A DNA stretch of 35,406 bases from the IMG/VR virus record IMGVR_UViG_3300030118_002898, positions 1-35,406 of that record; one strand, written 5' to 3'. Source of the DNA: a virus. The notes under the pieces were generated by a model. It saw only the letters and a list, made by a program, of their open reading frames with translations. It did not search any database and was not told where the DNA came from. Numbering within the stretch: the stretch's first letter is position 1; each line of letters begins with the position of its first letter. Of this stretch, positions 1 to 35,406 are shown one piece after another. Both the position numbers and the translations under genes were made by a program.

Positions 1-3000
1 AAATCTCTTGATAAATCTTTTTCAGTATAGTCATCTCTATTTATTGCATCTAATATAGCCTTTGCAGATTTGTTTACGTACTTTGTTGTACCCCTAACAT
101 CTTGAAGATTACCCATAATATCTTCAACAGTTTTAGCTTTATCCCTCTCTTCTTCCATTTCAGGAGTAAGAACTATATCAGGCATATCTGCTTCAATGTC
201 AGGCTTAGGAACAAATCTTTGTTTTGATCCATCTGTTGTTATAGTTCCGTCTGAATCAATACCAGTTACATTTATAGGGTCTAAAGTAATTGGTGTTTCT
301 TGCATACGTCTTTCTATTAAAGAGCCTTCATCTACAGGAATCTCTTCAATTTCTTTTTTATCTAAAGTTATTGCAGACTCATAAGGATTAGACTTTATTA
401 TTTCCTGCTCTTTATCAGAAAACCCTTTAAATTCCACTGGATCTAAAGTAACAGGAGCTTGATATTTTCTTTTTCTTATTATCTCATCTTCTCTTTCTGT
501 TTCTATTTGATCTAAAGTTTTAGGTTCCAAAGTAACTGTAGATTCATATGGTTTAGGTTTTTGCATAGACATATCATTTTCTGTAGGTACTCCATCTAAT
601 TTAACAGGATCTAAAGTAATTGTTTGACTATCAGCAAAATATCTAAAATCAGGATTATTCAAATAATCTAATACATTATCTTCTTTGTAATTAAATTTAG
701 AATCAGTTGCTAATTCTCTTAACCTGCCTGGATTTTGAAACCATTTCATGTCCTTTTGATTAATAACATCTCTAAAACTACCACTTTGAGTCATCATATA
801 AATTTCTCCAGTTTTAGGATTAAGTTTTAATTTATCATTTCCAAGAAGATTGTATCTGTTAACTATTGATCTAGGTAATTTACGTATTTCCAAATCACTT
901 AATGTATATGTTAAAGGTGCAGTTTCATTATAGTAATTCCAACCACTTTTTGTCTTTCCATCTCTATTAACTTTAAGATCTCTTGTAAAACCTTTATCAA
1001 ACCACTCATTATATCCATAGTCTTTTCTTTCTTGTGGTGTCAAATCAAACCAACTACTAAACTCAGTAATACCCTTTTTACCAGTTTTTTTAAGACCTTG
1101 TACATATTCAGGATTTAAATTAGCAAGACCTGAGTCAGCATCACCTGATGCAAATGTTCTAAAACCTGTTTGAGTTGGATACTGTAATAAATATTTTACT
1201 GCTCCATTATCTTTTACAATCTCTTGTACTCTCCAAGGTTTATTAGAATTTCTTATATATTGTGTAAGATTCTTTGGAGGATTGTTTGTACCTGTTCTAT
1301 AATCAACATCTTTAAGAAACCTTTTCTTATATTCTAAATATCTTAAATCATCTCTGCTTAACTCATATGTTCGTCTTCTATATGTTTGACCACTATATGT
1401 TTCATATGGCTCATACTCTGACCAATCACCTGTATCTTGATATTTCTTTTTATTAGCACCGTATGTCACAGTCTTATATCCATCCTCATCATACTCACCA
1501 GCGTTTTGAAACTTTGGTAATGAACCACCATACTCTCTTATCCTTTCTAAATTTTTAATAAGATCTTTATTTAAAGGAATAACTTCTTTCGCAAATCTTA
1601 TATCATCTACAAGAGGTCCTGTATTATTAACTCTACCTCTAACTATAATAGCATCATGACCTTTATTCATAACATCTTTCATAAACTCTTCACTGTATAT
1701 TCTATTTCTGTCAAGATAAAGAGGATTTTTAGGAACTATATTTCCTTGAAATGTCATAGAACCAACCTCTGAATAAGCTGTTGGAGATGGAGTAAACCAA
1801 CTTATTTTAGTAGGAACTGGTACTCCTGCACGAATTACATTACCTGGAAACTCCATTGGTTCCATTATATCATCAACATTAGTATGTCTTCTAAATAACC
1901 AGTCTTTTGGTCTAGGCATGTTTAAACCTGGAGGCATCTCTCTAATATTAAGAGGATCAATAATATCATCTACTTTTGCAATGTCTACTACATCATCAAC
2001 TTTTTTAACTGCAGGTGTTAAGAATCTTCTTAACCAACCCAGTTGTGCTTTTGGTAAATCTCCTCCTTCTTCTTTATATATATTTGGATTAGTTAAATCA
2101 AATGTACCTACATTACCTTCTAAAGATTTTAAAAAATTTCCAGGTACTTGATTACTAATTAGAATATCACCAAGCACACCATCATCTATGTTTTTAACAA
2201 ATAAATTATCTAAGTTATATTTTTCTACAAATTCTGCTAAATCATCTGTATATAAACTTTGTTTTCCAGCAGCAAAATCCATTAATTGTTTATAAGCAGG
2301 GTTAGATGTAATCTCATCCCAATTATTTAAAACATTTTCATAACTTTTAATATTTTTTTTTGTTCTTGTTACAAAATCTTTATTATAAATATTACCTTGT
2401 TTGCCTGCTTTAATACCTTCTTCTGCTTCTAATAATTTACCTTTTTGAAAATTTAAAGATTGTTGTAATTTTTCTTTATCTCTAAAAGCACGTCCTACAT
2501 CACCCCAGTCAGCACCAAAAGCATCTATTGTTAATGATGTTGTTGGAGTATTTCTAGAACCAAGTTTAAATATATTTGGGCCATAATGTGAAGCAAGATT
2601 TTTATCCCCTGTAAAGACACTTGTATATTCAACATTCATTGGATTAATTATTCTTCCTGCACCATAATCATCACCGTATTTTTTACCCCAGCTTATAGGA
2701 CCTTGACCTACTGGAAATCCTCTATATGTAGTAGTAACACCTTCAGGATATGCTTTTTTAAAAGCTTTGCTTTGCATTTGAACAAATAATTCTGGAGGTC
2801 CTTCAAAAGGACTACCATCTGGATTCTTCATCCAAGTTCCTTTTTTCTTAGCAACTTCTTCAATAGTATTATACTCTTGCATAAGTTCTTTGTTCAAAGG
2901 AATATCTTTATTCCAATTACTCCAATTAATTTCTGATTTAAATTTATTACTAGGAGATTTAAAAAAGCTTAAAAGTCTTCTTACTGCACCTGCTTTTTGG

Positions 3001-3203
3001 TATTGTGGTAAAGGTATTTCAAAAACTTCACTACCAGGAAATGTGTAATTAACACCAGGCATCATAAGTTCACTATAACCTAAATCATCTATACCAAATA
3101 CAGGAAAGTCTACATCCTCCATAGTTATATTACCTGATGGTATTATATTAAATGGATTGTTTCTATCCTTACTATTTCTTTTATATCCGTCTTTACTATA
3201 CAT
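1..3203 (-). CDS. Giant polyvalent/cargo-like protein with ADP-ribosyltransferase-like segments (3' end beyond window)
   Basis: An open frame runs from ATG at 3203 to the window edge with no stop, giving at least 1067 residues. The start shares one base with the muzzle stop (TAATG). Two stretches look like ADP-ribosyltransferase (ART) domains of phage polyvalent proteins. The first (about 2560-2735) has TTYRGFPVG and then VFTGDKNLASHYG. The second (about 1570-1850) has FTPSPTAYSEVG, NPLYLDRN and KGHDAIIVRGRV, followed by DIRFAKEVIPLN. Three LPxxQ motifs (LPQYQ, LPKAQ, LPKFQ) separate modules, and the last part holds five 27-28-residue repeats centred on TLDP. In crAss-like phages the genes after the muzzle often encode large virion cargo proteins ejected into the host; that role is inferred from position. 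I cannot show that the catalytic residues of an ART are complete, and the C-terminus is not visible. Reading frame certain; function tentative. Confidence 0.8.
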   Translation of the reverse strand, partial: MYSKDGYKRNSKDRNNPFNIIPSGNITMEDVDFPVFGIDDLGYSELMMPGVNYTFPGSEVFEIPLPQYQKAGAVRRLLSFFKSPSNKFKSEINWSNWNKDIPLNKELMQEYNTIEEVAKKKGTWMKNPDGSPFEGPPELFVQMQSKAFKKAYPEGVTTTYRGFPVGQGPISWGKKYGDDYGAGRIINPMNVEYTSVFTGDKNLASHYGPNIFKLGSRNTPTTSLTIDAFGADWGDVGRAFRDKEKLQQSLNFQKGKLLEAEEGIKAGKQGNIYNKDFVTRTKKNIKSYENVLNNWDEITSNPAYKQLMDFAAGKQSLYTDDLAEFVEKYNLDNLFVKNIDDGVLGDILISNQVPGNFLKSLEGNVGTFDLTNPNIYKEEGGDLPKAQLGWLRRFLTPAVKKVDDVVDIAKVDDIIDPLNIREMPPGLNMPRPKDWLFRRHTNVDDIMEPMEFPGNVIRAGVPVPTKISWFTPSPTAYSEVGSMTFQGNIVPKNPLYLDRNRIYSEEFMKDVMNKGHDAIIVRGRVNNTGPLVDDIRFAKEVIPLNKDLIKNLERIREYGGSLPKFQNAGEYDEDGYKTVTYGANKKKYQDTGDWSEYEPYETYSGQTYRRRTYELSRDDLRYLEYKKRFLKDVDYRTGTNNPPKNLTQYIRNSNKPWRVQEIVKDNGAVKYLLQYPTQTGFRTFASGDADSGLANLNPEYVQGLKKTGKKGITEFSSWFDLTPQERKDYGYNEWFDKGFTRDLKVNRDGKTKSGWNYYNETAPLTYTLSDLEIRKLPRSIVNRYNLLGNDKLKLNPKTGEIYMMTQSGSFRDVINQKDMKWFQNPGRLRELATDSKFNYKEDNVLDYLNNPDFRYFADSQTITLDPVKLDGVPTENDMSMQKPKPYESTVTLEPKTLDQIETEREDEIIRKRKYQAPVTLDPVEFKGFSDKEQEIIKSNPYESAITLDKKEIEEIPVDEGSLIERRMQETPITLDPINVTGIDSDGTITTDGSKQRFVPKPDIEADMPDIVLTPEMEEERDKAKTVEDIMGNLQDVRGTTKYVNKSAKAILDAINRDDYTEKDLSRD
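168..625 (-). repeat. Five tandem degenerate 27-28-residue TLDP repeats inside the left-end gene
   Basis: On the minus strand the gene encodes TITLDPVKL, TVTLEPKTL, PVTLDPVEF, AITLDKKEI and PITLDPINV. The acidic residue of each core is encoded at 609-611, 525-527, 441-443, 360-362 and 279-281. The spacing is 84, 84, 81 and 81 bases, i.e. 28, 28, 27 and 27 residues. A weaker sixth copy (IVLTPEM) lies near 158-176. The residues between cores are charged and poorly conserved, so this is a protein-level repeat rather than a DNA satellite. Confidence 0.8.
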
Positions 3204-6200
3204 TATCTAACTGATAAATTTATTTTTGTATTTACTAATTTAAGTATCATCTTTCTTGTATGAAGTATTGGTTGTTCTAATTCATCAACAGAAACTTTCT
3301 TTCTTAAAATTAAATTATTCACATAGTGTCTAAACTTCTTACGCTCTAGTTGTGGTTTATTGTAGTTCATATAAGCCTCATTAAGATCTCTTACATAACC
3401 ATTTAGCTGTGTAATAAATATTGGTTCAGGTACAGATCTATCATTTGTAATATCCCAGAATTGATCAAACCTATATTTTTGTTCTACTTTACTATAAAGA
3501 ATATTTATATCTGCAGCACCTATTATTGGATAACTAACAATATCATTAACATCTGCTGTTTGTTCTGTAAGTGTTAGTAAACCAGATACTTGCTCTGTAT
3601 TATAAATAATAGCTTCATCAAAGTTATAGTTAAGATCATGCCATCTATCATCACAACCATAGTTTAAAATACAACCATCTTCATCTAACTTAGGTTGATG
3701 TAAATATGATTCTAATTGATACTCAATGCTCCTTACAGTATTAACTGTTTGACCTATACTTTCTACAAGTTCTATCTCCCAAGGATGTTGTACATTATAA
3801 TAATTATTAAATACGTCACAACGTACATTATGTTTCCATGTTGCACCTGATTCATAAGAAGGTTCAACTTCATCTATTTGTTGGTCTGTACATAATGTTG
3901 CAACACATATAACACCTTGTCCCTCTGCATCAATACAATCTTGTGGAGTTGCAGGAGTTTCGTATATACCATCATCAAGAACTAGAGTATACGGTGTACC
4001 ATCTGGTAATGTTTCATTACATCTACAACTTGCTGCTGTATCTCTTACTCCAGGATCAGGAGGTGTCATAGCATCCATACATAAATAGCAATTTGTTGCT
4101 ACTCTTGGGTAATTTTGACCTGTAAAAGTATTATCATTAAATTGATATTCATAAGAAGGTAATGCATTAGCTAGAAAAGTAAAATATTTCCAATTTTTAG
4201 TAGGTGTAAAACTATAATTATAAAGTTGCCAACCTTGCACATCAGTTCCATTATGAAATACTGTGCCACCTTGAGAAATATCTCCAGAACTCCAAAGCAG
4301 TTCAGCATCATCTGGACTACCAGCATAAACCTGCCCGCTTACTTGAACTGTAACTGGTTCACCACTAGGTAATACAGGATAAGTAAAATCTACGTCGCCA
4401 GTAGTAAAAGCTGCACACCAACTTCCATTTTCACTTAAACAAAGTTCATTGCTACCCCATATTTGTAATTCAGGTCTATTAGCTGCTGGTTGTGTAGCAG
4501 GCACTACACTACCATAACCATCATTTTCCATGGGAGAAGTAACCGTTATTGTAATATCTTCCCCATCCGGACCCTTATATGTAATTTGTTCTTCACAAGG
4601 TGGCATACCAGGGGTAACTGTATTTTGACAATTGCTCATATTAAAAGATAGATCAGCAGCTAAATACACTTCACCTGTATATGTAACACCTTCAAGTAAA
4701 GGATTAGGTTCACCATTTTCATCTAATAATTCTTGACTTGCACCTTCTTTCCATGTTCCCAAAGCTGGATCACTTATCTGGTGTAACAAACCCAAATAAT
4801 TTTTACCTGATACAGGTTGTAACCCTATACAATTTTGTTGTAAAGGAGAACCCACTCTAAAATTAAATCCATCAAGTAAATCTGGAGTCTGAATAGTAAA
4901 GTAAGGTACTGTAGGATTAAAATTAAGATATGATGCTGTTATTTCAGGACAATCTTCGTTACTAAGAGAACTTCTCATACAAGTATCCCAGCCTTCTACA
5001 TAATCTATACTTCCAATAGCTGAAATTGGACCATTTAAAATAAATGGACTAAGAGGATTTGCTAGATTATAGTCATCTTCATCCAAAGACTCGGATAATC
5101 CAAAATCTGCATAAGTTAATGTACCATTTATTACTTGATCCATTTCTTCATCAGATGCAAGATATACACCATTAGGACCTTCAATACCTGGATTATTTAA
5201 AAATATAGGTTGTATAGGATCTCCATTTATATTAACATTAGTTTTTCCAGGAAAATAATCAACAGGTGCAGTAAGTGTTTGACAACACTGTCCTAAACCT
5301 TCATCAGTAGAATTGGGTACTAATACAGATCCTGGAGGACAATCTAAAACTACCTCACACAAACCTGTAATAGGATTAAGTGTATAACCTGGTGGGCAAT
5401 ACGGATCTACTAATTGTTCTGTTTTAGTTGTTAGGAAATGATTAAGACTAGATATAGTAAGTTCTGGATGCCAGTCATGGAATGATATCCATCCTTTTAT
5501 TTTAGGATCATAGCTTGCTGTCCATGATACATCTTTAAAGTTCTCCCCTTCTTCTAATGGAACATTAGTAATTACATCTTCACTTGTAGGATCTTCATAT
5601 ATAACAGACCTACAAACTATTCCAGGACCACCATTTACTACACAGTCCTCTGGTGTCGCTGGAGTAATTTCATCACTAGCTAATACTGTATCTGTTCCTT
5701 CAGGACAAAAACAAAATGGTGTTTCAATAATTTCTTCCGTTTCTTCTCCTACTTGTATATTTGCTAAATACAGATAACTATCTAATTTTCTATTAGTATT
5801 ATTTTGAAGATATGGCGCTCTGTAGTCATTAAATACTGTACCAACAAATTCATCTATTATTTGATTTTCTAAATTTCCCACTACACCATTAACTGAATCT
5901 GTATATCCACCTCCAGGTAGTACAAGACCATAATAGGGACGGTGATAACTACCATTACCTGGAAAACCAGGGGCTCCAATATTATGATTTTCTATTTCAA
6001 ATTTTTTATCTGGTCTATTATTATTTTTAAATACAATATATTCAAAATCCGCACTAGGTGTAAACTTAGCAATATATTTATTCCAACGTGGAACTGGTAC
6101 ATTTGATACATTACCTAAACCCATTCCTGCAAAATTTGCACAAGGTCCTGTAACATCGTTTTCAGGATCTCCTTGTGAACATGGTTCACCAGTGTATAAA

Positions 6201-9200
6201 TAGCTCCAAGTATTTGCGGCTCTTGGTGAAACAAGATTTGGAGCATTTACTATACCTGGACAACCATTAGCTTGACCAAATTGTCTAAACTGAGGAAGAT
6301 CTCCAAACGGAGTACCTTTACTATCTTTATAACCTTCAAAATAATCATAATTACCTATACTATACTCCCATGAATCCCATAATTTTTCACCCCAACTTGG
6401 AGAAAAACCCCAACCTAAAGGTTTACCTATTGCTTGACCTGCTGGAATATATGTACTATAATTTGTAGACTTACTTGGATCTCTTTGTAAAAATCCTGAT
6501 TTTGGTGGATCATCTGATTTTGCTAACTCCCAGGTAGGGTTATTTACATCCCAAGGTCCCATTATGTAATTTTCAAAGTAAATATTTACTGGATCAAGAG
6601 TATAAGCTTGATTAGCTATTACTGGAAACCATTGATATGCTTGATATCCTGGTGGATATGGACCTGGAGTTGCTGCATTATCTATAAAATTTAAATCTAT
6701 ATAAGTACTAAATTGATCACCTAAATTAGCAGGGTCAATATTTAATGGATATGGTATAAGATCCTGTATACTTTGCATTGTAAAAGGAAAATTTGCAGGA
6801 TCAGTTAAAAAATCATTATCTATAAATGTATCACCTAATCTAAAATAATTATTAGATTCATGCCAAAATTCATCTTGATATGCCCAGCCTGGATGACAAG
6901 TTGAATAACCAAAAGGACCATCTGAACTAAACGCACCATAATCATCCCAATCACAAGGCTCATCTGTATCATTACAATTTTGATTCGTACCATATATTAC
7001 TAATGATGCCGGGCTATTGTAATGAACATTTTGACTAAACCCTCCACCTTGAGAAAAACATCCTCCCCTTAAACTCATCATCCAAAATGATATAGTATAT
7101 TCTACCCCAGCTTGCATTGGATAAGCTAATTTTTGACTTATTCCTTCTTCCCACTCTTGTCTAGCATTGTGTTCGTATTTATAACCTATCATACCTATAC
7201 TAGGCAAACTTGGAGGTAGACCTTCTATACCATAATCTGCAGGTATGAAATTTTGGACATAGTCGCCATCACTATCAAAAACAGTACCAGTAAATTCTGC
7301 ACAATTTACAAATTCAGGTACACCAGCACAATTATCAGTAAAGTTAACTTGAGTTGTTGTTACTTCTCCAGATCCATCAATTGATTGTTCAGTTATTTCT
7401 TCTTCTGTTCCTTCACAACATAAACCAGTTGCTTGATTATAATAATATGTTATTTCATTTCCATTTTCATCTATTTCGTTGTAAGTTTCACATCTAGGAC
7501 ATAAAGTTGTACCATTAGTCCATGTATCTGGTGTCATACACATATGCCAAGGTTCACCTATTTGACCCCAACCTGTACCATCTAATATAGGTTGAAGTTG
7601 ACCATTAACAATTCCTAATGCAGGACCGCTTGTCATAATGGTCTCGGTTGAAGTACCAATATTAGGATCTTGAATAATTATTTGTTCACATATAGGATCT
7701 CCGTTTTCATCCGTTGTTAAAGTAAAACCTTCTTCACAAACTATTATAGGATCAACACCATAGCATTCTGTTTCATTAATGATAAATCCTTGTTCTGGAT
7801 CAAACTCTAAACATGGATCTATATTACATGGTTCATAATCTTTCTTACAGAAATATACAATATCATAGTTAGGATCATACACTGATTGACAACCAATACC
7901 TATAACAGGATTGTCAGCAAACTTACTCCCCTCTATTTCAGGAAATGCTTGAATTAATCTAGAAGGTAAATATGTATTAAACCATTGCTTCATTCCAGCA
8001 TCAGCAATGTTATTTAAACCTTGACCTGAAACATTAAATATTTTACCCTGTGCTTGTGACATATAATATATACCTGCTGGTGTATTTATCACACTTCTAG
8101 AATCTTCACATGATCCATATTCATGTGGTAAATCTGCAGTAGTAATTTGTTTCATTGGTTGACTAAATAAACCTCCGTCACCAATAGTAATTTTAGTATC
8201 TAAGTCAGTTGTGAGTGTATCAACACCCTCAAACAATAATGGAGCTAAATGTGGAAACAAAATCATTGCTCCTGTTTTAGATATAGGTTTTATAGTTGTA
8301 GGAGCATTTTTAAAGTCCTTATAGTTGTTTGGTAGGTATACCCTCCAGAAATCTTGTTTAGCTTCTTTGAATGCCTGTAATGAGTATAACACTCTTTTTG
8401 TATAGTGGTCATAACATGTAGCTGCTACATTAGGATCATAGTCTCTACCTTGTATTAAACTGTAACTTATCAACTGACTAATTAGATTAGATTTACTTAA
8501 AGAATAATCATACTTATAGAAATTACCCTCTTTAATTATATCAGAATGAAATAAACCATTAAGATCTGTAAATCTTGACCAATCATAGTACTTTTCTTTT
8601 TTACCTTCTCCTTGAGCTCTATGTGCAACATTTAATTCAGACTCTACAAAGAAATCATTTACACCACTATTGTGTGTATACATGTATGCTCTTCTTAAAA
8701 CAAATAAACTACTACCCTGCGCTGCACCGCCAGTTTGAGTTATAGTATTAGCTAAGCTAGTAGTAATTTGACCACCAAAACTAAGGTTACCAGAGTTAGC
8801 ATCACCTTCCTTATCCATGTTACGCATAGCACTTGGAATAGCATTTCCAGTTGACCAGTTAAAATCAAAGTTAATTATTGGACTAAATAAATTATGCATA
8901 TCATATTTATTTGTATCCATATAATATCTTGGATAAGGAACATTTTGATAATCTCTATAATCAAATCCAAAGTTATCAGGTTGTCCATTTAAAAACTCCC
9001 AAAAAAATGGCATTATAACTTTTTCACTATATCTATTTACATAAACATCACCACCAAACAAAACTTCACTTTTAAAAGTTTCTCCTGGAATTAAATTACC
9101 AGGTTCTCTTGAAAGATAAGGGATTAAATCAGGAGGTCTAACTTCAAACTCTAGATCTGTATTTTCTGTCCCTTGTCTAATAAATCTTTGACTACAAGGA

Positions 9201-12124
9201 ATAGGAACTTGTTTTATACCATCTAGCTGACCGTATTGATTATCCATTGCAAACTTTAATGCTACATAATGAGCAGCAATAGGTGCTCTTACTTCCGCAG
9301 TAGGAAAAGCATGAATACCTAAATCACCCATACTATTTCTAGACTGATCTAAACCAACAGGCATAGGTAAAGAATTAAACGGACTATCTGCAGTACCATT
9401 TGTTTGAACAACAACAGTGGCTGGTCTATATAAATTATTAATCCTTATGTTTGTAAAAACATCTTCTGATCCAAAATCTTGAAATGTGTTTCCAACATAT
9501 CTTGACTTTGTTATATTTTGTCTAAATGTTGTACCATCATGTATATCCACTGTTTGAGAATATAAACCATAAGAATTATACTTATAAGCATACTGATGTT
9601 CACCTGCTATATTATAAACAAGATCTACAACTTCTTGTCCACCAACAGCAGCATAGTGCATGGTTGTAAATAAACCAGATATTATACCAAGTATGTTAGG
9701 TAATGACTTTACATCTGTTCCTTCAAATTCTACTTTTTGACTACCTGCTATTGTAAGAGGACTAGATAGAACAGATATACCATCAACAAGAGTAGCTGTA
9801 GATTGCATATAAGCAACTTCACCTAATCCTGCTCCTAGACCTGCTGGACCAGGAACTATAGGTGATGCTGTAAATTGAGTTTCTATACCAAGTGGAGAAA
9901 GTGGAAGCATAGGTGCTTGTAGTCCAATCTGAAATGCATCTAAAGCAGCACCTTGAGTTACATTTGCATTTACACTTGTTTTTCTTTTACCACGTTGTTT
10001 ACTAATAGCAAAACCTATACCAACAAATGCAGCTAGTATAGCTACAAAGTCTCTTATTAATACATTCTTAGGATGACCTTCAGATGGTCTAAAGTAACCT
10101 TGTGAAAGACCTGTATTAATACCATAAGATTTTAATTCTGATGGATTTAAAAATGGTCTTTGAAATGATGTCTCTGGTGAATGGAATGTATAAAAATTAC
10201 TACAACCATGAGCAAAAGTAGATGTTCCACAATGAGCTAGATTAACAGGCATTGGAGGATTAAATGAATTACCACCATTAGGTGGATTTAATGTTAAAAA
10301 TGAATCACTTCTTAAATCATTAAATGGATAATTAGCCATTACACCTACACTTGTTAAAGATATAGGATTATCTGCACCAATGTTACCACCAGCAGTTTGT
10401 TCTGGTAGAGGGTACTGTTTCATGTTTCTAATTATACCTTTAGATAGAATAGATTTATTACCTTGCCTTGATCCTACTAATATTTCATATCCAACAATAT
10501 TATTTATTATATTTCCTTCATTATCTACAGGCCATGCTATATTATCAAACTCAACCCCAAGAATTCTTATAGATTGATTATCACCGCTTGATCTATTTAC
10601 AGTTTCATCTGTTTGTTCATCAGGAAACTTATGATGTCTTATAGGTTGACCACATAACTCTTCCCATCTTCCATGAGGATCTTCAGCAGGATAAAATTCA
10701 GAAGATTCCCAATACCCCATTTGACCTTTAGAAAGTATTACACCACCATCATCTAGTACAGTAGACCCATCAAACTCATCAACAAATGAAGTATTATTTA
10801 CTTTCCATATTTCATCCTCATCATTATTTAAAACATTTGTTTGATCAGGAGCTCCTTTCTCATCTCCATATTCAGGATTGTTTGTTAAATAAGCACGCCC
10901 TGGTATATGGTATGAAAATGATTTATCCCCTGTATGATATATAAATCTAATAAAAAATGCATATTGTTCATCCCTCATAAATGTAGGCTTGTTACCTCCA
11001 TTTACATAATACTCAGCAGGATATTCTGTAGATACCCATTTAGCAGTTATCTTATTAGCTAACGGTTGATAGTTAAAATCAAAATTAGTAGTTGGCCCTA
11101 TTCTTAATAAATAGTCATTTACAGGAACCATTTGATCAGACCTTTCATATGCAGGAGTTTGTAAAGGTAGTGTGCTAGGATCTACTTGTGCAGCTGTAGC
11201 TTTATTTTCTGAAATGTAATCTATATTAATTTTAGTTTGATGTGTGCTATAAATACCTACTTGTATAGCTTGTGGTTGTTGTTGATTATTTATTAATATT
11301 ACTAATTTATAATCACTAAAATTAGTATCTAAATTAGAAATTTCTATATCTAATGAGCAAGCTGTACCACCTTGATCAAACAGTGGTTGTATGTTAGATA
11401 CACCTACGTAGTTACCTATTTGTTGTTCATTTACTAAATAAGCTATATAAGCTTGGTATGATCCATTTAATAATTGACCAGGACTATCTGCTTTAGATAG
11501 TTTTACACAAGGTGTTTTCATTAATGGTGCTAAACGTATAAGATCACAATCTAGCTGTAAAGGTTCTACATTCTCAAATTCAATACATGGATCACCATTT
11601 ATATCTATACCAGAAACTTGTACTTGAACATAAGGAATATAATTATTTTCAAGTATCTCATCCTTATTACCTAAATTAATTGTTCTAGAAGGATTTAATC
11701 CATCATCCCAATATACTTGCCAAGTACAATCATAATTTTCTTTTGAGGCACCTGTAATTAAATTAAATTTGTTAAAGTTTAAACACTTATCATTAATCAA
11801 TGTATTATATTCACATTGACTATCATCAAATAAACCTATCTCACTGTTGTTATTATCTGTAGAATATATTATCCACTTATCACCATAAAGATAAATAGCA
11901 CCTATAATAGTATAACCTGTATTTACACATATAAGATTTGCAGGCTCATTACCAACAGTGCCTGCATCACCTCTAGCAGAATTATTAATACAATTTCTAC
12001 AATGAGTCCAGCTCTCTTTTCCCACAAAACTTCTGTGAGAATCTTTAGTCATACCTTTTATAAATACATCTGTATCTATATTTGAAGTATTTACAGGCTT
12101 AAAATTTGATTGTTTTTTTGCCAT
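3203..12124 (-). CDS. Tail muzzle/stabilization protein, giant, with two large inserted modules
   Basis: 2973 residues, ATG start overlapping the upstream stop (TAATG). I recognise the crAss-like phage muzzle (P22 gp10-like stabilization protein) core from MRDEQYAFFIRF and SYHIPGR (residues about 380-410), from WTASYDPKIKGWISFHDWHP (about 2200), and from the C-terminal blocks WKHNVRCD, QTVNTVRSIEY, YNTEQVSGLL, KYRFDQFWDITNDR and ERKKFRHYVNN. This protein closes the distal end of the short tail. The core is interrupted at about residues 1432-2194 and 2234-2759 by cysteine-rich, beta-rich inserts, leaving roughly 1690 core residues. A hydrophobic stretch, FVAILAAFVGIGFA, sits near residue 692. 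Ring-protein genes lie directly upstream and the polyvalent gene directly downstream, as expected for a tail operon. Family assignment is from remembered sequence blocks; the receptor-binding role of the inserts is inferred. Confidence 0.88.
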   Translation of the reverse strand: MAKKQSNFKPVNTSNIDTDVFIKGMTKDSHRSFVGKESWTHCRNCINNSARGDAGTVGNEPANLICVNTGYTIIGAIYLYGDKWIIYSTDNNNSEIGLFDDSQCEYNTLINDKCLNFNKFNLITGASKENYDCTWQVYWDDGLNPSRTINLGNKDEILENNYIPYVQVQVSGIDINGDPCIEFENVEPLQLDCDLIRLAPLMKTPCVKLSKADSPGQLLNGSYQAYIAYLVNEQQIGNYVGVSNIQPLFDQGGTACSLDIEISNLDTNFSDYKLVILINNQQQPQAIQVGIYSTHQTKINIDYISENKATAAQVDPSTLPLQTPAYERSDQMVPVNDYLLRIGPTTNFDFNYQPLANKITAKWVSTEYPAEYYVNGGNKPTFMRDEQYAFFIRFIYHTGDKSFSYHIPGRAYLTNNPEYGDEKGAPDQTNVLNNDEDEIWKVNNTSFVDEFDGSTVLDDGGVILSKGQMGYWESSEFYPAEDPHGRWEELCGQPIRHHKFPDEQTDETVNRSSGDNQSIRILGVEFDNIAWPVDNEGNIINNIVGYEILVGSRQGNKSILSKGIIRNMKQYPLPEQTAGGNIGADNPISLTSVGVMANYPFNDLRSDSFLTLNPPNGGNSFNPPMPVNLAHCGTSTFAHGCSNFYTFHSPETSFQRPFLNPSELKSYGINTGLSQGYFRPSEGHPKNVLIRDFVAILAAFVGIGFAISKQRGKRKTSVNANVTQGAALDAFQIGLQAPMLPLSPLGIETQFTASPIVPGPAGLGAGLGEVAYMQSTATLVDGISVLSSPLTIAGSQKVEFEGTDVKSLPNILGIISGLFTTMHYAAVGGQEVVDLVYNIAGEHQYAYKYNSYGLYSQTVDIHDGTTFRQNITKSRYVGNTFQDFGSEDVFTNIRINNLYRPATVVVQTNGTADSPFNSLPMPVGLDQSRNSMGDLGIHAFPTAEVRAPIAAHYVALKFAMDNQYGQLDGIKQVPIPCSQRFIRQGTENTDLEFEVRPPDLIPYLSREPGNLIPGETFKSEVLFGGDVYVNRYSEKVIMPFFWEFLNGQPDNFGFDYRDYQNVPYPRYYMDTNKYDMHNLFSPIINFDFNWSTGNAIPSAMRNMDKEGDANSGNLSFGGQITTSLANTITQTGGAAQGSSLFVLRRAYMYTHNSGVNDFFVESELNVAHRAQGEGKKEKYYDWSRFTDLNGLFHSDIIKEGNFYKYDYSLSKSNLISQLISYSLIQGRDYDPNVAATCYDHYTKRVLYSLQAFKEAKQDFWRVYLPNNYKDFKNAPTTIKPISKTGAMILFPHLAPLLFEGVDTLTTDLDTKITIGDGGLFSQPMKQITTADLPHEYGSCEDSRSVINTPAGIYYMSQAQGKIFNVSGQGLNNIADAGMKQWFNTYLPSRLIQAFPEIEGSKFADNPVIGIGCQSVYDPNYDIVYFCKKDYEPCNIDPCLEFDPEQGFIINETECYGVDPIIVCEEGFTLTTDENGDPICEQIIIQDPNIGTSTETIMTSGPALGIVNGQLQPILDGTGWGQIGEPWHMCMTPDTWTNGTTLCPRCETYNEIDENGNEITYYYNQATGLCCEGTEEEITEQSIDGSGEVTTTQVNFTDNCAGVPEFVNCAEFTGTVFDSDGDYVQNFIPADYGIEGLPPSLPSIGMIGYKYEHNARQEWEEGISQKLAYPMQAGVEYTISFWMMSLRGGCFSQGGGFSQNVHYNSPASLVIYGTNQNCNDTDEPCDWDDYGAFSSDGPFGYSTCHPGWAYQDEFWHESNNYFRLGDTFIDNDFLTDPANFPFTMQSIQDLIPYPLNIDPANLGDQFSTYIDLNFIDNAATPGPYPPGYQAYQWFPVIANQAYTLDPVNIYFENYIMGPWDVNNPTWELAKSDDPPKSGFLQRDPSKSTNYSTYIPAGQAIGKPLGWGFSPSWGEKLWDSWEYSIGNYDYFEGYKDSKGTPFGDLPQFRQFGQANGCPGIVNAPNLVSPRAANTWSYLYTGEPCSQGDPENDVTGPCANFAGMGLGNVSNVPVPRWNKYIAKFTPSADFEYIVFKNNNRPDKKFEIENHNIGAPGFPGNGSYHRPYYGLVLPGGGYTDSVNGVVGNLENQIIDEFVGTVFNDYRAPYLQNNTNRKLDSYLYLANIQVGEETEEIIETPFCFCPEGTDTVLASDEITPATPEDCVVNGGPGIVCRSVIYEDPTSEDVITNVPLEEGENFKDVSWTASYDPKIKGWISFHDWHPELTISSLNHFLTTKTEQLVDPYCPPGYTLNPITGLCEVVLDCPPGSVLVPNSTDEGLGQCCQTLTAPVDYFPGKTNVNINGDPIQPIFLNNPGIEGPNGVYLASDEEMDQVINGTLTYADFGLSESLDEDDYNLANPLSPFILNGPISAIGSIDYVEGWDTCMRSSLSNEDCPEITASYLNFNPTVPYFTIQTPDLLDGFNFRVGSPLQQNCIGLQPVSGKNYLGLLHQISDPALGTWKEGASQELLDENGEPNPLLEGVTYTGEVYLAADLSFNMSNCQNTVTPGMPPCEEQITYKGPDGEDITITVTSPMENDGYGSVVPATQPAANRPELQIWGSNELCLSENGSWCAAFTTGDVDFTYPVLPSGEPVTVQVSGQVYAGSPDDAELLWSSGDISQGGTVFHNGTDVQGWQLYNYSFTPTKNWKYFTFLANALPSYEYQFNDNTFTGQNYPRVATNCYLCMDAMTPPDPGVRDTAASCRCNETLPDGTPYTLVLDDGIYETPATPQDCIDAEGQGVICVATLCTDQQIDEVEPSYESGATWKHNVRCDVFNNYYNVQHPWEIELVESIGQTVNTVRSIEYQLESYLHQPKLDEDGCILNYGCDDRWHDLNYNFDEAIIYNTEQVSGLLTLTEQTADVNDIVSYPIIGAADINILYSKVEQKYRFDQFWDITNDRSVPEPIFITQLNGYVRDLNEAYMNYNKPQLERKKFRHYVNNLILRKKVSVDELEQPILHTRKMILKLVNTKINLSVR

Positions 12125-13038
12125 TACATTCTAGTTGTAGGGAAACTTTTAAACATATTATAATAATTATTATACTGAGCTTTTCTATTTACTTCCCATA
12201 TCTTTTGCATTTCTTTAAAGTTTGGTGTATTTATAAAGCCAAGAGCATTGTTTCTTGCAGCTCTTAATTTTCCTTGTATATAACCTAACTTTTGTGATAC
12301 ATTTTCTCCATCAAATAACATATTTTCTAATATCCTTTCTTTCAATGCATACTCATAGTATTCATTACAATAAGGATGATCTAATACTAAAAGATTGCCA
12401 TCCTCATCTTCCATAGCCCCTTGATAACTTATAAATACTTTACCAGTATCAAAATTAGTTAACAAATACCCATCTCTTATTTCAGCTATATCAACAGCTT
12501 CTACATGCATGTTTGGACATCCATTTTGTACAGATCCAATACTATCTTTAATTCTTAAAGGATAAAATCTATTAGAAGTTCTATATTGTTCTGCACCCAT
12601 GTATTGAACAACCATGTATTCATTATATACTGTCTTACCATTTTTAGTTTCTGGGCATGTTTTCACAACGCAGACATCTTTACATGTAGGATCATCACAA
12701 GGCCCTGTATCACCACCATCAGGAGCTGGTACATATTTAGGTTGTGTTGTATCTACATGCGTTCCTGAAGGAAACGTATTTACTATTTTAAATTCATCAC
12801 AAACAAAAGCATAATTTAAATATTTAAAATCTGCAGGCATTTTTGCTTTACCATGCTCTACTTCTAACAAATATTCTTTTGTTCTATTTATTCTTAAACC
12901 TAAATCATAATTGACTCTTATTGCAACTTTAATTAATTGTTGAGGTTCAAGCATGCCTTCTAATGCCTGACTAGAGAAGTCTATACTTACATCTTCTAAT
13001 AATTGATTAAATGTTTTATATTTATGTGATATTGCCAT
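12124..13038 (-). CDS. Tail ring/adaptor protein (crAss-like)
   Basis: 304 residues. ATG overlaps the stop of the upstream ring-protein gene by one base (TAATG), and its own stop overlaps the muzzle start in the same way, so the three are probably translated together. The C-terminal half contains DGYLLTNFDTGKVFISYQG, MEDEDGNLLVLDHP and NEYYEYALKERILEN, blocks I associate with crAss-like ring proteins that stack between portal and muzzle. A helical N-terminus is followed by a beta-rich core with an inserted cysteine-rich loop (CDDPTCKDVCVVKTC, about residues 113-128). The C-terminal helices are rich in Asn and Tyr. The exact ring position cannot be decided from sequence. Confidence 0.8.
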   Translation of the reverse strand: MAISHKYKTFNQLLEDVSIDFSSQALEGMLEPQQLIKVAIRVNYDLGLRINRTKEYLLEVEHGKAKMPADFKYLNYAFVCDEFKIVNTFPSGTHVDTTQPKYVPAPDGGDTGPCDDPTCKDVCVVKTCPETKNGKTVYNEYMVVQYMGAEQYRTSNRFYPLRIKDSIGSVQNGCPNMHVEAVDIAEIRDGYLLTNFDTGKVFISYQGAMEDEDGNLLVLDHPYCNEYYEYALKERILENMLFDGENVSQKLGYIQGKLRAARNNALGFINTPNFKEMQKIWEVNRKAQYNNYYNMFKSFPTTRM

Positions 13039-13709
13039 TATCTATTTACGTTTACTTTATTATCTGAATCCTCTGCAGGAACCTTCATTGTATTAAATGT
13101 TTCTTGTAGTACTTGTTGTTCTATTTCTGCAAATAAAAATTCTGGAACAAATATTCTTTGTAAATATCTTGGAATACAATTATCACCAGGATCACAGTTA
13201 AATTTAGAAACATCATTTTCCCATATTCCTTCTACTTTAATGGCATCCCATTCTACATTAGGAAGGTATAGATAATCATTTAACCACCAAAAATATTTAG
13301 TTTTATTATATTTAAAAGTGGTTGAATTAGTCATTGACGTATATGTACCGGGTGAAGTAGCTTGACATTCTATAGATCCATCAATAGAAGAAACAGTTCT
13401 AATTAAAGGACCCCAATGACCTTCCATAAATGCAGGTAACTTTAATCTAGTTCTTTTTATTTTACAATCACTTTTAATACCACAGCATTCTGATTCTATT
13501 TTATCTACATCAATTAATTCTACATAATCTAAACTTTGCCATACACTATTAAACTTTTTAAGCTTATTAGTGCTGTCTTGTCTTCTCATAAATAGTTGTG
13601 CATACTTTTTTACCAAGCTATATAAGTACCTGTCTGTAACAAAAGCATCCTCAGATTCTGCCTTTATTTGACCTCTAATCCGAGAAATTATATCTCCTAT
13701 TCTTTGCAT
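13038..13709 (-). CDS. Tail ring/adaptor protein, probable first ring (crAss-like)
   Basis: 223 residues, ATG start 14 bases after the preceding gene. The N-terminus (MQRIGDIISRIRGQIKAESE...FVTDRYLYSLVKKYAQLFMRR) is an amphipathic helical bundle typical of phage head-tail adaptors of the P22 gp4/tail-tubular type. The remainder is beta-rich with WWLNDYLYLPN and FVPEFLFAEIEQQVLQE. Cysteines occur as CC and paired C-x-C-like sites. The gene lies directly upstream of the second ring protein and the muzzle, matching the tail order known for crAss-like phages. It probably forms a dodecameric ring in the short tail. No catalytic motif is visible. Assigned mainly by position and fold character. Confidence 0.7.
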   Translation of the reverse strand: MQRIGDIISRIRGQIKAESEDAFVTDRYLYSLVKKYAQLFMRRQDSTNKLKKFNSVWQSLDYVELIDVDKIESECCGIKSDCKIKRTRLKLPAFMEGHWGPLIRTVSSIDGSIECQATSPGTYTSMTNSTTFKYNKTKYFWWLNDYLYLPNVEWDAIKVEGIWENDVSKFNCDPGDNCIPRYLQRIFVPEFLFAEIEQQVLQETFNTMKVPAEDSDNKVNVNR

Positions 13710-13723
13710 ATTTAAAATCTTTA

Positions 13724-14236
13724 TTATTTAAACATATCTTTAACTCTCCTCTTACTTTCCATAACAACATATTTAGGCCAGTATTTAGGATATGTTTTAG
13801 CTACAGTTCTTTTAAATTGTCTAACAGCTTGAAATTGCCATAAATCTCTATTCTTAAATCTATATTTTGTAGATACATTAGTATAGAATATTTTAGCAAT
13901 TTTTCCGTCTGTTTGTAAATTTCTATTTTGTAGTACCTTACCATATTCCTTTGAAAGTGCATAATTGGTATTAACACTTTTAGCAGCAGGGCAAGTTCCT
14001 ATAAATAAAAAACCTAGGGAGTCAGGTAATTCAACACCTTCTCTACTATTAATTACTTCTTCCCATAACTTTTTATTATATAGATTGATAATACTTTTTA
14101 ACTTAGAATTATCTATTTCACTATATATAGGATATTTCTCTTTAAAGTCTTTTAGTAAGTCTGCATTTAACAGACTTAAAACTTTTTCCCTATATCTAGG
14201 AGCATTTAAATCCGGAGCTTTAAAATTACTTATCAT
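13724..14236 (-). CDS. Small basic conserved tail-module protein (IHF-like in some crAss annotations)
   Basis: 170 residues from ATG at 14236 (MISNFKAPD). A TTG three codons upstream at 14245 is in frame but I prefer the ATG. The protein is strongly basic, especially at the C-terminus (FKRTVAKTYPKYWPKYVVMESKRR is split between helix and tail). It has a central segment, VELPDSLGFLFIGTCPA, followed by QTDGKIAKIFYTNV and KYRFKNRDLWQFQAVRQF. Small proteins with this LP-x-LG...TDG...R-x-LW arrangement occur in the tail block of crAss-like phages and have sometimes been labelled integration-host-factor-like. I cannot confirm that fold here. The charge suggests nucleic-acid contact or a virion role next to packaged DNA. 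Confidence 0.65.
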   Translation of the reverse strand: MISNFKAPDLNAPRYREKVLSLLNADLLKDFKEKYPIYSEIDNSKLKSIINLYNKKLWEEVINSREGVELPDSLGFLFIGTCPAAKSVNTNYALSKEYGKVLQNRNLQTDGKIAKIFYTNVSTKYRFKNRDLWQFQAVRQFKRTVAKTYPKYWPKYVVMESKRRVKDMFK

Positions 14237-14293
14237 ACTATACAATATAATTTACAAAAAAAACATCACTAATGAAAGTTTAAACACAATAGA

Positions 14294-15502
14294 TTAATCT
14301 GGAGAATAGGTTAATTCACATATGTTACCTTTATGATAATCATGTAATTCTATTACACCTGATCTTTTAGATCCTACAAATTTATTATGATAATGCCAAT
14401 AATCTGTTCTTGAAAGACTTGGTAATATCTTTAGTAAAAATCCTGTACGTTCATTTGTAGTAATATATTCTATCTTTTTTTTGTGATGTAAATGACCTGT
14501 AAATAAAGTTCTATTCTTGGTTATACCCCATTGTTGTGAAAACTCTGTAGCATAAAGTAAAAGAGAATTTTTAGTATTTACATCACCATGTTCAAATGCA
14601 AAAAAGTTATCACCCCAAGTATACACTTTTCTTTCAAGATATTGTACATCCCAAAGTATATTAGGATCATCTATAGATCTTGATAGTGCATGTGCTAAAT
14701 GGAATGAAGATAATCTATCATGGTTACCAGGAATATATACTACTTGAAGATCATCACAATACTGCTTTATAAAATTTATACTCCAGTATATTGCATCAAA
14801 TGCTTGCATATATGCATCTGTGGCTGTTGAACAATTATCTAAAGGAGTTCCACTTGTAGTAGTACCTGCCCAACTATCCATATTCATAAGATCTCCTCCT
14901 ACTACATAATATATTTTTTTAAGATTATGACTAGCATGTGCTCTTTCTACAAGATCCATAATAGTTTCTTCAAAATCTTTATCTATAGTTTCATTACCTT
15001 GTTTACCAAAATGAATATCTTGTAATGATAGTATGGCACATACATCTTTTTTACCTTGACTTTTTATTCTTTTAACTGGTGTAAATTTTTTAGGTTTCCA
15101 GTTTTCAAGTAGTTGTTCTATGTGAGCTGTATCATCATTTTTAAGCTTTGTAATTAAAGCTGATATACGCCAGTGATCTGACATTTGTTTATTCCAATAT
15201 TGTGACAACTTCCATTGTGTTGTATCAATATTTAATATTTGTATAATTTCTTCAGCAGATTTAGGTTCTGTATTTGAGATTCCAGTAATCTTTCCTTGAC
15301 CTTTTTCAATGTCATATGATGATGTACAATCATCTGTAACATATCCCATGTCTTTTTCTTCTTTTCTCTTTTCTCTTTCTTCTGCATATATTTCTTTTTT
15401 TATTTTATCAAATTCCTCTTCTGTTATTCCTAATCTTTCTGCACAATACTCTGAATTTTTTTTCCATTTTAAAGCATTTTTTACTTTTTCTTTTAAACTC
15501 AT
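14294..15502 (-). CDS. Calcineurin-type metallophosphoesterase
   Basis: 402 residues, ATG start. The catalytic domain (about 150-390) carries the full metallophosphoesterase signature: D162-x-H164 (QDIHFG), G203-D204 (VGGDLMN), GNHD at 259-262, H305 (FEHGD) and GHLH at 336-339. These residues bind two metal ions in phosphodiesterases and in SbcD/Mre11-type nucleases. The N-terminal 50 residues (KNALKWKKNSEYCAERLGITEEEFDKI) look like a helix-turn-helix followed by a charged coiled segment, which suggests DNA binding. Similar phosphoesterases are known in crAss-like phages. The gene follows a strong terminator, so it begins its own transcription unit. Whether it acts on DNA ends, RNA or small phosphodiesters is not decidable; all metal ligands appear intact. 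Confidence 0.93.
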   Translation of the reverse strand: MSLKEKVKNALKWKKNSEYCAERLGITEEEFDKIKKEIYAEEREKRKEEKDMGYVTDDCTSSYDIEKGQGKITGISNTEPKSAEEIIQILNIDTTQWKLSQYWNKQMSDHWRISALITKLKNDDTAHIEQLLENWKPKKFTPVKRIKSQGKKDVCAILSLQDIHFGKQGNETIDKDFEETIMDLVERAHASHNLKKIYYVVGGDLMNMDSWAGTTTSGTPLDNCSTATDAYMQAFDAIYWSINFIKQYCDDLQVVYIPGNHDRLSSFHLAHALSRSIDDPNILWDVQYLERKVYTWGDNFFAFEHGDVNTKNSLLLYATEFSQQWGITKNRTLFTGHLHHKKKIEYITTNERTGFLLKILPSLSRTDYWHYHNKFVGSKRSGVIELHDYHKGNICELTYSPD

Positions 15503-15550
15503 AAGATAGCTATATTAATTAGTGTTGCTAATATATAAAAAATTGTTAAT
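15503..15550 (-). promoter_or_regulatory. Candidate promoter region for the phosphoesterase gene
   Basis: On the minus strand the leader reads ATTAACAATTTTTTATATATTAG before the ATG. It lies just after a strong terminator, so a new start of transcription is expected here. The T-run plus TATATATTA partly matches the motif found before other late genes in this window. Weak evidence on its own. Confidence 0.35.
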
Positions 15551-15585
15551 AAAAAAAAGAGCCCCAGATGAATATCTAGGGCTCT
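15551..15585 (-). terminator. Rho-independent terminator after the cysteine-rich fibre gene
   Basis: Arms AGAGCCC (15558-15564) and GGGCTCT (15579-15585), extended by AGAT/ATCT across one mismatch, enclose the loop GAAT. On the minus strand the hairpin is followed by eight T residues. Strong stem and T-tract; oriented with the genes. Confidence 0.93.
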
Positions 15586-15595
15586 AGCGTATTTG

Positions 15596-15624
15596 GTAGA
15601 GTAAAACCAACAAAAAAACTCTAC
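15596..15624 (-). other. Extra hairpin just after the stop, ahead of the terminator
   Basis: Seven-base arms GTAGAGT (15596-15602) and ACTCTAC (15618-15624) enclose a 15-base loop that is T-rich on the transcribed strand. It starts eight bases after the stop codon and precedes the main terminator. It could be a weak terminator or a 3'-end protecting stem. Confidence 0.5.
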
Positions 15625-15631
15625 GTCCTCG

Positions 15632-16261
15632 CTATGCTGGGATAGTTACAGTAAGTTGAACTGATGCTACACTTTCATATACAGCTTCTTCAGCACCAAC
15701 TGTGTTTCCAAATGTACTTGTTGATAATTTAAATTTATATGTTGTTCCAGGTGTTAAAAGAATCATAGTACTATCAACAGTAAATGTATTATTTAATAAA
15801 GGATTTATATTTGCAAATGCAGGTATTGTTTGAAAATCTCCAGATCCTTCAGGAGCATACAATAATTTTATATCTGTAACTGCTGGTTCAAAATCATACC
15901 ATATAAACTTAATGGTAGGATTAGCACCTCCTGTTAAATTATCTACAAAAAAGTTTTTAACTGCAAAAGGATATACTGCAGCATTAGAACTTGCTAAAGC
16001 TATTTTTTGTAAAAACTGATCTAATCTTTCTCCTCTTCTCATACATAATTCAACAGCACCTGTAACAGTAGGATACTTTACACACCACTTATCTTCTTCA
16101 TGACAATGCCTTACACACTCACTACATGTAACACTTTCACAAGGTTCTGCAGGTAACTTACAAGTTGAGTCTCCATACACTGCATTTGTAGGTATAGTGT
16201 AACTTGTTCCTTGACAAGAACAAGAAGTAGATTGATTAGAAGCACATTTTTGACAAGCCAT
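15632..16261 (-). CDS. Small cysteine-rich virion/fibre protein with FN3-like C-terminus
   Basis: 209 residues, ATG start 18 bases after the large fibre gene, TAG stop, then a strong terminator, so it closes a fibre transcription unit. The first 73 residues hold 11 cysteines (MACQKC, TSCSC, VTCSECVRHC, DKWC, ELCM), which suggests metal binding or disulfide cross-links. Residues about 70-90 (RRGERLDQFLQKIALA) resemble the helix following the N-terminal cysteines of the neighbouring fibre (CNGDTISIVVAKMAEL). The last 110 residues are a fibronectin-III/Ig-like sandwich (IKFIWYDF...TDIKLLYAPE...LTPGTTYKFKLS). It is probably a short fibre, tip or decoration protein attached to the same structure as the large fibre. 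No catalytic motifs are visible. Confidence 0.75.
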   Translation of the reverse strand: MACQKCASNQSTSCSCQGTSYTIPTNAVYGDSTCKLPAEPCESVTCSECVRHCHEEDKWCVKYPTVTGAVELCMRRGERLDQFLQKIALASSNAAVYPFAVKNFFVDNLTGGANPTIKFIWYDFEPAVTDIKLLYAPEGSGDFQTIPAFANINPLLNNTFTVDSTMILLTPGTTYKFKLSTSTFGNTVGAEEAVYESVASVQLTVTIPA

Positions 16262-16279
16262 TTCTTTATTTTTTAATTA

Positions 16280-19200
16280 TTAACAATCTGCTACATATTT
16301 AATATTAACCCAATACTTACCAGTAGTAACACCATCTCTATCATACTGAGCAATTCTCCTTACTGCATTTGTACTAGCAGCACCTTGTTGTGCATAATAT
16401 GCACCATCAACTGGCTGCGCAGAAACTGCTCCAGCATTACCCCCTGATATAGTTAAATATGCTGGCACACTTGGATCAAATTGTACCCCAGTTGAATTAT
16501 ATAATGGTACACAATTACTAGCTGTTATAGCTGCTGCACCTGCTTTAGAGCAACTAGTAGGATCAGTAGGATTATTACCATAAGTTGAAACTGTAGCTCC
16601 ATTAAGTGTTCCCGTCATAAGTTGAATACTATCAGTTCCTGTAGGACAATTTACATCTGTAGATATTCCCATACCAGAACTATCAACACCTGTTGCACGT
16701 TTAATAGCATTACCTAAAAATTCTATTTGATCACCTGCAGAGTGAGCATTAGAATCACTTTCTAAATAACTTTTATCAATAAAAGGTAAAACTCTAAATC
16801 CATAGTTATATAAACCAATTATAGTATTTGATGCACCAACAGTAGTTCCATTATAAGGAACCATTTGAGAAGCCTTTGGTCCCATATAATCATTTAAATT
16901 AATTGGATTTTTAACACTTCCTGCAGGAAATCCTTTTAATCCTGTTTCTGAAAGAACTGTTCCTGTTAAAGCACCGGCTGTTTGTAATACTGTTGCAGCA
17001 CTTCCATCTTGTGATCCAGATACTAAAGGAACAAGAATTTGGTTTAAAGTAAACTTTTTATATGTGCAACCTTGATCACTTCCCCATGTAGTTCTAGCTG
17101 TTCCATTTACATATAATATATCTAGTAATTCATCATAATTTTTTTGATACTTAGCAGTAGGTTGTACTCCCCATCCTTGAGATAAGTTTGCACCTCCATA
17201 ATTACCTTTAGAATTTACATCACCAATAAAACAAATTAAATATACACTACTAGGAATACCAGCAGATGATCCTGCTGCCCAGTAAGAAGGTAAACTTTTA
17301 ACTGAAGTATAACCACTTGCAACTGTTATACTACCAGACGCACCAGCTTTCATATCAACCATTGCTTTAGTGTAATCTAAATAATCTCCAGAATTACTAC
17401 CACCTACAGGTACATAATTTATAACACCTGACCAATCAGGACAATTATCTTGAATATCTGTTTTTACTCTATCTATTTCTGTTTTAATTACTGCAGCTTC
17501 ATCTTCTGATACTACATTTGCATCTATAAATACTGTAATATCAGTATTACCTTGATTTATTGTAGCCGCATCATTTATAGGAATAGTTATAGTATTAACA
17601 GTTCTATTACCTGGATTACCTACCGTACAGTCTGTTTCTGCATATACTTCTACAGAATCAATTCCCCCAATAGGTCTTGTTGCAGAAGGAGTATAATTTA
17701 ATTGAACAGTACCACCTAAACTACTATCATAAGCTGTATCTGTCGGTAAAACAAAAGATGTTGCACCTCCTAAAGTAGAAGTTGCATTCCATTTTATTGC
17801 AGCTGTTTGTTGTGAATATCCAACTATATCAATTGGTATTCTTAAAGTTTTATTTGCAACAACATACCAAGAGTGTCTATCAGGAGAATATGCTTCTGAT
17901 TTTGCTATACTTGAAGTATCCCCATATTTAGTTCTTACATAAGAAGGTTTACAATCACAACAAAATACTACTTGATCTATACTTTTATTTGCTGTATTAG
18001 CTAGTGCATAAACATAATAATTTGTACGGCCATCTTTCTTAATTGCATCTAAATATTGCCAACCATTTTCATTAGAATTCATTAATGTAGTCATACCGCT
18101 TGCAGGGTATGCAACATTTCCACAGTTAATACTTGTTGTAGGATTATCACTTATAGATGTAGAATTAAGAACAAATGTATCATCTACACCTGTTTCTGAA
18201 CTGTCTGTTCCTTTATATACACATGGTAATCCTGTTTCAGGATTAAAACCAACTATCCATGCAGTTACTGTTGTACCACTTTTATATGTGGCTAAAGTTA
18301 TTTTTGTAGATCCTACATCAGCTATTGCTGTTTTATAATCTGTTGATGTATATGAATATGATGTACACACCGGAGCTGAAGTTGTAAATGTAGTTTTACT
18401 ACAAGTTGAAATATTTCCAGATAAAGATGTTGTTTTAACATATATATCATATGTTGTTCCTGCAACTAAATTAGAAGCTTTTCCAGTTGTAGAAGTTTGT
18501 GAAGGAGAACTAATAGTTTGTTTAGATATTGTACTTCCAGCTTGATCTTCAACAATAACTTCATAAGTAGATTTAGATGTAGTACTTAAACCAGTTACAG
18601 AATATGTAATAGCTGTTTCACCTGTAGTTAATAATGTAACTGTAGGACAAGCAGATGTATTTTCTAAAGTAAAGTCCATTATACGTTCACATAAATTAGA
18701 TCCATCTGTAAATGCAAATTCTATTTTAATTTTAAAATTACTAGTTATATCTAAACCTGATGTAGCTAAATTACCAATTGTAAAACCAGTAGCACTAGTA
18801 GATAAATTAGTAATATTAGCAAATTTAACTACAGTATTAAGAGAAGAATCTTCTACAATAATTTTAGTACCTTTTACTTTATTAGAATCCGTGTAACCTT
18901 CAGGTATTGTCATGGATGTAAATAAAAATTTAATTCCATTTATATTTCCTGTACCATCTTTTGTTAAACTTAACTTGGGATCATAAACAAAACCTGAACA
19001 ACCAGTTGGTGTTACACTTGTCTGCAATGTAGCAACTGCTTTTCTCATATCACAAATTGTCTTCCAAGCATTACTAAAAGCTTCTGATAAATTTTTAGGT
19101 GTAGAATTCCAACCTGGTAATGTTGACATTACACCATTACCACTTAAACGAGCTTCAGCAGATAAGTTAATACACTGTTGTCTAGAAGCTTTTAATACTT

Positions 19201-20296
19201 CTGAGCTAGAACCTATTGCATTTCTTAAACTACCATAATCCATTTCTAAAGCTGATAATAACTCATGCATTTCTACACGTTGTCCAACTTTATTTGTTAC
19301 ATATCTTGCTAAAATCTTAGGTGGTGTATATACTGATGCTCCTTTTCTTTCTACTGCAACTATTCTATTTTTAAGTTGTGTTATAATTGGTAAGTTTCTA
19401 ACAACTCTATCTGAATTTGGAGTAAGTAAAACATCTGGGGGTGTACTAGTAGTTCCACTAGAACAACGTGAGTCATCTAATAAACAACAAAGTTTTTGCG
19501 TCACTAAATCTGCCCAACCACTATAAGTATATTCTGTTGTAGTACCATCTGCTTCAATAAAAGATTCAGTATATGCACCTGTTATTTCATTTCCTAATGC
19601 ATCTTGTGCTTGAAGAAGCATTGTACCATTATCACCTATTGTTATGTTATTAAGATTATCTGTTAATGTACCTACTTCAGCTATAAAACATTTAGGTAAT
19701 GTTACTTTTATATTACCAGGAAGTCCTGGGGGTCCTTGTTCTCCTGGTCCTCCATCTTGTCCTGGTAAACCAGGTATAGTTTCAATAGTATTAGTTACAA
19801 TTGTTTCACCAGTTTGATATGTAATAGTAAATGTTCCGTTACCGTTATCAACTATATTTGTTATAATACTACCAGGTGCTCCAGCTTCTCCAGCTTCTCC
19901 AGGTTCTCCTGCAGGCCCTTGAGGTCCTTGTGGCCCTTGTTCTAGTTCAAGATCATCAATATCTTCAATTAAAACATTTAATGTATTTTGTAAATTAGTT
20001 ATATTACCAATATTATTACAAGTTGTTTGTATAATATTATTAATAATTTCTGTTAGATCTTGTCCAGGTTCTTGATACTGAACATAACAATTTTGATTTA
20101 TACCACTTATATCAAAAGAAGCATCTATACCTGTATCAATTAATGTACAAATTAATTCAGCCATTTTTGCAACAACAATACTAATAGTATCACCATTGCA
20201 AACATTAATACAATTTAAATCTGGACCTTGCCATACAACACAATTAGATGATATAGGTTTACATCCTTGCGTATTTCCAGTACTAAGTGGTAACAT
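16280..20296 (-). CDS. Large tail/head fibre with collagen triplets, FN3-like region and vWA-like fold
   Basis: 1338 residues, ATG start. Layout: cysteine-rich N-terminal anchor (CKPISSNCVVWQGPDLNC...CNGDTISIVVAKMAELIC, residues 12-50); helical stalk; collagen triplets at 121-142 and 176-194; a helical region at 290-430; FN3/Ig-like sandwiches at about 430-640 (AGTTYDIYVKT); more beta-rich domains; and residues about 917-1095 that alternate strands and helices like a von Willebrand A domain (DITVFIDANVVSED, SVYLICFIGD). Collagen triplets and FN3 domains are common in phage fibres and give trimeric, extended structures. The SSNCVVWQGPD type of N-terminus is one I associate with virion-anchored fibres of Bacteroidota phages. 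It likely binds the host surface; whether attached to tail or capsid is unknown. A leader hairpin and promoter-like motif lie upstream. Confidence 0.85.
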   Translation of the reverse strand: MLPLSTGNTQGCKPISSNCVVWQGPDLNCINVCNGDTISIVVAKMAELICTLIDTGIDASFDISGINQNCYVQYQEPGQDLTEIINNIIQTTCNNIGNITNLQNTLNVLIEDIDDLELEQGPQGPQGPAGEPGEAGEAGAPGSIITNIVDNGNGTFTITYQTGETIVTNTIETIPGLPGQDGGPGEQGPPGLPGNIKVTLPKCFIAEVGTLTDNLNNITIGDNGTMLLQAQDALGNEITGAYTESFIEADGTTTEYTYSGWADLVTQKLCCLLDDSRCSSGTTSTPPDVLLTPNSDRVVRNLPIITQLKNRIVAVERKGASVYTPPKILARYVTNKVGQRVEMHELLSALEMDYGSLRNAIGSSSEVLKASRQQCINLSAEARLSGNGVMSTLPGWNSTPKNLSEAFSNAWKTICDMRKAVATLQTSVTPTGCSGFVYDPKLSLTKDGTGNINGIKFLFTSMTIPEGYTDSNKVKGTKIIVEDSSLNTVVKFANITNLSTSATGFTIGNLATSGLDITSNFKIKIEFAFTDGSNLCERIMDFTLENTSACPTVTLLTTGETAITYSVTGLSTTSKSTYEVIVEDQAGSTISKQTISSPSQTSTTGKASNLVAGTTYDIYVKTTSLSGNISTCSKTTFTTSAPVCTSYSYTSTDYKTAIADVGSTKITLATYKSGTTVTAWIVGFNPETGLPCVYKGTDSSETGVDDTFVLNSTSISDNPTTSINCGNVAYPASGMTTLMNSNENGWQYLDAIKKDGRTNYYVYALANTANKSIDQVVFCCDCKPSYVRTKYGDTSSIAKSEAYSPDRHSWYVVANKTLRIPIDIVGYSQQTAAIKWNATSTLGGATSFVLPTDTAYDSSLGGTVQLNYTPSATRPIGGIDSVEVYAETDCTVGNPGNRTVNTITIPINDAATINQGNTDITVFIDANVVSEDEAAVIKTEIDRVKTDIQDNCPDWSGVINYVPVGGSNSGDYLDYTKAMVDMKAGASGSITVASGYTSVKSLPSYWAAGSSAGIPSSVYLICFIGDVNSKGNYGGANLSQGWGVQPTAKYQKNYDELLDILYVNGTARTTWGSDQGCTYKKFTLNQILVPLVSGSQDGSAATVLQTAGALTGTVLSETGLKGFPAGSVKNPINLNDYMGPKASQMVPYNGTTVGASNTIIGLYNYGFRVLPFIDKSYLESDSNAHSAGDQIEFLGNAIKRATGVDSSGMGISTDVNCPTGTDSIQLMTGTLNGATVSTYGNNPTDPTSCSKAGAAAITASNCVPLYNSTGVQFDPSVPAYLTISGGNAGAVSAQPVDGAYYAQQGAASTNAVRRIAQYDRDGVTTGKYWVNIKYVADC
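19715..19936 (-). repeat. Two collagen-like Gly-X-Y blocks in the large fibre
   Basis: The first block encodes seven triplets, GPQ-GPQ-GPA-GEP-GEA-GEA-GAP, and the second GLP-GQD-G-GPG-EQG-PPG-LPG type sequence with a one-residue register break. A 33-residue beta segment separates them. Such blocks form trimeric helices in phage fibres. Confidence 0.9.
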
Positions 20297-20312
20297 AAAT
20301 TTATTTTTTTAA

Positions 20313-20326
20313 AATCTCTTGAGATT
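20313..20326 (-). other. Short inverted repeat in the leader of the large fibre gene
   Basis: Arms AATCTC and GAGATT are separated by TT, between the promoter-like motif and the ATG at 20296. It could form a small 5' hairpin or be a protein-binding site; too short to decide. Confidence 0.4.
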
Positions 20327-20328
20327 AC

Positions 20329-20350
20329 TATATATAATAATATACAAAAG
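20329..20350 (-). promoter_or_regulatory. Candidate late promoter of the large fibre
   Basis: The minus strand reads CTTTTGTATATTATTATATA, 33 bases before the ATG. It shares TTTTGTATATTAT with sites before two other virion genes. Transcription start not demonstrated. Confidence 0.5.
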
Positions 20351-20368
20351 ATTTAGTTAGTAACCAAG

Positions 20369-22048
20369 TTATTCAGATTCTGAAATATCTATACAATCAG
20401 CTTTATTAATTGTAAGATCTACTATTTCATCATCTGTAACTGTAATTTTAATTTCTTTTTGAGTGCAAGCACCTGTTGTTTCAAAACAATAACATACATT
20501 TACTGTATGTTTTTTATTAACAGAAGCATTAGGTATAATTGTTTTTAATATACCATATTGATCTGTTTTACCAATACCACCTCCGTCTAATATTATTTCA
20601 TAACCTTCTATGTAATCACCATTCTGATCACAAACCTTAAATACTATATACTCATCATCTGTTTTACAAGTATATTTTATAACTGTTTCAGTAATAGTTT
20701 CTCCTCCCTCTGTAGTGGTTATAACCTCTTCTTCTGTAGTTTCAATACCTATAAAAGTACATTCATTATCTAAGACACCTGGCTCAACAATATTGCCTGT
20801 TAAACTTATATTATCTGCAATTGTTGTAGTTCCAACACCAAAATTAAAAGAGCAACTTGGTTTTTGTAATTGAGAATTTATAGTAGATTCTTGAAAAAAG
20901 TATGGTAATTCAAACCATATGGTTTGATCACCTTGAAAATTTCCACTTATACTTTCATTTGCGTAATAATATACACTAGGATCAGGAAAAGCTACATTAA
21001 GACCTTGCCCACCAACAAAAGGATCTACATAATAAACATCAAGACCATCTTTAACAACTACTCTTAACTGAACACTAGAATTATTTGTTCCATAAAATAA
21101 TCCACCATTTAAATTAAAATATTGAGATGATGTTCCTAAATTAACTTCAAAACTTTTTGTATTTCCAAAAAATGTAGGAGCTATAAAAGCATCATTATTA
21201 CTCTTATACATTGTTTCCCCATTAACTATTATTTCTTGGCCACCACCTGATATTACAGATAAACCTGGATCTTTGTATCTATAAGCAACTGTAATACTTT
21301 CCTCTCCTATCGCTGTAAATCCAGGTATTAAAGTAAATTGTGATACAGGAACAAAATAAGTTGGTGCAAATATATCAGGTGGATAATTTATAGTATCTGT
21401 AACTAATGGATCTAATAAAGCATTAACAGGTAGATTAGCATCACTAAGATAATATGCAAATATTGTTTGCGCACTTATTGGAGCATAAAATGTAACTTCT
21501 GCATTTCCAGAGTTATTAGGTATATATTCTAAATCTGCTTGATCTAACTTAACTGAAGCATTTGCTGAAACTTGGTTTGGTAATAATCCAGAATTTTCAG
21601 TTCCAGTGTTACCTGCATTACCTATATTAGATAATTGATCTTGTGTAGGTTTAAATATTTGAGGGTATACACAATTATTTTGACATTCATCTACAACATA
21701 AATAGGTTCACCTGGAACTGTTATAGTTGTTGTATATGTTACAATAGGAGTTGTAGTAGTGGTTGTTATAGCAGTGGAATCAAATAAATCTGGATTATTT
21801 TCTGGTATAGGAAAAAAGTCTTTATATTCATAATCTATTTTAGAATATGTTTCCATTTCATTATCATACCAATCACATATTTCTTTTTTAATTTTAAACT
21901 TCTCCATCTGATCTAATGAACAGCAAGAAGCTAAACCAAATCTAATTGCTCTAAATTCTTTATATATATAATCAGCAAACTTTTTCTCAATATTTATTCT
22001 TTGAGTTAAGTCTTTTGAATGCTTATTATATTCTTTTGTATAACCCAT
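20369..22048 (-). CDS. Beta-rich virion protein with helical N-terminus and C-terminal CarbopepD_reg-like domain
   Basis: 559 residues from ATG at 22048 (MGYTKEYN), two bases after the stop of the preceding gene; an in-frame TTG at 22057 is a less likely start. Residues 1-75 are helical with a CC pair (FGLASCCSLDQMEKFKIKKE). A Thr-rich linker (ITTTTTTPIVTYTTTITVPG) joins it to about 350 residues of beta-rich sequence without enzyme motifs. The last 80 residues (VFKVCDQNGDYIEGYEIILD...GKTDQYGIL) look like a carboxypeptidase-regulatory-like beta sandwich, often found in adhesins. Its position between a small virion protein and the large fibre suggests a fibre, vertex or decoration role. I do not recognise the family; virion location is inferred from context. 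Confidence 0.7.
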   Translation of the reverse strand: MGYTKEYNKHSKDLTQRINIEKKFADYIYKEFRAIRFGLASCCSLDQMEKFKIKKEICDWYDNEMETYSKIDYEYKDFFPIPENNPDLFDSTAITTTTTTPIVTYTTTITVPGEPIYVVDECQNNCVYPQIFKPTQDQLSNIGNAGNTGTENSGLLPNQVSANASVKLDQADLEYIPNNSGNAEVTFYAPISAQTIFAYYLSDANLPVNALLDPLVTDTINYPPDIFAPTYFVPVSQFTLIPGFTAIGEESITVAYRYKDPGLSVISGGGQEIIVNGETMYKSNNDAFIAPTFFGNTKSFEVNLGTSSQYFNLNGGLFYGTNNSSVQLRVVVKDGLDVYYVDPFVGGQGLNVAFPDPSVYYYANESISGNFQGDQTIWFELPYFFQESTINSQLQKPSCSFNFGVGTTTIADNISLTGNIVEPGVLDNECTFIGIETTEEEVITTTEGGETITETVIKYTCKTDDEYIVFKVCDQNGDYIEGYEIILDGGGIGKTDQYGILKTIIPNASVNKKHTVNVCYCFETTGACTQKEIKITVTDDEIVDLTINKADCIDISESE

Positions 22049-22050
22049 AA

Positions 22051-22602
22051 TTAACAATCAGAAATATCACAAGTTATTTTCTTTAATCTATCATATGCAA
22101 AATTATAAAGATGTAAACCTTCTTCTATATTATTAGCATACTCTACTTTAGCTTTTGCAGCATCTATCATTGTTCTAAAGAATCTCATATCACTTAACAA
22201 TTTCTTTTTAGAAAAAGTAGGTTCACAAGGTGTAATATCTAACTCACATAATTTTTCATAATACATTTTAAGTATTTCTGTAACTCTTAAATAATGGTAT
22301 TGAACAACAACTTTATCATGTGGTTGAACTCTATAAGCTATTGTGTAAACTCCATCTGGAAAAGGTGAAGTGCTTTGATCACAGTTATATGTTTGTAAAC
22401 CTAAAGCACATGGAGTAAGATTTAAATTAAATCCTGGTTGAACCTCAATCATATAAGGCGCATTAAAACCAGGAGGTGTAATTAATAATTCAGGACATTC
22501 TATAGGCAAATTTTCTGCATATTGGCTTGCATCTTTTACACTAAAAATATCACAATTGGTAACGGAGGGTATCTCCAGACTTAATATATGCTTTGCTGCC
22601 AT
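22051..22602 (-). CDS. Conserved small virion-module protein (unknown)
   Basis: 183 residues, ATG start. The N-terminal half is beta-rich (HILSLEIPSVTNCDIFSV, DGVYTIAYRVQP, VVVQYHYLRV). The C-terminal half is a charged helical hairpin (FSKKKLLSDMRFFRTMIDAAKAK continuing to EEGLHLYNFAYDRLKK), ending in CDISDC. Seven or more cysteines occur, fitting the cysteine-rich character of neighbouring proteins. The gene is the first of a unit that follows a terminator and a promoter-like motif, and is closely followed by the beta-rich virion protein. A ring, clamp or fibre-attachment protein would fit the shape. I do not recognise a family and propose no function. Confidence 0.65.
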   Translation of the reverse strand: MAAKHILSLEIPSVTNCDIFSVKDASQYAENLPIECPELLITPPGFNAPYMIEVQPGFNLNLTPCALGLQTYNCDQSTSPFPDGVYTIAYRVQPHDKVVVQYHYLRVTEILKMYYEKLCELDITPCEPTFSKKKLLSDMRFFRTMIDAAKAKVEYANNIEEGLHLYNFAYDRLKKITCDISDC

Positions 22603-22628
22603 AGGATTAATTTAATATAGTACTCATA

Positions 22629-22646
22629 AATAATATACAAAAAATG
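22629..22646 (-). promoter_or_regulatory. Candidate late promoter of the 183-residue protein
   Basis: The minus strand reads CATTTTTTGTATATTATT, 27 bases before the ATG and immediately downstream of a terminator. It shares TTTTTTGTATATTAT exactly with the site before the 418-residue virion gene. Confidence 0.55.
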
Positions 22647-22654
22647 AATATTAT

Positions 22655-22691
22655 ATAAAAATAAAAAGGGCAGGAATAATCCCGCCCTTTT
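22655..22691 (-). terminator. Rho-independent terminator after the 418-residue virion gene
   Basis: Arms AAAAGGGC (22664-22671) and GCCCTTTT (22684-22691), with an inner GGA/TCC pairing, precede a T-rich tract on the minus strand (TTTTTATTTTTATA). The A/T flanks on both sides would also allow plus-strand function, but no plus-strand genes are present. Confidence 0.92.
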
Positions 22692-22715
22692 ATAAAATCT
22701 AATCAGTAATAATGA

Positions 22716-23972
22716 TTATGGTTGAGAATCAACTGAGTTAAGATCTGTTACTGCAATACCAGCCCATGTACCTAATGCGGTCCATAAACCAGATATGTCA
22801 GAATCTGCTCCAACCCCATTCCTAGTAACAACTTTTAACATATATTGATCATTATCAAATGTTCCAGAAGGATTATTAAATCTTGGTACATGATGTTGTA
22901 TGTAATAAGCATTATAATCATTTTGAGTTCTATCAATAAGAGTAAATAGATCAGAACCTTGTTCTATCTCTCTCATTCTAGAAGCATTTTTACTTCCTAC
23001 TGGAAAATGAAATTGTCTATAAGATTCAGATAAAATCATCTCACGTAAAACATTTTCACCAGATCCAATTAATTGTGCACCATTTGCAGTATGTGCAAAA
23101 GTTCCACAAGTAACACAAACATCACCATTTTCATCTAATACATCAGCATTAGTAATAATGATTGGCTCCATTTCATGATAATCTCTAGGATCAAATGAAC
23201 AGTTGCCAAATGAAGTGCTAGTAAATGCAGCAAGTAAAGTTAACTGCCCTTGGTTAGATGAAGTAATTGTAGATAATGGAGAACCACTATTATAACCAGT
23301 TACAAATAAACCATCAGTACCATCTGCAGTTACTGCATTAAAATTACTACCACCATCAGTAGATGTTTTTAAACCTACTGTAAGAAATTGTGACCAAAAA
23401 GGATCAGCATTAATTTCATCTGCAATATTAGCTAATACCCAAGTTGGATCTTGATAAGATTCACCTGTAGTACAACACAGATTGTTAGAAGAAAATACTT
23501 TATACATATTTCTATCCATAAACCTAAGTGCTGGAGATCCTTTAAGATCAACTCTCACCATACCTAATGTTCCACATGGAAAACAATTATGTTGAGCAGT
23601 TAATGTAATTGCATCATTTGTACCACCTTGTGCAGCCATTTTTCCTACAAAACTTGTATATCTTGGATTTAAAACTTTACTTTTAATAGTTTCTTGATAT
23701 CCACCCATTGCAGGATTGTTTCCTACAGTATCTGAACCATAAGGGCTTGCCTGTGCAATGTAAAACAAATTTGGTACACCAGCATTATGTGCAGCTAATG
23801 AAGCTGTTGCTAAACTTAAATTTGTATTAGGATCAAATAATCCTAATTTTCCTGTACTCCCTGTAGGAGCAATACCTGTATCAGATAAATCTGTTGTAGA
23901 TTGACCTGCTGCTGTGACCAGATCACTGGGCATAGCAAACACTTTTTTAAAAGCGTTATTAAATAAACTCAT
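22716..23972 (-). CDS. Separately transcribed virion protein, probably capsid auxiliary or tail structural
   Basis: 418 residues, ATG start. It is a single-gene unit with its own promoter-like motif and leader hairpin upstream and a strong terminator downstream, which suggests high-copy expression. The composition is that of a structural protein: rich in small residues, Asn, Thr and aromatic residues, without enzyme motifs. Cysteines come in close sets (NCFPCG, NLCCTTG, DVCVTCG). Segments NPRYTSFVGKMAAQ, FPVGSKNASRMREIEQGSDLF and YNAYYIQHHVPRFN may be family hallmarks, but I cannot name the family. In crAss-like phages capsid auxiliary and fibre proteins lie in this part of the genome, so a decoration role is plausible. 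Confidence is high for gene, low for exact role. Confidence 0.75.
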   Translation of the reverse strand: MSLFNNAFKKVFAMPSDLVTAAGQSTTDLSDTGIAPTGSTGKLGLFDPNTNLSLATASLAAHNAGVPNLFYIAQASPYGSDTVGNNPAMGGYQETIKSKVLNPRYTSFVGKMAAQGGTNDAITLTAQHNCFPCGTLGMVRVDLKGSPALRFMDRNMYKVFSSNNLCCTTGESYQDPTWVLANIADEINADPFWSQFLTVGLKTSTDGGSNFNAVTADGTDGLFVTGYNSGSPLSTITSSNQGQLTLLAAFTSTSFGNCSFDPRDYHEMEPIIITNADVLDENGDVCVTCGTFAHTANGAQLIGSGENVLREMILSESYRQFHFPVGSKNASRMREIEQGSDLFTLIDRTQNDYNAYYIQHHVPRFNNPSGTFDNDQYMLKVVTRNGVGADSDISGLWTALGTWAGIAVTDLNSVDSQP

Positions 23973-23999
23973 AATTATATATTTTATAAAATAAACTTG

Positions 24000-24016
24000 G
24001 GGCTCTTAAAGAACCC
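24000..24016 (-). other. Leader hairpin of the 418-residue virion gene
   Basis: The RNA would read GGGUUCUUUAAGAGCCC: seven pairs including one G-U, with a three-base loop. It sits between the promoter-like motif (24034-24058) and the ATG (23972). A T-tract does not follow, so I read it as a 5' leader stem rather than a terminator. Confidence 0.5.
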
Positions 24017-24033
24017 ATAAACAAACAAGAAGG

Positions 24034-24058
24034 TTTTATATATATAATATACAAAAAA
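24034..24058 (-). promoter_or_regulatory. Candidate late promoter of the 418-residue virion gene
   Basis: The minus strand contains TTTTTTGTATATTATATATA, 62 bases ahead of the ATG, in the gap following the connector gene. It is the fullest copy of the shared motif. Confidence 0.55.
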
Positions 24059-24078
24059 TAAATAATACTTTTTGTATA

Positions 24079-25800
24079 CTAGTTATTTTTTTCACCCTGC
24101 TGCTCTCCTCTAATCATTTGATTAGCATCACTAATATCACCAGCAAGTATAGATGCAGTATAGTCTATTAATAACTCTACTATATCATCTTTAAATTCAC
24201 AATTAACATCTAAAGCAACTTCAGAACCTGTGTAAGGATCAATGGATCCAACTATCTGCACTCTTCTAGGAACTCTATAATAAACTAATACAGGATCCAT
24301 GATATAAAAATCTTTTCTCCAAATTCTTATAGAAGGAGTATTATCCTCTGCATTTGATTCTAAAGTACAAAATGTCTCACACCAATCAAAATCAGGTCTT
24401 TTTAAAGGATCTCTTAATATTACATCTACATTAGCAACCTCAGATTGATAAACAGTCATTGTTCTTGGATTAGTACAAAATCTTTCTTTATCTGCACCAG
24501 GAGCACAATAGCATTGTTTAAATGGAACAGTAACACCTGTTTCTGTTGTTTCATATGTTATTGTTTGTTCTGGTACATATGTAGGAGGATTTTCTATAAC
24601 ATTAACTACTGTAGAACCAGGAATTGTTACCCAATTAGATATACTAAAAGTTTGAAATTCTACTCCAGATGGTATATACCAACAACCAGTTGCTGCGCAT
24701 AAAGCATCAGTAGGTGTATTAAAAATTTGAGCAATATCATTCACCCAATTATTTGGTTGATTAGTATAAGGATATTGTTCATTTAAAGTTCCTCCATTTA
24801 CTCCTGCTTGTGCTTGTAAATCTGGAATTGTAGCATAAACAGCAGGATTACCTGTACAATCTATATACTCATTATTAGCACCACCAACTACATAACCTAT
24901 ACCTTGAGCATTAGCTTGTTGGCAAAATGTTGATAAAGTATCTGCATCATTATAAATTTCAGATGCAGTAAGCCCACAGTATTGACATGATTCTATGTAT
25001 CCACCAAATCCACCTGTAGTCATAAAAGGAGGAATAATATTTTCATTATATACATTTTCACTACTTGCAAGTCCATTACTATACCAAAATTCTGGAGTTA
25101 AAGTATTATTCCAAACCCAAGGTTCATTAGTAACTACCTCTTGTGGAAATATACCATTTGGTGTTGAAACAAAAGGTGGTACACCTGGAATTACATCGCC
25201 AAATGGTTCACCCCAACTTATAACTATATTACCGTTACCTTGAGCTGTAAAAGGAAGACCAGGATGTTGACCCAATGTTAAAAATGTAAATATTGGAACC
25301 CTCCTTATATCCTGTGTAACTTGTTCAGTGCTACCGGGAGTAACTATAGTTTCTATAGTTGGAGGATTCTCTTGCCAATAACCGGGAATGGTGGATGTAT
25401 TCTCTACAATAATTTCACCTGTTTGTTCTGGACCAAATGGAAAACATTGCTGTCCACCACACTCAATTCTTTTAAATTCTAAATAATCTCCACCTTGTTC
25501 TGGATCATATATAGATGCAAAATTAGTACTTTTAAAATATCCAAATGTATCATCATATTCAATATCAACACCTAAAAGTCTTTTTCTAGTTAACAAGATA
25601 CTTAAATCATCTATACGTCTTTTAGACATCTCATCTCCTTCTTTACGTATATTTGTACCTGCTAACTGCCTTCTGCACCATTCTAATTGTGCTTTATTAA
25701 AGGCTTCCGCAATTTCCCAAGATTTGATATTGTCATAATCCTGACTATCAATCTTGTTCATTCTTTGCTTTATCTTAACTTGTAGAGTTGTATTATTCAT
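24079..25800 (-). CDS. Head-tail connector-like protein with a 300-residue insertion
   Basis: 573 residues, ATG directly after the TAG of the preceding gene; TAG stop. The N-terminal 120 residues (VKIKQRMNKIDSQDYDNIKSWEIAEAFNKAQLEWCRRQL) are helical. The C-terminal 140 residues (SIRIWRKDFYIMDPVLVYYR, PRRVQIVGSID, CEFKDDIVELLIDYTASILA) match what I know of crAss-like connector or ring proteins, especially the VYYR-x-PRRVQ...EFKDDIVELLID arrangement. Between them, residues about 124-424 form a Pro/Gly/Asn/Cys-rich, beta-rich stretch (24529-25432) unlike either flank, probably a surface-exposed inserted domain. Position after the capsid genes fits a connector under the portal. The inserted part has no recognised fold. 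Confidence 0.72.
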   Translation of the reverse strand: MNNTTLQVKIKQRMNKIDSQDYDNIKSWEIAEAFNKAQLEWCRRQLAGTNIRKEGDEMSKRRIDDLSILLTRKRLLGVDIEYDDTFGYFKSTNFASIYDPEQGGDYLEFKRIECGGQQCFPFGPEQTGEIIVENTSTIPGYWQENPPTIETIVTPGSTEQVTQDIRRVPIFTFLTLGQHPGLPFTAQGNGNIVISWGEPFGDVIPGVPPFVSTPNGIFPQEVVTNEPWVWNNTLTPEFWYSNGLASSENVYNENIIPPFMTTGGFGGYIESCQYCGLTASEIYNDADTLSTFCQQANAQGIGYVVGGANNEYIDCTGNPAVYATIPDLQAQAGVNGGTLNEQYPYTNQPNNWVNDIAQIFNTPTDALCAATGCWYIPSGVEFQTFSISNWVTIPGSTVVNVIENPPTYVPEQTITYETTETGVTVPFKQCYCAPGADKERFCTNPRTMTVYQSEVANVDVILRDPLKRPDFDWCETFCTLESNAEDNTPSIRIWRKDFYIMDPVLVYYRVPRRVQIVGSIDPYTGSEVALDVNCEFKDDIVELLIDYTASILAGDISDANQMIRGEQQGEKNN

Positions 25801-26898
25801 CTATAATGACCATTCATGTTCTACTTTATTTAAAACGTACATTAAGACTTCATCATTTAAAGGACTACTCAAGAAAGTTAGAGCATCATCTAAAGTTCTT
25901 CCCAGTCTTACATTATTATCTGTATAAATAAATCCATCAGATTTATCCATTAAAAATTTATAATATCTAGCACATTTAATAACAGCTGTTAGTTTTAACT
26001 CATCTAAACTTAAATTAGCAGTATCTAAAAACTGTTTAGCAGCTACACCTTTATTTGCTTCTCTACCAAAACCATTGATATAATTATCCATATCTTCATA
26101 TATTACATCATTTGGTGTTGAGTTATTATATGCTTGATATTGATCAACAACCATACCAACATATTTTAACTTTGTAGGATTACTATCATACAAGTTTTGT
26201 AATGCAGCAAGTGCTCTATTTCTAACTTTAGAAGTCTTAGTTCTAGTATTAACTGTATCTTTTACATTGTCTAAATAAAATTTACAACCAGGTCCTTTTC
26301 TTTTAGCATCTTCTAAGCTTTTTGCAACTATAGAAAATCCTCCAGCTTCTATTGCAAAGATTTTTATTAAATCATATGCATCTTTTTTAGGATCTAGATA
26401 TAAAGGATCATTACCAGCTCTAACACTTATCTTAGACCAAAACTCATCATTATTAGGTCTAAGTAATTTTACTTTATTCCAAAATTCTGGATCATCTACA
26501 GATATAACATTTTGTGCTAATTCTTTTTCTAATTCAGCTACAGCTGTTCTTATCTGTTTTATTTTAGCTTTTCTTTTTGAAGGTTCTAATTGTTTTATTT
26601 CTGGAGCAAATTCATTTAATCCAGTAATATATCTTCTAACACCATTTACATCTAAACATGTTAGTTGTTCTTCATGATATACATTATCATAAAGAGACAT
26701 ACTGTAATTTTCTAATCCCATGTTTTCATTATCTGTAACATAAGGACGTATAGCAATAGTTTGATTTTTACCTTGTTGATATTTTTCAATCATTGTGAAG
26801 TCTTCCATTGAAACTTCAGGTTCCATAGTAGGTGTAACAGTTTCTGTATCAATTTCATTTACTGCTACTTCTTTTTTAGTTGTTTTTTTCTTAGCCAT
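25801..26898 (-). CDS. Conserved capsid-module protein of unknown function
   Basis: 365 residues, ATG start (MAKKKTTKKEVAVNE), TAG stop abutting the next ATG. A basic then acidic N-terminal tail precedes a mostly helical protein: KIKQIRTAVAELEKELAQ, DPEFWNKVKLLRPNNDEFWSK, KVRNRALAALQNLYDSNP and LTAVIKCARYYKFLMDKSD. It follows the major capsid gene and precedes the connector, a place occupied in crAss-like phages by a conserved virion protein. There are no catalytic motifs, membrane segments or cysteine clusters, in contrast to the genes that follow. It could be a connector, internal or assembly protein. I do not recognise it more closely. Confidence 0.7.
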   Translation of the reverse strand: MAKKKTTKKEVAVNEIDTETVTPTMEPEVSMEDFTMIEKYQQGKNQTIAIRPYVTDNENMGLENYSMSLYDNVYHEEQLTCLDVNGVRRYITGLNEFAPEIKQLEPSKRKAKIKQIRTAVAELEKELAQNVISVDDPEFWNKVKLLRPNNDEFWSKISVRAGNDPLYLDPKKDAYDLIKIFAIEAGGFSIVAKSLEDAKRKGPGCKFYLDNVKDTVNTRTKTSKVRNRALAALQNLYDSNPTKLKYVGMVVDQYQAYNNSTPNDVIYEDMDNYINGFGREANKGVAAKQFLDTANLSLDELKLTAVIKCARYYKFLMDKSDGFIYTDNNVRLGRTLDDALTFLSSPLNDEVLMYVLNKVEHEWSL

Positions 26899-26928
26899 TT
26901 TTAAAAGGTTTTTTAAATTATTAAATAA

Positions 26929-26959
26929 AATTTAAAAGAGGGATCCTTAGACCCCTCTT
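26929..26959 (-). terminator. Rho-independent terminator after the major capsid gene
   Basis: Arms AAGAGGG (26936-26942) and CCCTCTT (26953-26959), extended by three inner pairs, form a 10-pair stem with a four-base loop. On the minus strand TTTTAAATTTTATTT follows. It would reduce transcription from capsid into the next gene. Confidence 0.88.
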
Positions 26960-26974
26960 CTAAATAAGAACATA

Positions 26975-28618
26975 TTAGAATGAACCACCTGTAGTAGGAT
27001 TCTTCATAACTATCTTCAATACTTTGGTTGGGTCTTTTACCCATATACCAGGCATTGTTTGAGTCATATAAACTCTATAGCCATTGAATTGTCCGTTAGA
27101 CTGGAATCCTTGAGTTCTTCCCATATAATCCATAGTTCCATTTTGGTAGAACCATTTTAACTGATTATCCCATGATAATTTCAATAAATGAATGTTATCA
27201 TTTCCTTGATCAGTTACGTCAAAGATTATAAATGAATAAGAACTTAAAGGTCTTCCGTCAATAAGTGGATTCTCAATATCATTAGTATGTAAATTGTCAA
27301 ATGCAGGATTCAGAACAAACTTAACGTTTGCTAAGAATGGAATTACAAATGATGTAAATGCATACCCATATCCCATATCCATTCCTTGACCTGTTACTGC
27401 ACCAACACTATCAGCGTTAATAACAAAAGGAGCTTGTCCTTGGTTACCTTGATTAATCATGCTAACATCATCTTTGATAGCTTTATTGATTAACTGCATA
27501 CCACCAATACCTGTTTGTACAATTAAAGATCTCTGTGGATCTGGTCCATCTAGATCAACTTTACCTTGATAGAAGTTGTAAAGCTCAGACTTGAACATGT
27601 CTAAGTTAAATGAAGACTTATTGTAAACTCTTTTAAATGAGTTATCTAATTGTCTCCAAAGACCTACAGATAATCTAATATCATCTGGTCCGTCTTGCTT
27701 AACTCTACCTCCACGTCCCCACATTAGGTACGTTTCAATATCTGTTGCAATCTTAGAAAGATGTGCTGCTTCTAAATTTGTAAGGAAAGTTCTTGAAAGA
27801 TCACCATTGTCAAAAGCTCGTCTAACATAGTCAGCACCCATAATCTCTACCATTGATTCTAATGAAGAAATTGATGGATCTAAGCCTTTATCAAAAGATC
27901 TCCAGATTTCAGTAACTGGAACAGTACCATCAGCATTCATACCACCTTTGATCATAAGATCAGCTCTAGATGATACTGAATAGTGAACGTGTGCTTCAGC
28001 TCCTCCTACAAAGTTGTAGAATTCACGGAAACCTGTTGAAGTTGTGATATCTGAGAATCTCTCACCATACTCACCACGTGCAGAACCTTTTCTAAAGTAT
28101 TTTGTACCTGCCTTAAGATATTTTGCTTTATCAAAAGTTGCGGAAGTTGAATTGTTAACCATTTGTACAGTATAAACCACACCTTCACCTGCTTCATAAA
28201 TGTCATCAGCCGTAATGTAAAGTTCAGCACCATTATACTTATCATAAGTAATAATGTCACCATGACCAAATGCTCTTTTATTAAGCATAATTTTGAATGT
28301 AGTTCCATCCTGACCAAAGTGGTCACCGCCTCCCTCTATATCCTTAACGATATATGGTAGGTCTTGAGCAACGGGAGTTTGCCATTTATACTCACCTCTA
28401 GCATTGTCCACCATAATTGTATTCGCACCACCAAAAGAAGCCATTTGATACAATGGCATTTCTACCTTTTGCATCATTGCCCACATGTCAATAGGACCCA
28501 TATCCATAGGTTCTGCGTCCCCGAGCATGTTTGTCAAGTGATAAGAATCAACATGAGAACTAGCTTTATAGTTAGTATCTCTTAGGAAAATCCCATTATT
28601 TAAAACTGGAGTTGCCAT
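26975..28618 (-). CDS. Major capsid protein (crAss-like, HK97 fold expected)
   Basis: 547 residues, ATG preceded by an A-rich leader ending CAATT. It lies after terminase, portal and the scaffold-like gene, has the expected length for crAss-like major capsid proteins, and is followed by a strong terminator. Recognisable segments include HVDSYHLTNMLGDAEPMDMG, GEYKWQTPVAQDLPYIVKDI, RAFGHGDIITYDKYNGAELY, LEAAHLSKIATDIETYLMWG and PGIWVKDPTKVLKIV. Codon and base use is visibly less AT-biased than in neighbouring genes, as is common for the most highly expressed phage gene. The HK97 fold is inferred from family knowledge. No insertion of cysteine-rich material is seen here, unlike in many of the other virion genes. 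Confidence 0.92.
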   Translation of the reverse strand: MATPVLNNGIFLRDTNYKASSHVDSYHLTNMLGDAEPMDMGPIDMWAMMQKVEMPLYQMASFGGANTIMVDNARGEYKWQTPVAQDLPYIVKDIEGGGDHFGQDGTTFKIMLNKRAFGHGDIITYDKYNGAELYITADDIYEAGEGVVYTVQMVNNSTSATFDKAKYLKAGTKYFRKGSARGEYGERFSDITTSTGFREFYNFVGGAEAHVHYSVSSRADLMIKGGMNADGTVPVTEIWRSFDKGLDPSISSLESMVEIMGADYVRRAFDNGDLSRTFLTNLEAAHLSKIATDIETYLMWGRGGRVKQDGPDDIRLSVGLWRQLDNSFKRVYNKSSFNLDMFKSELYNFYQGKVDLDGPDPQRSLIVQTGIGGMQLINKAIKDDVSMINQGNQGQAPFVINADSVGAVTGQGMDMGYGYAFTSFVIPFLANVKFVLNPAFDNLHTNDIENPLIDGRPLSSYSFIIFDVTDQGNDNIHLLKLSWDNQLKWFYQNGTMDYMGRTQGFQSNGQFNGYRVYMTQTMPGIWVKDPTKVLKIVMKNPTTGGSF

Positions 28619-28659
28619 AATTGAAATTTATTTTTAATTGTTAAACATTAATTAATATA

Positions 28660-29964
28660 TTAAAACCTTTTAAATATATTTTTATTTCTAGGTAGCTTTC
28701 TTGAGCTACTTCTTCTAGTATTTTTATCTTCTGTTATAGACGCTGCAGAACTTGCTTTTTGTGATTGAGCTGTCTTTAACTTTCTCACAGTTTTTTCTGT
28801 AGCTACACTTTCTCCCTTCTCCATCAATTTAGCTTTGTAACCTTTTGGATCTGCTAATAACCATAATGCTTCAGTTATTAATGGGTAGTTTGGTTCAACA
28901 AACTGGTACTTCTCCAAAAGATGTCCTAACAAATTTGTATTTTTTCCTGATATAGATGGATAAGCAGGTTCTACTAATCCATTATATAACAAGGATTGAG
29001 TCTTTCTATCTAGTTTTATTTCATTAATCTCACCACTTTTCAAAGTCTCATATACACTATTCATATATGTTTCAGAAGCTTGTTGCTGTTTCTTCTTTCT
29101 CATTTCTTGCTCTTGCAATCTTTTAGCAACAACTTTTTCTTGCATCTTATCTAATTTTGGTTTGAACTTATTAGCTTGCTGTTCAAGCTTGCCAAGATCT
29201 TTCCAAATATCAATCTCTTCTTTTATCTCTTCTGCTGTTCCATAACCAGTTGCACCTAAATATTCTCTTATTATTTGCTCCTGATCATTTTCATTTTTTA
29301 CATCTAGCTCTCTTGTTTCTTCTACTCTTGATAAAGCTCCAAATAAAGTTTTTAGATCTTTACCACCATCTGCTACATATTTAGCAGCTATCTGTAATTC
29401 TTCAGGTAAACTATTAAAAAACTGTTTAGGTGTTTCTTTTCTTACCTGATTAACTTTTTCATCTAAATTAGCTTGAATCAATTCTTCCCAGTCTTTTGCT
29501 GAATAATCATCAAGCTCTTTATCATCATCAAAAGGTATAATCTTTTCATCTTTAATAAGCTTTGAAAAAACATCACTTATACCTTCTATTCTCTTTCTTC
29601 CTTTTTTTGGTGCCTCAACTACTTCTTCTTCTACTTCTTCACTTAAACCCAACACCTCATCTATACTTTCTTTACTTTCTTTTTTAGGTTTTTCTTCTTT
29701 CTTTTCTTCAACTACTTCTTCTTTTGCTTCTACTTTTTCTTCCACCTTTTCCTCTACAACTTCTTCTTTCTTCTCTTCTTTTTTATTTTCATATAAAAAG
29801 CTTGTATCTACAGGCTTTTTTCTACTAAATACATTAGGTTTTTTTTCACTTTCTTCTGGTAGTGTAATTGATTCTCCTCCTGGTGCTGCATTAAAAATGT
29901 CATCAAGATTAACATCAACTTGTTCAACCTTTGTATCAACTGTTTTGGTTTCTTTTTCAGCCAT
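28660..29964 (-). CDS. Putative capsid scaffolding/assembly protein
   Basis: 434 residues, ATG preceded by ATAATT. It lies between portal and major capsid, the usual place of a scaffold. The N-terminal part contains a long Glu/Lys/Val low-complexity run (residues about 58-125, e.g. KKEEKKEEVVEEKVEEKVEA), then helical segments (KLEQQANKFKPKLDKMQEKV; LQEQEMRKKKQQQASETYMN), and a basic Ser/Arg-rich tail ending RRSSSRKLPRNKNIFKRF. An acidic, coiled, mostly disordered protein with a basic C-terminal tail that contacts capsid subunits is the classic scaffold design. No serine-protease motif is seen. Function by position and composition only. Confidence 0.75.
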   Translation of the reverse strand: MAEKETKTVDTKVEQVDVNLDDIFNAAPGGESITLPEESEKKPNVFSRKKPVDTSFLYENKKEEKKEEVVEEKVEEKVEAKEEVVEEKKEEKPKKESKESIDEVLGLSEEVEEEVVEAPKKGRKRIEGISDVFSKLIKDEKIIPFDDDKELDDYSAKDWEELIQANLDEKVNQVRKETPKQFFNSLPEELQIAAKYVADGGKDLKTLFGALSRVEETRELDVKNENDQEQIIREYLGATGYGTAEEIKEEIDIWKDLGKLEQQANKFKPKLDKMQEKVVAKRLQEQEMRKKKQQQASETYMNSVYETLKSGEINEIKLDRKTQSLLYNGLVEPAYPSISGKNTNLLGHLLEKYQFVEPNYPLITEALWLLADPKGYKAKLMEKGESVATEKTVRKLKTAQSQKASSAASITEDKNTRRSSSRKLPRNKNIFKRF

Positions 29965-29985
29965 AATTATTTGGTTTTATAACGT

Positions 29986-30006
29986 TTATATATATAATAT
30001 AGTAAA
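29986..30006 (-). promoter_or_regulatory. Candidate promoter before the scaffold-like gene
   Basis: The minus strand reads TTTACTATATTATATATATAAA, 22 bases ahead of the ATG. It shares TATATTATATATATAAA with the site before the 418-residue virion gene but lacks the TTTTTTG part. Confidence 0.4.
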
Positions 30007-30090
30007 TCTTTTTATCATAAACCTTAAAAATTTTTTTTAAATTTAAAATTTGTGACAGTATATAGCTATCATTTAATTTTTACTATTTTA

Positions 30091-32841
30091 TTAACTTTTT
30101 TCTCCACCTTGCACATCATATTTGTTTTTATTTTCACGTGCAATTTCTAAATTTTTATTAGCTATTTCCCTTTGTGTTGCAAGTTTTTCTCTTTCTATTC
30201 CCATCTTAGCTTGATCATTAGCATTTCTTATAGCAGACTCCTCTCTTTTAAAATTCATTTGCTCTCTATATTCATCTCTTTTACGTATATTTTCCATAGC
30301 ATCTTGAAAATCACTTTGCTGATTTTGATTTATATCCACCTGTGATCCATAACTAGCAGATCTTATTTCTGCAACAGTAATATCTTTTTTACGTTCTGCA
30401 TCATTTTCAGCTTTCTTAAATTCACGTTCAGCTGCTTTTTCTTGAGCTTGTGCTTGTAACTGTTGCTGTTGCATTTCTTGTTGCTGTTTCATTTGAGACT
30501 GTCTTTCTTCTTTCATTTTCTTTTCAGAATCTTTTAATATATCTGTAACTTCTGCAATAGACTCAGCTTTGATAACACTACCTAGATCATAAATACTAGC
30601 ACCACTTGTATTATTTTGTATAGCTAATTGTTTTAATTGATCCAATATTGCTCTATGATTTGTTTTAGTAGTGCAGAAGATATTAAAATCTCTCATTAAT
30701 AATTCTGTTCCATTTATTTGAAAATTAACTTTTTCTGCTTCACTTGATATATAATTCAATCTTACACTAGGTGTATTACTATGATAATACTGCGAAAGAT
30801 CAGTTCTCATTTGGTGTACCCTAGGCATAAGATTATCTGAGTGTTGTATAAAATACATTTCTGTTTGTGCAAAAGAAGATTGTACAGCTTGTTGTACACC
30901 AGTAGCTGTTTGTCTTGAAATCTCTTGACCTAATCTTTGAGGATTTATACCAATAGCTTCAAATGCTTGACCTTTAAAATAATTTGCTAATTGTATTCTA
31001 GACATTAATCTATTTGTTTGTTCCATGTTTAATGTCTGATAATGATTAAAGTTTGTAGCATTTTCTGTATTTGTAATAGAAGTATCTAAGGGTAACATAC
31101 CAAAATCCTTCATTGCTACATATGCTTTAGCCATATTATTCTTACCCCAGTCTTCACCCATAGAATGACGTGGTAATGCATTTTGATCAAACATAATTAC
31201 AGTTCCAAGCTCATCAACAAGTATATCAGCTATTTGATTATTAACCATATTGTAACCAACTTGAAATGCTTTCATAAGATCAACTAAAGAAGTAGATCTT
31301 GTATTTCTATCAGAAAATACTCTACCCTCTACAGGTAACTTACAACCATAAAGATTACTATCACCTTTAAATTGAAATGGTACTCTTCCTGGTTTAGTTT
31401 GATTTATACCAATGTATATAGGATTTAATTCAGTAGAAGTATGTTTCCATGTTTGTGGTAAATTAGGTCCAATCTTTACACCACCCCATACTTCATTGAT
31501 CCATATATAATCTACATGTTCTCCATATAATAAATTATCTCTTGTTTTTTCTTTAAATAATTTTGTATTATAAACAGGTGTTTCTGTTAATTTAAAATTT
31601 TCATCTACTACTTTAGAAATAACACTACCATTTTCTAGTACACGTGTAAGATGTCCTACTTTTCTTTGTGTCTTCCAATATACAGTAGTAACTCTTAACA
31701 TATTTCTTTCTCCCCAAGTATTAATATCCTCCCCTTCATTTAAAATCATTTTAACAATATCATTTGAAGCACCTGAAGAATTATCCATATTACTTACAAA
31801 TTGTCTATAACCTAAAGATGGAGAATTTGTGTTCCATTCATATGATCTTGTTGGATCATAAAATGTACCATCATTTTGATAACCTTGAATAGGATACTTT
31901 GAATTTTTAGTAGGATATATTTTTTCTAATGCTTTTAATTCAGCTTCACTCATAAGATAACCATAAGTATCTATTACATCAGCTGGTGTCATCATATCAC
32001 ATTTACCAACGTAATTAGAATCTGATATATATCTAGTGTCTGGTGATTTTTGATAGAATGTTAATACAGGATTCCATAATTCAACTTCATAATCATCTTC
32101 CATCATTTTAAAATGCCAAAATTCTCTATCAGTAATAAGCATATCTCTAAAACCTCTTTCTTCAAGTTCATGCATTTTAAATCTTTCTTCATCTACTACT
32201 AGTTGATGACTAGCCCATTCCTCAACTAAACTTCTATAATCTTTAGAAAAGAAATCTTCTATCTCAGGAAGTGTCTTTACATTTTCTGGATCTAATTTTT
32301 CTTTAGCCTCATCTGATTGTGGATCTAAACCCATCTTTATCATTTCATATAATATATTAGCTTTTGCATCAGCTAATAAATTTTCTTCTACTAGCTTTCT
32401 TTTGTTCTCTAACATTTCATTATATGATTGATCATCAACAGCTCTAAATTGAACTTTAGAAAATCTTTTAGAAAATTCACCAGTTAGTACATTTATAACA
32501 TTTGGAATTATAGGATAAAATTTTAATTCTAAAGCAGAATCATCTGACTTAGTTAGTACATCCATCAAATCTTTATATTCATTATCTTCTTCAATAATGT
32601 AATCTGTTTTATCAATAATACCTTTTGCTAACTTATAATTCTTAAGAAGTTTTCTAGATGTCTTTCTTAGATATTCTAAACCTTCTGTCTCTAACCAATC
32701 TAAATTCCATGCTGCCCACTGTTCAGTTTTCTTTTTAGCTGGTAAAAATTGTGTAGGTTGAGTTAGTGCAGCAGAAGATGGATAATCTTTACTATCTGCT
32801 TTTGCACCATTCTTTAACTGTAAAGCATTTAAAATTCTCAT
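30091..32841 (-). CDS. Portal protein
   Basis: 916 residues, ATG start. It follows terminase and precedes scaffold and capsid genes, and has the length of crAss-like portals. The N-terminal and middle parts are mixed alpha/beta with the portal-like stretches YKLAKGIIDKTDYI, FYPIIPNVINVLTGEFSKRF, HVDYIWINEVWGGVKIGPNL, LMKAFQVGYNMVNNQIADIL and INPQRLGQEISRQTATGVQQ. The last 147 residues (770-916) are a very long Gln/Glu/Lys/Arg-rich helical tail (MKQQQEMQQQQLQAQAQEKA; ERKKDITVAEIRSA), probably the barrel or an internal extension into the capsid. The portal dodecamer is the DNA entry and exit channel. An alternative identity is unlikely given context. Confidence 0.92.
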   Translation of the reverse strand: MRILNALQLKNGAKADSKDYPSSAALTQPTQFLPAKKKTEQWAAWNLDWLETEGLEYLRKTSRKLLKNYKLAKGIIDKTDYIIEEDNEYKDLMDVLTKSDDSALELKFYPIIPNVINVLTGEFSKRFSKVQFRAVDDQSYNEMLENKRKLVEENLLADAKANILYEMIKMGLDPQSDEAKEKLDPENVKTLPEIEDFFSKDYRSLVEEWASHQLVVDEERFKMHELEERGFRDMLITDREFWHFKMMEDDYEVELWNPVLTFYQKSPDTRYISDSNYVGKCDMMTPADVIDTYGYLMSEAELKALEKIYPTKNSKYPIQGYQNDGTFYDPTRSYEWNTNSPSLGYRQFVSNMDNSSGASNDIVKMILNEGEDINTWGERNMLRVTTVYWKTQRKVGHLTRVLENGSVISKVVDENFKLTETPVYNTKLFKEKTRDNLLYGEHVDYIWINEVWGGVKIGPNLPQTWKHTSTELNPIYIGINQTKPGRVPFQFKGDSNLYGCKLPVEGRVFSDRNTRSTSLVDLMKAFQVGYNMVNNQIADILVDELGTVIMFDQNALPRHSMGEDWGKNNMAKAYVAMKDFGMLPLDTSITNTENATNFNHYQTLNMEQTNRLMSRIQLANYFKGQAFEAIGINPQRLGQEISRQTATGVQQAVQSSFAQTEMYFIQHSDNLMPRVHQMRTDLSQYYHSNTPSVRLNYISSEAEKVNFQINGTELLMRDFNIFCTTKTNHRAILDQLKQLAIQNNTSGASIYDLGSVIKAESIAEVTDILKDSEKKMKEERQSQMKQQQEMQQQQLQAQAQEKAAEREFKKAENDAERKKDITVAEIRSASYGSQVDINQNQQSDFQDAMENIRKRDEYREQMNFKREESAIRNANDQAKMGIEREKLATQREIANKNLEIARENKNKYDVQGGEKS

Positions 32842-32844
32842 AAA

Positions 32845-32946
32845 TTATTTTTTTAAAGTATAAGTAATAAATACTTTACCATAGGTAGAATTAGTTTTCC
32901 AATTAGATGCGTAACCTGTAGAAGTAGTTGTCCAATATTTTTTCAT
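32845..32946 (-). CDS. Small ORF (33 residues) between terminase and portal
   Basis: ATG shares one base with the terminase stop (TAATG) and the ORF fills the space to four bases before the portal ATG. It encodes a short Thr/Tyr/Lys-rich peptide beginning MKKYWTTTSTGYASNWK and ending FITYTLKK. The exact fit into the gap and the TAATG junction, the same as at four other boundaries here, support translation. It looks like one or two beta strands with no known motif. It could instead be a non-functional reinitiation product. Confidence 0.5.
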   Translation of the reverse strand: MKKYWTTTSTGYASNWKTNSTYGKVFITYTLKK

Positions 32947-35135
32947 TATCTTAAATTTTTAAATGCAGATTTTTTAAATTTAGCTTTATTTGCTATTCTA
33001 GATCTACCTAAATTTTTAAAAGGTCTACTAGATAATTTATACAAATTTTGTGATTTTTCCAAGTTATCCTTAGACTTATCACTCTCTTTACGTCTAATAT
33101 AACCTCTATTAGACTGTTGAAGCTTTACAAATGCAATCAAGGCAGAAAAAGCTACAAGTCTATCCACATTCAATCCAGGATAATATTGCATCATTTCTGT
33201 TAATAACATTTTATCTGGTATTCTTTCTACACCAAGTGTTGTTTTAATTATATTACCATGTTCATCTGTGTCTTGACTAATCTCCTCTCTAAGAAATTCT
33301 ATAGCATAAGATATCAAATGACTTTTAAATAGTGTACCAGTATTCTTCCAACCATACTCTTGATAAACTGTGCTATTAGATCCAAGATCTTTTAAAAATA
33401 CTATTTGTTGCTTTGGTACTAAATATTTCTGTTTTTTCTTTGCTATCATATGTTGTATAAATAATGATATATTATTCTCAACTATAGTCCAAGCATTATA
33501 CCACTCAATAATGATTTCTAATTGCTCATGTGTTTTGTTTATATCATCATATCTACCACACCATGATGCAACTATTTTATCCCCTTCTATAAATGTTTCT
33601 AATCCATCCTTTGTTTCTCTAGTTACTTCAACAGCATTCTTATAAACAAATATACTACATAAAGAATCTGATGTAGTTGTCTTACCTTCTGATACAGGGT
33701 CAATAGATGCATAATACATTCCAAACTTTGGATCTTTTACAGGTTTCTCCCACATTACTATTGATCCAGATTTATCTTCTAATTTCTTTTTAACAGGAAA
33801 CTGCAATATAGGAAGTTTGCTAGTTTTAGTTGCCTTTATTTTATTATTTTCTCTTTCTAAATTTATAAACTCATATGCATATTCTTTATCTTCTATTCTT
33901 TTTAATTGTTTAGATATTATAGCTTGAGGAAATATTGCTGCTTTTCTATAAGCAAATGCTTCTGCAATATTCATTGGTTTTTGTGAAATTCTAAGTTGAT
34001 ATTGCTCAGGATTTAATTCTTTTTGCCATTGACTTCTTTCATTCTTAATAGCCTCTATTGCCTCTTTAATTAAAGAATTACCATACTTATCAATAAAAGG
34101 TGGCATAGACCATTGTTCAGGAATAAATAATCCTGCTTTACCTATCATACCCTTATCATCCATAAGATTAGTTTCAATAGCAAATATATCATTTGCTTCT
34201 GGTGATAATACCATGTTCTTTAATGGTTCACATTGATCAAGATCACCCACTGATCCTGCAGCAATAAACATACCTGTAGTCATCATACCTGATGTCATAG
34301 CAGGTCTAATATATTCATACGTCTGATCCATCTTAGGTGCAATACCAGCCTCCTCATGAAAGAAGTAAGTACAAGGTCCACCTACACCAGTTGTTGGGTT
34401 TTTTTCAAAAGATGCACCTTGTATTTTAGACATTAGTCCTTTATTGGTTTTTCTATTATTTATTCTTACTTCTATTTTTTGTTCCCATAGTAATACTTTC
34501 TCAGGAGTGCACGGTCTATACCATGCTGTATGTTCATTAAGAAATGTTTTATATTCATCTAAAAACTTCCAAGATCCTTTGTCATTAATGTAGTCTTTAA
34601 GTGATGCACCCATTTTACATATAGAACCTTCTTCAAACCAAAATTGATTTATTAGTTTTGCCATATGAAAATAAGAAGAAGCTATCTGTCTTTTCTTTAA
34701 TATTGCTGCATGCTTATAATGTAGTTCAGCTAATAATTCATACAGTGCCATATGGTATTGAGCATCCCTTACTTTTGCAAAACCATATTTCTTTTCTTCT
34801 TTATCAAATATAGGCAAGAAATTCAACCACATATAGTAGTCTCTAGTTATATAAAATACATTTTTAGATCCATAATATATAACACCTTCTTGACACTTTT
34901 CTTTTTGATCATTCCAATAAGCTATATAATCTTTAGATCTAAAAGGTTTATCACAATAAAATCCTTGATCATTAAATATTTTAGCTTGCTGATTAAAAAG
35001 ATAGGCAGTATCATCAAAATCATACTGCCCTGGTTCTTTAAATAGAGTATATATAAATTGTATAAAACTTTCTCTAGTTTCAAACTCTTTATATCCCCAT
35101 TTATTATCTTTATATGTAGGTACTTTTTTATACAT
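32946..35135 (-). CDS. terL: Terminase large subunit (DNA-packaging ATPase/nuclease)
   Basis: 729 residues, ATG within the end of the GroES-like gene. The N-terminal ATPase has a degenerate P-loop region, KKRQIASSYF (147-156), a Walker B-type stretch TYFFHEEA (256-263) with catalytic Glu, and a GSVGD coupling-type segment (294-298). The RNase H-like nuclease has acidic residues at expected spacing: D479 in YYASIDP, E553 in IVENN and D658 in NVDRLVAFSALIAF. It packages DNA into the prohead by ATP hydrolysis and cuts concatemers. A basic tail (from about 680) is rich in Lys, Arg and Ser. The P-loop lacks the usual GK[ST], a variation known among phage terminases. No small-subunit gene is visible in the window. 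Confidence 0.95.
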   Translation of the reverse strand: MYKKVPTYKDNKWGYKEFETRESFIQFIYTLFKEPGQYDFDDTAYLFNQQAKIFNDQGFYCDKPFRSKDYIAYWNDQKEKCQEGVIYYGSKNVFYITRDYYMWLNFLPIFDKEEKKYGFAKVRDAQYHMALYELLAELHYKHAAILKKRQIASSYFHMAKLINQFWFEEGSICKMGASLKDYINDKGSWKFLDEYKTFLNEHTAWYRPCTPEKVLLWEQKIEVRINNRKTNKGLMSKIQGASFEKNPTTGVGGPCTYFFHEEAGIAPKMDQTYEYIRPAMTSGMMTTGMFIAAGSVGDLDQCEPLKNMVLSPEANDIFAIETNLMDDKGMIGKAGLFIPEQWSMPPFIDKYGNSLIKEAIEAIKNERSQWQKELNPEQYQLRISQKPMNIAEAFAYRKAAIFPQAIISKQLKRIEDKEYAYEFINLERENNKIKATKTSKLPILQFPVKKKLEDKSGSIVMWEKPVKDPKFGMYYASIDPVSEGKTTTSDSLCSIFVYKNAVEVTRETKDGLETFIEGDKIVASWCGRYDDINKTHEQLEIIIEWYNAWTIVENNISLFIQHMIAKKKQKYLVPKQQIVFLKDLGSNSTVYQEYGWKNTGTLFKSHLISYAIEFLREEISQDTDEHGNIIKTTLGVERIPDKMLLTEMMQYYPGLNVDRLVAFSALIAFVKLQQSNRGYIRRKESDKSKDNLEKSQNLYKLSSRPFKNLGRSRIANKAKFKKSAFKNLR

Positions 35136-35406
35136 CTTGTAATTTACATACTATAGCATCCTGATGTAATAGTATGTGACGCTCTCCTTCATGTATAAAC
35201 TCTTTATCATCCACTGACATTCCAATAACCCATTGAACAAAATCACCAACCTCTATTTCTTTTACATCAGGACCAACAGCTACTACTGTTCCCTGTGGTT
35301 TTTGTTGAACTTGAGATTCAGGTAATATTATACCTGTTGTAGTCTCTGCAACAACTTCTACTGGTTTTAATAAAATTCTTTTACCAATAGGAATAACTTT
35401 ATAACT
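35128..35406 (-). CDS. GroES-like co-chaperonin (5' end beyond window)
   Basis: 92 codons plus stop, open to the window edge. The visible part carries the GroES pattern: VIPIGKRILLKPVEV, then the mobile-loop region ETTTGIILPES, QGTVVAVGPDV, KEIEVGDFVQW and the ending ERHILLHQDAIVCKL. GroES forms a seven-subunit lid on GroEL and lets host chaperonin fold phage proteins, as T4 gp31 does for its capsid protein. Its TAA lies inside the first codons of terL (ATGTATAA, 8-base overlap), so the genes are translationally coupled. Residues before the visible start should complete only a few amino acids. Assignment is firm from sequence; the partner GroEL is assumed to be the host's. Confidence 0.93.
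   Translation of the reverse strand, partial: SYKVIPIGKRILLKPVEVVAETTTGIILPESQVQQKPQGTVVAVGPDVKEIEVGDFVQWVIGMSVDDKEFIHEGERHILLHQDAIVCKLQDV

Follow-up and report, generated by a model that had tools for sequence, protein, structure and literature searches.

Two insertion sites in the muzzle protein of a crAss-like phage hold cysteine-framed and apparently exchangeable domains

The muzzle protein encoded in a 35,406-nucleotide stretch of viral DNA (IMG/VR record IMGVR_UViG_3300030118_002898, hereafter the window) carries two large modules, and alignment with relatives supports their insertion at sharply defined points of the muzzle core. Because related phages bear differing plug-in domains at these two positions, adhesion-like or protease-like and in some cases similar to secreted proteins of likely hosts, the tail tip is probably a two-socket platform, in which cysteine-rich frames bear heads that are exchanged between lineages and sites and serve at the host surface. 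At the level of sequence, the comparison demonstrated the insertion points, empty sockets, headless frames, and several head classes, as well as different heads in near relatives and homologues of heads in bacterial genomes. Length variation of crAss-like muzzles was known before, while a literature search found neither the nature and movement of the extra sequence nor a published description of exchangeable muzzle cassettes. The features of the window were delimited as follows.

3203..12124, minus strand: muzzle protein ORF, 2973 aa, reading frame intact
7835..12124, minus strand: core, N part (residues 1-1430), ending ...DPNYDIVYFCKKDY, from alignment with insert-free relatives
5543..7834, minus strand: site-1 cassette, 764 aa (residues 1431-2194), from HMM anchors
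7685..7834, minus strand: site-1 N frame with the Cys-rich start EPCN.D.C..FDPE..., right edge approximate
5732..7561, minus strand: site-1 head, probably a divergent representative of the flavobacterial-type family, from an HMM of seven phage heads
5543..5722, minus strand: site-1 C frame, CFCPEGT..ATPEDC..GIVC, homologous to the site-2 C frame
5423..5542, minus strand: core block B between sites 1 and 2 (NFKDVSWTASYDPKIKGWISFHDWHPELTISSLNHFLTTK), an anchor present in every counted protein
3842..5422, minus strand: site-2 cassette, 527 aa (residues 2235-2761), from HMM anchors
5357..5398, minus strand: site-2 N-frame Cys hairpin CPPGYTLNPITGLC, from a frame HMM match
4049..5008, minus strand: site-2 head, a domain that also occurs in Flavobacteriales proteins, from similarity to the site-1 heads of L003 and L004 and from HMM
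3842..4027, minus strand: site-2 C frame, CRCNETLPDG..ATPQDC..GVIC, from similarity to the site-1 C frame
3203..3841, minus strand: core, C part (residues 2762-2973), beginning TWKHNVRCDVFNNYY, from alignment with insert-free relatives

Profile matches identify the 2973-aa ORF as a muzzle protein of the crAss-like kind. It matched Pfam crAss_MUZ above threshold (E 9.5e-20, 70.8 bits, cut-off 27) in three stretches, the best being residues 18-277, and it also matched PHROGs 37948 and 15100 (virion structural protein); the C part of the insert-free relative L010 scored 50 bits against crAss_MUZ. Searching the PDB sequences with either the ORF or a core profile gave nothing significant, only a conotoxin hairpin at E 0.6-0.9. 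The gene order fits a crAss-like muzzle, with TerL at 32946-35135, the portal at 30091-32841, and the MCP at 26975-28618. Two virion structural protein genes (13038-13709 and 12124-13038) lie just upstream of the muzzle ORF and are putatively of the ring type by position.

The first-pass annotation had described a muzzle core broken by two big modules, which was borne out by modules of 764 and 527 aa in the window and by relatives without them. Its junctions held, while its nucleotide positions were one base out of frame and are corrected here to 5543-7834 and 3842-5422; its estimate of about 1690 core residues agrees with the 1682 measured without the cassettes. An alignment check also found the conserved blocks that it had named to be near neighbors in relatives. 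For example, in L006/L007, L010, and L031, block A is followed by 36-46 residues and the SWTxSYDPK..WISFHDWHPE block, from which 12 residues lead to W(R)HN..C, and in many others site 2 consists of three residues.

The relatives scanned were the best 80 of 254 plus the best 80 of 89 (76 loci), which is not a random sample, and 124 of 152 muzzle ORFs remained once identical or contained ones had been dropped. With a cut-off of 90 aa for an occupied site, both sites were occupied in 24 of the 124 distinct proteins listed (window included), site 2 only in 50, and site 1 only in seven. At least one cassette was thus found at the same two junctions in 81 of 124 distinct proteins among the matches listed, a recurrence which indicates that the insertion pattern is not chance. 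In the 43 relatives with neither site occupied, the gaps measured 31-57 residues at site 1 and 3-12 at site 2; the site-1 gap was 29-76 aa across all 93 proteins with fewer than 90 aa there, and the site-2 gap was 3-12 aa across the 50 proteins that lack a site-2 cassette.

Far from all close relatives having these regions as core, insert-free relatives exist and L004 bears other cassettes on a kept core, so the regions are not plain core of the family. L004 is the closest relative among the matches listed, with 88% core identity to the window and different cassettes at both sites, one of them a protease. Identity between the two in core bins was mostly 64-100%, with two bins at 34-36% (residues 701-800), while it was 4-38% in bins wholly inside the cassettes and 80-100% beyond them. 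Of the other full genes that have counterparts in L004, seven were 73-97% identical, and an eighth (3-3203) was 70-85% identical with an insertion of its own. Block B showed 85-88% DNA identity between the window and L002-L004.

The enrichment of the modules claimed earlier was confirmed for Cys, Pro, and Gly and was not observed for Asn (7.9 and 6.8 versus 8.2% in the core). At sites 1 and 2, respectively, Cys accounted for 3.0 and 3.6% (core 1.2%), Pro for 8.4 and 9.1% (core 5.4%), and Gly for 10.2 and 9.1% (core 7.4%). Across 105 cassettes of at least 90 aa, the mean Cys content was 3.8%, versus 1.1% in cores.

As judged from the alignments, the cassettes are two-layered, with a Cys-rich frame outside and a head inside. 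The start of the site-1 N frame is kept in L002, L003, and L004, while the sequence after it differs. The C frames of the two sites aligned at 36% over 47 positions (E 5e-5 to 7e-5) and at 35% over 54 (E 5e-5), and a frame HMM made from the headless L013 and L030 matched residues 3-25 of the window's site-2 cassette. Headless frames of 140-143 aa were found in five relatives (L013, L136, L157, L030, and L088), and L015 and L013 have otherwise similar frames, with a von Willebrand A (VWA) head in L015 and no head in L013. Of the 32 site-2 cassettes in the first set, 28 gave a frame HMM match that the head interrupted, and two more were headless; of the remaining two, the window matched at the N part only and L004 was unmatched. 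Six cassettes at site 1, 94-131 aa long, matched no class and were tallied as frame.

Both sites could be placed on the muzzle of phiCrAss001, whose gp44 has a core homologous to that of the window (from Pfam, and from hhalign for the N part). They align after gp44 residues 1199 (site 1) and 1235 (site 2), in a mapping whose rows exclude L010, L033, and L079 (wrong ORFs) and which also leans on the Pfam match of the L010 C part. In this alignment, both fall within the beta-propeller, outside the crass/IG2 regions and the distal crass domain, and they appear to lie at turns of successive blades, likely 6 and 7.

The site-2 head of the window belongs, on similarity, to a family of flavobacterial type. 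Its HMM had matches in two of 296 genomes of the order Flavobacteriales (E 1.7e-9 and 6.4e-5) and in none of the 395 sampled from the phylum, and a single blastp comparison with the bacterial protein L096 gave 2e-5. An HMM of seven phage heads matched the bacterial L095 and L096 at E 3.4e-18 and 4.8e-18. The site-1 head is probably a divergent, larger member of this family, a weaker assignment than that of site 2: it matched the seven-row HMM at E 1.8e-5 among 638 targets (best shuffled decoy 0.23; alignment by eye). In L095 and L096, which are Flavobacteriales surface-type proteins with a signal-peptide-like start by eye, the family domain is N-terminal. Below cut-off, L095 weakly matched the type IX domain CHU_C (E 0.0046), and both proteins showed Pfam MAM matches (E 0.14-0.19), a jelly-roll or MAM-like fold being a candidate for the family.

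Pfam gave no match above cut-off in either window cassette, and NCBIfam gave nothing useful. AF2 was uninformative for the site-1 head (five rows, pLDDT 34.4) and reached pLDDT 41.2 for the site-2 head (three rows), whose model had no Foldseek match at E <= 0.001; owing to these low-confidence models and the empty Foldseek search, neither a fold nor the beta-rich character proposed earlier is claimed for the window heads. No relative was found when viral contigs were scanned with either cassette, or genome contigs with the site-2 head, as single sequences, and tblastn of each cassette against phage records at E <= 10 returned no match.

Besides the flavobacterial-type domain, the heads of relatives included VWA domains, the commonest class, four reprolysin-like metalloproteases, and others. 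Pfam VWA was above cut-off in 8 of 35 scanned cassettes of relatives (L008_s1, L032_s1, L032_s2, L077_s1, L080_s1, L177_s1, L134_s1, and L101_s1, where s1 and s2 denote the site; the scanned stretch of L101 began 34 residues before its site-1 cassette, with the match inside the cassette), and five further cassettes had E < 0.01 yet fell below cut-off. Among VWA-labelled cassettes, no Pfam VWA match was obtained for L002_s2, L022_s2, L045_s1, and L063_s1 at E <= 1 or for L130_s1 and L172_s1 at E <= 0.1. An in-house VWA HMM, made from 14 of the cassettes that it labels, recovered each of these members in leave-one-out at E 3.7e-12 or better. A loose-pattern scan of the first 260 residues found a MIDAS motif (D-x-S-x-S type) in 67 of 68 VWA-labelled cassettes, the exception being L063_s1.

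Some heads in relatives look like enzymes, namely predicted metalloproteases. Reprolysin_5 or _3 was above the Pfam cut-off in L002_s1, L004_s2, L143_s2, and L168_s2, and all four reprolysin-type heads contain HExxHxxGxxH and a Met-turn-like motif. The bacterial metalloproteases that the L004 protease cassette matched (best E 1.1e-52) have a signal-like start. One of the Flavobacteriales metalloproteases, L181, is 38% identical to residues 69-612 of this cassette, with HEIGHNFGSPHTH, IMSYC, and GCTD repeats. L181, L095, and L096 start like signal peptides by eye, whereas the phage copies lie inside a virion protein. Among the remaining names, "PA14-like" is a label only, as the best Pfam PA14 match (0.086, L016_s2) was below cut-off, and "ConA-like" was considered for site 2 of L009 and L036 and kept as an unproven label. 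Three relatives that have no muzzle cassettes carry a PA14-like head in a different gene.

Homology places the same head families at both sites: the site-2 cassette of the window is homologous to the site-1 cassettes of L003 and L004 (E 2e-88 and 8e-59). On the core tree, the minimum number of state changes was 13 at site 1 and 14 at site 2 with all labels, and seven and nine, respectively, with HMM-only labels and with unmatched and headless rows excluded; the core trees are from FastTree only, with some long branches placed uncertainly and two short-core proteins off the tree. Head labels were set by hand for P0001_s1, L103_s2, L172_s2, L003_s2, L135_s1, L005_s1, L045_s1, L063_s1, L174_s1, L175_s1, L077_s1, and L080_s1, and the class of the window's site-1 head on the tree is such a label. 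Within this hand-labelled set, a class HMM also recovered L003_s2 and L045_s1, Pfam VWA matched L077_s1 and L080_s1, and L172_s2, absent from the tree, did not match the seven-row HMM (E 0.076).

It is highly improbable that no exchange took place and that one ancestral domain per site diverged past recognition. Vertical descent of the frame predicts the conservation of the joints at both ends that is seen in the window's clade, but the occurrence of VWA and reprolysin families in one socket already contradicts this account, as do the absence of the head in L013, L136, and L157 and the head homology across both sites. The evidence for cassettes comes from metagenome contigs throughout, and all cassette-bearing phages are such contigs, as would be the case if the apparent swaps were chimeric assemblies. 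That reading is scarcely credible, however, given that unbroken reading frames span the joints, that the junctions recur in 81 of the 124 distinct proteins, and that the same or a nearly identical protein occurs on different contigs (L003 and L072 identical, the duplicate being dropped; L013 and L136 nearly identical). An origin of head variation in diversity-generating retroelements (DGR) was unsupported: RVT_1 was absent from all 14 records searched (13 viral records of relatives and one MAG, some of them fragments, the window not among them), while it was positive in 3 of 14 control genomes. Recombination may be the means of exchange.

A history in which the cassettes were ancestral to the whole group and lost in relatives, with a present role that may be the same, appears somewhat unlikely. 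The insert-free L006, L010, L031, L152, L169, and L170 are nested among cassette-bearing rows, and changes between occupied and empty states are few (two at site 2 and six at site 1), both in keeping with it. However, phiCrAss001 gp44, csAssE-Sib, and a Leptolyngbya phage have no large inserts there, 36 of 43 rows across the midpoint root also lack them, and the counts give no direction.

Under the preferred two-socket reading, two successive propeller blades would each have a socket at one of their turns, and each socket would be able to hold a disulphide-rich frame bearing an exchangeable head. Frame and head, or the head alone, would be swapped between lineages and between the two sites, and probably also with at least one other gene. 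In relatives, VWA adhesion-type or metalloprotease heads sit in the same sockets. Host-surface engagement is the likeliest role of the cassettes, as suggested by the kinds of heads (VWA, reprolysin, and a domain shared with Flavobacteriales), which suit it. The cassettes would be exposed on the virion, the heads may bind or cleave host-surface molecules, and their swapping may affect host range. If the muzzle is a hexamer as in phiCrAss001 (in the available text of PMC10172136), its six subunits could present up to twelve heads per tail. A bolder version, which is less likely than not, is that the heads derive from the host phylum's own secreted adhesins and zymogen proteases, circulate among sockets, lineages, and virion genes, set host range, and sense or cut in a way that aids gate opening.

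The cassettes could also be outward decorations without a host receptor, which serve to stiffen the tip, to shield it, or to bind glycans or particles from the environment, with host recognition left to the separate tail fibres. The window has a separate tail-fibre ORF (16280-20296, PHROG tail fibre), some relatives have no head or cassette at all, so that heads are dispensable in those lineages, and the PA14-like head of another gene occurs in three relatives without muzzle cassettes. Intact zinc motifs, MIDAS-type motifs (67/68), and differing heads in near relatives nonetheless fit changing partners better, and this alternative is considered unlikely.

The empty, headless, and headed natural states make the question of how the tail tip meets the host testable, with individual heads amenable to expression, folding, and assay, and phages that are almost identical apart from their heads provide experiments made by nature. 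It would be uncommon for a virion protein to contain, in a socket at the tail tip, a predicted secreted-type metalloprotease together with the region upstream of it.

Known systems resemble this arrangement in part. As described in the available text of PMC10172136, the phiCrAss001 muzzle comprises a ring-joining domain, a seven-bladed propeller, IG1/IG2, and a crass domain that probably contacts the cell, and muzzle length varies through insertions that can alter surface properties; those insertions are in the crass domain and IG2 (residues 318-1021), whereas those of the window are elsewhere and are whole, apparently exchangeable domains. In the propeller nozzle of SU10, according to the portions available of PMC9509320, a loop from blade 1 docks short tail fibres and blades 4-6 line the channel, which tells against taking an outward position of the blade-6/7 turns for granted; the receptor-binding domain there is a separate fibre protein, while the putative effector domain of the window is in the same chain. 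Zeta crAss-like phages change parts of host-contact proteins through DGR-diversified tail fibres, which is point diversification by reverse transcriptase (PMC12386605, in part), whereas whole domains differ between muzzle cassettes. Gut phages of Bacteroidota have modular Ig-like adhesins with combinations of BACON, PKD, and Ig domains; these are different domains, and the accessible part of PMC13370021 describes no muzzle sockets, VWA heads, or protease heads.

The two inserts in the window's muzzle protein (Pfam crAss_MUZ, E = 9.5e-20) were found to occupy sites that are filled, empty, or differently filled among its relatives. The muzzle ORF is surrounded by genes for terminase, portal, major capsid, and tail fibre, with two virion structural proteins immediately upstream, a neighbourhood consistent with a crAss-like morphogenesis block. 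The first-pass annotation had placed both inserts, here termed cassettes, one base off the reading frame; in-frame coordinates within the 35,406-base virus record are as follows.

Muzzle ORF and associated features of the window
3203-12124, minus strand: muzzle ORF, 2973 aa
5543-7834, minus strand: site-1 cassette
3842-5422, minus strand: site-2 cassette
16280-20296, minus strand: tail-fibre ORF, 1338 aa
3-3203, minus strand: ORF following the muzzle, 1067 aa, truncated at the end of the window

A viral-contig scan identified 254 relatives, of which the best 80 were taken further, and two further scans and one genome scan brought the total to 124 distinct muzzle ORFs, including that of the window. 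Site boundaries were set by HMM anchors flanking both points. The initial reading of inserts at two points of a muzzle core was borne out, as the relatives L006/L007, L010, and L031 (1680-1698 aa) are insert-free there by these anchors, with gaps of 36-46 residues (site 1) and 12 residues (site 2). Cassettes were present at both sites in 24 of the 124 ORFs, at site 2 alone in 50, and at site 1 alone in seven; in the 43 ORFs empty at both sites, the site-1 gap was 31-57 residues long and the site-2 gap 3-12. The longest cassettes measured 863 aa at site 1 (L002) and 730 aa at site 2 (L004). Muzzle genes of the group also occurred in MAGs assigned to Campylobacteraceae, Pseudomonadales, and Sphingomonadaceae (L088, L089, L090), where the contigs bearing them are probably mis-binned phage contigs.

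Site-2 cassettes have a nested build, in which an inner domain, the head, lies within a Cys-rich frame. Only the frame (141-143 aa) was found at site 2 of L013 and L030, and the frame HMM built from these two headless cassettes divides in two, with the N piece at about 1-46 and the C piece at about 46-146. The first set contained 32 site-2 cassettes, and in 28 of them both pieces flanked the head, though only weakly in L003; the other four comprised the two headless cassettes, that of the window (N piece only), and that of L004 (no frame-HMM match). Further headless cassettes were found in L136, L157, and L088, and the clearest case is L013 versus L015, with near-matching frames and the VWA head absent from one. 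Within the window's muzzle, the C frame of site 1 is homologous to that of site 2 (36% over 47 residues). The frame hairpin at 5357-5398 (minus strand), CPPGYTLNPITGLC, bears a weak, non-significant resemblance to contryphan-Vc1 (E = 0.6).

Among 35 scanned cassettes of relatives, Pfam VWA was above cut-off in eight (L008_s1, L032_s1, L032_s2, L077_s1, L080_s1, L177_s1, L134_s1, and L101_s1, the suffix denoting the site) and below cut-off at E < 0.01 in five more, while it was not found in six VWA-labelled cassettes (L002_s2, L022_s2, L045_s1, L063_s1, L130_s1, and L172_s1). The VWA label was given to 68 cassettes in total through in-house HMMs and six labels set by hand; 67 of them contain a MIDAS-type motif under a loose pattern, and leave-one-out testing of the VWA HMM recovered all 14 members (E of 3.7e-12 or better). 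Pfam reprolysin was above cut-off in 4 of the 35 (L002_s1, L004_s2, L143_s2, and L168_s2), all with HExxHxxGxxH. An additional class (L012, L016, L027, and others) was named PA14-like from weak matches alone, and L009/L036 were placed in no class.

Bacterial counterparts were found for two kinds of head. The site-2 head HMM had matches in 2 of 296 genomes (E = 1.7e-9 and 6.4e-5) from the presumed order of a Flavobacteriaceae MAG, and in none of 395 genomes drawn from the phylum. In both cases the matched region is close to the N-terminus, and the protein opens with a signal-like stretch and carries Ig-like repeats; one of the two proteins also has a weak type IX CHU_C match. A 7-row head HMM matched these two proteins (3.4e-18 and 4.8e-18) and L003_s2 (8e-17); for the site-1 cassette of the window it gave 1.8e-5, against 0.23 for the best shuffled decoy. 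The L004 protease cassette had matches in 95 of 196 genomes, many over GCTD repeats only; the best spanned the catalytic domain and the region upstream (1.1e-52), which we read as a pro-region. The bacterial metalloprotease L181 shares 38% identity with this cassette over 69-612.

On a core tree of 122 rows (FastTree), the nearest relative of the window was L004, with 88% identity over the columns retained; in the first tree the figure was 86%. The window carries flavobacterial-type heads at both sites, tentatively at site 1, and L004 carries a flavobacterial-type head at site 1 and a protease at site 2. Identity between the two muzzles was mostly 64-100% in core bins, 4-38% in bins entirely within cassettes, and 80-100% past them; DNA identity was 87% ahead of site 1, 88% across the block separating the sites, and 92% beyond site 2, compared with 59-67% at the cassette ends. 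Seven other full genes with counterparts in the L004 stretch compared were 73-97% identical, and the ORF at 3-3203 was 70-85% identical plus an insertion of its own; three further ORFs had no counterpart within that stretch.

Other differences from L004 were also observed. Two bins around 9725-10024 (muzzle residues 701-800) form a second, smaller low-identity stretch outside the cassettes (34-36%), and the tail-fibre ORF, at 73% over its full length, was the lowest of the seven genes. The insertion in the ORF at 3-3203 covers about 260 residues (105-363) missing from the L004 homologue; a Pfam search gave nothing above cut-off, and it may be ART-like.

Similarities also crossed between sites. 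The window's site-2 cassette aligned with cassettes located at site 1 in L003 (36% over 548) and L004 (52% over 207 and 27% over 305). The site-1 VWA head of L177, a member of a lineage without site-2 cassettes and with a frame of another kind, shares 50% identity (211 residues) with the site-2 head of L019, versus 43% between cores. L041_s1 and L016_s2 have a common head at 42% identity and cores at 46%, so this pair alone is no demonstration of transfer. The minimum number of state changes on the core tree was 13 at site 1 and 14 at site 2 with all labels, and seven and nine with HMM-only labels.

In L060 (from 982), L052 (from 954), and L061 (from 311), whose muzzles lack cassettes, a separate Cys-rich ORF beginning about 9 kb upstream of the muzzle contains a PA14-like head (E of 3e-33 to 1e-26), which suggests that cassettes may move between genes. 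A frame-like hairpin was also read in the L060 ORF.

The heads would most likely act on host-surface or capsule molecules at tail-tip arrival, VWA and flavobacterial-type heads presumably by adhesion and protease heads presumably by cutting, given a putative exposure on the virion. Close relatives that differ in their heads, and the existence of headless cassettes, are consistent with changing partners. The records of 13 relatives yielded no reverse transcriptase, hence no sign of a DGR in the records tested.

Muzzle length variation and modular phage adhesins are already known. Searches of open-licence PMC papers turned up no description of a muzzle propeller with two sockets and exchange of frames and heads. 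The repeating strand pattern suggests that both sites are hairpin turns of one type, located in consecutive blades (6 and 7). In the SU10 nozzle, the short tail fibres dock on a loop of a propeller blade, while blades 4-6 line the channel (PMC9509320), so the cassettes may be exposed outward. Compared with gp44, the muzzle of phiCrAss001, sites 1 and 2 fall by alignment after residues 1199 (DVYFTYKD) and 1235 (SSEFYAFKD), beyond the IG2/crass region delimited at 318-1021 (PMC10172136).
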